Assembly (NCBI GenBank): GCA_026995045.1
Contig: JALWPK010000203.1
Coordinates: 1-49,480, forward strand
From: Gammaproteobacteria bacterium
GTDB taxonomy: Bacteria > Pseudomonadota > Gammaproteobacteria > SZUA-229
DNA: 49,480 bases
Direction of reading: 5' to 3'
Position 1 is the stretch's first letter, and each line of letters begins with the position of its first letter. Positions 1-49,480 of the stretch are shown here, piece by piece. The notes under the pieces are model-generated. The model worked only from the letters and a program-made list of their open reading frames with translations, was not told the DNA's origin and searched no databases. The position numbers and the translations under genes were made by a program.

Positions 1-54
1 GTGTTAAGCATACCGCCAGCGTTCAATCTGAGCCATGATCAAACTCTTCAGTTT
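1..54 (-). rRNA. rrs: 16S ribosomal RNA, 5' end only (partial)
   Basis: Read on the minus strand this starts AAACTGAAGAGTTTGATC and continues into the universally conserved GGCTCAG and GAACGCTGGCGG blocks found at the 5' end of bacterial 16S rRNA. Only about 54 bases lie in the window; the rest of the rRNA operon continues beyond the left edge. The mature 5' end is placed at position 54 by comparison with the remembered E. coli 5' sequence. The identification is secure, but the fragment is too short for taxonomic placement. Confidence 0.97.
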
Positions 55-250
55 AATACTCTCAAATTACTGTTTTGACAGGTTACTTGCTTTGAGAAAA
101 CAAGAAACCTGTTTGCTGGTTTGAGTGTCGAGAAAAGTCTCTCCAAACTCCCAGCCTGTTTCTTGGTCTCGCCAACGCAAGCACCCACACAAACTTTCTG
201 ATCCAATCTGTAAAAGAACAGCGACCCGTGCATATGGCGGGCCGCAGAAG
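55..250 (-). other. rRNA operon leader with stem-loop
   Basis: This is the transcribed leader between the proximal promoter and the 16S 5' end, minus strand. It contains a boxA-like antitermination element (209-220) and a long hairpin: bases 101-108 (CAAGAAAC) pair with 158-165 (GTTTCTTG), and 115-119 pair with 151-155. Hairpins of this kind occur in rRNA leaders near processing sites; the processing role here is inferred. Confidence 0.6.
209..220 (-). promoter_or_regulatory. boxA-like rRNA antitermination site
   Basis: The minus strand reads TGTTCTTTTACA, close to the E. coli rrn boxA (TGCTCTTTAACA, from memory). It lies about 155 bases upstream of the 16S 5' end, inside the leader. In rrn operons boxA recruits NusB/NusE for Rho-resistant transcription. 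Position and similarity make the call likely. Confidence 0.7.
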
Positions 251-254
251 CGGA

Positions 255-284
255 ATTATAACAGCAAAATTTCTTGCTGCGCAA
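255..284 (-). promoter_or_regulatory. candidate proximal rRNA promoter (P2-like)
   Basis: On the minus strand a perfect -10 TATAAT (255-260) follows a weaker -35 TTGCGC (279-284) with an 18-base spacer. It lies roughly 200 bases upstream of the 16S 5' end and just upstream of boxA. A second, distal candidate lies further upstream, giving the tandem arrangement common in rRNA operons. Confidence 0.6.
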
Positions 285-347
285 GCCTGAATCAAAAATA
301 ATTTCTGTGTCGAAACTTTTGTTTCAGGCCGTTTCCGAGCAGCGCGC

Positions 348-408
348 ATTGTACATGAATGACGATGAAGTAAAAGGGGTTTTGCAAATTTTTTTGCATT
401 ATTTTTTG
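348..408 (-). promoter_or_regulatory. candidate distal rRNA promoter (P1-like) with UP element
   Basis: On the minus strand the -10 TACAAT (348-353) is followed by a G+C-rich discriminator GCGCGC, as in growth-rate-controlled rrn P1 promoters. A -35-like TTTTAC (370-375) lies 16 bases upstream. The A/T tract at 381-408, with runs of A and T, sits where an UP element would bind the RNA polymerase alpha subunit. The gene at 484 is transcribed divergently, so this region probably also holds its promoter. Confidence 0.6.
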
Positions 409-483
409 CCCTTGTCGTAGCCGGCGCTTTCTCTGGCGGGTAGGCTTGCCATCCCAATGTTTTTTTGACCTGTTTTTTGCGCT

Positions 484-2532
484 ATGAATCAACTTGCCGA
501 CCAGACCAGTCCTTACCTGTTGCAGCATGCCGACAATCCTGTTGACTGGCTGCCCTGGGGCGAAGCCGCGCTGACGCTGGCGAAGCAACATGACAAGCCG
601 ATTTTGTTGTCCATCGGCTATTCGGCCTGCCACTGGTGCCACGTGATGGCGCGCGAGTCGTTTGAAGACCCGGACACCGCCGCGCTGATGAACCGGCTGT
701 ACGTCAACATCAAGGTCGACCGTGAGGAGCGACCTGATCTGGACAGGATTTACCAACTGGCGCATTCCGCACTGACCGAGCGCCCGGGCGGCTGGCCGCT
801 GACGGTGTTTCTCAACCCGCACGACCAGATGCCGATATTCGCCGGCGCCTATTTCCCACCCGAGCCGAGGCATGGTCTGCCCTCGTTCAAACAGATTCTT
901 CAGCAGATAGCCGATGTGTATCACAATCGGCGCGATGACATTGACAGGCAAAGCGAATCCCTGCGCCAGCTGTTTGCGCGCAGCAATCCGGTGGGTAAAC
1001 ATCAACACAAACTGAACGCCATGCCGCTGGACGTCGCCGCCAGCCAGATCAAACAGCAGTTCGATGCGCAACACGGCGGCTTTTCGCCACCGCCCAAATT
1101 CCCGCATCCGGCGATACTGCGCCATGCGCTGCGGCGCGGACTGATGCAAAACGATGCGCAACTGCTGCACACCGCGCTGTTCACACTAGAAAAAATGTGC
1201 CGTGGCGGAGTATTCGATCACATTGGCGGCGGTTTTTATCGCTACTCCACCGACGCCCGGTGGATGATTCCACACTTTGAAAAAATGCTGTACGACAACG
1301 GCCCGCTGCTGTCGCTGACCACGCAGGCCTGGTGCGCCAGCGGGCGGATGCGCTATCGCCAGGCGGCCGAAGCCACCGCCGAATGGGTGATGCGGGAAAT
1401 GCAGTCGACTGACGGCGGCTATTACTCGGCGCTGGACGCCGACTCCGAAGGCGAGGAAGGCAAGTTTTATGTATGGGAAAAAGCCGAGCTGCAAAACATC
1501 GTGAGCGAGTCGGACTGGCCATTATTTGAAGCGCATTACTGTCTTGACCAGGCCGCCAATTTCGAAGGCAAATGGCATTTGCATATCTGCTGCGAAGAAG
1601 ACGCGCTGAGCGAGCGCTTTTCTCAACCCCTGAAACAGCTGCGCCAGCGACTGCAAGACAATCGACAGCGCGTGTCCGAACACCGCGCCAAACGCATTGC
1701 GCCGGCTGTGGATGACAAGATACTGACCGCCTGGAATGGCCTGATGATTCAGGGCATGGCCAGCGCCGGCAGACAGCTGTCACAAGCACACTATATAGAG
1801 TCGGCGCAACGCGCCGCCGAATTCGTCCACGGCGCCCTGTGGCGCGACCAGCAACTGTTCGCCACGACCCGTCAGGGTCACACGCACCTCAATGCCTATC
1901 TGGACGATTACGCCTTTATGCTGCACGCCCTGCTGGAGTTGCTGCAATGCGACTGGAGCCCGAAATGGCTGCAATGGGCCACCGAACTGGCGGATTGTCT
2001 ACTGACGCAATTTGAAGACACGGAAAACGGCGGCTTTTATTTCACCAGCCATTACCACGAACAGCTTATCCAGCGCAGCAAGTTATTCGCCGATGAAGCC
2101 ATACCGTCCGGCAACGGTGTCGCCACGCTGGCGCTGCAGCGGCTCGGCTACCTCACCGGCGACACGCGCTACCTGATTGCGGCGGAAAACAGCCTGCGCG
2201 CCGCCTGGCAGTCCATTGATATGCACGCCATCGCCCATTGCAGCATGCTGGATGCGTTGCGGGAATACCTGTATCCCCCCGCCATTGTCATCCTGCGCGG
2301 CGACGAGCGGCATTGCCAACAGTGGCGTCAGCTCAGTCACGGCCGCTTCACGCCCGGCATGCTGCTATTCAGCTGCCCGCCACAGGATGATGAACCCGAA
2401 TGGCTGGCCGGCAAGCCCGCGCAAGGCGACATCTGCGCCTACCTGTGCGAAGGTCCGCAATGCCAGCCGCCGCTGGTTGACGAACAAGCGTTTCGCCAGT
2501 TGATTAATAAAAACACACTGCGAATCAAATAA
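484..2532 (+). CDS. Thioredoxin-domain DUF255 protein (YyaL/SSP411 family)
   Basis: A 682-residue protein of the DUF255 family, usual length about 650-700 residues. The N-terminal third is a thioredoxin-like domain with the family signature around [10 protein letters not shown] (residues about 46-55), containing a CxxC pair, followed by SFED and [11 protein letters not shown]. The rest resembles an alpha/alpha-toroid of the N-acylglucosamine 2-epimerase/glycosidase type, with motifs such as HFEKMLYDN and [10 protein letters not shown]. No signal peptide is visible, so it is probably cytoplasmic. The biochemical role of the family is not established. The ATG at 484 gives the conserved opening [21 protein letters not shown]. 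No strong ribosome binding site precedes it. It is divergent from the rRNA operon and monocistronic in appearance. Confidence 0.93.
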
Positions 2533-2731
2533 ATGGCGCTGCGCCACGCGATTGGGTGGTAATATCAGGCCGCTAATCCGCTTAAATATCAGAATATTAG
2601 ATAATTCAAATATACAAGAAATCCGGCATTAAAACTTGCAAATATGGCAGTTTTGGGAGTATCGTTGTATTCTCTGTATCGCTAATAGTCAGAAGACTGC
2701 CTTATTTTATATTTCAACCGGGGATAGTACT

Positions 2732-3247
2732 ATGTCGGACAATCGCAAATTAACCATTATCGCAACCAAGGGAACACTGGACTGGGCGTACCCGCCATTC
2801 ATTCTTGCCAGCACCGCCGCAGCGCTGGGTATGGAAGTTTCCATCTTTTTCACTTTCTATGGCCTTAATCTGCTGCTGAAAGACACCAGCAAGCTGAAAA
2901 TCACGCCGATGGCGGCGCCTGACATGCCAATGAAAATGCCATTCGGCCCGAAATGGCTGAAAAACATCGACTTTGGCCCCAAAATCCCGAACGTACTGTG
3001 GAATATTCCTTTCATGGATCCCATCTGCACCACGCTGATGAAGAAAACCATCAAAAACTGTGGCGTGGCCTCCATTGCTGAACTGCGTGAGCTGTGTCAG
3101 GAAGCCGAGTGCAAATTCCTCGCCTGCCAGATGACAGTCGAACTGTTTGGCCATGACCCAAGCGCGTTTATCGACGGTTGCGAGTTTGTTGGCGCCGCCA
3201 CTTACTTCGAAGAATCCGCCGACGCAACGCAGTCATTGTTCATCTAG
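2732..3247 (+). CDS. DsrE/DsrF/DrsH-like sulfur-relay protein (DsrE2-type)
   Basis: A 171-residue protein starting MSDNRKLTIIATKGTLDWAY. I chose the ATG at 2732 because GGGGA lies 7 bases before it; an in-frame upstream ATG at 2636 would add 32 residues without family character. The sequence has the DsrE-family pattern: an N-terminal beta strand, a hydrophobic helix (PPFILASTAAALGMEVSIFFTFYG), then a CxxxxCKFLACQM segment whose conserved cysteine is the usual persulfide carrier site. DsrE2-like proteins handle sulfane sulfur, often with TusA and rhodanese, in sulfur metabolism. No partner genes are adjacent here. A strong terminator follows, so it is likely a single-gene unit. Confidence 0.85.
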   Translation: MSDNRKLTIIATKGTLDWAYPPFILASTAAALGMEVSIFFTFYGLNLLLKDTSKLKITPMAAPDMPMKMPFGPKWLKNIDFGPKIPNVLWNIPFMDPICTTLMKKTIKNCGVASIAELRELCQEAECKFLACQMTVELFGHDPSAFIDGCEFVGAATYFEESADATQSLFI

Positions 3248-3271
3248 ACAAACGCATTCTGTGTGAGTTGA

Positions 3272-3300
3272 AAGCCGCGTAGCGATACGCGGCTTTTTTT
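3272..3300 (+). terminator. Rho-independent terminator after the DsrE-like gene
   Basis: A perfect 10-base-pair stem, AAGCCGCGTA / TACGCGGCTT, closes a GCGA loop (3282-3285) and is followed directly by a run of T. It lies 25 bases after the stop codon at 3247 and separates this gene from the downstream block. Confidence 0.93.
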
Positions 3301-3397
3301 ATGGCCCGTTCACAGCCAGGTGAAACGCGACCATGGCATCCGGCGCGACAATCACGTAACCTTCACTTCCCGATAACCAGCACCATCAAGGGGTTTC

Positions 3398-4369
3398 ATG
3401 TTAATCGACTGCCTGGCGATTGTGGCCGGTTTTGTACTGCTTATCTGGAGCGCCGACCGCTTCATCAGCGGCGCCGCAGCTGTAGCGGATAACATGCAGG
3501 TGTCGCCGCTGATCATCGGCCTGACCATTGTCGGCTTTGGCACCTCGGCGCCGGAAATGCTGGTCGCGGTGTTCGCCGCCACCAGCGGCAATCCGGGCAT
3601 GGCGGTCGGCAACGCGCTGGGCTCCAACATCACCAATATCGCGCTGGTGCTGGGCGTGACCGCGCTGATCATGCCGATTGATGTGCATTCGCGCATCATC
3701 AAAAAAGAGCTGCCGCTGCTGATGCTGGCGATGCTGCTGATGCTGGTGCTGATTATGGACAACAACCTCAACCGCACCGACGGCATCTTGCTGACCGGCT
3801 CACTGGTGCTGCTGATGTGGTGGATTACCCGGCAGGCGATATTAAGCGGCGAAGACAACCTGACGCGGGAGTTGCAGCAGGAACTGCCACACAACATGCC
3901 GATGCCACGCGCCCTGTTCTGGCTGGTTGTTGGCATGGCGCTGTTGCTGGCCAGTTCCAAACTGCTGGTATGGGGCGCGGTCAACATCGCCACCGCGTTT
4001 GGCATCAGCGACCTGGTGATTGGCCTCACCATTATTGCCGTGGGCACCAGCCTGCCGGAACTGGCTGCCTCTATCGCCAGCGCGTTCAAGGGCGAACACG
4101 ATATTGCGCTGGGCAATGTTGTCGGCTCCAACCTGTTCAACACCCTGGCGGTGCTGGGCATTCCCGGCATCCTCTCGCCATCGGAGCTGCCGCAGGGGGT
4201 GCTGGAGCGCGATATCCCGGTGATGTTTATCCTGACCATCGCATTGTTTATCATGGCCTATGGCTTCCGCGGCCCCGGGCGCATCAACCGGTTTGAAGGA
4301 CTGGTGTTAACATGCGGTTTTATCGCCTATCAGGCTACACTTTACTTCACCACCATGGGCAGCGTGTAA
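3398..4369 (+). CDS. yrbG: Calcium/sodium antiporter (CaxA/YrbG family)
   Basis: A 323-residue inner-membrane protein of the Ca2+/cation antiporter superfamily. It shows the two inverted alpha repeats: GFGTSAPEMLVA with GNALGSNITNIALVLG in the first half, and VGTSLPELAASI with GNVVGSNLFNTLAVLG in the second. These acidic and polar residues line the ion site in this family. About ten hydrophobic segments are visible. The ATG at 3398 gives a full-length protein. It precedes kdsD by 16 bases, the same order as in E. coli (yrbG-kdsD-kdsC-lptCAB), so it probably heads this operon. Transported ion specificity is inferred from the family. Confidence 0.93.
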   Translation: MLIDCLAIVAGFVLLIWSADRFISGAAAVADNMQVSPLIIGLTIVGFGTSAPEMLVAVFAATSGNPGMAVGNALGSNITNIALVLGVTALIMPIDVHSRIIKKELPLLMLAMLLMLVLIMDNNLNRTDGILLTGSLVLLMWWITRQAILSGEDNLTRELQQELPHNMPMPRALFWLVVGMALLLASSKLLVWGAVNIATAFGISDLVIGLTIIAVGTSLPELAASIASAFKGEHDIALGNVVGSNLFNTLAVLGIPGILSPSELPQGVLERDIPVMFILTIALFIMAYGFRGPGRINRFEGLVLTCGFIAYQATLYFTTMGSV

Positions 4370-4385
4370 TCGCCGGTATACAGAC

Positions 4386-5357
4386 ATGAGTCAATCAGAT
4401 TTTCAAACACTGGGACGGGCGGTTATCGACACCGAACTCAAGGCGATTGAATCGCTGCGCCAGCGTATCGACGGCAGTTTTGACCGCGCCTGCGAACTGC
4501 TGCTGGGCTGCGAAGGCCGTATTGTGGTCACCGGCATGGGCAAGTCCGGTCATATCGGCGGCAAGATTGCCGCCACCCTCGCCAGCACCGGCAGCCCGGC
4601 GTTTTTTGTGCATCCCGGCGAAGCCAGCCACGGCGACCTCGGCATGATTACGGCGAAAGACGTGGTGCTGGCGCTGTCCAACTCGGGCAACACCGAAGAA
4701 ATCCTGACCATTGTGCCGATTATCAAACGCCTTGGCGCGCCGCTGGTGAGCATGACCGGCAACCCCGACTCGGCGCTGGCCAGCGAAGCCGATGTCAATC
4801 TCCACGTCGGCGTCGAACAGGAAGCCTGCCCGCACGGGCTGGCTCCGACGGCCAGCACCACGGTGGCGCTGGTGATGGGCGATGCGCTGGCGATAGCGCT
4901 GTTGCAGGCGCGTGGTTTCAGCGCGGAAGACTTTGCCATGTCACATCCAGGCGGCGCACTGGGGCGCCGTCTGCTGCTGCATGTCGCCGACATCATGCAC
5001 ACCGGTGATGAAATCCCGGCGGTGAAACCCGGCGCCACCCTGCCACAGGCGCTGCTGGAAATGAGCAGCAAGGGGCTGGGCATGACCGCCATCGTCGATG
5101 AGGCCAACCATGTGCTCGGCATCTACACCGACGGCGACCTGCGGCGCACGCTGGACAAAAACATCGATATTCCCAGCACCCCCATCAGCGAGGTGATGAC
5201 CGCCAACTGCCGCACCGTGGATGCGCACGACCTGGCCGCCGAGGTGGTCAAGTTGATGGAAGACGCCAAAATCAACGCCGTGCTGGTCACCGATGACGAC
5301 AACAAACTTATCGGCGCGCTCAACATGCACAGCCTGCTGCGCGCCGGCGTGGTATAG
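4386..5357 (+). CDS. kdsD: D-arabinose 5-phosphate isomerase
   Basis: A 323-residue KpsF/GutQ-family protein that interconverts ribulose 5-phosphate and arabinose 5-phosphate, the first step to Kdo for lipopolysaccharide. The SIS domain occupies about residues 35-175 (GMGKSGHIGGKIAATLASTG, HPGEASHGDLG, LSNSGNTEEIL), and two CBS domains follow from about 205 (VADIMHTGDEIP and VMTANCRTVDAHD). Length and domain order match KdsD. It sits between yrbG and kdsC, consistent with the Kdo pathway. Confidence 0.95.
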   Translation: MSQSDFQTLGRAVIDTELKAIESLRQRIDGSFDRACELLLGCEGRIVVTGMGKSGHIGGKIAATLASTGSPAFFVHPGEASHGDLGMITAKDVVLALSNSGNTEEILTIVPIIKRLGAPLVSMTGNPDSALASEADVNLHVGVEQEACPHGLAPTASTTVALVMGDALAIALLQARGFSAEDFAMSHPGGALGRRLLLHVADIMHTGDEIPAVKPGATLPQALLEMSSKGLGMTAIVDEANHVLGIYTDGDLRRTLDKNIDIPSTPISEVMTANCRTVDAHDLAAEVVKLMEDAKINAVLVTDDDNKLIGALNMHSLLRAGVV

Positions 5358-5396
5358 GAACAAGCCTGTGAACCAACCCTGGCTACTTGCTGCGCC

Positions 5397-5430
5397 ATTA
5401 TTCATTATTCACTATTCATTATTCACTGGA
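5397..5430 (+). repeat. Dispersed repeat, copy 1, upstream of kdsC
   Basis: A sequence built from ATTCATT and ATTCACT units lies immediately before the kdsC start. A 26-base core (5400-5425) is identical, in reverse complement, to 46496-46521 upstream of argG. The flanks also agree in part: GCC before and TGGA after. In both places the element has the same orientation relative to the downstream gene. It includes the region where the kdsC ribosome binding site would be expected. Confidence 0.85.
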
Positions 5431-5437
5431 TAACACC

Positions 5438-5962
5438 ATGCAGGACATTCTGGAACGCGCAAAACAAATCGAGCTGGTCATCTTTGATGTCGACGGCGTG
5501 ATGACCGACGGCAGTCTGTTTTTCGGCGATGATGGCCAGGAATACAAGGCCTTCAACTCATTCGACGGCCATGGCATGCGCATGCTGCTGGAAGGCGGCT
5601 TGCAGGCGGCGATTATCACCGGGCGTAAATCCAACGTGGTGAAACACCGCATGCAGGACCTGGGCGTCACCCTCATCTATCAGGGCTACCGCGACAAGCG
5701 CCCGGCGTTCGCCACGCTGTTGCAGGAAGTCGGCCTGAAGGCCGAGCAGGTCGCCTATGTCGGCGACGATGTGGTCGACCTGCCCATCATGACCAAAGTC
5801 GGCTTCGCCATTGCGGTGCAAAACGCCCACCCCTATGTCAAACAACACGCCCACTGGATTACCGACCGCCCCGGTGGCCGCGGCGCGGTGCGCGACGTGT
5901 GCGAGCTGATGCTGGAAGCGCGCGGCGGGCTGGCGGACAAACTGGCGTCCTACCTCGACTGA
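5438..5962 (+). CDS. kdsC: 3-deoxy-D-manno-octulosonate 8-phosphate phosphatase
   Basis: A 174-residue HAD-superfamily phosphatase that converts Kdo 8-phosphate to Kdo. Motif I is FDVDGVMTDG (residues about 16-25), with the nucleophile and general acid aspartates; the substrate-loop motif NSFDGHGMRML, motif II ITGRKS and the acidic motif VGDDVVDLP are all present. I chose ATG 5438 because the upstream in-frame ATG at 5387 would translate the ATTCATT repeat. It follows kdsD by 80 bases and precedes lptC by 4. Confidence 0.95.
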   Translation: MQDILERAKQIELVIFDVDGVMTDGSLFFGDDGQEYKAFNSFDGHGMRMLLEGGLQAAIITGRKSNVVKHRMQDLGVTLIYQGYRDKRPAFATLLQEVGLKAEQVAYVGDDVVDLPIMTKVGFAIAVQNAHPYVKQHAHWITDRPGGRGAVRDVCELMLEARGGLADKLASYLD

Positions 5963-5966
5963 ACCG

Positions 5967-6515
5967 GTGAAAGCGCTGCTCGCCATCATCATTGTCGCGC
6001 TGCTGGCTGTCAGCCTGTGGCGCTCGGGCGACGAAAGCCCGGGCATCCTGCCCGAGGCGGCGCCGCCGGAAGTGCTGCAGGCCTACATGAACGATTTTCA
6101 CATGCTGGCGATGGACGAACAGGGAAAACCGGCGCTGGAAATGACCGCTGACACGATGAAGCAATACAGCAACCGCAAGCTGGCCGAACTGGAAAACCCG
6201 CAAATCACAATGCGCGACGCCAGCCAGCAGTGGCGCATCGTGTCGCAACAGGGGCTGGTCGACAGCAAGCAACAAACCGTCGCCCTGCACAATCAGGTGG
6301 TGCTGCAACAAACCAGCGCCGACAGCGGGCGCAAGCTGGAAATCCGCACCCGCTCGCTGAACATCGATGTCGACCAGCAGCGCGCGCGCACTGACGACGC
6401 TGTCACCATCATCGTCGACGAAGCCGAGCTGCGCTCACAGGGCATGATTCTGGATAACCGTAATGGCACGCTGCAACTGCTGGCGGATGTGCAAGGGGTG
6501 ATTCATGTTGAGTAA
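5967..6515 (+). CDS. lptC: LPS export system protein LptC
   Basis: A 182-residue bitopic inner-membrane protein. The GTG start at 5967 places a single N-terminal transmembrane helix (LLAIIIVALLAVSLW, about residues 3-17), followed by a periplasmic beta-jellyroll domain. LptC passes lipopolysaccharide from the LptBFG transporter to LptA. Sequence similarity within this family is low; the call rests on size, topology and its place between kdsC and lptA. The 3' end overlaps lptA by 11 bases, suggesting translational coupling. Confidence 0.9.
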   Translation: MKALLAIIIVALLAVSLWRSGDESPGILPEAAPPEVLQAYMNDFHMLAMDEQGKPALEMTADTMKQYSNRKLAELENPQITMRDASQQWRIVSQQGLVDSKQQTVALHNQVVLQQTSADSGRKLEIRTRSLNIDVDQQRARTDDAVTIIVDEAELRSQGMILDNRNGTLQLLADVQGVIHVE

Positions 6516-7023
6516 CCGTCTCGCCGCGCTTGCCCTGCTGCTCGCCAGCGCCGGCGCGGCGTTTGCCGCCAACGACGGCGCCATCCGGATTCGCGCCGAT
6601 TTCATGCAGTTGGATGTCAAAAACGGCAGCAGTGAATATCGCGGCAACGTGCTGATTGAAAAAGGCGACATCACACTCAGCGGCGATAATGTCAGCATCA
6701 GCAAGCACGATGGCGGCGTCAGCCGCATCACCATCACCGGCTCGCCCGCGCGCTACCGGCAGACCGGCGACAAACCCACTCAGGCGCAAAGCCGGTTGAT
6801 GCTGTTCGATGTCAGCAGCAATATCCTCACCCTGAAAACCGATGCGCGGCTGCAACAGAACCAGCAGCGGGTGGAAAGCCAGTTCATCCAGTTCGATACC
6901 GACAAACAGGTGTTGCTGGCCGGCTCTGACAACAAACAGGGCGCGGGCCGACAGCGCGTCAACATCATACTGGGCCCGGACAACCCACCCGGCCAACCGG
7001 CTGAGCAGGGCAACCAACCATGA
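6505..7023 (+). CDS. lptA: LPS transport periplasmic protein LptA
   Basis: A 172-residue periplasmic protein with a signal peptide (residues about 1-21, ending AGAAFA) and the OstA-like beta-jellyroll repeat: [31 protein letters not shown]. LptA oligomers bridge the inner and outer membranes for lipopolysaccharide transport. Its start lies inside lptC and its TGA overlaps the lptB start (ATGA at 7020-7023). Confidence 0.93.
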
Positions 7024-7745
7024 CCACGCTGCGAGCCACCGAACTGGTCAAACGCTACAAAAGCCGCACCGTGGTGGAAGGCGTGAGTTTTCATGTCGAC
7101 AGCGGCGAAGTGGTCGGCCTGCTCGGCCCCAACGGCGCGGGCAAAACCACCAGCTTTTACATGGTGGTGGGGCTGATACCGGCGGATGACGGCAGCATCC
7201 GCATCGACGACGCCGATCTGACCCGGCTGCCCATGCACATGCGCGCCCGCGCCGGCATCGGCTATCTGCCGCAGGAAGCCTCCATCTTCCGCAAAATGAC
7301 CGTGGCCGAAAACATCATGGCGGTGCTGGAGCTGCAAAAACAGCTCAGCAAGGCGCAACGTCAGCAGCAGCTGGAGCAGTTGCTCGGCGAACTGCAAATT
7401 GATCACATTCGCGACAGTCTCGGCCAGAGCCTGTCCGGCGGCGAACGGCGGCGCGCCGAAATCGCCCGCGCGCTGGCCTCGCGCCCGGCATTCATCCTGC
7501 TCGACGAACCGTTTGCCGGCGTCGACCCGATATCCGTGATTGACATACAGCAGATTATCAAGCAGTTGACCGAACGCAATATCGGCGTACTGATTACCGA
7601 CCACAATGTCCGGGAAACCTTGGGCATTTGCCACCGCGCCTATATTCTGAGCAGCGGCAAAATTATCGCGGAAGGCGCGCCCGAACAAATTTTGACAAAT
7701 GAACAGGTGCGCGAGGTCTATCTTGGCAAGGATTTTCGACTATAA
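7020..7745 (+). CDS. lptB: LPS export ABC transporter ATP-binding protein LptB
   Basis: A 241-residue ABC ATPase. Walker A is GPNGAGKTT (about residues 38-46), the Q-loop region is [14 protein letters not shown], the signature is LSGGERRR and Walker B is [13 protein letters not shown], followed by the switch His in ITDHNVRET. These features, including the LptB-typical LPQEASIFR, distinguish it from other ABC ATPases. It powers lipopolysaccharide extraction with LptFG, which are not in this window. Confidence 0.96.
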
Positions 7746-7872
7746 ATAGGAGAAACCCTAACCACGAAAAACAGGAGCACATCCGAACTGGACTTTCAGG
7801 CGCTATTATCCTCCGGCCTGCCGGGACTACAATGATTGTCATGCCTGACTGCTGCATTTGCTGTATCACATT

Positions 7873-9330
7873 ATGAAGCCATCTCTTCAGCTTAAACTTG
7901 GCCAACATCTGACGATGACCCCCCAGTTGCAGCAGGCCATTCGCCTGCTGCAACTGTCTACCCTCGACCTGCAAACCGAAATCCAGCAAACCCTGGAAGA
8001 AAACCCGCTGCTGGAGCTGGATGAGGAACAACCCGCACAGGAACAGTCAAAGGAGCAGAGTGAAACCGAAATCGCCGCTGGCGACCAGCAAATCGACCTG
8101 GAAACCCGGCAGGAAATCCCGGAAGACATGCCGGTGGACTCCAGCTGGGAAGACATCTACGACATCACCACCGCCAGCGCCGCCGGCGGCCAGGCCGCCA
8201 GCGACAGCAATAATGATTTTCTGGAAAACCAGAGCGTGGCCGGCAACACCCTGGCCGAACACCTGCTGTGGCAGTTGCAGAACACCCCGATCAGCGACAA
8301 CGACCTGCTGATCGCCATCGCCATCATCGACGGCATCAACGACGACGGCTATCTCACTGAATCGCTGGAAGATATTCACCGCAGCCTGCGCGAGGACATC
8401 GACATCGACTTTGATGAAGTCGAGGCCGTGCTGCATCGCATCCAGCACATGGACCCGCTCGGCGTCGGCGCGCGCGACCTGAAAGAATGCCTGCTGCTGC
8501 AACTGGAAACCTACGACAGTAACGACCCGATGATTGCCGATGTGCGCATGCTGATCAGCGAACACCTGGATTTACTGGGCTCGCACGATTACGCCCGCCT
8601 GCAGCGCAAGACCCGGCGCAACGAGCAGGAGCTGCAACAGCTTATCCAGTTCATCCAGACGCTGAATCCCCGTCCCGGCGCGCTGATTTCCGGCAACAAG
8701 GCGGAATACATCGTGCCCGACATCTACGTGCGCAAGATCAAGGGCGAGTGGGTGGTCGAACTCAACCACGAAGCCGCGCCCAAAATCCGCATCAACGAGA
8801 TGTACGCCAGCCACATCAAGGGCAGCGGCCGCAGCAAGGACGGCGCCTTCCTGCGCAACAGCCTGCAAGAAGCCCGCTGGTTCCTGAAAAGCTTGCAAAG
8901 CCGGCACGAAACGCTGTACCGTGTCGGTAACGCAATTGTGCAGCGCCAGCGCCTGTTTCTGGAATACGGCGCCGAGGGCATGAAACCCATGGTGCTGCGC
9001 GACATTGCCGAAGAACTGGACATGCACGAATCCACCATTTCACGCGTCACCACGCAAAAATACATGCACACCCCGCGCGGCGTGTTTGAATTCAAGTTCT
9101 TCTTCTCCAGCCACGTCAGCACCGCCGATGGCGGCGAATGCTCCGCCACCGCGATTCGCGCCATGATCAAAAAGCTGATCGAAAACGAAAACCCGAAAAA
9201 GCCGCTCAGCGACAACAAGATTTCCAGCTTTCTGGTCAAGGAAGGCATTAATGTTGCGCGCCGAACTGTGGCAAAATACAGAGAGTCCATGTCGATTCCG
9301 CCCTCCAACGAGCGCAAGCGACTGGCCTGA
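7873..9330 (+). CDS. rpoN: RNA polymerase sigma-54 factor
   Basis: A 485-residue sigma-54. Region I at the N-terminus (KPSLQLKLGQHLTMTPQL, LLQLSTLDLQ) contacts activators, an acidic linker follows (residues about 55-105), and the C-terminus carries the helix-turn-helix and the RpoN box ARRTVAKYRE that reads the -24 element. I chose ATG 7873 because it gives the conserved opening; a TTG at 7858 would add five residues. It follows lptB after about 127 bases, so an internal promoter is possible, and precedes hpf, ptsN and hprK as in many gammaproteobacteria. Confidence 0.97.
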   Translation: MKPSLQLKLGQHLTMTPQLQQAIRLLQLSTLDLQTEIQQTLEENPLLELDEEQPAQEQSKEQSETEIAAGDQQIDLETRQEIPEDMPVDSSWEDIYDITTASAAGGQAASDSNNDFLENQSVAGNTLAEHLLWQLQNTPISDNDLLIAIAIIDGINDDGYLTESLEDIHRSLREDIDIDFDEVEAVLHRIQHMDPLGVGARDLKECLLLQLETYDSNDPMIADVRMLISEHLDLLGSHDYARLQRKTRRNEQELQQLIQFIQTLNPRPGALISGNKAEYIVPDIYVRKIKGEWVVELNHEAAPKIRINEMYASHIKGSGRSKDGAFLRNSLQEARWFLKSLQSRHETLYRVGNAIVQRQRLFLEYGAEGMKPMVLRDIAEELDMHESTISRVTTQKYMHTPRGVFEFKFFFSSHVSTADGGECSATAIRAMIKKLIENENPKKPLSDNKISSFLVKEGINVARRTVAKYRESMSIPPSNERKRLA

Positions 9331-9362
9331 TCACCCCGACTGTTCCACTACGGAGGCATTCC

Positions 9363-9683
9363 ATGCAAATCAACCTGACCGGTCACCACGTCGAAATCAC
9401 CGATTCACTCAGAAACTACGTCAATGAAAAATTCGCCCGCATTGTGCGCCACTTCGACAAGGTCAACGATATCCACGTCATTCTCGAACTGGAAAAACTC
9501 AAGCATAAAGCTGAAGCCACCGTACACGTCCGCGGCCATACCCTGTTCGCTGAATCCATCGAAGACGACATGTATGCCGCCATCGACAGCCTGGTTGACA
9601 AACTCGACCGCCAAGTGAAAAAACACAAGGAAAAAATCACCAATCACCTGCATCACAAACCCAGCGAGATTCCCCAAACCTGA
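9363..9683 (+). CDS. hpf: Ribosome hibernation promoting factor (short form)
   Basis: A 106-residue S30AE-family protein: QINLTGHHVEITDSLRNYV at the N-terminus, then the basic helix DKLDRQVKKHKEK. The length matches the short HPF/YfiA class, which binds 30S subunits in stationary phase. GGAGG (about 9352-9356) precedes the ATG. The TGA at 9681-9683 overlaps the ptsN start by one base. Confidence 0.95.
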   Translation: MQINLTGHHVEITDSLRNYVNEKFARIVRHFDKVNDIHVILELEKLKHKAEATVHVRGHTLFAESIEDDMYAAIDSLVDKLDRQVKKHKEKITNHLHHKPSEIPQT

Positions 9684-10153
9684 TGAACCTGAACCAGCTG
9701 GTCAGCCAGCAATCCGTTGTTTGCGCGCATGACATCGCCAGCAAAAAAAGAGCGCTTGAATACCTTGCCGAACTGCTTGCCAGACAGGCCGGCGCCGACA
9801 AAACCCTTGAAATTTTCCAGCAGTTGACCGAGCGCGAAAAGCTCGGCTCAACCGCGCTTGGCCACGGCGTTGCGCTGCCGCATGCGCGCACCGAATTGTG
9901 CAGCGAGCCAGTCGGGGCATTTATCAAGCTCGACAAGGGTGTCGACTTTGATGGCCCCGACGGCAAACCGGTTGATTTGCTGTTTGCCCTGCTGGCGCCG
10001 CAGCAAGCCGCCGAGCTGCATCTGAATATCCTGGCCGCGCTGGCGGGCATGTTCAGCAATAATGACTTTTGCGACGATTTGCGCACCGCCGCCTCGGATG
10101 AGGAATTACAGTGTAAACTAAGTACTCATCAGCTGGCCTCACAAGAGTTATGA
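9683..10153 (+). CDS. ptsN: Nitrogen-regulatory PTS protein EIIA(Ntr)
   Basis: A 156-residue PTS EIIA type-2 domain. The phosphorylatable histidine is His67 in GHGVALPHART; the hydrophobic core (DLLFALLAP, HLNILAALAGMF) fits the family. EIIA(Ntr) is a regulatory phosphoprotein affecting nitrogen and potassium responses, not a sugar transporter. It overlaps hpf by one base and hprK by four (ATGA), indicating coupled translation. Confidence 0.94.
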   Translation: MNLNQLVSQQSVVCAHDIASKKRALEYLAELLARQAGADKTLEIFQQLTEREKLGSTALGHGVALPHARTELCSEPVGAFIKLDKGVDFDGPDGKPVDLLFALLAPQQAAELHLNILAALAGMFSNNDFCDDLRTAASDEELQCKLSTHQLASQEL

Positions 10154-11091
10154 GCGAACTGCTTACCGCCGAATCCATCATTCTCAATCTTTCCAAACAG
10201 ATTGAGCTGGAATGGCTGGCCGGCAATGAAGACCCGGACAAACCGCTGCACGAGGTGGATGTCAGCAAGCACGCCACCCTCATTGGCCACCTTAACCTGA
10301 TACACAAAAATGTGATTCAGGTCATCGGCCATACCGAGTGCGATTACCTCAACAGCCTGGATAAAAACGTACTGCAGGAAATCCTGCTGCAACTGTTCAC
10401 CGGCGACACCGCCGCCATCATCCTCGCCGATGACATCCAGGCGCCGGAAAAACTGATCAACCTCGCCAACCGGCACAAGGTGCCGCTGCTGGCCTGCAAG
10501 GCCGACAGCAACGATGTGGTCGACATTGCGCGGTATTATCTCAACAGCCTGTTTTCCGACAAGGAAATTATTCATGGCGTGTTCATGGAAGTACTGGGGC
10601 GCGGCGTGCTGATTACCGGCGAAAGCAGCGTCGGCAAAAGCGAGCTGGCGCTGGAGCTGATTACCCACGGCCATCGTCTGATTGCGGATGATGCGCCCGA
10701 ATTTACCCGCATTGGGCCCGACATTCTCGATGGCCGCAGCCCCAGCGTACTGAAAGATTTTATGGAAGTGCGCGGCCTCGGCATTCTCAACATCCGCGAA
10801 ATGTATGGCGACAATGCGCTGAAAGAAAACAAACACCTGCGTCTGGTGATTCATCTCAAACGCCTTAACTCCAACGAACGCGGCAAGCTCGACCGGCTCG
10901 ATGGCCATCACCGCACCCGCAACATCCTCGGCATCGAGATTCCGGAAATCCTGATACCGGTGGCGCCTGGCCGCAACATGGCGGTGCTGGTGGAGGCCGC
11001 CGTGCGCAACTACATTTTACGCAGCCAGGGGCATGACGCCGCCCAGCAACTTATCGCGCTGCAAAAGCAGGCGATCAATAACAACAAGTAA
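10150..11091 (+). CDS. hprK: HPr kinase/phosphorylase
   Basis: A 313-residue bifunctional enzyme that phosphorylates and dephosphorylates a serine of HPr. The N-terminal domain spans about residues 1-130. The C-terminal catalytic domain has the conserved His142 (KEIIHGVF), Walker A GESSVGKS (157-164), the acidic pair in LIADDA (about 181-182), and the HprK signature MEVRGLGILNI. The target serine is present in the HPr encoded downstream. Its coupling to ptsN suggests the PTS here serves regulation. Confidence 0.95.
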   Translation: MSELLTAESIILNLSKQIELEWLAGNEDPDKPLHEVDVSKHATLIGHLNLIHKNVIQVIGHTECDYLNSLDKNVLQEILLQLFTGDTAAIILADDIQAPEKLINLANRHKVPLLACKADSNDVVDIARYYLNSLFSDKEIIHGVFMEVLGRGVLITGESSVGKSELALELITHGHRLIADDAPEFTRIGPDILDGRSPSVLKDFMEVRGLGILNIREMYGDNALKENKHLRLVIHLKRLNSNERGKLDRLDGHHRTRNILGIEIPEILIPVAPGRNMAVLVEAAVRNYILRSQGHDAAQQLIALQKQAINNNK

Positions 11092-11118
11092 ACGACAGGC
11101 AGCCAGGGAATTCAGTCC

Positions 11119-11979
11119 ATGATGAAACTGATTATCGTAAGCGGACTGTCCGGCTCCGGTAAAACCGTCGCGCTACACACCATGGAAGACGAGGATTATT
11201 ACTGCGTCGACAATCTGCCGCTGGGCCTGCTGCCACAGCTGGTGGAACAACTGCAAAACAGCAACCTGCAACCCTATCATCATGTCGCCGTTGGCATAGA
11301 CGCGCGCAGCAACGCTCACGACCTGCGCCGCTTCAGCGAAATCATCAAGCCACTGAAGCAAAACGATATTGATATCGAAATCATTTTTCTGCACGCCGAA
11401 ATGGCGTCGCTGATAAAACGCTTCAGCGACACCCGGCGCAAGCATCCATTATCGCGCAAGGGTCTGCCGCTTTCTGAAGCAATTGAAGTCGAGCGCGCGC
11501 TGCTCGCTGAAGTCGCCGATGTCGCCGACCTGGTGATTGACACCACGTTCACCAACGTGCACCAGTTGCGCGACCTGATTTGTAATCAGGTGCTGAAACG
11601 CAATAACAACAAGCTGTCGATACTGTTTCAGTCATTCGGTTTCAAACACGGCGCGCCCACGGATTCCGATTTTGTATTCGATGTGCGCTGCCTGCCCAAC
11701 CCGCACTGGGAGCAACACCTGCGCCCACTCACTGGCCAGGACGCCGAGGTCATCGAGTTTTTGCAGCAACAGCCAGAGGTGCGAAAAATGCTGGACGACA
11801 TGGCCGGCTTTCTCAAAACCTGGATACCCGAGTTCGAGCAACAAAACCGGTATTACCTGACCGTTTCTGTCGGCTGCACCGGCGGTCAGCATCGATCGGT
11901 TTACATCACCGAGCGCCTGTGTGAAAGATTCGCCAGCGACACCAACACCACTTCCATCCGCCACCGTGAATTGCAATAA
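11119..11979 (+). CDS. rapZ: RNase adapter protein RapZ
   Basis: A 286-residue protein with P-loop GLSGSGKT (residues 9-16), the nearby DNLP motif (CVDNLPLGLLPQL), and the RapZ C-terminal domain with FQSFGFKHG, DVRCLPNPHW and VSVGCTGGQHRSVY. In E. coli RapZ directs RNase E to the GlmZ small RNA and so controls amino-sugar synthesis; whether a GlmZ equivalent exists here is unknown. A Shine-Dalgarno-like AGGGA precedes the first of two adjacent ATG codons. Confidence 0.95.
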   Translation: MMKLIIVSGLSGSGKTVALHTMEDEDYYCVDNLPLGLLPQLVEQLQNSNLQPYHHVAVGIDARSNAHDLRRFSEIIKPLKQNDIDIEIIFLHAEMASLIKRFSDTRRKHPLSRKGLPLSEAIEVERALLAEVADVADLVIDTTFTNVHQLRDLICNQVLKRNNNKLSILFQSFGFKHGAPTDSDFVFDVRCLPNPHWEQHLRPLTGQDAEVIEFLQQQPEVRKMLDDMAGFLKTWIPEFEQQNRYYLTVSVGCTGGQHRSVYITERLCERFASDTNTTSIRHRELQ

Positions 11980-11984
11980 GTGTT

Positions 11985-12353
11985 ATGCCCCGACTGTTAC
12001 TCATTACTCACGAACATATTGGCGCCAATATGCTGCAAACCGCCGAAGCCATCATTGGCAAAACGCTGGAGCTTGTCGCCTGCGTGGAAGCGCCAATGGA
12101 CGCTGACACTGACGACATTATCAACAGCACCCGGCATCTGATTGACGGGCATGATACGCTGATACTCACTGACCTGTACGGCAGCACCCCCGGCAATATC
12201 GCCATGCAGCTTGCGGCATCCCCGCATTGCCATGCTGTCAGCGGGCTCAACCTGCCGATGCTGCTGCGCGCCATCAATTACCAAAACCGGCCACTGGATG
12301 AACTGGCCAGCAAGGCCGCGGAAGGCGGCAAAAACGGAATTCTCCATGACTGA
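11985..12353 (+). CDS. PTS EIIA component, mannose/fructose family
   Basis: A 122-residue EIIA(Man)-like domain. The phosphorylatable His9 lies in LLITHEHIG, and the second conserved loop is TDLYGSTPGN. No EIIB, EIIC or EIID genes are present, so a role in sugar uptake is not supported by the context; it more likely acts in a regulatory phosphorelay with the adjacent HPr and enzyme I. It overlaps the HPr start by 8 bases. Confidence 0.92.
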   Translation: MPRLLLITHEHIGANMLQTAEAIIGKTLELVACVEAPMDADTDDIINSTRHLIDGHDTLILTDLYGSTPGNIAMQLAASPHCHAVSGLNLPMLLRAINYQNRPLDELASKAAEGGKNGILHD

Positions 12354-12642
12354 CATTAACAATACCACCATGCCGCTTCGCCACGACATTGAAATTATCA
12401 ACAAACTCGGCATGCACGCGCGCGCCGCCGCCAAGTTCGTTAAACTCGCCTCGGAGTTCAGCAGCAACATTGAGGTGGAGCGAGACAGGCAACGCGTCAA
12501 CGGTAAAAGCATCATGGGCGTGATGATGCTGGCGGCGGCCAAGGGCAGCACCATTACCCTGCACGCTGATGGCGATGATGCGCAGCGCGCCATCGATGCG
12601 CTCTGCGAGCTGATTAACAACCGCTTTGGTGAAGACGAGTAA
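12346..12642 (+). CDS. ptsH: Phosphocarrier protein HPr
   Basis: A 98-residue HPr. The enzyme I-dependent phosphorylation site is His24 in LGMHARAA, and the HprK target is Ser55 in GKSIMGVM. These correspond to His15 and Ser46 of canonical HPr, with about nine extra N-terminal residues. I chose ATG 12346 because GGAA lies 6 bases upstream; ATG 12370 would give the canonical length but has no ribosome binding site. The gene is sometimes called npr in this context. Confidence 0.93.
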   Translation: MTDINNTTMPLRHDIEIINKLGMHARAAAKFVKLASEFSSNIEVERDRQRVNGKSIMGVMMLAAAKGSTITLHADGDDAQRAIDALCELINNRFGEDE

Positions 12643-12646
12643 TGTC

Positions 12647-14377
12647 ATGACTGCTACGGTAAAAGGTGTTGGCGTATCACGCGGCATTGCGATAGGCGAG
12701 GCCTATGTCTATCGCCGCGAACAGGCCGATGTCACCCAGCGTTTCATACGCAAGTCGCAGCATGAAAAAGAAATCGCGCGTTTCAAGAAGGCGCTGAAGC
12801 AGGCCAGCAAGCAATTGCATGACATCAAGCAACAGATCGCGCAGAACACCCCGGTCGACATCCTCGCCTTTATCGACACCCATTTGTTGATGCTGGAAGA
12901 TCCGGCTTTCCGTGACGGCGCCATCCACAATATTCGCACCCTGTCATGCAATGCCGAATGGGCGCTGCACAAACAGGGCGAACGCCTGTTACAGGTGTTC
13001 GATGAAATGGATGACCCTTACCTGAAAACCCGTCGTGATGATGTGCTGTATGTTTTGCAGCGCATCCAGAATTGCCTGACAGAGACCCCGGAGGCGCAAC
13101 TCGACACCAGCAAACTGGCGAAGCATATTATCGTTGCCGACGATCTCACCCCCGCCGACACTATTCTCATCGGCCACAATAATGTCGCCGGATTCATTAC
13201 CCAGTATGGCACCCCGCTGTCACACACGGCCATTCTCGCCAGTAATCTCGGCATCCCGGCCATTGTCGGCGCGCAGGACATCTGTCAGCAGGTAAAAACC
13301 GGCGACATGCTGATACTCGATGGCCACGACGGCGCGGCCTATATCAACCCCGATGATGCGTCGCTGGCGCACTTCCGCAGCCTGATTCGCGGCGAAAGCA
13401 AACGCCGCGCCGAGCTGAAAAAACTGAAAGGCAAGCCTTGCATCACGTTGGACAAAAAGCCCATCACCCTGCAAGCCAATATCGACAGTCCGGCCGACAT
13501 CAAACAAATCAACAAATACGACACCACCGGGGTTGGCCTGTTCCGCACCGAAATGCTGTTCATCGACCAGAACCAGTGGCCCAGCGAACAGCAGCAGTTC
13601 AAGTTTTACAAAGCGGCGCTGTCAAAGCTCAAGGGCATGCCGCTGACCATTCGCACCTCCGACCTCGGCGCTGACAAGGAGCTGCAGGACACCATCGACC
13701 ACGGTCCGATGGCGCACAACCCTGCGATGGGACTGCGCGCGATTCGGCGCTGTCTGAAAGAACCGGATTTGCTGACGCCACAGATTCGCGCCATCCTGCG
13801 CGCCTCGGCCTATGGCCCGGTGTTGATGATGATTCCGATGCTGACCAACATCGAGGAACTCGACGAGGTATTACAACACGTCGAACAGTGCAAGCAACAA
13901 CTGCGCGACAGCAAGGTGGCGTTCGATGAAAACCTGCCGGTCGGCGCCATGATCGAAGTGCCCGCCGCCGCGCTGGCTGCCGACGCCTTTGCCAGCAAAC
14001 TAAACTTTCTTTCCATTGGCACCAATGACCTGATTCAGTACTGCCTGGCGCTCGACCGCGTTGATGACGAAGTCAACCATCTGTTCAATCCCCTGCACCC
14101 GGCGGTGCTGCAGCTGATTAAAATGGTCATCGACGCCGGCAAGTTTGCCGGCATACCGGTGTCGCTGTGTGGCGAAATGGCCAGCGACCCCAAATACACC
14201 CGCCTGCTGCTGGGCATGGGCCTGACCTACTTCAGCGTGCAGCCCAATGCGCTGCTGGAAATCAAGCACATCATCAACAACAGCAAAATAAACAGCCTGC
14301 GCCCTCGGGTGCGAAAAATTCTGCAACTGCATCGCGCCGATGAAATCGAACAGCAGGTGCGCAGGTTGAACGATTGA
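12647..14377 (+). CDS. ptsI: PTS enzyme I (phosphoenolpyruvate-protein phosphotransferase)
   Basis: A 576-residue enzyme I. It takes phosphate from phosphoenolpyruvate and passes it to HPr. His193 in GTPLSHTAILA is the phosphorylated residue; the C-terminal PEP-binding barrel has GVGLFRTEMLF, FLSIGTNDLIQY and the catalytic-cysteine motif VSLCGEMASDP. I chose ATG 12647, four bases after the HPr stop; a GTG at 12626 would overlap ptsH. There is no GAF domain, so this is not the PtsP type. It closes the conserved gene block on this side. Confidence 0.95.
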   Translation: MTATVKGVGVSRGIAIGEAYVYRREQADVTQRFIRKSQHEKEIARFKKALKQASKQLHDIKQQIAQNTPVDILAFIDTHLLMLEDPAFRDGAIHNIRTLSCNAEWALHKQGERLLQVFDEMDDPYLKTRRDDVLYVLQRIQNCLTETPEAQLDTSKLAKHIIVADDLTPADTILIGHNNVAGFITQYGTPLSHTAILASNLGIPAIVGAQDICQQVKTGDMLILDGHDGAAYINPDDASLAHFRSLIRGESKRRAELKKLKGKPCITLDKKPITLQANIDSPADIKQINKYDTTGVGLFRTEMLFIDQNQWPSEQQQFKFYKAALSKLKGMPLTIRTSDLGADKELQDTIDHGPMAHNPAMGLRAIRRCLKEPDLLTPQIRAILRASAYGPVLMMIPMLTNIEELDEVLQHVEQCKQQLRDSKVAFDENLPVGAMIEVPAAALAADAFASKLNFLSIGTNDLIQYCLALDRVDDEVNHLFNPLHPAVLQLIKMVIDAGKFAGIPVSLCGEMASDPKYTRLLLGMGLTYFSVQPNALLEIKHIINNSKINSLRPRVRKILQLHRADEIEQQVRRLND

Positions 14378-14691
14378 GCGTCTAGCAACTGCTGTTGAAC
14401 ACACTGAGCATGGAGCTTGCCTCCACTACACAGGAAAAGAAGTGGGTAATATTACATTCAATGGCGCCGTCATGGACAATCAATGCGCCCGTATAAACCA
14501 CAGCCATACGGGGCAACAATCCATTACAGAAAGTTAAAGAGACTCTGATTTATTCAGGTTTTCGTAACACCGGGATGCGCCACCATTACTGGAAACCACA
14601 ACCCGTTGAAAATAAAAGAAAAACAGGAATCGCCCAAAACAAATCGTTTGCGTGACCTTTTTCACGATCTAATAATTCAAAGCTTCCTAAA
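14378..14691. other. Intergenic region, ptsI to the dockerin protease (convergent)
   Basis: About 314 bases between two genes whose 3' ends face each other. It contains only short imperfect inverted repeats, for example CGTGA/TCACG around 14652-14667, without a clear T run. I see no gene and no convincing terminator. It marks the left border of the A/T-richer block. Confidence 0.5.
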
Positions 14692-16422
14692 TCATTGCAC
14701 CAGGCCTGAAGGACCTGGGGCCGAAAACAACAACGGCCGCGCGAGGCCTATATCAATGATATTAACCAGACCATCTCCGTTTACATCAGCACCTTCAGAT
14801 TTGGCTTTAAACAAGCTCCTGAACAGACCAATGTCGAGCACATTAACAAAGCCGTCATTATTATAATCCATATCGCATCTATTTCCGTATCCATCATTAT
14901 CACTGTCAAGTTGGCTCGGGTTGGCGACTTCTGAGCAATTATCACATATGTCGTAATAACCATCATTATCGGAATCTACAGTACCCAGTGGGCACCTGAG
15001 CTTCAATAAAGCTGTTTTTGCATCAACCAGACCATATCCATAAGCCTCATCACTTCCAAGCGTACCTAAATCAGTGGCTGAATACTTGATGGCAGTTTCC
15101 AACTCCATGACGCTGCTTGCGGGATCAGCGCTCTTTAACAAGGCCATCACTCCAGAGATATGAGGGGCAGCTAATGATGTGCCAGAAACGCCAGTATACG
15201 GATCAAGTAAGGAACCTAATCCAAATGACAAGTCAGTGGTATATATATTGACGCCTGGCGCCGAGATAGTGGGAAAGATATCACTACTACAAGGTGATGG
15301 CCCCCTTGAGCTGGAGCCCGCAACAACATAGAACTCATCAACTGAACCCGCGGAAACAACTTGACTATTCGTGGCGGGACTTGTTCCGCTTGACTGCCCC
15401 GGTCCTTCATTGCCTGCTGAAAAAACAACAGCAATATCCGCAGCTTTAAGAAAATCAATATCAGCACTAAATTCTGTATCGCATACTCCCACACTATTTA
15501 GTATTCCCCAGGAGTTATTGACGATATCAGGCATATCATCAGTAGATGGATCTCCATCAGGATCCAGCATCCACTGAAACGCGGCATGAATGCCGCTCAA
15601 TGTTGCGGTGCCATCATCCTGAAATATTTTTGCGGCAATCCATTGCGCATCCGGCGCAACGCCGATAACGGAGCCGGAAGTGTTTCCACCTACCATAACA
15701 CCCATGGTTTGAGTACCATGACCATTTGTATCATATGGCGTTTCCAACGTAGAATCAGCAATATACGGGTTATACCAGCTATTGGTTCCGCCACGCCAGC
15801 TATTAGCCAAATCCGGATGTTCGCCATCCACGCCCGTATCCATATTGGCCACAACGACGCCTGCCCCTGTATAGCCTGCGTCCCATAATTCATCCGCTTT
15901 TACCATCAGTAAATTCCACGTTGGCGAAGCGCCACCACTTGTTGGTGAATTCTGTAGCGTTATCTTTTTGTCAAGCTCCACCCTGTTGACGAACGGCAAT
16001 TTAGCAATGACATTAACAATTGAGACAGGCACTTCTACTGCTATGCCATTTATAAGCCAGAGATCACGGCTTTTGTTATTAAGATATTTTTTCAGAAATA
16101 ATCGCGCCAGAACCTGTCTGGACTTTGCGGTGCGAATAAGATCCTTGATATATTTCGTGCGGAGATTGCGCCTCGCAAGGCGTAAGGCTTTACGTTCACC
16201 ATCAGTCAGTTTGCCACGCTTCGCAGATAATTTTGCAGCAATATTAAGCAACGCTCCTTTATAGGACGCACTATTGAGCCGGCCATCAAAATAAATAATA
16301 ACCGGTACTGTACTCGATTGCCCATTGCTAATGGCGTCATACAGGCTTTGAGATACAGTCCCGGCATTGGCCAGACTGCCTGCCAGACTTAACGCCAGTG
16401 CTGCAATCATGTGTATTTTCAT
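14692..16422 (-). CDS. Secreted subtilisin-like (S8) protease with dockerin-like tail
   Basis: A 576-residue serine protease. The signal peptide is residues about 1-20 (ending SLANA), followed by an inhibitor-I9-like propeptide region (about 21-155). The S8 triad is visible: Asp195 (NMDTGVDGEHPD), His235 (NGHGTQT) and Ser416 (SGTSLAAPH), with the oxyanion Asn338 in SAGNEG. From about 482 come thrombospondin type-3-like calcium repeats (DSDNDGYYDICDNC), then two dockerin-like EF-hand loops (YNNDGFVNVLDIG and VNGDGLVNIIDIG), ending PGPSGLVQ. The tail is shared with two other proteins in the window. It lies 88 bases downstream of a cohesin-like gene on the same strand, so the two may be co-transcribed. 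It could process surface proteins or degrade external protein; the sequence does not decide. Confidence 0.92.
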   Translation of the reverse strand: MKIHMIAALALSLAGSLANAGTVSQSLYDAISNGQSSTVPVIIYFDGRLNSASYKGALLNIAAKLSAKRGKLTDGERKALRLARRNLRTKYIKDLIRTAKSRQVLARLFLKKYLNNKSRDLWLINGIAVEVPVSIVNVIAKLPFVNRVELDKKITLQNSPTSGGASPTWNLLMVKADELWDAGYTGAGVVVANMDTGVDGEHPDLANSWRGGTNSWYNPYIADSTLETPYDTNGHGTQTMGVMVGGNTSGSVIGVAPDAQWIAAKIFQDDGTATLSGIHAAFQWMLDPDGDPSTDDMPDIVNNSWGILNSVGVCDTEFSADIDFLKAADIAVVFSAGNEGPGQSSGTSPATNSQVVSAGSVDEFYVVAGSSSRGPSPCSSDIFPTISAPGVNIYTTDLSFGLGSLLDPYTGVSGTSLAAPHISGVMALLKSADPASSVMELETAIKYSATDLGTLGSDEAYGYGLVDAKTALLKLRCPLGTVDSDNDGYYDICDNCSEVANPSQLDSDNDGYGNRCDMDYNNDGFVNVLDIGLFRSLFKAKSEGADVNGDGLVNIIDIGLARPLLFSAPGPSGLVQ

Positions 16423-16510
16423 CTGTTTTTGACTACAGCAACCACAAGTCGGTCCGACAAACCTGGTGCATCACAAACAAAATACGACTGAAAGCGTTCA
16501 GCGTATTGCG

Positions 16511-17278
16511 TTAACAGGCAGCTTTACGTCGAGCAATGCCAACCAGGCCAATCAGTCCACTGCCAAACAACCATACTGCCGCCGGCACGGGCACAACAGT
16601 GGCATTAGCAACACTGATCATCGCATCATTGAAATAGATGCTTGGTTCTCCATCCAGCGCGCCATGTCCGCAAGCACGCGTGCCGTTAGCATTAAACGTC
16701 TGCACGCCGTCAACACAATAATAAGCGGAAATCGTGGTTTGCGCACCAGTCGACGGCGGCGGTACAGCATCAGCAGTATAGGCAAAACCACCAATACCGG
16801 GATCAGTTTGCGTCGAGATATCCAGCAGCGTATCGCCAGCGCCGACAATATCAAAGCGAATAGACCCAAGCACTTGTGATGCAGGCATTGTGAATGATGT
16901 ACCAGTCCTGGAAACAAACAAATCAATCTGGCCAATAGTATTATCTACTGTAAACGACTTTTCAAAATCCCAGATTGCGGTAGCAAACTGATTAGCTCCA
17001 AATTGATCAAAGCTTGTTGTATTGACCGAAAGTACAGCAGGATCATAATTGATAATAATGCCGCCACCTTGGGTATAGAAGCTAAGATCACCATTAGTGT
17101 TAAGACCTTCCAGTAAATTGTTTGCAACAATGTCGATATCAAATTGTGCTGGCGCAGCAGCATTTGCATCGTATGAGAAATTGCCTGCGCCAACGATATC
17201 AATTGTGGCGGCATTCACACATGCCATACTCGACAAACCGGCAATTGCCAGTGCTGAGCGTAAGTTTTTATACTTCAT
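16511..17278 (-). CDS. Cohesin-like protein with VPLPA/PEP-CTERM sorting tail
   Basis: A 255-residue exported protein. Signal peptide residues are about 1-23 (ending CVNA). Residues about 24-165 resemble a cohesin-type beta sandwich: FDIDIVANNL, GGGIIINYDPAVLSV and LGSIRFDIVGAGDTLLDI follow the usual cohesin pattern. The C-terminus is VPVPAAVWLFGSG, a hydrophobic helix and ARRK, the tripartite signal recognised by exosortase-type sorting. No exosortase gene is in the window. AGGAG lies 7 bases before the ATG. Cohesin domains bind dockerins, and three neighbours have dockerin-like tails, so a surface anchor is a reasonable inference. The cohesin call is by pattern only. Confidence 0.75.
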   Translation of the reverse strand: MKYKNLRSALAIAGLSSMACVNAATIDIVGAGNFSYDANAAAPAQFDIDIVANNLLEGLNTNGDLSFYTQGGGIIINYDPAVLSVNTTSFDQFGANQFATAIWDFEKSFTVDNTIGQIDLFVSRTGTSFTMPASQVLGSIRFDIVGAGDTLLDISTQTDPGIGGFAYTADAVPPPSTGAQTTISAYYCVDGVQTFNANGTRACGHGALDGEPSIYFNDAMISVANATVVPVPAAVWLFGSGLIGLVGIARRKAAC

Positions 17279-18016
17279 CAGTATTCTCCTAGTATAAGAT
17301 CATTTACATAACAGCACTGTTCTGTTGCTTGGGCTGTTATTTACTAACATGGCAGCCTGTATGCTTGCCCGGTTATCTAAGTTAAATGCACATGATGTGC
17401 CAATTAAAAAATTCCTATAATAAACAATGACTTAAAAAATAAAGTGATAAATATGCAGTTATTTTTTGTAAAATATGGAAAGTTTACCGACATGACAGTT
17501 TTACAGTAAAAAACCACATTAATCCTTACACAATTTTTCTATATAACCCTTTGTTATTAAAAAAAATATTACTTATTACTCTCTTCTAACAAGTTAAGCC
17601 ATATTTTCAATTTCATGCATGTAAATGTATTTGTATAAAATACTGACAGTATGTCTTTCCACTCAAACCCGTCTGTTCATAATTACTGGTAATCGAAAAA
17701 ATACGCCAAATTGTGACAATCTGCGTGAATTTACTGGGTACAATCAGTATTAAGAACCTACAGTTGTAAATTCATAGCGTGATTAATATTCATTTCACGG
17801 CAACGGATATGCAAATACCGTGTCACAAACTAGCAATACTTGGCGACAACACTAACAGCAAAGCTGACAAGAACACTCGATCCAAAGACTTCGCGTTTAT
17901 TATCCAGATAAAACACACACTCCCCTGATTGAGTTGACGGTCGCGTCTCACCTCCGTTTCCAAAACTTGACCTTGATAATTGCATATGTATATTGAGTCT
18001 GCTTTATACTGCTCTA
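17279..18016. other. A/T-rich intergenic region upstream of the cohesin-like gene
   Basis: About 740 A/T-rich bases. An 8-base inverted repeat, ATAACAGC (17308-17315) and GCTGTTAT (17333-17340), lies about 30-60 bases upstream of the gene start at 17278 and could be an operator or leader hairpin. No convincing coding sequence is present; a 65-codon minus-strand reading frame at 17823-18020 overlaps the end of the next gene and has no recognisable features. Confidence 0.5.
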
Positions 18017-19384
18017 TCATCTAACGCCACTTGGACCTGGTTGTTTGAAAAGCATACCTCTGAAGTAACCAATATCTAGGATATTCGTTCGACCATCCTC
18101 GTTGAAGTCGACTAATGGCACATTACCTTTCGCGAAAGCAGCCTTGAAAATGCCAATATCGAGAGTATTGGTCAAACCATCATTATTCAAGTCAGCATCA
18201 CAGCTATTACCAAAGCCATCATTATCTGTATCCATCTGCGCCGGGTTTGAAACCAATATGCAATTATCTTTGTGATCATATATGTTATCGCTGTCAGTCT
18301 GGAATCCCACTTCAAACAGACTCAACAGGCTTCCCGGTGAAGATTGAGTATCACCACCTGTACTGTTATTTAGAGTAACAACGCCACTGCCAGGCCCGGC
18401 TGGCGGTAGTCTGCGATTGGTCAGGTTAAGCATCCTATCGAATAACGGATAGCTGCCAACGGAAGTCGGCTTGAACAATACATCTTTTGTTTGCCCAGCC
18501 GCAACCATAACCGAGTACTGTTTTTTCTCATACGGGTAAGGGTGGCCATCTTCGGCGATGACAGTAACATACTCACCATGAACAAGAGGCATGTGCGTTG
18601 TCAACCCCATATTGATAAGCCTTATTAATGTTGTCTGGCCAGGCGCACCGCCTGCAAATGAATTAATATTAGAATCAGCACCGTTTATCAAAAAATAACT
18701 TGCCTGATAGTTGATAGTACTGGTGCTTGCGGGAGGCGTTCCATATGCACCGGTTGCGATTTCATCATGAAGCACCGGATCAACCTCACTGTATACGAGA
18801 ACAAGCTCATTATCATAAACAGTCGTAGCAGAGGGGTAGGCTTGCCCCGTGGCTGCATCATTGGTAACGACACCATATAATCCCATTTGAATTTGTACTG
18901 CAGGATGCGTACCGCTCTGGTATGCATATGTACCAGGTTGAATATTTGACCACGTATATGTGTTGGTGGCGCCATTTGCTGTTTCGTAGGTGAAGGAACG
19001 AACCCTTTGTCTTAATTCGGCATCCGGCGCACTCATAACTGGCGTCATCGTGGCGGGCTGTCCAGGGATAATTAATGAAGTAGGTTCAGGCAGCCCGTCA
19101 TTCAACAAGTGAATATTGAGTACGGACTCGCCTACCGGAATCACAATGGCCGGGCCAGGTACAGAAATAGAGTTTCCACCAGCCGGTGCGGCCGGGCAGC
19201 CATCTGCCAAATCATTATTGTCATCCTGAGCATACCCCCACATGGGTACGCTTGTTCCATCCGGCATTGGAAGGGACTCTTGACGGGCGCATAAATAGAC
19301 ATCTACAACAGCGTGCGCAGCCCCACTAACCAATGTTAAGACACTAAGGAACAGCGATGCTGATATGGATTGTTTGATATTCAT
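18017..19384 (-). CDS. Cupredoxin-fold multicopper-oxidase homologue lacking copper ligands, with dockerin-like tail (subunit C)
   Basis: A 455-residue protein, signal peptide about residues 1-25. Two cupredoxin domains align to multicopper oxidases, but the ligand motifs are replaced: TSIHWHG is TSLIIPGQ (102-109), YHSH is YQSG (155-158), HPFHLHG is THMPLVHG (263-270), and the final HCH is lost near FDRMLNL (315-321). It is unlikely to bind the catalytic coppers. Residues about 362-396 form thrombospondin type-3-like repeats, and two dockerin-like loops (DLNNDGLTNTLDIG, DFNEDGRTNILDIG) end in PGPSGVR. Start: GGAG lies 9 bases before ATG 19384; a GTG at 19402 is possible. It is the last of four closely spaced genes with the two copper-ligand-bearing proteins and the 1825-residue protein. 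I infer a structural or anchoring subunit. Confidence 0.85.
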   Translation of the reverse strand: MNIKQSISASLFLSVLTLVSGAAHAVVDVYLCARQESLPMPDGTSVPMWGYAQDDNNDLADGCPAAPAGGNSISVPGPAIVIPVGESVLNIHLLNDGLPEPTSLIIPGQPATMTPVMSAPDAELRQRVRSFTYETANGATNTYTWSNIQPGTYAYQSGTHPAVQIQMGLYGVVTNDAATGQAYPSATTVYDNELVLVYSEVDPVLHDEIATGAYGTPPASTSTINYQASYFLINGADSNINSFAGGAPGQTTLIRLINMGLTTHMPLVHGEYVTVIAEDGHPYPYEKKQYSVMVAAGQTKDVLFKPTSVGSYPLFDRMLNLTNRRLPPAGPGSGVVTLNNSTGGDTQSSPGSLLSLFEVGFQTDSDNIYDHKDNCILVSNPAQMDTDNDGFGNSCDADLNNDGLTNTLDIGIFKAAFAKGNVPLVDFNEDGRTNILDIGYFRGMLFKQPGPSGVR

Positions 19385-19420
19385 TACTTTACTCTCCTTC
19401 ACTTATTTATCCGCTGCGCA

Positions 19421-20698
19421 CTACGGGATTGGCACACCAGGAGGCTCTACAATCATCATAGTCATCATGCCGCCAGGGAATACGTCATCATTGGTCAACT
19501 CCTTCTCGTTATGCGAGTGCCACATAAAGAAAAGGCCGTTATTGAGGTTAAGCCCGCCTTCGCCAGGAGGTAAAGCTGCCGCGCCCCCCAGGAACGGACT
19601 GCCGCTATAGAAGCCGCCAAAAGTCAACTCAGTCAACTCTGGCAAGGTAACTGGAATGGGCTTGCCATGATCCGCGGCATATTCGTTTGGTTCAAGCGGG
19701 TCGCCTGGAGCATGACCGTACATATCCCAACCCAACCGTTCGCCTGTCCACGTCCATATTGCGTCGTAGGTTGCTCCAGGGTGTGTTTGCAACGTGTAGT
19801 CCGACACACTTAAATCCTCACCAGCTGGCCCCTCAAGTAAAATGCCGTCGCGAGCCACTGTCGTAAAATTGTTACCGTGCAAGTGGAAAGGATGCATATT
19901 GCGCCCGCCACCAATAACACGAATCAGTACTTTCTCTCCAGGGTGCATTCTGGCTAGCGAACTTAGCGGCTGATGTGGCATCCACTGTATATTATTGTCA
20001 AATACAGTGTCGGGCCCATTACGTCCGTTAATAAACCAGAGCGTGGGATGACTTACAGTGTTATCTACCTGATCCAGCAAACCGAATTCAGCCTTGATAT
20101 GCACTGCTGGATCCATTTCAGTAAGAACAAACAGATATTCGCGATCGTACGCACTTATACCAGAAGCATCATTGTACGCCTGCCCAGGTGTGGAAGAACG
20201 AACTATCAACGCTCCAACAAGTCCCATATCAATCTGCAACCCAGGCCTGGTTCCACTGTAGTATGTATATGTGCCGGGCTTGCCAGCAACAAAAGTATAA
20301 GTAACCACATCAGATGGCCCTGTGCTTTCAACAGTTAACAAGCCCATGTTATTGGCCGCACTTGTCGCTGTAACATTTAGTTGCCCTGGGAACAGCATTG
20401 AAGTAGGCATGGGCAAATCTATATTGGTAAGATTTATCGTAACCAGGTCGCCCTCATTAACAATCAATGTCGGGCCGGGATACTGCATCACCTTGCCGTC
20501 TATCCCATAGCCCCAAATCTGCAAACTGTTACCATCGGGCGTATCTATACTTCCCATTGATGCTGTCATATTGAATACAGGGTTGCCTGCAGCGCTTGTT
20601 TCACCCAATATTTGCGCATGGCCAATAGCCGCCATCAATAATAACACCGCCAGTGCGCCGCACTTCACCGTCAGGCTTCCAGTTCTTATACTTAACAT
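19421..20698 (-). CDS. Two-domain multicopper oxidase homologue, C-terminal copper motifs only (subunit B)
   Basis: A 425-residue protein with a signal peptide (about residues 1-28, ending IGHA). The N-terminal cupredoxin domain lacks copper ligands: TSMLFPGQ (99-106) in place of TSIHWHG, and YYSG (146-149) in place of YHSH. The C-terminal domain keeps the trinuclear-centre motif HPFHLHG (269-275) and the last motif as WHSHNEKE (393-400), where serine replaces the type-1 copper cysteine, followed by FPGGMM. So it can offer histidines for half of a trinuclear centre but no type-1 copper. AGGAGG precedes the ATG. It lies 12 bases after subunit A and 36 before subunit C. Alone it should not be a complete oxidase. 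Confidence 0.9.
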   Translation of the reverse strand: MLSIRTGSLTVKCGALAVLLLMAAIGHAQILGETSAAGNPVFNMTASMGSIDTPDGNSLQIWGYGIDGKVMQYPGPTLIVNEGDLVTINLTNIDLPMPTSMLFPGQLNVTATSAANNMGLLTVESTGPSDVVTYTFVAGKPGTYTYYSGTRPGLQIDMGLVGALIVRSSTPGQAYNDASGISAYDREYLFVLTEMDPAVHIKAEFGLLDQVDNTVSHPTLWFINGRNGPDTVFDNNIQWMPHQPLSSLARMHPGEKVLIRVIGGGRNMHPFHLHGNNFTTVARDGILLEGPAGEDLSVSDYTLQTHPGATYDAIWTWTGERLGWDMYGHAPGDPLEPNEYAADHGKPIPVTLPELTELTFGGFYSGSPFLGGAAALPPGEGGLNLNNGLFFMWHSHNEKELTNDDVFPGGMMTMMIVEPPGVPIP

Positions 20699-20710
20699 TA
20701 GCTCATCCTC

Positions 20711-21961
20711 CTATGGCGTTGCAGCAGATATTCTGATTTCTGTCATCATGCCGCCGTAGTCTTCATCACGATTACTGAGGTAATTGAGATTAGACGTATA
20801 CAAAAAATATGTGCCTGGTGGCACACCAGCTGTATCGATGATGACGTCAATTGCCTCACCACCGCCGAGTGTCACAGTATTTGTCTTGTAGTGATGCACA
20901 GTATTATCAGCACCACGGAGTTCGCGCGCGCCCATGCCCACAACTGTCATATCCAGCCCCAGTGTTTTCAGTGAGAAGAAGTCGACTACATTTAGATTTG
21001 ATATGCGCAACAATATCTTGTCGCCGGCAACAGCCTCTACAAGAGCGTTCTCTATCTGGGAATTAAAGCCACCATTTTTTGATGGCGCGGGGATAGATGC
21101 CTGCACGGTATCCGGATAGCCTCGACCATTCAACATGGGATATGTGGATTTCATATTTGCAAACGGGATCGGCTGAACAACCTCATGCAAATCATGGAAT
21201 TCACCATCAAAAGCGCCTATCTGGATAGCTTTCTCAACCTGGTAAACGGTGCTGCCATCGCCATCATTATATGCATACCGATCACCCGCCTGGTGCACAT
21301 ATCCACCTATTGAGGCGCCTACTGGCGTTTTGTCCTGCGCCGAATGCACATAAAGATTACCCAGCATACCCATTTGCATGTGTTCGGCAGCCTCAACATG
21401 GCAGTGATACATGTATGTACCGGGTTCGACAATATTATAATAATACGTAAGTGAGTTACCTTCATTGATCGCAATACTTGCATCTGGCACACCGTCAAAG
21501 AAGGCTGATGCGTTCGGGAAGCCATGAAAGTGCACGGTATGAGGGTCGGACAAATCCGGCCGGATCAACATGCCGACATTGGTTAGCGTCAAGTAAAGCT
21601 CCTGCCCCTCTTCCAAAACAATTGCTGGCGCTGGAAACATCGCCGCCAGTGCGCCAGCAGCAAGAACATCACTTTCGGGAATACCCGTCATATTACCAAA
21701 ACTGAATAGATATGATTCGGTTCTGTCAGCCATCATTGTAAAGCCATCACCAGCGCTTAGATGTATACACTTCACATTTGGATCATAATTAGCGCTGCCC
21801 GGATCCGGGACACCATCACTTCCTGGCGTGACTCCATCTGCCAGAAAATTGTCGCCTGGGCACTGTATATATGCATTAGCGTAAACGCTCCCACTAATCA
21901 GACTCACACCTGTGAGTATGGAAGCAATTGAAGTTTTCAGATTAAGTATTTTCATAGTCAT
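20711..21961 (-). CDS. Two-domain multicopper oxidase homologue, N-terminal copper motifs only (subunit A)
   Basis: A 416-residue protein with a signal peptide (about residues 1-30). The first cupredoxin domain keeps HTVHFHG (141-147) and YHCHVEAAEHMQMGM (185-199), supplying four histidines for a trinuclear centre plus the type-1 ligands Cys187, His194 and a nearby methionine. The second domain has lost both C-terminal motifs: VVDFFSLKTLG (325-335) and GTYFLYTSNLNYLS (383-396) have no ligand histidines. This is complementary to subunit B. AAGGG lies 6-7 bases before ATG 21961; ATG 21955 is also possible. Two-domain laccases place the trinuclear site at the interface between domain 1 of one subunit and domain 2 of the next, which makes an A-B pairing plausible. 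Confidence 0.9.
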   Translation of the reverse strand: MTMKILNLKTSIASILTGVSLISGSVYANAYIQCPGDNFLADGVTPGSDGVPDPGSANYDPNVKCIHLSAGDGFTMMADRTESYLFSFGNMTGIPESDVLAAGALAAMFPAPAIVLEEGQELYLTLTNVGMLIRPDLSDPHTVHFHGFPNASAFFDGVPDASIAINEGNSLTYYYNIVEPGTYMYHCHVEAAEHMQMGMLGNLYVHSAQDKTPVGASIGGYVHQAGDRYAYNDGDGSTVYQVEKAIQIGAFDGEFHDLHEVVQPIPFANMKSTYPMLNGRGYPDTVQASIPAPSKNGGFNSQIENALVEAVAGDKILLRISNLNVVDFFSLKTLGLDMTVVGMGARELRGADNTVHHYKTNTVTLGGGEAIDVIIDTAGVPPGTYFLYTSNLNYLSNRDEDYGGMMTEIRISAATP

Positions 21962-22003
21962 GCCTGCCCTTAACTATTATTCACATTTTCCGCACACGGA
22001 TCC

Positions 22004-25000
22004 TTACTGCGCCAATCCAGATGGCCCTGGCGCCTTAAATAACAATGGGCGAATCAGGCCAATATCAATGATGTTAACCGCACCATCTCCATTGATATCC
22101 ATATCAGGATCACTGCTGGCAAAGGCATTGCGCATCAAGCCGATGTCCAGCGTATTGGTAAAGCCATCATTGTTCAAATCACCGTCACAGAGATTACCGT
22201 AACCATCTCCATCCGTATCATACTGGCCTGGATTTGCCGCCAGCGAGCAATTATCAAAGATATTCGGTATGCCATCGCCATCCACGTCTACAGCTGATAG
22301 CGCTGTGACTTCATCTGCGCCAATGTCGATGCTGCCGCTTGATACTGGTCGACTATCACCATCAAAGTCATCTCCAAGCGCCGCAATCGTATTGACGGAT
22401 GTTGCATCTGCAGCATCAATTGCAGCTGAATCCGGTCTCAAATGATAGTTCCCGCTAAGCGACAGAGGACCATAGTGCACATCGACGAAATTACCACCTT
22501 CATCAAGGGCGGCAGCCGTGCCGATGTTTGCAACAACGGTTTGTTCCTGCTGTATGACGGTCTGCCCCCGATCACCATTGAAGTAATCCAGAATAAAGCC
22601 AGGATCAACTGATAAGTTCGTAGCGCTCATACCTGCGCTCACAGTTGTCAGGATATTATTTGTAGGGTTCAAGCTGCCGGCGCCAAGCACACCCAGATCA
22701 CTGAAAACGGGGGCAGCGCCACCAGCAACATCCGGCAACAGGCTGAACTGCGCGGGACCGCCTGCGACAAGGATGACTTCCCAGGAGAAAGTTCTGTTTT
22801 CCCAAATGATATTATTGTCGATTAACGGGTCGGATATAGCCTGACCAGAATTAGCAGCAAGTGTGGCACTATGCGGCTCGGAAACAATACCCGCACCAGG
22901 TTGTGCAGTGGATGAATTTGTCACCGGGTCGAATAGATTGCCTACAGTGGCAGTAGCGTCATTATGCGCAATAGTATTGTGTACAATCCTTACCTTTGCT
23001 GCATCCTGCATCCCAATACCCGCGCCAGTCCATCCTGCAACGTTGTTCACAATGATATTGTCGAAAATATCAATGCTACTCCACAATGACTGGTCTGCGG
23101 GATTGCTGGCGACATCCTGACCATTTATCAGTGACAGATAAATACCACCACCATGACCCGCGCCCGCAAGGTTACCCTGAATAAGGTTACCCTCTATGAG
23201 TACACTGCCAGATCCTGTTGTTTCACGCAGTGCAAGCCCGGTCTTTCCACCAATAAACAGTCCACCACCATGCACGTTTATCCCCTGGCTAAAGGACTGG
23301 TTGAAGGCAATAGTATTATTGGCGATGACGCCACCGTCACTGTAGCCAAGATGCCCAATACCACCACCGTTACGTTGCGTGAAGTTTCCACATATATAGT
23401 TGTTACTGATTTCGTAATTGTCCGCACCGGTGTATATGCTAATACCACCACCTGTGCCCATCATAGAACCATTTTGCAGAACCTGGTTATATCTCACCTT
23501 GATATTGTCATTACTGGAATCTGTATGCGCCAGTACGCCACCAGTCTGATCGGTCAATGTGGGGCTGCCAATTCTCAGGCCACCACCGTACGTACCAGCA
23601 TTGTAGACCAGCCGGTTATTACTGATAATCATATCGTCTATATAACCGTTCACAAAAATTCCGCCACCTTGCACAGCGCCCGCAATTTGCAACCCGTCAA
23701 TTCTCGGATTTGTGCTGGCGTTAAAGTTGCCGGATGATTTGCCCACTACAATAATGCCCGGCCCTTCCTCAGCATTGAAGCCAGCCTGTCCGGGGACAAG
23801 GTCAAATTTACCCGCTATCAGCCTTGCATCAATTTCCGCCCGCCAGGCTTTTAGTTTTTCTGGTGGCGTTCTGGCCGCGGTAATATTGGAAACGCCAGCC
23901 CCCCATCCCTGTAGCTGTACGGGGTGATCCATAATAACCAATTCGTTATAAGCGCCAGGACTCACCAGCACCATATCACCATCCTGCGCAAGATCAATCG
24001 CATCCTGTATAGGCGTGGCGCCAGCAATTGTGGTTGGCGAAACCCTGATGATCTGCGACTCCGCAAGATCTGTTGTCACATATATACCACGGGGAGAAGT
24101 CCGACCATTATTCGCCGTCACTGTTAACTGGCCGGAAGGCGTACCAAGTGGAACAGTCGCAATGATTTTGCTATCGCTCCAGGAAACAACGGGTAGCTCA
24201 ACCCCATCCATTTCAACAACGCCCGCTCCCTGAACATCCCCAAAACCATAGTCCCTCGCAATGGTAGCTGGCTCGCCGGGCAAGCCAAACCGGGAGTTAG
24301 GCACATCAACCATACCTTCAGAAATTATTTCAATATTCCTGCCTTGCGGTAATGCCGTTCCAACAGGGAATACTGGCCCCTGGTTACTGGCAGATGCATA
24401 TTTAATCATCGGATAATGATCAGGCGCTTCACAATCAACGGGGAACTTGCCTGTACCTGCAAATGCAGCCACGGGAACAACAGGCGTATCCAGATATGTT
24501 GTCGAACCCGGCATATACTGGAAGGTGTAACAGAATGTGCTGAATTGAGGGTTATAGTAAGGATCATTGATAAACAATGAAGACGCCGGATCCAGAGGAT
24601 CATAATTCGGGTTTTCTACCGGACTCGGATCATTCATGCACGCCTGCAGCATGTTTGGCGACATACCGGTCGGGCTTGGCACATTCACAGAGTAAGTTGA
24701 TGGCAAGATAGCTTCAAACTTGCCGAACTCATCCGAATAGGTTTTCTTGATAACTTTACCCGTCCAGTCGCGGAATGTGATTGGCACCCAGGGCGGTGCA
24801 AATTTTTCACCAAAGTTAGGGTTATTAGGGTCAAATTCATTCGCCAAATCGTTAAGAATACCCCCCACAACATGCGCGCCGATGGGTACGTCAGTAAACA
24901 GGAAGAAATCAGCAGCCGCATTCTTGCCTGCGGTTAGCGCCACCTGCTTGCGATCGCACAACGGACGCGCAGTGGAGCCAGTCGGATCATAAAACGGAGA

Positions 25001-27481
25001 CTCGATTGGATTTGCTGCATAAGCGGGCAGCAGCGCGCCGTTTTCATCTGTTTGAAAACTCAAATATTGCGGCACAATATGCGGGTCGCCCACACACACT
25101 GGCGGCAACTGGGCCGGCAAGGTGTATTCCTGGCCGAAATCCACATTCTTGTCTTCTTCTTTAAGCAGTTTGTAGCCTTGCGGCACTGTTGTTTCGACAA
25201 TGTAGTAACCTGCAGGCAAACCTTGCAATTCATCACCTGTTGGCGCGCCTGACGAGTCGCGAGCAATCCGCGAGTCGAAAGCATAGCCACCATCAAACAC
25301 AGCTTCACGAATCTGGTTAAAATTGCGCAACCCGTCATAGCAATCCAACGTGTTCTCGATACTGGTGCCAGGGTTGGCGACAAAAGGCGTACCTTTGCAC
25401 CCTGTCGGCAGAGAATCATCCCAGCTATCAGTCCAGGTTACCTGCACGGCATCCCCATAATCAAACACCCCTGGTGTGCCGTTATCTACATCACCGACAC
25501 CCGGAAAATCTCCGAGCGGGTAGTTATCTACATCGGCCAATGTGACGACACCATCCTGATTAAGGTCGTCAATCACTCCATCGTTGTCGAAATCCTCGTA
25601 CAGATTAACCTGCACACGCGCGATACCCGGCTCCCATTCCTCACCTGCCGCATATCGCGGATCATCTTCCGCACGCGTGATGGCATAGAGAACCATCCCG
25701 GTAATACCGCCATTACCGTGATCGTATTCCCCATCTCCATCATTATCGATGTCCTCAGGCCCCGGGAATGTATTTGCAACAAGAGGATCCGCAGGGGCAT
25801 TATCGACATCTGCAACCGGGTAATTGATCTTGCCCCAGTCGATGCGATTGGTCATACCCAGAAAACCCTGAAAGCCTAATGTCAGAACCGGGCCTGTCAA
25901 TGTTGTCGACAGATCATCACCCGTATTCGGGTTGATCACTCCCTGTGGTTGCGGGTTTAACAAACCGATTGTAGGAATAGACAAGCCAGCATCTACCAGT
26001 GTTGGATCGCCGCCGTCATCGACAACATATGTTGCGCCAGTAGCTTTAAACCTGGCGAAATCAACTTCAGCCACCAGCCAATGGAAGAACGGAAAGACCT
26101 CATCGAAAGGCACAGCCCCTTCCAGATCGGTCGGGAATGACTGATAGATTGTGCCATTGCGGAACCGTATATTGACAGCCTGCTCCGGTATCCCGATCTC
26201 GCCAGCATCCATAAATCCGTTTTCGTTGGCATCATAAAATACATTGGATTCAAGACGATTAAACCATGCAAATATCGGCACATTACCCAAATTCAAACCA
26301 ACCGGATTGGCGGGATTTGTCGCAGTCGGGCCATGCGTAAATGTACGTTGCGCAATTACATAGTCCAGGTTGATATCCCAAATCACCAGATCATATGTAC
26401 CTGCCGGCACCCCTGGTATTGAGAAACTGCCATCATTTGCACACGGCCCCGCATAAATCGCTTCGCCCCCGGCTGCCGCCGTCTTGTTAATACCTACCCA
26501 ACACCCACCTACTGTTGTACCAGGATAGAATCCAACCTCAGGAGGACGCGCCATATGATTACTCACCACAGTCCCACTGATCGTTCCGCTACTGCCTCCA
26601 GGAGGCAATTCACTGGCAAGATTATTGAAAGGCTGAATAAAACCAACAAAAACATGCGGGCCTGGCGGACCGAATTCGGCAAAGAATGCCGGCTCATTGG
26701 CTTTCACCCAAGCATCAATGACCGACGTGCCCTCAATCGTGGAAGTTTGCACCCAATTCTGTCCAGCAGGCGGAACAACAATGATGCCGTACTTCGCTGG
26801 CGGTAGATTTTTGATTGTTACAAAGCCATCCGGCCCCGGATTGACGAATCCACTACCCAAGCTAATCACATTTCCAGCCGCATCATACTCGGTTCCCAGG
26901 GGATTACCGTAGGCATCCTGTATGATCTGGCCGCCTGTATGGCCGTATCGACCACCCGCCTCTTCAACGTAGATTTTGAAATCTTGCACATTCGGCATGA
27001 TATTCTGCGCTTCTTGCGGATCATCCGGCGCGCCGTTTATTGGATTGTTGTCGTGGAAAACCCTGACTGTTATCTGCGCAGTTGGCGTCGGCTCTGATGT
27101 CACAAAGGCGGTTGCGGTGCTTGCGCCTATCTCAACAGACGCCCCGCCCAGACTGTAGTCGCCAAATGGCAGTACGGATATAAAATATTTTTTTGCCGCG
27201 CCAGGATCGGGAGGCGTGATAACACAAGGTGAAGTTGTACATTCTCCTGAGGCCAGCACGGGTGAATAGCTGTTATGGAACGTCATGGAGATAGACTCGA
27301 ATGCGCTCAGCCCCGGTATCACATCCTTGGTTTGATCTTCCTCAAGTAACCACTTATAGCCATTAACTATGGCGCCATTTTCATCCTGTACGGTCAGGTC
27401 AATGGCATGCGCATTTAACGCGATTGGTAAGACAACAATAGCGACATACAGTCTGGTCAACACCTTGCGTACGATATCCAT
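22004..27481 (-). CDS. Giant secreted beta-helix protein with dockerin-like tail (1825 aa)
   Basis: An 1825-residue exported protein, signal peptide about residues 1-26. The first thousand residues hold several SdrD-B or carboxypeptidase-regulatory-like beta domains (SSGTISGTVVSNHM, FYDANENGFMDAGEIGI, LPAGYYIVETTVPQGY), with calcium-loop-like inserts (DFDNDGVIDDLNQDGVVTLAD). An IPT/TIG-like domain follows (about 1120-1190). A right-handed parallel beta-helix, rich in repeats such as ISNNYICGN and GGGI, occupies about 1210-1640. Then comes a choice-of-anchor-Q-like segment (SAAIDAADATS, IDIGADEV), thrombospondin type-3 repeats, two dockerin-like loops and the terminal PGPSGLAQ. It heads the operon with the three cupredoxin genes (gaps of 42, 12 and 36 bases). 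GGTGG lies 7-11 bases before the ATG. A structural surface scaffold is inferred; no enzyme motif is seen. Confidence 0.88.
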   Translation of the reverse strand: MDIVRKVLTRLYVAIVVLPIALNAHAIDLTVQDENGAIVNGYKWLLEEDQTKDVIPGLSAFESISMTFHNSYSPVLASGECTTSPCVITPPDPGAAKKYFISVLPFGDYSLGGASVEIGASTATAFVTSEPTPTAQITVRVFHDNNPINGAPDDPQEAQNIMPNVQDFKIYVEEAGGRYGHTGGQIIQDAYGNPLGTEYDAAGNVISLGSGFVNPGPDGFVTIKNLPPAKYGIIVVPPAGQNWVQTSTIEGTSVIDAWVKANEPAFFAEFGPPGPHVFVGFIQPFNNLASELPPGGSSGTISGTVVSNHMARPPEVGFYPGTTVGGCWVGINKTAAAGGEAIYAGPCANDGSFSIPGVPAGTYDLVIWDINLDYVIAQRTFTHGPTATNPANPVGLNLGNVPIFAWFNRLESNVFYDANENGFMDAGEIGIPEQAVNIRFRNGTIYQSFPTDLEGAVPFDEVFPFFHWLVAEVDFARFKATGATYVVDDGGDPTLVDAGLSIPTIGLLNPQPQGVINPNTGDDLSTTLTGPVLTLGFQGFLGMTNRIDWGKINYPVADVDNAPADPLVANTFPGPEDIDNDGDGEYDHGNGGITGMVLYAITRAEDDPRYAAGEEWEPGIARVQVNLYEDFDNDGVIDDLNQDGVVTLADVDNYPLGDFPGVGDVDNGTPGVFDYGDAVQVTWTDSWDDSLPTGCKGTPFVANPGTSIENTLDCYDGLRNFNQIREAVFDGGYAFDSRIARDSSGAPTGDELQGLPAGYYIVETTVPQGYKLLKEEDKNVDFGQEYTLPAQLPPVCVGDPHIVPQYLSFQTDENGALLPAYAANPIESPFYDPTGSTARPLCDRKQVALTAGKNAAADFFLFTDVPIGAHVVGGILNDLANEFDPNNPNFGEKFAPPWVPITFRDWTGKVIKKTYSDEFGKFEAILPSTYSVNVPSPTGMSPNMLQACMNDPSPVENPNYDPLDPASSLFINDPYYNPQFSTFCYTFQYMPGSTTYLDTPVVPVAAFAGTGKFPVDCEAPDHYPMIKYASASNQGPVFPVGTALPQGRNIEIISEGMVDVPNSRFGLPGEPATIARDYGFGDVQGAGVVEMDGVELPVVSWSDSKIIATVPLGTPSGQLTVTANNGRTSPRGIYVTTDLAESQIIRVSPTTIAGATPIQDAIDLAQDGDMVLVSPGAYNELVIMDHPVQLQGWGAGVSNITAARTPPEKLKAWRAEIDARLIAGKFDLVPGQAGFNAEEGPGIIVVGKSSGNFNASTNPRIDGLQIAGAVQGGGIFVNGYIDDMIISNNRLVYNAGTYGGGLRIGSPTLTDQTGGVLAHTDSSNDNIKVRYNQVLQNGSMMGTGGGISIYTGADNYEISNNYICGNFTQRNGGGIGHLGYSDGGVIANNTIAFNQSFSQGINVHGGGLFIGGKTGLALRETTGSGSVLIEGNLIQGNLAGAGHGGGIYLSLINGQDVASNPADQSLWSSIDIFDNIIVNNVAGWTGAGIGMQDAAKVRIVHNTIAHNDATATVGNLFDPVTNSSTAQPGAGIVSEPHSATLAANSGQAISDPLIDNNIIWENRTFSWEVILVAGGPAQFSLLPDVAGGAAPVFSDLGVLGAGSLNPTNNILTTVSAGMSATNLSVDPGFILDYFNGDRGQTVIQQEQTVVANIGTAAALDEGGNFVDVHYGPLSLSGNYHLRPDSAAIDAADATSVNTIAALGDDFDGDSRPVSSGSIDIGADEVTALSAVDVDGDGIPNIFDNCSLAANPGQYDTDGDGYGNLCDGDLNNDGFTNTLDIGLMRNAFASSDPDMDINGDGAVNIIDIGLIRPLLFKAPGPSGLAQ

Positions 27482-27620
27482 AAGATTTCCACCTTGCTTT
27501 CATCATTTGTCGCCGTCATGAGATTTGTCGTGACAGCCGTATCCCCAGCAAGGCAAGGTACGTGCCACCAACCGCTTAATGATTGATTAAACAGTGGTTC
27601 TCAAATGGATTTAGATTTAA

Positions 27621-27648
27621 TTTATATAAAACTTTTGTAAAATTTCAA
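27621..27648 (-). promoter_or_regulatory. Candidate sigma-70 promoter for the cupredoxin operon
   Basis: Minus strand: -35 TTGAAA (27643-27648), 16-base spacer, -10 TATAAA (27621-27626), about 140 bases upstream of the start at 27481. The surroundings are A/T-rich, so chance matches are possible. Confidence 0.4.
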
Positions 27649-27747
27649 TATTCACACAAGACTGCAATATTAACCGACATTTTTATATTCTCTCGTTCGG
27701 CTATTATGCTTTTTCAACTATAAAAACAACGTAAAAAAGCTAAAACT

Positions 27748-27812
27748 GAACAATATTTGCTCAGTTTGTCGATTATTGTGTAAATATTTACTGAATGTAA
27801 ATAATATTGTTC
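27748..27812. repeat. Separated 10-base inverted repeat
   Basis: GAACAATATT (27748-27757) and its exact complement AATATTGTTC (27803-27812) are separated by 45 bases, upstream of the candidate promoter. This could be a pair of regulator half-sites or a hairpin. A/T content lowers its significance. Confidence 0.4.
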
Positions 27813-28777
27813 AACCCGATTCCCTAATTTTATTGTCAGAAAATATTACACTTAACGTAAATTTCATTCAGTAAAGGCATCAAACTCTCATTTATGTCCA
27901 GCCAGTTCGCTAACTGCGGCGCCTACACAAATCGAAAATACCGCCGTGGTTCACAACCATGAAGTGTGGAGCGCATAATTTCCACTGATAAAGCAAGGTA
28001 ATATTCTGGCGCCAGGACTGGACGGTAATTCAACAAGTAATGGAGACTAACAGGCCGGTTACTACCGCGCCCCGCCATTGAATTATGCATATCCCGTTAA
28101 CCCGATAAAGCGCTTCGGAATCAGGATAATTAATGACAACTTTTCAGCGCCAATCTCATCATCACTGCCGCCAGCACCCTGACGGTGCGGTATTTGACTG
28201 AAAACCACGAACCTTGTATGCAACAGAGGCGTGGGGCCTGTTATTGCTTCAAACTTGAAGTCCTCTCCCAATACACAATTATCGATTGTATATACAGCCA
28301 CTTACACAAAGAGCGGATGAAAAACCAATGGTGCATAGTATGTGATGGTCAAACTGCCCATGGTTTTCATTTTCAATCCCGGCACATCGTACATAGGGTC
28401 AAAACACGGATTTTATCAATGCGCACTCAACAGCTGCTTGCATAATAACCGAGGGTGTGAGCAAGCCTGACAATGCGGGCGGGTGTGATAAGTATCGAGT
28501 TATTAACGATAACGCCATCAGTCCTCACAAAGATGGGCTGTGGCGTTCTCCGCTTCAACAGGTTTCGCCATAACGGCGGAACAATAAACGTGATTAATGC
28601 CTCGGCTACCACGATACCCGATTGCGCCAATTCAATTTATGACCAATCTGAGCCGAATTTTGACAAGCCTGAATTATATTATGACGAGAATGTTGCTGAT
28701 TTTATTATAATCACTGATACAATACAGAAACGCGCCACTGTTTGAACCAGAAGCGCCTCAGCTGAAGGAATGTAATC

Positions 28778-29611
28778 ATGAGAAGAATTAATGCATTTGC
28801 TGTTTCATACTTGATGGCCGCGCCTGCCGTACACGCAGACATGTTTTTTGAGGCAACCGCTACAGCAATAGGTTTTGATTACATGGAGTTTGATCAAAAC
28901 GGCGTTTTTCTCGACAAGGAAAATGGCGTCATCATCGGTCGTTCAGTATCTATTGGGTACATTGACAAGCTTGTCAGTCATATTATCAAGCACACCAGAT
29001 ATGATGGCGCGGTAGATTACATCGGCAAAACAGTCGGGGTGTCGCCACAACCACTGAATACACAAACGCAAGCAATACTATCACATACCTCATATCGTCA
29101 AATATGGAAAAATCTGCAGCATTATCACGGCGTAACCGTATACCTGGACTTATCACACAGCAGCTGGAGCAGAAACATATTGCCAACAGCAACACCTGTA
29201 GCCAGCAGCGGCCTGAAAGAGTCATATGACTGGTTCAGCGTTGAAGTCGGCATCTTCCTGGATATTATTAGAACGGCCAAACATGCTGTCGAGGTTGGAT
29301 ATGGCAAGTTCAAAAACCTGGACTCTACAATCTCTGTGTTGCTTAAAGGAAATGCCGCTCTGGGCACTAATGATGATATAACAACATTTGGCATTGGCGA
29401 CCAGTCGGGAAACCGTTATACAATAGCTTATCGATATAAAATAAACCATGACTATATCGTAAGTGTTATATACGACAAAATTGATACAGGATTTGGCGCA
29501 AATGACACTATTGTTAGCAGGCCGCCAACTGGCTTGAACACCACGGTTGTGGAGCCAGCTAGCAATGCGCGGCATGCCACAGTAAATGTTAGTCTAGCTG
29601 TTTATTTCTAA
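28778..29611 (+). CDS. Exported protein of unknown function, possible outer-membrane barrel
   Basis: A 277-residue protein with a short signal peptide (about residues 1-20, ending AVHA). After it, alternating hydrophobic stretches such as VTVYLDLSHSSW, YTIAYRYKI and YIVSVIYDKI suggest beta strands, and the last residue is phenylalanine in a VSLAVYF ending, typical of outer-membrane barrels. I recognise no family. AAGGAA lies about 9 bases before the ATG. It is divergent from the cupredoxin operon and followed after 204 bases by the SCO-like gene, so co-function with copper or electron handling is possible but unproven. Confidence 0.65.
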   Translation: MRRINAFAVSYLMAAPAVHADMFFEATATAIGFDYMEFDQNGVFLDKENGVIIGRSVSIGYIDKLVSHIIKHTRYDGAVDYIGKTVGVSPQPLNTQTQAILSHTSYRQIWKNLQHYHGVTVYLDLSHSSWSRNILPTATPVASSGLKESYDWFSVEVGIFLDIIRTAKHAVEVGYGKFKNLDSTISVLLKGNAALGTNDDITTFGIGDQSGNRYTIAYRYKINHDYIVSVIYDKIDTGFGANDTIVSRPPTGLNTTVVEPASNARHATVNVSLAVYF

Positions 29612-29815
29612 AGGCGTCCTGATTCACTCATCCTTGAACGATTAGACCACGAAAAAAGCACAACTAACAGTTTGTTTTGGGCAACTTCGCTATTTACTTC
29701 ATTGTCAACAAGCTGACAATTGCTGAAAAAGACGGCGCAATCATGCGCTGTGGAAACCCTGAATAAATCAGCCTCCATAACACGGGGACACAGAAAGCAC
29801 ACAGCAGGAGTTTAC

Positions 29816-30433
29816 ATGCATAATTTTATTTATACTATCGTATTATTAGCACTGATATCTGGCGACAGTCTTGCCACTGATAATCCAGATCCTCATGCCC
29901 ATCATAGATCCATGATGAATCAAAAAGCGGGGTATCAGGTAGGCCACGCAGATTACCACATCCCCGATGTTACGCTTGTTGATCAACATGGAGTAAAACA
30001 CAACCTTCCTGAGCTGTTGACCAATAATAAGCCCGTCATTGTCAGTTATATTTTTACGACATGCACTACAATATGCCCTGTGTTAACCGCAACCCTGGCT
30101 TCAGCATATAATGATTTGAGCGAAACAAATCCAAGCCCGACCATAGTCTCCATCAGCATTGATCCACAGGAGGATACACCAGCAAAATTACTGGAATATG
30201 CTAAAAAGTATGGTAAGCGCAGGGATTGGTATTTTCTCACAGGCGATCCAGGATCGATTGAGATAACGCAACGATCCATGAATGCATATCGTGGCAGCAA
30301 ACTCAATCACGCACCTCTGACATATATAAAACCCCCATCCAGCTCACACTGGGTAAGGATAGAAGGCTTTACCAGCGCAGGCGCATTAGTAAATGAATAC
30401 CGTAATGCCATCACAGAACAACATGCTAAATAG
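29816..30433 (+). CDS. SCO1/SenC-family copper chaperone
   Basis: A 205-residue thioredoxin-fold protein with a signal peptide (about residues 1-20, ending DSLA). The copper-binding motif is CTTIC (Cys83 and Cys87), and the third ligand of the family is probably His165 in KLNHAPLTY. An N-terminal HAHH stretch (27-30) may add metal affinity. SCO proteins deliver copper to cytochrome oxidase or other cuproenzymes, or act as thiol-disulfide reductases. GGAG lies about 7 bases before ATG 29816. The next gene overlaps its 3' end. Its position beside three multicopper-oxidase homologues suggests it loads copper there. Confidence 0.93.
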   Translation: MHNFIYTIVLLALISGDSLATDNPDPHAHHRSMMNQKAGYQVGHADYHIPDVTLVDQHGVKHNLPELLTNNKPVIVSYIFTTCTTICPVLTATLASAYNDLSETNPSPTIVSISIDPQEDTPAKLLEYAKKYGKRRDWYFLTGDPGSIEITQRSMNAYRGSKLNHAPLTYIKPPSSSHWVRIEGFTSAGALVNEYRNAITEQHAK

Positions 30434-32075
30434 CATTCACTACCGTTGTCTTAGCGCAATCCTGCTGTATGGTATCGTCAGCGTTATTAACGCAACCACA
30501 TTGGATGCCAAAAATATTAATCCCGGAAAAAATATTTATCTTAATGGCATCCTGGCGTCAGGCGAAAACTTGCAAGCCGTGTTGCGCAAAGACGTTACGA
30601 TAAGTGGCGAGCAAGCCGCATGCGTCAACTGTCATCGTAGAAGCGGTCTTGGTACAACCGAGGGCCAAACTATAGTAATGGATATAACCTCCCGCACCCT
30701 GTTCTCGGACATCACATTAAAAGCGCGCAGGTACTTGCAATCAGAATCAAACGGTGCAACGCTCGAGCGCCCTGCCTACACACATAGGCTTCTCAAGCAA
30801 GCCATAGTTCAGGGGATTCGCTCAAATGGCAAGCCATTGAACCATACAATGCCTCGCTACACTTTGACAGACCATGACTACAATAACTTATTCACATATT
30901 TGACAACTTTGTCATCAAAACCCAGCGAAGGAGTAACAGACAAGGTATTTCATATCGCAACAATTATAGATACAGCCGCACCGGATGAAGAGATACACGC
31001 CATGCAGCAGGTTATCACGCAGTATGTTAACGAATATAACACGGAGACAAGATACGAAAGCAAGCGTGTAAAGCATGCGCCAATACAAAAAGAATGGCAC
31101 TACGAAACATATCGAAAAATTCAACACCATTTTTGGCTAATCGACACGGACATCAATCAATGGAGGAATCAACTTGATAGATATTATATGTCACAACCTG
31201 TATTTGCAGTCATCAGCGGGCTAAGCCATAGAAGCTGGGGCGCCGTGGATGCGTTTTGTAACGATTATGCATTACCCTGCATATTCCCTACTGTTGATCA
31301 TCCTGATGCATCCTCAAATAATTATTACTCACTATATTTCTCCAAAGGCATCGCCCTGGAGGCAGAGGCGCTTGCAAAGCACCTGCAAAAACAGGCATCA
31401 AATAACCCAATACATGTACTCCATTTAATAAATGACAAATATGCCAATGATAAGGCGCCAGGCATTATTACGAACAGCCTGTCTCATAATAACAATATCA
31501 AGCTTGAGCGCCGGATTATTTCCAGCACTGACACAGGACACAAGTCCACCCCTGGTGATGATTGGGACTCATATGACGCCATCATTCTATCCCTGTCAAA
31601 CACTCAAATCAGCGAGCTTGTCAAGAAACTGAATTCACGAGGCAACACAAATCAAACACAATATTATGCCTTTTCAAACGCCAAATTTGACAAAGGCATT
31701 ATTGATGCGGTTCGGCAATTAGATCTCAATTTCTTTATTGTGTCCCCATACGTTGATCAAACAATGCAGAAGCGAAAAATGCTACGTGCATCTGTATGGG
31801 CAAAATCAAGAAAAATTGATATCAAATACCCAAGGATTTTGTCGGATACTTTTACCGCTTTTATGATTGCCGGTAACGCTCTGCGGCATTTACGGGGAAA
31901 CTACTATCGGGATTATTTACTGGAACTACTTGAGCACAAGGTAGAACGATCAGTTGTATCATCATTATATCCTCAACTTACTATCGGCCCAGGTCAAAGA
32001 TATGCCGCAAAAGCATGCCGGATAGAAAAAGTCAGCGACTCATTTAACGCAGTTACACCCTGGATAGCACCATAG
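30423..32075 (+). CDS. Cytochrome c domain fused to a periplasmic-binding-like domain
   Basis: About 550 residues. An N-terminal hydrophobic segment (LSAILLYGIVSVINA) is a signal peptide or anchor. A single c-haem site CVNCH (Cys67, Cys70, His71) lies in a class-I cytochrome-like domain of about 120 residues, with MPRYTLTDHDYNNLFTYL as the likely methionine-ligand region and terminal helix. The remaining 400 residues resemble a type-1 periplasmic-binding fold (VFAVISGLSHRSWGAVDAFC, YYSLYFSKGIALEAEALAKHL, DSYDAIILSLSN). I chose ATG 30423, overlapping the SCO stop codon; ATG 30393 is also in frame. A redox sensor or an electron acceptor for the oxidase are both possible. Confidence 0.8.
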   Translation: MLNSIHYRCLSAILLYGIVSVINATTLDAKNINPGKNIYLNGILASGENLQAVLRKDVTISGEQAACVNCHRRSGLGTTEGQTIVMDITSRTLFSDITLKARRYLQSESNGATLERPAYTHRLLKQAIVQGIRSNGKPLNHTMPRYTLTDHDYNNLFTYLTTLSSKPSEGVTDKVFHIATIIDTAAPDEEIHAMQQVITQYVNEYNTETRYESKRVKHAPIQKEWHYETYRKIQHHFWLIDTDINQWRNQLDRYYMSQPVFAVISGLSHRSWGAVDAFCNDYALPCIFPTVDHPDASSNNYYSLYFSKGIALEAEALAKHLQKQASNNPIHVLHLINDKYANDKAPGIITNSLSHNNNIKLERRIISSTDTGHKSTPGDDWDSYDAIILSLSNTQISELVKKLNSRGNTNQTQYYAFSNAKFDKGIIDAVRQLDLNFFIVSPYVDQTMQKRKMLRASVWAKSRKIDIKYPRILSDTFTAFMIAGNALRHLRGNYYRDYLLELLEHKVERSVVSSLYPQLTIGPGQRYAAKACRIEKVSDSFNAVTPWIAP

Positions 32076-32094
32076 CACATCAGAATTTCAGCGC

Positions 32095-32562
32095 TTATAG
32101 AACTATCATATCAGGCAACGTGAACTCGCCTATTTTTACCGTTACTTTCTCGCCTTTTTTTACACGCATACCAGGGTTTGCAAAATACATGAAATATTGC
32201 CTGCCTTTTTTAACGAAGCGTGGCGACTGTCTTAGCACACCAATTTTTTCAGACGCGGGGACTTTTAATTGACTATTATCCAGATCCCGAATAACAACAG
32301 GGATAATTTTTTTATCAAACAGGAGTTTTGACTTTTCGATATCTGTCACTCGAAACCGGAAATCAAGCATGTAGCCAGCGGCTGTTAACCGTATAACAGG
32401 GTCTTTTATTCCCCAGTATTCGTATATTTCAACAGGCTTTGTGTTTTCATCAACACATGGCAACTCACAATTATCATGTGGCCCACATGCGCCCAGCACT
32501 GCAATCAGCAACGCGACCAATATGAATCGTAACCAATAACAGCACATAGGAGGCCTAAGCAT
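32095..32562 (-). CDS. Conserved-type lipoprotein of unknown function
   Basis: About 155 residues. A hydrophobic signal segment ends in the lipobox VLGAC, so it is likely acylated and membrane-bound. The mature part looks all-beta: LDFRFRVTDIEKSKLLFD, IGVLRQSPRFVKKGRQYFMYFANPG and KKGEKVTVKIGEF. No function is known to me. The start is uncertain: ATG 32562 overlaps the end of the upstream cohesin-like gene, and ATG 32547 lies 7 bases after its stop. Either suggests translational coupling with that gene. Confidence 0.7.
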   Translation of the reverse strand: MLRPPMCCYWLRFILVALLIAVLGACGPHDNCELPCVDENTKPVEIYEYWGIKDPVIRLTAAGYMLDFRFRVTDIEKSKLLFDKKIIPVVIRDLDNSQLKVPASEKIGVLRQSPRFVKKGRQYFMYFANPGMRVKKGEKVTVKIGEFTLPDMIVL

Positions 32563-33715
32563 TCCGGTTAATTGCAATAAGAGCAAGGATTGCAAACAGC
32601 ATCGCCATGCCAACGGAAATATATAGACCGATACCAGTATTGCCCTCCTGTGGTATATATGATTCATTCACGCTTGCATCTTCCTTGTCTTCACTGTAGC
32701 CATATTGTTTTTTGCCCGTGTTACGACTATCAGCCGCATTATCGCTATACCCGCCTGGCGATTTAATATCATCGCTTCCAACCTCATCAATATGATTTGT
32801 GTCGCGTCTTCCAGGCATTGCTCTTGATGCTGACTGTGATTGTCTATCAAGCCAGGGGGCGCGTTCTTGACGATTGCTGTAGTTCGCCGAGAGGATCGCT
32901 TCATGCGTATCTGCACCCCCCTCTACCGTTTGATCCGTCTCAGCTATCTTATCCGCTTTTTCCCCCGCACCTGAATTCAGGTGCGCAGTATTTATGAGTA
33001 CCAGGTTATTACCCGTTGTACTGGCTGCTACATTTTGCTTGTTTGAATTCGGCGCATTCGCTTCCTTGGCTACTTGCCCACTGGCCTTGTTATCCTGCTG
33101 ATTGCTCTTGTTGTCACCTGTATCACTGATAGTAGTATCTTGCAGCACGGAATCTGTCGCATCCGTTGCTGCTGTAGTGTCTGTCGATGTCTGTGTATCA
33201 GCAGCAACGCCAGTTTCGGCATTCTCCGTGTTCGGTTGATTGCTCTGTACAACAACAGATGAAACTTTGTTGTTGATAGTCACGGGTATTACCCCGTTTC
33301 CATCCGCGAATGGATTAGCATCAGACTCCGCAACGACAATATTGGAAGCCCCCTCGCCTATGGCAACGACTTGAATGGTTGCAACCGGAATATTTCCTTC
33401 CAGGCCATTAAAATGCGAGAAAAATATATCCTTCACCTGGCCCCGGTTATTATCAATAATGCCGCTTCGATTAACAAAACTCCACGCTGGGCTTATCTGT
33501 ACAGCGGTCACTTTTATGACCTTCTGGTTATAGAATACATTTACACCTCCACCGTGTGTGGTGGGGAAATTGACCAGATCGATAGTTATGCTGGCTGTAT
33601 CACCGATATTTAAATTTGGTGAATTTATATCCACAGCCACTTCTGCAGCGAAACTGTTAAAAACACTCGCAAATAAAAATATACCAAATAATAACAATCG
33701 CTTATAACATTTCAT
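32555..33715 (-). CDS. Membrane-anchored protein with N-terminal cohesin-like domain
   Basis: A 386-residue protein. The signal peptide is about residues 1-23 (ending NSFAA). Residues about 24-150 fit a cohesin-type sandwich: VDINSPNLNIGDTASITIDL, GGGVNVFYNQKVIKVTAV, then IPVATIQVVAIGEGASNIVV and a closing PVTINN strand. A low-complexity region rich in T, D, N, S and Q (about 155-350) acts as a linker, and a C-terminal transmembrane helix (GLYISVGMAMLFAILALIAI) ends in NRNA. The layout of cohesin, flexible stalk and anchor suits a receptor for dockerin-tailed proteins. It is coupled to the lipoprotein gene. Confidence 0.75.
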   Translation of the reverse strand: MKCYKRLLLFGIFLFASVFNSFAAEVAVDINSPNLNIGDTASITIDLVNFPTTHGGGVNVFYNQKVIKVTAVQISPAWSFVNRSGIIDNNRGQVKDIFFSHFNGLEGNIPVATIQVVAIGEGASNIVVAESDANPFADGNGVIPVTINNKVSSVVVQSNQPNTENAETGVAADTQTSTDTTAATDATDSVLQDTTISDTGDNKSNQQDNKASGQVAKEANAPNSNKQNVAASTTGNNLVLINTAHLNSGAGEKADKIAETDQTVEGGADTHEAILSANYSNRQERAPWLDRQSQSASRAMPGRRDTNHIDEVGSDDIKSPGGYSDNAADSRNTGKKQYGYSEDKEDASVNESYIPQEGNTGIGLYISVGMAMLFAILALIAINRNA

Positions 33716-33940
33716 GGTTACAGCTCCGCTGCTCGATCTAGAAATAATGGTTCACAAAATATAGCAGTAATGCATAAGTATAGCGTTGAAATACCTGTTT
33801 TTCGTTGGACAAATCAAAGCCATTTTCCGCCGTCAATACCACCGTAATCTCAAATGTCCGGATTGCAAGCACTCTCAGCTTTCCCCTGCATATCACCGTA
33901 TGACTACATCCAGATCTTCTGTAACACACAGCGGCTCAGG

Positions 33941-33968
33941 CTGACCACGTCATAGTTTATGCTACACT
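33941..33968 (+). promoter_or_regulatory. Candidate promoter for mgtE
   Basis: -35 CTGACC (33941-33946), 16-base spacer and -10 TACACT (33963-33968), about 58 bases before the mgtE start. This lies in the roughly 310-base gap between the cohesin-like gene and mgtE, where no coding sequence is seen. Confidence 0.45.
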
Positions 33969-34026
33969 CCCCGCCAGACGCGGCTCGCCGAGCCTGAACG
34001 CATACTTATTCCGCGGGCAATTACTC

Positions 34027-35385
34027 ATGGCTGAACCTGATCGTTCAGAAAAAACCGAAAGCCAGTTCCAGGCGCTGAACAGGGCGCTGCAAACCGGCAC
34101 CATGCAGCATGCCCGCGCCATGCTGAATGAGCTCACGCCTGCCGAAATTGCGCATCTGCTCGAATCGGTGCCGCCCGCCGAGCGCCAGTTCCTGTGGGAT
34201 CTGGTCGACCCGGAAAAAGAAGGTGAGGTGCTGATCGACCTCAGCGAAGAACTGCGCAACAGCCTGATTCGCGACATGTCGCTGGATGACCTGGTTAACG
34301 CCACCGAAGGCATGGATGTCGATGACCTGGCTGACTTCATCCAGTCACTGCCGGATCGCATCACCACCCAGGTGCTGACCTCGCTCGACACCCAGCACCG
34401 CGAGCGCCTCGAAGCCGTGCTTTCCTACCCGGAGGACAGCGCCGGCGGCCTGATGAACACCGACATGGTGACGGTGCGCGCCGAGGTAACGCTGGATGTG
34501 GTGCTGCGCTATCTGCGCAAGCTGGGGGAACTGCCTGAACACACCGACAGCCTGATTGTCACCACCCGCGACAATACCTATGTCGGCATTCTGCCGTTGA
34601 CCCGGCTGGTCACATCCGATCCGGAATTGACCGTGGGCGAAGTCATGGATCGCGACGCCGAAGTCATCAAGGCCAGTATGGAAGATGATGATGTCGCCAA
34701 GATATTCGAAACCCACGATCTGATTTCAGCGCCGGTTGTCGATGAAAACATGAAACTGCTGGGCCGCATCACCGTGGACGATGTAGTCGACGTGATTCGT
34801 GAAGAAGCCGAGCACTCCGTGCTGAGCATGGCCGGCCTGAATGAAGACGACGACCTGTTCGCGCCGGTGGTGACCAGTTCGCGCCGCCGCGCCATCTGGC
34901 TCGGCATCAACCTGCTGACCGCCTTCATGGCGTCGTGGGTGGTGTCGCATTTTGAAACGACCCTGCAACAGGTTGTCACCGTTGCCGTGTTGATGAATGT
35001 GGTCGCCAGCATGGGCGGCATTGCCGGCACCCAGACGCTGACGCTGGTGATTCGTGGCCTGGCGCTGGGACAAATCAGCCGCAGCAACCGCGGCTGGCTG
35101 TTTTCCAAGGAAGTGATTGTCGGCTTGCTCAACGGGGTTGGCTGGGCGATGGTGATTGCATTGATCGCCGCGCTCTGGTTCAACGACATCCATGTCGCTT
35201 ATGTGATTGCCGCCGCGACCATCATCAACCTGCTGGTGGCTTCTTTCTCCGGCGTCGCCATCCCGCTGCTGATGCGCAAGTTCCATGTCGACCCGGCGCT
35301 GGCCGGCAGCGTGGTTCTGACCACAATCACCGATATTGTCGGTCTGTTTGTGTTTCTCGGTCTGGCGACCGTATTTTTGCTGTAA
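34027..35385 (+). CDS. mgtE: Magnesium transporter MgtE
   Basis: A 452-residue MgtE-type Mg2+ channel. The N-terminal superhelical domain (about residues 20-130) is followed by two CBS domains (about 135-255, for example VGILPLTRLVTSDPELTVGEVMD and GRITVDDVVDVI), then five hydrophobic helices (about 285-452) containing GGIAGTQTLTLVIRGLALG and LAGSVVLTTITDIVGLFVFLG, which form the pore. In related genomes mgtE often follows ptsI directly; here about 19.6 kb separates them. Base composition returns to that of the left-hand housekeeping block. Confidence 0.95.
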   Translation: MAEPDRSEKTESQFQALNRALQTGTMQHARAMLNELTPAEIAHLLESVPPAERQFLWDLVDPEKEGEVLIDLSEELRNSLIRDMSLDDLVNATEGMDVDDLADFIQSLPDRITTQVLTSLDTQHRERLEAVLSYPEDSAGGLMNTDMVTVRAEVTLDVVLRYLRKLGELPEHTDSLIVTTRDNTYVGILPLTRLVTSDPELTVGEVMDRDAEVIKASMEDDDVAKIFETHDLISAPVVDENMKLLGRITVDDVVDVIREEAEHSVLSMAGLNEDDDLFAPVVTSSRRRAIWLGINLLTAFMASWVVSHFETTLQQVVTVAVLMNVVASMGGIAGTQTLTLVIRGLALGQISRSNRGWLFSKEVIVGLLNGVGWAMVIALIAALWFNDIHVAYVIAAATIINLLVASFSGVAIPLLMRKFHVDPALAGSVVLTTITDIVGLFVFLGLATVFLL

Positions 35386-35555
35386 GGCGATTGCTTTTGC
35401 GGCTTACACAGCGCGCAATCAAACACTGATTGATTGTTGCCGATGTGCTGATGCAAGCGCTGACCGGCTCACTCTACTTCTATGAGATAGATCTTGATCC
35501 CTTGTGAAAAAATACCCGCTATGCGGCTATGCCCGCGTCGGATATATACAGCTGA

Positions 35556-37550
35556 TCAACCGCCTATTTTCAGAAAATCAAACAGGCCACGTTTGTCTGC
35601 GTTTTCCTGCAATGCCTGCACCACCTGCTGATAACCGGCCGCTCTGGCGACATGCTCTGCTTTCTCACGCTTGTTGTTGCGCAAATCCACATCCGCTCCG
35701 GCTTCCAGCAACAGCTTGACGCTGTCGACATGGTTGTTCATCGCCGCCAGTATCAGCGCTGTATTGCCCACCTTGTTCTGCGCATCAATACGCGCGCCAT
35801 GCTTCAACAGCAAACCAACCGACGGGGCGCGCCCCTTGCTGGCCGCCACCATCAAGGCGGTATTGCCGTCGCTGTCAGTTAGATTGATATTCTGGCCGCG
35901 TTTGATTAATAACCGCAGTATCTCCGGACTTTTCAGCGCTGCAGCCTTGTGCAATACATTGAAACCTGCGCTGTCCGTATTCACCGACATGCCGCTGTCG
36001 AGCAGCAATGCGAGATTATCCGCGCGACCGGCGTCCACAGCATACCACAGCACACTGCGACCGGATTTGTCCCTGGCGTTTTTGTCAGCCCCGGCGCGCA
36101 GCAGGCTGCGCACAATCGCAACCGGCATCGACATCGCCAGCATCAGGGTATTGCGCCCGTCAGGCAACACAACACTGGCATCGGCGCGCTTTTTCAGCAG
36201 GCGTTGACTTGCCTGCCGGTTGTTGGCCTGCAGGGCGAACAGCAGCGCGGTATTGCCTGCGCGGTCCTTGATGTTGACATCGGCGCCAGCATTCAGCAAC
36301 ACTTCAGCGGCTTCGGCTTTGTTATTTTCCAGCGCCAGCATAAGCGCTGTCTTGCCCTGCGCGGTGCGATGGTTGATATCCGCGCCTTTTTCCAGCAAGC
36401 GGCTGACCAGTTTGTGATACCCCTGCAAGGCTGCGCGCGTCAGTGGCGAATGCCCTTCACGGTCATGCTGATTGACATTCACTCCCTTGCGCAACAATGC
36501 ATTGACCACATCCTGCTGTCCGCGCCAGACAGCAATCATTAACGGCGTCCAGCCTTTGTACTGTTTGTCATTGGCTTCCTGCAGCGCCGCCAGTTTGTGC
36601 TTGACTGACAGGCTGTTTTTGTTGCTTTTCGGCAGGCGCGCGCCGTATTTTTTCAGCAATGATACAACCGCCTTGTGACCGGCATTGTTGGCGCGCACGA
36701 TGGCGGTCTGTTTCTTCTGATTGCGCACATCAATACGCGCCTTGTGCGCCAACAGTTCTTTCACCACCAACTTGTGGCCCCTGCCGGTCGCCAGCATCAA
36801 CGCGGTGTTGCCGTTAATGTCCTTGCTGTTGATGTTGGCCCCGGCTTTAAGCAACAGCCTGACCATCGCCGTCTCGCCTTTTTCCGCCGCCAGCAGTATC
36901 GGTCGATTGCCAAAACGATCACCCTCACGCGCGCTGGCGCCATGCCGCAACAGCAGGCCCACCATGTCCGCCTTGCCGCTTTCGATAGCATCCAGCAGCA
37001 ACGGTCTGCCAGCATCATCTTTATGTTTTGCGTCAGCGCCCTGCTTCAGCAAGGCTTCGACCGTCACCACGTCGCCCGCCCGCACCGCTGACGACAGGGC
37101 GGCCTCTTCGTCGATATGTTCCGGCAACTGCGCCAGCTGTACATCCTGCAATTTCTTCAAACGTTTATCGGCCTTTTTATAACCCTGCTTGGATGCCTGC
37201 TGGAACCAGTATTTGGCCTGTTGCAAGTCGCGCTCCAGACCAATGCCGCGCTCATAATAGACGCCCAGCGAATATTGCGCGCGCTTGTATTTTTTTCTGG
37301 CTGACTGCCGCATCCAGTATGCCGCCTTGGATTCATCCTGTTTCACGCCCTGGCCATTGGCCAACATCACGGCGAGGTGATATTGCGCCTCGCGGTCGCC
37401 CGAGCGCGCCAGCGGATACAGTATTTTGACCGCCTTGCTGAAATCATGACTGCGAATCGCCAGTTTGGCGTCGGAAAGATGCGCCGCCATCACACTCATC
37501 GGCAACAACAGCGTGGCCGCGCAGACCAGCATCCCTAGCAGTTTTCGCAT
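35556..37550 (-). CDS. Exported ankyrin-repeat protein with Sel1-like repeats
   Basis: About 664 residues. A signal peptide (about residues 1-22, ending SVMAA) is followed by Sel1/TPR-like repeats (about 35-120: AQYHLAVMLANGQGV, AQYSLGVYYERGIGL, AKYWFQQASKQGY) and then roughly fifteen ankyrin repeats (pattern GxTALxxAxxxxxxxxxxxLLxxGADxxxx). Both are protein-interaction folds, so a periplasmic scaffold is likely. ATG 37550 overlaps by one base the TGA of the upstream flavoprotein gene, which indicates coupled translation. A longer reading frame to 37628 would lie inside that gene. Confidence 0.9.
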   Translation of the reverse strand: MRKLLGMLVCAATLLLPMSVMAAHLSDAKLAIRSHDFSKAVKILYPLARSGDREAQYHLAVMLANGQGVKQDESKAAYWMRQSARKKYKRAQYSLGVYYERGIGLERDLQQAKYWFQQASKQGYKKADKRLKKLQDVQLAQLPEHIDEEAALSSAVRAGDVVTVEALLKQGADAKHKDDAGRPLLLDAIESGKADMVGLLLRHGASAREGDRFGNRPILLAAEKGETAMVRLLLKAGANINSKDINGNTALMLATGRGHKLVVKELLAHKARIDVRNQKKQTAIVRANNAGHKAVVSLLKKYGARLPKSNKNSLSVKHKLAALQEANDKQYKGWTPLMIAVWRGQQDVVNALLRKGVNVNQHDREGHSPLTRAALQGYHKLVSRLLEKGADINHRTAQGKTALMLALENNKAEAAEVLLNAGADVNIKDRAGNTALLFALQANNRQASQRLLKKRADASVVLPDGRNTLMLAMSMPVAIVRSLLRAGADKNARDKSGRSVLWYAVDAGRADNLALLLDSGMSVNTDSAGFNVLHKAAALKSPEILRLLIKRGQNINLTDSDGNTALMVAASKGRAPSVGLLLKHGARIDAQNKVGNTALILAAMNNHVDSVKLLLEAGADVDLRNNKREKAEHVARAAGYQQVVQALQENADKRGLFDFLKIGG

Positions 37551-38851
37551 CAGGCTGTACCGTATTTGGTTTCGACTTCGATGCCGATGCTTTTCAGGAA
37601 GGGAGTCGGCAGGATACCGCCGGCGCAAACAATCACCGCATCATTCTCGATGCACAACTCACCGCCTTCGGTAGTGATGGTCACGGTCTTTTCCTCGATA
37701 GATTTGACATTGGATTTCATCAACACCTGCAAACGCCCCTGTTGTTCCGCTTGTGCAATTTTTTGACGGTTTTTTTCCTTGGCGCGTGAAAACGCTTCAC
37801 TGCGGTAGGAAATGCTGACCGTTGTTCCCGGCGCCTCCGAAAGACTGATGGCCGCTTCCAGCGCACTGTCACCGCCACCGACGACCAGCACATGCTGGTT
37901 GCTGTATTGCTCGGCGTCAATCAGACGATACACCACCTTGCTTTGTTCCTCACCCGGCACGCCCAGTTTGCGCGGCGTGCCGCGGCGGCCAATGGCGAGC
38001 AATACAGCGCGGGCGTGAAATTCTCCCTGCGTCGTTGTCACCAGAAAGCTGTCGCCCTGCGGGATGACTTTTTCCACCCGCTGTCCGGTTTGAATCTGTA
38101 ACCCGGTTTGATTGATGATGCCCTCCCAGAACTCCATCAATGCTTCCTTGGTGGTTTCCTTGAAGTGCATTTTACCCACGACGGGCAAATCCACTGGCGC
38201 TGTCATCACAATCTTGCCACGCGGATAATGTGATACTGTACCGCCCATTGAGTCCTGTTCCAGGGTGACAAATTTCAGTTTCTTTTCCATCGCCATCAAT
38301 GATGCGGCGATTCCCGCCGGACCGGCGCCAACGATTACCACGTCCAGCGGGTGTTTGCCGATGCCGTCGAGCTTGCTGATTGCCGCCATCGCCTGCCTGC
38401 CCTGGGTGGCGGCGTTTCGAATCAGTCCCATGCCGCCAAGCTCGCCAGCGATAAAAACACCCGGCACATTGGTCTGAAAATCCTCACCAACCTGGGGGAT
38501 ATCGACCCCACGCTTTTCGGTGCCGAATACCAGCTCGATGGCTTGAAACGGGCAGGCTGTCTTGCAGGCGCCATGACCGATGCAATGCGAAGGATCCACC
38601 AGATGCGCCTTGCCATGCAGCACGCCAAGCACGGTTTTTTCCGGGCAGGCGCTGACGCAGGTGCCGCATCCCAGGCATTTGTTGTGATCGATCAGCGGGT
38701 GTAGCGAGGCCGGCTCGGTCATGCCCGACTCGACGGACTCCCTGAGCAAGGCCTGGCTGCGCCGGTGCCGCTGCTGATACAGCCAGAGGTAAATCGACAG
38801 AATCAGTATGGCAGGCGCAGCATACAGCAGGTATGTTGTCTGCATATCCAT
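37550..38851 (-). CDS. Membrane-anchored ferredoxin-FAD oxidoreductase
   Basis: A 433-residue protein with an N-terminal transmembrane helix (about residues 6-24). A two-cluster ferredoxin domain follows: CLGCGTCVSACP (a full CxxCxxCxxxC set) and CIGHGACKTACP, where the second cysteine is replaced by histidine. The C-terminal part is a thioredoxin-reductase-like flavoprotein with FAD motif VIVGAGPAGIAAS (about 171-183) and NAD(P) motif VVGGGDSALEAA. No redox-active CxxC is seen in the flavoprotein part. It could pass electrons from NAD(P)H to a membrane or periplasmic partner. It is coupled to the ankyrin gene and divergent from the cytochrome genes. Confidence 0.9.
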   Translation of the reverse strand: MDMQTTYLLYAAPAILILSIYLWLYQQRHRRSQALLRESVESGMTEPASLHPLIDHNKCLGCGTCVSACPEKTVLGVLHGKAHLVDPSHCIGHGACKTACPFQAIELVFGTEKRGVDIPQVGEDFQTNVPGVFIAGELGGMGLIRNAATQGRQAMAAISKLDGIGKHPLDVVIVGAGPAGIAASLMAMEKKLKFVTLEQDSMGGTVSHYPRGKIVMTAPVDLPVVGKMHFKETTKEALMEFWEGIINQTGLQIQTGQRVEKVIPQGDSFLVTTTQGEFHARAVLLAIGRRGTPRKLGVPGEEQSKVVYRLIDAEQYSNQHVLVVGGGDSALEAAISLSEAPGTTVSISYRSEAFSRAKEKNRQKIAQAEQQGRLQVLMKSNVKSIEEKTVTITTEGGELCIENDAVIVCAGGILPTPFLKSIGIEVETKYGTA

Positions 38852-39260
38852 TGGGGGAAGTGAAATACTCGTTGGCTCAAGTATATGGCATAACGGAAAA
38901 AATGCTGAAAAGTCTCCTTTTTGAGACTGTTAAATCGTCAGTTTTAATTGAGGAAGCGCTGATTGATTCAAGGAGTATGCTGCACCGCGATGCGCTGCTG
39001 TCGTCACCCCTTGATAAGCTATTGAAAATGAAGAAAAAGATAAAATCGCCTATGGTTTGCCCCAGGATTTTTTCTTGCTCTGATAATCCCTTCATTCAGA
39101 TGGTAAACAGCACATCCACCCGGGCATGCGTGAATCATGGCTTCCCTTGATAATTTAACAGCCGAAAAACAGCATCCACTCGCTTTGTGAACTATATTGC
39201 CTGATATCTATCTGATGTCAGGTCGTTATTCCACGACCAGCTTAAGTATAACTTAATTTT
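38852..39260. other. Divergent intergenic region before the cytochrome cluster
   Basis: About 410 bases between the flavoprotein gene (minus) and the membrane-protein gene at 39261 (plus). It should carry promoters for both. A 105-codon plus-strand frame (38833-39150) starts inside the flavoprotein gene, has no ribosome binding site and no recognised domain; I do not call it. No RNA gene or strong hairpin was found. Confidence 0.5.
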
Positions 39261-40088
39261 ATGAATTCACAGACATCGAGCAGCCTTTTCAATAAAATCA
39301 GCCGCTATTTTTTCAGCAAACTGTTTACCTTGCTTGTTACAGGATTGCTGATTTATGGCTGGTCGCGCCGCGATAGCAACTATATCACAGCGGAGAGTGG
39401 AGTCGGCTATCTGTTGGGCATCGTTGGCGGCAGCCTGATGCTGGTGCTGCTGCTGTATCCGCTCAGCAAACGCAACCGGCTGCTCAACCGTCTTGTTCCG
39501 CTGCGCTTCTGGTTTGGTTTTCACATGTTTCTCGGTGTGGTCGGGCCGGTCATGATTCTGTTCCACGCCAACTTTCAGCTCGGCTCGCTCAACAGCAACA
39601 TCGCCCTGTTCAGTATGATTATCGTCGCCAGCAGCGGTTTGTTCGGGCGGTATTTTTATACGCACATCCATCACGGTCTGTACGGCAGACGCATTTCATT
39701 GCAGGAACTCAAGCAAAACCTCGCATCCGAGCATAACAACCTGTTCTCAGATGAAAGCCTGGATGATAATTTTCGCAGCCGGCTCGATGCTATTGAACAA
39801 AAAGTCATGGAACCCTACAGCGGGGTATTTGCGTCTCTCTCACATGCCATGCTGCTGGCGGCGAGCGCGCGCCGCATCAAAAAGCGCCTGACAGAACAAT
39901 TCAGGAATACTGAAGATTACGCCCGAATCAAAAAAGAAGTCGCCCGCTACGTGCTGGCCCTGAGGAAAATCACCGCATTCAAACTCTACGAAAGACTGTT
40001 TTCACTGTGGCACCTGTTCCACCTGCCGCTGTTTTTTATGATGCTTATTACTGCCGTGGTGCACATATTTGCTGTGCATATGTACTGA
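39261..40088 (+). CDS. Polytopic membrane protein, possible b-type cytochrome
   Basis: A 275-residue protein with about four hydrophobic segments: LFTLLVTGLLIYGW, VGYLLGIVGGSLMLVLLLYPL, FWFGFHMFLGVVGPVMIL and FMMLITAVVHIFAVHMY at the end. Histidines occur within or next to them (GFHMF, LFHANF, HIHH, LWHLFHL, VVHIFAVH), as in proteins that bind b haems. A charged middle part (about 150-235) is probably cytoplasmic. No family is certain; ferric-reductase-like or cytochrome b-like are the best guesses. The TGA overlaps a possible ATG of the next cytochrome gene, so they are co-transcribed. Confidence 0.75.
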   Translation: MNSQTSSSLFNKISRYFFSKLFTLLVTGLLIYGWSRRDSNYITAESGVGYLLGIVGGSLMLVLLLYPLSKRNRLLNRLVPLRFWFGFHMFLGVVGPVMILFHANFQLGSLNSNIALFSMIIVASSGLFGRYFYTHIHHGLYGRRISLQELKQNLASEHNNLFSDESLDDNFRSRLDAIEQKVMEPYSGVFASLSHAMLLAASARRIKKRLTEQFRNTEDYARIKKEVARYVLALRKITAFKLYERLFSLWHLFHLPLFFMMLITAVVHIFAVHMY

Positions 40089-40105
40089 TGGAGACCCTGT
40101 TCCGA

Positions 40106-41674
40106 ATGAAGGACTACATGAATCGTCTGTTCCCCATCCTCCTAATCGCGCTGGCGGCCCTGCCGCAAACAGCTGATGCGGATTCGTTCAAAACCCTGCT
40201 GATGCCAGGCAAACTGATATCCGCGCATGAAAAATACGAAGAGGACTGTGATCAGTGTCACGACACCGGCTCAAAGGCGCGACAGGGTCGTTTGTGCATG
40301 AAATGCCACGAACACGAAAACATTCTCGATGACATCAGCAACAAAACCGGCTATCACGGTCGCCTGCCCGCAGACAGCAGCCTCAACTGCAAGCATTGCC
40401 ATACTGAACACAAGGGCAGAAAGCACAACATTATCCTGTTCAACCCGTTGACCTTCAATCACGACCAGACTGACTTCAGGTTGAAAGGCGGCCACATCAA
40501 GGCAAAATGCAACCAGTGTCACAAAAAAGACAAAAAATACGCTGATGCGCCCTCCCGCTGCATCAGCTGCCACAAAAAAGACGATGTTCACAAAGGCAAG
40601 CAAGGCAAAAAATGCCAGAATTGTCATTCCGCCGCCAGCTGGAAAAAATCCGCATTCGACCACGACAAAACCGATTTCAAACTCAGGGGACGGCACAAGA
40701 AAACCGCCTGCTCGGCGTGCCACATCAACAAACAATACAAGGACACCCCCAAGCAGTGTGTCAGCTGTCATAAAATTCAGGATGTTCACCGCAACGCCTA
40801 CGGCGAAAAATGTCATACCTGCCACAAACCATCAAAATGGAGCAAGGCGCGGTTCAATCACGACAAAACCGAATTCAAGCTGAAAGGCAGGCATAAAAAA
40901 GTCAGCTGTCAGCTTTGCCATGCTCCCGGCAAGCCCGCCGGCAAGGCGCCAAAACAGTGCGTCGCCTGCCACAAAGCGGATGATGCGCATAAAAAACAGT
41001 TCGGCGCCAAATGCCAGGACTGTCACAGCGCCGCTGGTTGGCAAAAAACGACCTTTCGTCATGACAAAGCCACAAAATTTCCGCTGGAAGGGAAACATTC
41101 TTCACTTTCCTGCGTGTATTGTCATAGGGGCAAGCTGGGTAAGGAGAAGCTGAAGACCAGTTGCTACAGCTGCCACAAGGCAAAAGATGTTCATGACGGA
41201 AAACAGGGCAAAAAATGTAATAACTGCCATAATAGTGAGAGCTGGCGCAGTGGCGCCGGCTTCGATCATGACCTGTCAGCCTTCCCGCTCATAGGCATGC
41301 ATGCCAGCACCCAGTGCGAGGAATGCCATCAGGATACGCATTACGCCCAGACGGCAACTGCATGCAACTCGTGCCACGCGGATGATGATACACATGAGAC
41401 ACGGCTGGGAACAGATTGTGAAACGTGCCATAACCCGAATGACTGGAATATCTGGCTGTTCGACCACGACAAGCAGACAAACTTCCGCATTGACGGCGCA
41501 CATAAGGAATTAGGGTGTTATGACTGTCACCAGTCACACTCAAATGGAAAACTCCAGGCATCAACTGATTGCATCAGTTGCCACCGAAATGATGACAAAC
41601 ACAATCGGCAATTTGGGCGCAACTGCGAACGTTGCCATACTACAGACAGTTTCAGCGATATAACAATTCAATAG
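40106..41674 (+). CDS. Multiheme c-type cytochrome with 21 CxxCH motifs
   Basis: About 522 residues with a signal peptide (ending near QTADA). I count 21 CxxCH haem-binding motifs, from CDQCH to CERCH, spread over the mature protein, plus many free histidines for bis-His ligation. The motifs fall in a repeated pattern: CxxCH, W, FxHDKTxFxLKGxH, CxxCH. Many lysines make it very basic. The start is uncertain: ATG 40088 overlaps the previous stop, ATG 40106 has GGAG 12 bases before, ATG 40118 has AAGGA 4 bases before. Such proteins transfer electrons in the periplasm or across the outer membrane. A second multiheme gene follows after 9 bases. Confidence 0.92.
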   Translation: MKDYMNRLFPILLIALAALPQTADADSFKTLLMPGKLISAHEKYEEDCDQCHDTGSKARQGRLCMKCHEHENILDDISNKTGYHGRLPADSSLNCKHCHTEHKGRKHNIILFNPLTFNHDQTDFRLKGGHIKAKCNQCHKKDKKYADAPSRCISCHKKDDVHKGKQGKKCQNCHSAASWKKSAFDHDKTDFKLRGRHKKTACSACHINKQYKDTPKQCVSCHKIQDVHRNAYGEKCHTCHKPSKWSKARFNHDKTEFKLKGRHKKVSCQLCHAPGKPAGKAPKQCVACHKADDAHKKQFGAKCQDCHSAAGWQKTTFRHDKATKFPLEGKHSSLSCVYCHRGKLGKEKLKTSCYSCHKAKDVHDGKQGKKCNNCHNSESWRSGAGFDHDLSAFPLIGMHASTQCEECHQDTHYAQTATACNSCHADDDTHETRLGTDCETCHNPNDWNIWLFDHDKQTNFRIDGAHKELGCYDCHQSHSNGKLQASTDCISCHRNDDKHNRQFGRNCERCHTTDSFSDITIQ

Positions 41675-41683
41675 ACGGAAAAC

Positions 41684-43141
41684 ATGATGCCGGCACAACA
41701 GAGTAATATTCACAATATAATCTTTACAATACTGCTGTTAGTAGCGTTCACAGCCAGCTCGGGCGCGCTCGCCGCCAAATCCGGTTTCGAACATTTCACA
41801 ACCGGCTTTCCGCTAATTGGAAAACACGAACGTATCGAATGCGCCGCCTGCCATGCAGGCGGACAATTCAAGGGAACACCGGTTGAATGCGGCCAATGTC
41901 ACAATAATGTGCGCACGATCGGTAAACATCCCAACCACATCAACAGCAGTGATTTTTGTGATGATTGCCATACGGTGGACTCATGGACCAACGCCAGCTT
42001 CGATCATTCCAATGCAACAGGCTCTTGTAATCTTTGCCACAACAATTCTGTAGCCACAGGCCCGTCAGCTACCCATATCCAGGTCGACATGTCCAATTGC
42101 GATGATTGTCACAACACAATCAGCTTCACTCGGGCGCGCATGGATCACAGCCTGGCAACCGGCACATGCTCATCCTGCCATAACGGCGTGACCGCCAGAG
42201 GCAAACACCCCACCCACCCGCAAACCAACAGCGAGTGTGATGTTTGCCATACCACCAATAACTGGCGCGCATCCAGTTTTGATCACAGCGGCATCAACCA
42301 GCCTTGCAGCAGCTGTCACAATGGAACAATCGCAACCGGCAAATCAGCGACGCATATCGCAACAAATGGCGAATGCGATACCTGTCACCTTACAACCAAC
42401 ACATGGCTGGGCGCCAAATTTGACCATGGCAATATTACCCAGGCGTGCAGCAGCTGCCACAATGGAACCATAGCAACAGGTAAAAATGCAGGACATATCC
42501 AGACCAGCAGCGAGTGCGACACCTGCCACCTGTCCACCACCACATGGGCCGGCGCAGGGTTTGACCATAGCTCCATAACCCAGCCTTGCAGCAGTTGCCA
42601 TAACGGTACGATCGCCACTGGCAAAAGCGCCAGCCACATTCAGACCAATGCGGAATGTGACACCTGCCACCTCTCTACCAACACCTGGCGAGGCGCAACC
42701 TTTGATCACAACAACATTACCAGCTCATGCGTCAGCTGCCATGACGGCGGAACCGCGACCGGCAAAAACAGCACCCACTTTATCACTACTCTGGACTGCG
42801 ACCGCTGTCACAGCACAGCCCGGTGGAAACCGACTATTTTGTTCCGTCATGATTCACCCGACTATCCAGGCGATCATCGCTCTGCTGTCAAATGTCAGGA
42901 TTGCCACACCACTAACAATGCAACCATTGCATGGCCTTTCGCTGCATACAAACCTGATTGCGCGGGCTGTCATGCGAAGGACTACAAATCAGGCCCTCAC
43001 AAGAGACAAGAAAGCCCGGTAAAATACTATACTGTCAGTGAGCTGCGTGACTGTTCAGGCTCGTGCCACGTCTATAACAGTAATGGCGCCATCCTGAAAA
43101 GACGTGATAGCAAGCACCGTGCAAGCGGCGGCGGCTTTTAA
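41684..43141 (+). CDS. Repetitive multiheme c-type cytochrome (17 CxxCH plus one CxxxCH)
   Basis: A 485-residue exported protein, signal peptide about residues 1-31. I count 17 CxxCH motifs and one CSGSCH (CxxxCH) near the C-terminus. The central part is a tandem array of a 46-47-residue unit, each with CSSCHNGTxATGK, CDTCH and FDH. It is richer in serine, threonine and asparagine and less basic than the 21-haem protein, which suits an extracellular or outer-membrane location, though no lipobox or sorting signal is visible. The next gene is an outer-membrane barrel protein. An electron conduit to external acceptors or donors is inferred. Confidence 0.92.
   Translation: MMPAQQSNIHNIIFTILLLVAFTASSGALAAKSGFEHFTTGFPLIGKHERIECAACHAGGQFKGTPVECGQCHNNVRTIGKHPNHINSSDFCDDCHTVDSWTNASFDHSNATGSCNLCHNNSVATGPSATHIQVDMSNCDDCHNTISFTRARMDHSLATGTCSSCHNGVTARGKHPTHPQTNSECDVCHTTNNWRASSFDHSGINQPCSSCHNGTIATGKSATHIATNGECDTCHLTTNTWLGAKFDHGNITQACSSCHNGTIATGKNAGHIQTSSECDTCHLSTTTWAGAGFDHSSITQPCSSCHNGTIATGKSASHIQTNAECDTCHLSTNTWRGATFDHNNITSSCVSCHDGGTATGKNSTHFITTLDCDRCHSTARWKPTILFRHDSPDYPGDHRSAVKCQDCHTTNNATIAWPFAAYKPDCAGCHAKDYKSGPHKRQESPVKYYTVSELRDCSGSCHVYNSNGAILKRRDSKHRASGGGF
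42167..42790 (+). repeat. In-frame tandem repeat in the cytochrome gene, unit 138-141 bp
   Basis: Equivalent points of the unit (the TGCxxC of the CSSCH motif) occur at 42167, 42305, 42446, 42587 and 42728: spacings of 138, 141, 141 and 141 bases. The three 141-base units are very similar at the DNA level. Each unit encodes two haem sites. Copy number may vary among strains by recombination. Confidence 0.9.
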
Positions 43142-43185
43142 GTCACATTATTCTGCTAACCAATACAACAAGACGCTGTCAAAAA

Positions 43186-45213
43186 ATGCGCCATGGTCAG
43201 GCTTTGCCAATACTATTCCTCATCTTTCTGACGCTGTGCGGCATTGCGCCTGCACATGCCGCCACAAACAAATACACCATTGTGCTGGCATCCGCGCCCG
43301 GCACAAATAACCAGTGGATACCACGCTCGCTTCATGCTTTGCGCGGGTATACGCTTTATGTCACACAGGCTGAAATAAAAGGAAAAGCATGGGAGCGACT
43401 TAATGTCGGCTTCTTCGATAGCAGAAAACAAGCTGTCGCCACCCTGAAAAACCTCAAATCAAACTATCCCGGCGCATGGATCAGAAAGGTCTCATCCAAA
43501 GAGATACAGTTCGCCCGGCGTAATGCGCTGAAAACAGGCAAGCGCCTGGCAACTACAAAAACACCAGCAAAAAGAAAGCGCAGCAAGCCTTCACCTGGCA
43601 ACGCCAAACTGGACAAGCTGATGCGGCAGGCAAAAACCGCGTTCAAAAAGAAACAGTACGCCAAAGCAATCCGCCTGTTTTCAGCGATCACACATTACAG
43701 CGATAACAAATATTCACAGGAGGCCCTGGAATTACAGGGTCTTGCCAGACAACGCAAGGGGCAAAAAGCCCAGGCCGCCAGAGTGTATGAACAGTACCTC
43801 AAACTTTACCCGGACTCGGAGGGCGCTGTCAGGGTCAAGCAGCGGCTCACCGGCTTGCTGACGGAAACGCGAGCGCCGCGCAAAAAATTAACGCTTCGCA
43901 CTGCAGCCAGCGTCAATGAATTCACCACGTATGGCAGTATTTCCCAGTTTTACCGCCACGATGAAACACGCGCGGCGGACACCGGCGCCCTTACCACCGT
44001 TTCGCAGCTGATTACCTTTGCGGACTACACAGCGATAGAACGGATAGATGATATCGAACACCGCTACCAGATCACGATAGATAACACCTATGACTTTCTC
44101 GACAGCCGAAACAAAAGTGAATTCAGGATTACCGAGCTGTATTATGATATCAGCGCGCGCAGCACAGGCTCCTCTGCGCGCATTGGCAGACAGTCGCTTC
44201 GTATCGGCAGCCTGCTCAACCGTTTTGATGGTCTCCAGGCCGGCTACCAGATTACACCGGATATCCGCATCAATTTGATTGGCGGCCTGCCGGTAGAGAC
44301 GGATAACAAGACTTCGTTCAACAGGCACAAGTCTTTCTATGGCGTCATTTTCGAGTCTGGCACGTTTTTGCAGCACTGGAACGCCAACCTGTTTCATTTC
44401 AGGCAAACAGTGGACGGTGTCGATGACCGCATCAGCTCGGGCGCTGAAGTCCAGTATCGCGGCGACCAGCTCTCCGTATTCAGCACGGTTGACTACGATT
44501 CATTGTACAAGACTCTGAATACAGCATTTGTCAACGCCACGCTGACGCTGAATGCAAAACAGTCAGTCCACGCCAGTGTTTTTATGCGCAGGGCGCCGCC
44601 GCTGGCGACCAGCAATGCGCTTATCGGTCAGACCGCAACCAGCATCACCGAGTTACAGCAAACGCTTAACCTGAATATTGAGCAGATCCATCAGCTTGCA
44701 AAAGACCGCACAGCTGACAGCAAGACAGCAACTGTTGGCGGCACACATAAATTGCGAAAAAACCTGCAGGTCAATCTGGATATTACACTGGCGCATACCG
44801 GCAGCACGATCAGTTCGCAAAAAGTCCCCGCGACGCCCAGCACCGGCACCGATTTCTTTATCAGCAGCCAGCTGGTTGGCAACAATCTGATATTGAAAAA
44901 TGACACAGGCGTACTGGGTTTCCGCTATTTCAACACCAAGGCGTCCGATACCCTGTCGCTGATCGCCAACTCGCGCATACCGGTGACGCGCAACTGGCGC
45001 ATCTATCCGCGGTTGCAATACGATTTACGAAATATCCGCAATGGCGGCACCCAGAGCAAACTGCGGGCGCTGTTCAAAACCGACTATCGGTTGCGGCGCA
45101 ATGTGCGTTTCGACCTGGAAATCGGCTACGACGACACGACCGAAAGCGACGCCAGCCAGTCACTGGGCAGCAATAGCCTGTTCTATACGCTGGGATACCG
45201 ATACGATTTCTGA
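43186..45213 (+). CDS. Outer-membrane barrel protein with SPOR-like and TPR domains
   Basis: A 675-residue protein. The signal peptide is about residues 1-25 (ending PAHA). Residues about 27-105 resemble a SPOR domain (YTIVLASA, LNVGFFDSRKQAVATLKNL). After a basic linker, TPR-like helices occupy about 140-225 (AKTAFKKKQYAKAIRLF, AARVYEQYLKLYPDS). The C-terminal 430 residues are rich in alternating beta strands and end YTLGYRYDF, with the terminal aromatic residue of outer-membrane barrels. No clear ribosome binding site precedes ATG 43186, which lies 44 bases after the 18-haem gene. A porin for the cytochromes is inferred, with the SPOR/TPR part reaching peptidoglycan or partners. Confidence 0.85.
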   Translation: MRHGQALPILFLIFLTLCGIAPAHAATNKYTIVLASAPGTNNQWIPRSLHALRGYTLYVTQAEIKGKAWERLNVGFFDSRKQAVATLKNLKSNYPGAWIRKVSSKEIQFARRNALKTGKRLATTKTPAKRKRSKPSPGNAKLDKLMRQAKTAFKKKQYAKAIRLFSAITHYSDNKYSQEALELQGLARQRKGQKAQAARVYEQYLKLYPDSEGAVRVKQRLTGLLTETRAPRKKLTLRTAASVNEFTTYGSISQFYRHDETRAADTGALTTVSQLITFADYTAIERIDDIEHRYQITIDNTYDFLDSRNKSEFRITELYYDISARSTGSSARIGRQSLRIGSLLNRFDGLQAGYQITPDIRINLIGGLPVETDNKTSFNRHKSFYGVIFESGTFLQHWNANLFHFRQTVDGVDDRISSGAEVQYRGDQLSVFSTVDYDSLYKTLNTAFVNATLTLNAKQSVHASVFMRRAPPLATSNALIGQTATSITELQQTLNLNIEQIHQLAKDRTADSKTATVGGTHKLRKNLQVNLDITLAHTGSTISSQKVPATPSTGTDFFISSQLVGNNLILKNDTGVLGFRYFNTKASDTLSLIANSRIPVTRNWRIYPRLQYDLRNIRNGGTQSKLRALFKTDYRLRRNVRFDLEIGYDDTTESDASQSLGSNSLFYTLGYRYDF

Positions 45214-45240
45214 TGACTGGCCCGGCAATAGCGCTTTGGC

Positions 45241-46449
45241 TTAACCCCGGCGGCTCGCCTGCAAACGCAAGCGCAAGGCATTCAGCTTGATGAAGCCATC
45301 GGCGTCTTTCTGGTCATAGGCGCCGCCGTCATCCTCGAAGGTGGCGATGTTTTCATCGAACAGGGAATCATCCGACTTGCGGCCGACGATATCGACATTG
45401 CCCTTGTACAGCTTCACCCGCACCACGCCGTTGACGTACTGCTGGGAGGCGTCGATCATCTGCTGCATCATTTCGCGTTCCGGGCTCCACCAGTAACCGT
45501 TGTAAATCAGTTTGGCGTAGCGCGGCATCAGCTCATCTTTCAGATGCGCGACTTCGCGATCCAGGGTCAATGATTCCATCGCGCGATGCGCGCGCAGCAT
45601 GATGGTTCCGCCAGGGGTTTCGTAGCAGCCCCGCGATTTCATGCCGATATAACGGTTCTCGACGATGTCATCGCGGCCAATGCCGTTCTCGCCGCCCAGC
45701 TGGTTCAGTTTTGCCAGCACCTGCGCCGGGGTCATCTCCTCGCCATCAATGGCGGTGATGTCGCCCTGCTGGTAGGTCAGCTCGACATACACGGGTTTGT
45801 CCGGCGCTTTTTCGGGCGACACCGTCCAGCGCCACATGTCTTCTTCCGGCTCCGCCCAGGGGTCTTCCAGAATGCCGCCTTCGTAGGAAATGTGCAGCAG
45901 GTTGGCGTCCATCGAGTACGGTGACTTTTTGCCCTTGTTGAAGTCGATCGGTATGTTGTGCTTTTCGGCGTAGGCCATCAGTTTTTCGCGCGACAGCAAG
46001 TCCCATTCGCGCCACGGCGCAATTACCTGCACACCGGGCTTGAGCGCGTAGGCGCCCAGTTCAAAACGAATCTGGTCGTTGCCCTTGCCGGTGGCGCCGT
46101 GTGAAATCGCGTCGGCGCCGGTTTCGTTGGCGATTTCCACCATGCGCTTGGCGATCAGCGGACGCGCAATCGAAGTGCCGAGCAGGTATTCGCCTTCATA
46201 CACGGTGTTGGCGCGAAACATGGGAAATACAAAGTCGCGCACAAACTCTTCTGTGAGGTCATCGATATAAATTTCTTTCACGCCCAGCGCCTCGGCCTTG
46301 CCGCGCACCGGCTCGACTTCCTCGCCCTGACCGATGTCGGCGGTGAAGGTCACCACTTCGCATTGATACTCGTCCTGCAACCATTTGAGAATGACGGAGG
46401 TGTCGAGGCCGCCGGAATAGGCGAGTACGGCTTTTTTGATCGATGACAT
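45241..46449 (-). CDS. argG: Argininosuccinate synthase
   Basis: A 402-residue enzyme joining citrulline and aspartate with ATP in arginine synthesis. The ATP-binding PP-motif AYSGGLDTS (about residues 9-17), [22 protein letters not shown] (citrulline/aspartate site) and [15 protein letters not shown] are all present. I chose ATG 46449 ([14 protein letters not shown]) rather than the longer frame to 46491, which would start between the promoter and gene. It converges with the barrel gene. Confidence 0.97.
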
Positions 46450-46476
46450 AGCTGGGCTCCTGAACAGAAGCGGCGA

Positions 46477-46506
46477 ATTATACAGCGCCATCCAATGAAT
46501 AATGAA
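46477..46506 (-). promoter_or_regulatory. Candidate argG promoter overlapping the dispersed repeat
   Basis: Minus strand: -10 TATAAT (46477-46482), and a weak -35 TTCATT (46501-46506) 18 bases upstream that falls inside the ATTCATT repeat. The ATG is about 28 bases downstream of the -10. Confidence 0.5.
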
Positions 46507-46524
46507 TAGTGAATAATGAATATT
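46491..46524 (-). repeat. Dispersed repeat, copy 2, upstream of argG
   Basis: The minus strand contains the same 26-base core (46496-46521) as 5400-5425 upstream of kdsC, with similar flanks: GCC a few bases before and TGGA after. The orientation relative to the gene is the same. Confidence 0.85.
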
Positions 46525-46570
46525 GGCGGCAATGGTCGTGTTGCGGCGGCGATATTCGGGGTTCTGTCAG

Positions 46571-46599
46571 TCGACTATGACGGCGAATGAAACTATAAT
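46571..46599 (+). promoter_or_regulatory. Candidate aceE promoter
   Basis: -10 TATAAT (46594-46599) with a -35-like TCGACT (46571-46576) at 17 bases, followed by a G+C-rich CGCGCC discriminator. It lies about 140 bases before the aceE start, leaving a long leader with no recognised regulatory motif. Confidence 0.5.
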
Positions 46600-46737
46600 C
46601 GCGCCTCGGCTCGCAGGAAAATCAGGCAGTTAACATCATTCCGCACTGATCGGGCCAATAACAACATTATAACTTCGCTTAATTTGCCGCTATCTTCCTT
46701 TATTTTTCGGTAAATTTCCCGAACGTGTGAGATTTTT

Positions 46738-49398
46738 ATGACTGACTACCAGGACATCGACCCGCAGGAAACCCAGGAATGGCTGGACGCGATCAGCGCC
46801 GTCATCGAAAACGAAGGCGTCGAGCGCGCCCATTTTCTGCTGGAACAGCTGATCGACCAGGCCCGCCGCAACGGAGCCAATCTGCCTTTCACCAATAACA
46901 CGGCCTATCTCAACACCATTCCGCCGCATCTGGAAGAGCGCACCCCCGGCGATCCGGAGCTGGAATACAAGATTCGCTCGCTGATTCGCTGGAATGCGAT
47001 GGCGATGGTGGTGCGCGCCAACCGCGAATCCTCCGAGCTGGGCGGCCACATCGCCAGCTTCGCCTCGGCGGCGACGCTTTATGATGTTGGCTTCAACCAC
47101 TTTTTTCACGCGCCGGATCACCAGCACGGTGGTGACCTGATTTTCATGCAGGGCCACTCTGCGCCCGGCATCTATGCCCGCGCCTATCTGGAAGGCCGTC
47201 TCGACGAAGAACAGCTGGATAATTTCCGCCAGGAAGTCGACGGCAACGGCCTGTCCTCCTACCCGCACCCCTGGCTGATGCCGGACTTCTGGCAGTTCCC
47301 GACCGTGTCCATGGGCCTCGGCCCCATCATGTCGATTTACCAGGCGCGATTCATGAAATACCTACAGCACCGCGGCCTGGCCAAAACCGACAACCGCAAG
47401 GTATGGGCCTTCTGCGGCGACGGCGAAATGGACGAACCGGAATCACTGGGCGCGATTTCGCTCGCCGGGCGCGAAAAACTCGACAACCTGATTTTTGTGA
47501 TTAACTGCAACCTGCAACGCCTCGACGGCCCGGTGCGCGGCAACGGCAAAATCATTCAGGAACTGGAGTCGGTGTTCCGCGGCGCGGGCTGGAATGTCAT
47601 CAAGGTCATCTGGGGCGGCTACTGGGATCCCTTGCTGGCGAAAGACAAACACGGCCTGCTACGCAAGCGCATGGAAGAAGTGGTCGACGGCGACTACCAG
47701 AACTACAAGGCCAAAGACGGCGCCTATGTGCGTGAGCATTTCTTCGGCAAATACCCCGAGCTGAAAGCCATGGTCGCCAACATGACCGACGAGGACATCT
47801 GGCGGCTCAATCGCGGCGGCCACGACCCGCATAAAGTCTACGCCGCCTATGCCGCCGCCATGAAACACAGCGGCCAGCCCACCGTAATTCTGACCAAAAC
47901 GGTAAAAGGCTATGGCATGGGCGAAGCCGGCGAAGGCCAGAACACCACGCATTCACAAAAGAAAATGAATGTGGATGCGCTGCGCGCCTTCACCAAGCGC
48001 TTCAACATTCCACTCACTGAAGAACAAATCGAAAACGCGGAATATTACAAGCCCGAGCCGGACAGCGAGGAAATCAAATACATGCAGGCGCGGCGCAAGG
48101 CGCTGGGCGGCTACCTGCCTTCGCGCAAACATCTGGCGGCGCCGCTGGAAGTGCCCGACCTGTCGATTTTCGATGCGCTGCTGCAAGGCTCCGGTGAGCG
48201 CGAAATGTCGACCACCATGGCCTTCGTGCGCATGCTCACCATTCTGGCGCGCGACAAGAAAGTCGGCAAAAACGTGGTGCCGATTGTGCCGGACGAAGCG
48301 CGCACCTTCGGCATGGAAGGCATGTTCCGCCAGCTGGGCATCTATTCTTCCGTCGGCCAGTTGTACGAACCGCAGGACAAGGAACAGGTGATGTTTTACA
48401 AGGAAGACAAGAGCGGTCAGATTCTGGAAGAAGGCATCAACGAAGCCGGTTCGATGTCATCCTGGATTGCCGCCGCCACCGCCTACAGCGCGCACGGCAT
48501 CAACATGATTCCGTTCTACATCTATTACTCCATGTTCGGCTTCCAGCGCATCGGCGACCTGGCCTGGGCGGCGGGCGACATGCAGGCGCGCGGCTTTTTG
48601 ATTGGCGGCACCGCCGGGCGCACCACGCTGGCGGGCGAAGGCCTGCAACACCAGGACGGCCACGGCCTGCTGCTGGCGTCCACCATTCCCAACTGCGTCG
48701 CCTACGACCCATGCTTCGCCTACGAAATGGCGGTGATTATTCACGACGGCATGCGGCGCATGGTGCAGGAACAGGAAAACATTTATTACTACATCACCGC
48801 GATGAACGAAAACTATGTGCAACCGCCGATGCCGAAAGGCGTTGAGCAGGGCATCGTTCGCGGCATGTACCTGTTCCAGGCAGGCAAGGCCAAAAAAGGC
48901 CAGACCAAAGTGCAGCTGTTCGGCAGCGGCGCCATTCTGCGTGAAGTCATCAAGGCGGCCGAGATACTGGAAAAAGACTGGAACATCGTCGCCGACATCT
49001 GGAGCATCACCAGCTACAACGAACTGGCGCGCAACGCCCGCGCCTGCGAGCGCTGGAACATGCTGAATCCTGACAAACCACCACGCACCGCCTACATCGA
49101 AGACTGCCTGCAAGGGCGTGAAGGCCCGGTGATTGCCGCATCGGATTACGTGCGCAACGTCGCAGACCAGGTTCGCGGTTATGTTGGCCGCTCCTACACC
49201 GTACTCGGCACCGACGGCTACGGCCGCTCCGACACGCGCAAGAAACTGCGTCATCACTTTGAAGTCAACAGTCAGTACGTCACGCTGGCCACGATTAAAA
49301 CGCTGGTGGATGAAGGCAAGCTGGATGCGTCCAGCCTCAAGGACGCCATTAACAAATATGACATCGACACCAGCAAACCCAACCCGCTGTACGCATAA
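46738..49398 (+). CDS. aceE: Pyruvate dehydrogenase E1 component (homodimeric type)
   Basis: An 886-residue thiamine-diphosphate enzyme that decarboxylates pyruvate and acetylates the lipoyl groups of E2. The length and sequence are those of the homodimeric gammaproteobacterial AceE: GGHIASFASAATLYDVGFNHFF, FMQGHSAPGIYARA, the ThDP-Mg motif region GDGEMDEPESLGAI with NCNLQRLDGPVRGN, and VPIVPDEARTFGMEG. It is followed after 11 bases by aceF. Confidence 0.97.
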   Translation: MTDYQDIDPQETQEWLDAISAVIENEGVERAHFLLEQLIDQARRNGANLPFTNNTAYLNTIPPHLEERTPGDPELEYKIRSLIRWNAMAMVVRANRESSELGGHIASFASAATLYDVGFNHFFHAPDHQHGGDLIFMQGHSAPGIYARAYLEGRLDEEQLDNFRQEVDGNGLSSYPHPWLMPDFWQFPTVSMGLGPIMSIYQARFMKYLQHRGLAKTDNRKVWAFCGDGEMDEPESLGAISLAGREKLDNLIFVINCNLQRLDGPVRGNGKIIQELESVFRGAGWNVIKVIWGGYWDPLLAKDKHGLLRKRMEEVVDGDYQNYKAKDGAYVREHFFGKYPELKAMVANMTDEDIWRLNRGGHDPHKVYAAYAAAMKHSGQPTVILTKTVKGYGMGEAGEGQNTTHSQKKMNVDALRAFTKRFNIPLTEEQIENAEYYKPEPDSEEIKYMQARRKALGGYLPSRKHLAAPLEVPDLSIFDALLQGSGEREMSTTMAFVRMLTILARDKKVGKNVVPIVPDEARTFGMEGMFRQLGIYSSVGQLYEPQDKEQVMFYKEDKSGQILEEGINEAGSMSSWIAAATAYSAHGINMIPFYIYYSMFGFQRIGDLAWAAGDMQARGFLIGGTAGRTTLAGEGLQHQDGHGLLLASTIPNCVAYDPCFAYEMAVIIHDGMRRMVQEQENIYYYITAMNENYVQPPMPKGVEQGIVRGMYLFQAGKAKKGQTKVQLFGSGAILREVIKAAEILEKDWNIVADIWSITSYNELARNARACERWNMLNPDKPPRTAYIEDCLQGREGPVIAASDYVRNVADQVRGYVGRSYTVLGTDGYGRSDTRKKLRHHFEVNSQYVTLATIKTLVDEGKLDASSLKDAINKYDIDTSKPNPLYA

Positions 49399-49409
49399 GG
49401 GGCAGGACA

Positions 49410-49480
49410 ATGGCTGAAATCAAAGACATTCTTGTTCCCGACATCGGCGACTTCGAAGGCGTCGAAGTAATCGAAATCAT
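49410..49480 (+). CDS. aceF: Dihydrolipoamide acetyltransferase E2, N-terminus only (partial)
   Basis: The frame begins MAEIKDILVPDIGDFEGVEV, the start of a lipoyl domain, and runs off the window. AAGGGGCAGG precedes the ATG. The position directly after aceE supports the call. Confidence 0.93.
   Translation, partial: MAEIKDILVPDIGDFEGVEVIEI

Follow-up and report, generated by a model that had tools for sequence, protein, structure and literature searches.

Two-domain multicopper oxidases of known structure carry the whole set of copper ligands in each chain. We take the entries PDB 3g5w and probably also 2zwn to be homotrimers of this kind with type-1 copper in domain 1, and all four ligand motifs can be read in the 3g5w chain. 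In ceruloplasmin, domain 1 lies beside domain 6, and in the nitrite reductase NirK a type-2 site of three histidines stands in place of the trinuclear set. For Sideroxydans lithotrophicus ES-1, text excerpts of PMC12016527 report that the gene cluster Slit_1812-1818 is raised on magnetite, and those of PMC5566968 report three tandem multicopper oxidase genes.

Here we describe three adjoining genes, A, B and C, in a 49,480-nucleotide stretch of gammaproteobacterial DNA (the window). With a probability of about 0.8, we read their products as a secreted A:B:C heterotrimer in which A holds a single type-1 copper, one trinuclear cluster lies at the interface of A domain 1 with B domain 2 (A1/B2) and C closes the ring, the whole being attached to a neighbouring protein, D.

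Genes of the locus

18017..19402, minus strand: subunit C from a GTG start, or from an ATG at 19384; two decayed cupredoxin domains and a TSP3-dockerin-like tail
19421..20698, minus strand: subunit B, 425 aa; two-domain cupredoxin, domain 2 with four trinuclear-site histidines, domain 1 decayed
20711..21961, minus strand: subunit A, 416 aa; two-domain cupredoxin, domain 1 with the type-1 site and the other four trinuclear-site histidines
22004..27481, minus strand: protein D, 1825 aa; SdrD_B domain, sub-threshold NosD, TSP3 and dockerin matches; proposed scaffold
29816..30433, plus strand: SCO1/SenC copper chaperone; homologues in 9 other ABC loci
30393..32075, plus strand: cytochrome c-like protein with one CXXCH; sub-threshold Pfam match; homologues in 8 other ABC loci
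32095..32667, minus strand: small, conserved lipoprotein-like protein, here beyond D

The original prediction of three adjacent two-domain cupredoxin genes holds for the reading frames and for their Pfam matches, A, B and C each scoring above the cut-off of at least one multicopper oxidase model. Subunit A has a signal peptide, judged by eye, and C is proposed as the ring-closing subunit and anchor. Protein D belongs with the ABC genes, and D::A and C::D fusions in a single frame occur in other genomes. Copper chaperone genes lie near ABC loci. We tentatively take the cytochrome c-like gene for a counterpart of the mofC-like one in PMC5566968. A homologue of the small lipoprotein-like protein lies shortly downstream of C in 19 other loci. 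Cohesin-like readings of two nearby stretches were dropped, that of 16511-17278 having no Pfam support and that of 32555-33715 neither Pfam support nor a PDB match.

Division of the copper ligands and its spread

19511..19519, minus strand: HSH of B; H394 and H396 trinuclear, S395 replacing Cys
19874..19894, minus strand: HPFHLHG of B; H272 and H274 trinuclear, H269 also conserved
20222..20263, minus strand: YYSGTRPGLQIDMG, the decayed type-1/HCH place of B domain 1; His at the second position in 22 of 46 alignment rows
21365..21406, minus strand: HCHVEAAEHMQMGM of A; H186 and H188 trinuclear, C187, H194 and M197 or M199 type-1
21521..21541, minus strand: HTVHFHG of A; H141 type-1, H144 and H146 trinuclear

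Motif positions in A and B were re-read directly from the DNA, and ligand roles in A were assigned by alignment to PDB 3g5w together with knowledge of the family. As had been claimed, A has copper ligands in domain 1 only and B in domain 2 only, with serine for the type-1 cysteine. The full set of type-1 ligands plus eight trinuclear-site histidines is present in A and B jointly and in neither singly, and no complete ligand set is left at the corresponding positions of A domain 2, of B domain 1 or of C. The claim that C keeps no ligands was correct as to complete motifs and too strong otherwise, for in THMPLVHG the single histidines H270 and H275 still stand where ligands once were; in B domain 1, the first-position His of the old HCH motif is kept in 22 of 46 rows. 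Because such single histidines remain, the places concerned, both in C and in B domain 1, have the look of ligand sites that decayed. At the ligand positions A1 aligns with domain 1 of 3g5w and B2 with its domain 2, the pieces of B2 being weak matches on their own (i-Evalues 0.012 and 0.12).

The 46 alignment rows comprise the window, 39 of the 46 loci found in one genome-collection scan and six further genome stretches, some of the rows being closely related to each other. The ligands of A and the first motif of B do not vary across any of the 46, and HSH is identical in all 45 that have letters at that place. Invariant columns per 100 number 26.7 in A1, 18.2 in B2, 17.6 in B1, 16.2 in A2, 11.9 in C1 and 4.3 in C2, C being the least conserved subunit and C2 the lowest domain.

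Split ligands in separate reading frames were found in 42 of the 46 scan loci, which span at least five phyla, and the other four loci are interrupted by contig ends. A single frame with all four motifs, as in the homotrimeric two-domain oxidases, occurs in none of the 46, and the A or B homologue with all four motifs that the original prediction had named as speaking against it is thus absent there. One distant single-gene relative with all four motifs (L093) was rejected as an A or B orthologue, having only 28-36% identity to A. Nor do A and B regularly occur apart, the other finding named in advance as adverse: among 96 relatives and 397 phylum genomes, contig ends aside, we saw neither A without B nor B without A. 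Where it was searched for, C is in the same sampled genomes as A and B, again with contig ends aside. The gene order A-B-C is common to loci of at least five phyla, and no A-B or B-C fusion was seen among the loci compared. The ABC set is also found in records named for sulfate-reducer families, of which sulfate reduction is a trait; this occurrence is unexpected for an O2-reducing enzyme and counts against the heterotrimeric oxidase.

Distant pair families divide the ligands in the same way between A-type and B-type genes. Three pair loci tell against the generality of this split: in L087, 9.6 kb ending at a contig edge contain two genes of A type and none of B type; the A-type gene of L091 is without HxxHxHG; and the genes of L082 both lack a Tat motif and look Sec-like. 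A 109-row alignment, whose B and C rows fell on the A region, was dropped for one of 90 rows with checked placement, in which most single C rows still lie on B for 40-64 residues at their N-terminal ends. The tree joins C to B as sisters (support 97/91); the placement is not firm, as a single clade of B with the pair B-type genes was not rejected (p-AU 0.333). A single clade of A, B and C was also not rejected (p-AU 0.0954), so the triple and the pairs may have split independently. The genome itself holds a second copy of the locus at 92% identity. It was rejected as a paralogue on account of its syntenic flanks and a draft assembly with 6.49% contamination, and since these flanks share 78-91% DNA identity we read it as a near-strain duplicate.

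A tentative and rather doubtful history is the stepwise decay of a symmetric enzyme. A single-gene homotrimer like L093, with three sites, would have given rise to a one-site A:B:B ring, whose A-type protein had no export signal and rode out with the Tat-signal B-type protein; the spare B position would then have diverged into C, and an A:B:C heterotrimer tethered to the giant scaffold D would have become a surface oxidase for solid iron minerals.

Predicted complex and competing readings

AlphaFold2 gave a pTM of 0.87 for A+B+C and likewise 0.87 for A+B alone, both models being read-through chains tethered in one order, which may bias the packing. Among the best 50 Foldseek matches of the A+B model, three laccase-type alignments of 820-833 columns have a TMt of 0.58-0.65, and 27 alignments of 541-644 columns have a TMt of 0.40-0.49, with one of 0.54. 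Laccase alignments that cross from domain 1 of A into domain 2 of B thus score above shorter ones, and by arithmetic the 2qt6 alignment has to extend from A1 into B2. The best match of the A+B+C model, 2xu9, reaches a TMt of 0.71, against 0.49 in the A+B model, where Foldseek took a shorter alignment; whole-laccase superpositions have an rmsd of 10.9-13.9 A. Full-length ceruloplasmin alignments fail in the predicted model (TM 0.20-0.24 at 33.7-34.0 A). These scores fit a predicted packing in which A domain 1 faces B domain 2, and not the ceruloplasmin order; the ligand halves would then meet at A1/B2. A model with the motifs of A and B far from each other, likewise named in advance as adverse, is thus countered indirectly, through superposition scores. 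At the level of a model, the complementary conserved ligands, the pTM and the co-occurrence of the genes lend support to the original prediction of a six-domain heterotrimer with a single site. Its comparison with ceruloplasmin stands as to six domains and fails as to arrangement, the predicted ring order being opposite to the ceruloplasmin chain order.

In the proposed enzyme, A, B and C would be secreted and would assemble, from three diverged paralogues, as a ring of six cupredoxin domains like that of homotrimeric two-domain multicopper oxidases, with copper ligands remaining at only one (A1/B2) of the three inter-subunit interfaces. The type-1 copper would sit in A domain 1 (H141, C187, H194 and M197 or M199), and the trinuclear cluster would be held by H144, H146, H186 and H188 of A and H272, H274, H394 and H396 of B. 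The type-1 copper would take electrons from an outside donor and hand them, through the HCH bridge within A, to the cluster, where O2 would be converted to water. C would shut the ring and, with the giant D, tether the enzyme outside the cell, copper being delivered probably by SCO1 (NosL in some genomes). We infer copper content, O2 reduction and secretion, with Fe(II) or an iron mineral, for example, as the putative donor.

Since A+B is predicted as confidently as A+B+C, our grounds for placing C in the ring are the trimer model, what is known of the family and the conservation of the gene. The pTM of A+B would suit a working enzyme of A and B alone, as an A:B dimer or A:B:B ring, with C a separate anchor that is incidentally a decayed cupredoxin. 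Distant pair loci, with just A-type and B-type genes in the stretches examined, point the same way, as do the low conservation of C and the anchor-like tails (by eye) that C proteins often carry. However, C follows B in ABC loci wherever the contig continues, both of its cupredoxin domains are retained, and the A+B+C chain reaches the same pTM; we regard an enzyme of A and B alone as improbable.

Resemblances in B recall NirK, its domain 1 matching NirK chains (best NirK E 1e-11) and, far below cut-off, TIGR02376, and its decayed GTxPxLQ stretch being like the aligned NirK stretch. A NirK-like nitrite reductase in place of an O2-reducing oxidase is nonetheless very unlikely, as the NirK-like domains are the decayed ones and, at the live interface, A1 and B2 keep the full eight trinuclear-site histidines, not a type-2 set of three. 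Least probable of all is that no trinuclear site lies between A and B, A simply binding copper or being a blue copper protein of type 1, and B storing copper or serving a structural role. Each subunit is indeed without half of a normal site, but a blue copper protein needs no H144, H146 or H188, B would need no four oxidase-placed histidines, and all eight trinuclear-site histidines are identical in every row (46 of 46 or 45 of 45).

Relation to described oxidases

Our literature search, mainly of papers free of subscription, found no heterotrimeric or split-site multicopper oxidase among the matches listed. Two candidate precedents were set aside: in their text excerpts, PMC10367259 uses "heterotrimeric" of a CO dehydrogenase and PMC8301774 concerns nitrate reductase. 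Within this scope, the remark that no described case was known stands for the split site and not for the gene cluster, a matching one being already in print (text excerpts of PMC12016527 and PMC5566968). In these excerpts, Slit_1812-1818 comprises three cupredoxin genes in tandem, of which one lacks oxidase motifs and the other two have them, together with SCO1/SenC, a cytochrome and small proteins, and no split site or heterotrimer is proposed. Its gene content agrees with ABC in the excerpted text of PMC12016527, a likeness of description, not sequence. Among our loci, one from Sideroxydans (L069) contains A, B, C, SCO1 and the cytochrome and gave no match to the small lipoprotein-like family. 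Gene content thus suggests that the two clusters may be the same, in which case the cluster raised on magnetite (PMC12016527, excerpts) would encode a single oxidase divided into two halves, together with a spacer, and not two oxidase-motif proteins. Automatic annotation is likely to name A and B separate oxidases. MofA/OmpB-type extracellular oxidases, as described in excerpts of PMC5566968, resemble the proposed ABC enzyme by description in being secreted and in lying beside a cytochrome (MofC) and a copper chaperone (SCO1).

By Foldseek full-length alignments, ceruloplasmin and MnxG share with ABC a total of six cupredoxin domains. They are single chains, whereas ABC is three reading frames, with a proposed site between domains 1 and 4 when these are numbered in gene order. 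The two-domain oxidase 3g5w is like A1/B2 at the ligand places and has the same expected interface site; it carries all motifs in every chain and so has three sites per ring, while in ABC the halves come from separate genes, with two of the six domains live and a single site expected. Decay of two of three former sites would be a natural case of complementary loss that makes the heteromer obligatory, and the ABC active site could form only where two different gene products touch.

Distribution of the copper-ligand motifs

An ORF scan of the window placed A, B and C in tandem on the minus strand with gaps of 12 and 18 bases, and D, the giant protein proposed as a scaffold, 42 bases upstream of A:

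20711-21961, minus strand: A, open reading frame
19421-20698, minus strand: B, open reading frame
18017-19402, minus strand: C, open reading frame
22004-27481, minus strand: D, 1825 aa

In a profile search, A, B and C all matched Pfam multicopper oxidase models. Consistent with the original prediction of three adjacent genes in which A carries two domain-1 motifs and B two domain-2 motifs, re-reading positions from the window DNA confirmed HTVHFHG and HCHVEAAEHMQMGM in A and HPFHLHG and HSH in B. Domain 1 of PDB 3g5w (motifs PHTIHWHG and YHCHVNVNEHVTM) aligns with A, and its domain 2 (VHAIHTHG, MIHDHV) with B domain 2, the two B domain 2 pieces being weak matches alone. These alignments suggest that A and B would jointly rebuild one site of an oxidase type whose single chain has all four motifs; the type-1 or trinuclear role of each histidine is presumed from the 3g5w alignment and general family knowledge.

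The split also held up in other genomes. One genome-collection scan with A as query gave 46 loci (L034-L079), some of which nearly duplicate one another (L041 and L047, for example); by record title they come from Pseudomonadota (26), Thermodesulfobacteriota (10), Myxococcota (3), Nitrospirota (2), Acidobacteriota (2) and unassigned sources (3). A with both its motifs and B with both its motifs occupy separate reading frames in 42 of these; the other four (L070, L075, L076, L077) are truncated where their contigs end, and no plus-strand frame of at least 100 residues in any of the 46 holds all four motifs. An A+B alignment of 80 rows drew on 46 sources, namely L094-L099, the window and all scan loci except L034, L047, L064, L070, L075, L076 and L077 (39 of 46); it has the A ligands and first B motif identical in 46/46 rows and the B HSH in 45/45, with Cys always replaced by Ser. 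Invariant columns per length are most frequent in A domain 1 and least frequent in C domain 2. One B orthologue (L075:579-3464) has two insertions, of which the first precedes its two ligand motifs and the second separates them.

Co-occurrence and the wider family

Among 96 genomes, our own included, strong A matches (E < 1e-90) were found in our own genome and six others, B in six and C in five, with the differences accounted for by contig ends: in G039 a contig begins within A, leaving the gene incomplete, and the G017 contig stops inside B. Of 397 phylum genomes searched with A and B, the same two carry each gene, and one of them (G296) has D-A-B-C on a single contig. Contig ends aside, the proposed partners A and B were not seen apart in either set. 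D and A share one open frame in L044, L048 (partial D), L053, L060, L073 and L076, and C and D do so in L052, L054, L065, L067 and L079, which together suggest that D physically contacts both ends of the A-B-C set.

Weaker A matches in relatives were read at 14 places (L080-L093), 12 of which are pairs of two-domain genes. Eleven pairs show the same split, the domain-1 motifs lying in an A-type gene and the domain-2 motifs in a B-type gene; in the L091 pair one A-type motif is missing. At L087 both genes are A-type. At L093:7612-9150 all four motifs occur within one two-domain gene, which sits beside A in the tree (support 96/88) and may depict the ancestor before the split. An unrooted 60-row tree sets off five groups by a branch each (A, B, C, pair A-type and pair B-type genes), with B and C lying among the pair B-type genes and A with pair A-type genes and single-gene relatives; topology tests did not reject alternative groupings of A, B, C and pair genes. 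A simple sequence scan found a Tat-like motif in the B-type gene at 10 of 11 pair loci and in none of the 11 A-type genes of the p and q types, whose hydropathy is weak (0.45-1.23, whereas the ten B genes with the motif range over 1.42-1.97); both L082 genes look Sec-like. This pattern fits co-export of the pair as a ready-made heteromer, suggesting hitchhiker export in the p and q types.

Gene surroundings and the Sideroxydans cluster

Three window genes are homologous to genes in other loci with the A-B-C set:

29816-30433: SCO1/SenC
30393-32075: cytochrome-like protein with one CXXCH
32095-32667: small lipoprotein-like gene

Across 51 sources (the window counted, some near copies), 20 have the lipoprotein family, 10 have SCO1, 9 the cytochrome and 5 NosL, and type II secretion gene families are each present in at most 7. 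By eye, the tail of C in many other genomes is TSP3-dockerin-like or made of adhesin-like repeats, and C is nearly tailless in some loci (L039, L063). Neighbouring genes and C tails point to a copper enzyme located outside the cell.

Lipoprotein-like family members also lie shortly downstream of C (e.g. L035:11784-12290 and homologues); the L035 and window members had no Pfam match. An S8 peptidase at 14692-16422 has a TSP3-dockerin-like tail resembling those of C and D, and one also follows the set in L035. Near these dockerin-like tails, two proteins (16511-17278 and 32555-33715) look cohesin-like by eye, a reading no family match supported; one has a VPLPA-CTERM tail and the other a C-terminal hydrophobic segment. 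Two adjacent multiheme cytochromes (40007-43141; 21 and 17 CXXCH motifs) are possibly an extracellular electron conduit. A second copy of much of the region in the same assembly (L094, G000:C230:1-20000; 78-91% DNA identity) is probably a co-binned close relative.

In Sideroxydans lithotrophicus ES-1, which has three tandem multicopper oxidase genes (PMC5566968), Slit_1812-1818 are reported at higher abundance with magnetite than with Fe(II)-citrate; that report calls the Slit_1817 and Slit_1818 motifs canonical, describes Slit_1816 as larger and without them, and names similar clusters in other genera (PMC12016527). From gene content and order as described in print, we infer that Slit_1818 corresponds to A, Slit_1817 to B and Slit_1816 to C, the last perhaps joined to more domains. 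The magnetite proteomics lead our substrate suggestion, which is a guess. In the portions consulted of two ES-1 papers (PMC12016527, PMC5566968), a site shared between gene products is not proposed, nor did any of the papers listed in the literature searches propose one.

Predicted structure and comparison with known oxidases

A+B+C was modelled as a single chain (A31-C370, read through stop codons, from a checked 90-row alignment) with pLDDT 84.2 and pTM 0.87; A+B alone gave 86.9 and 0.87. Packing was judged from superposition scores among the best 50 Foldseek matches per model. For A+B+C, six-domain chains fill the first 18 places (factor V/VIII, ceruloplasmin, MnxG), at TM 0.17-0.24 and rmsd 32.6-37.5 Å. 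A ceruloplasmin-like succession of A, B and C should have given a high TM, so the model appears to share folds with these proteins but not their arrangement.

Three-domain laccases fit A+B+C better, over alignments of about 800 columns (2xu9, 797 columns, TMt 0.71, 12.4 Å; 1aoz, 838 columns, TMt 0.59). The A+B model aligned with 1aoz, 6klg and 2qt6 over 820-833 columns (TMt 0.58-0.65), and shorter alignments (541-644 columns) gave TMt 0.40-0.49, with 6vow at 0.54 and 2xu9 at 0.49 over 569 columns. TM times target length sets a lower bound on the number of matched residues, by which the alignment to 2qt6 spans at least 646 of 816 model residues, which is possible only if it runs from A domain 1 into B domain 2; the bounds for 1aoz and 6klg (592 and 603) do not force such a run. 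The original proposal of a site shared by A and B within an A+B+C heterotrimer stands as the best explanation of sequence and model. Since the laccase trinuclear cluster is held between domains 1 and 3, these long laccase-type alignments and their superposition scores indicate that A domain 1 and B domain 2 appear to relate as laccase domains 1 and 3.
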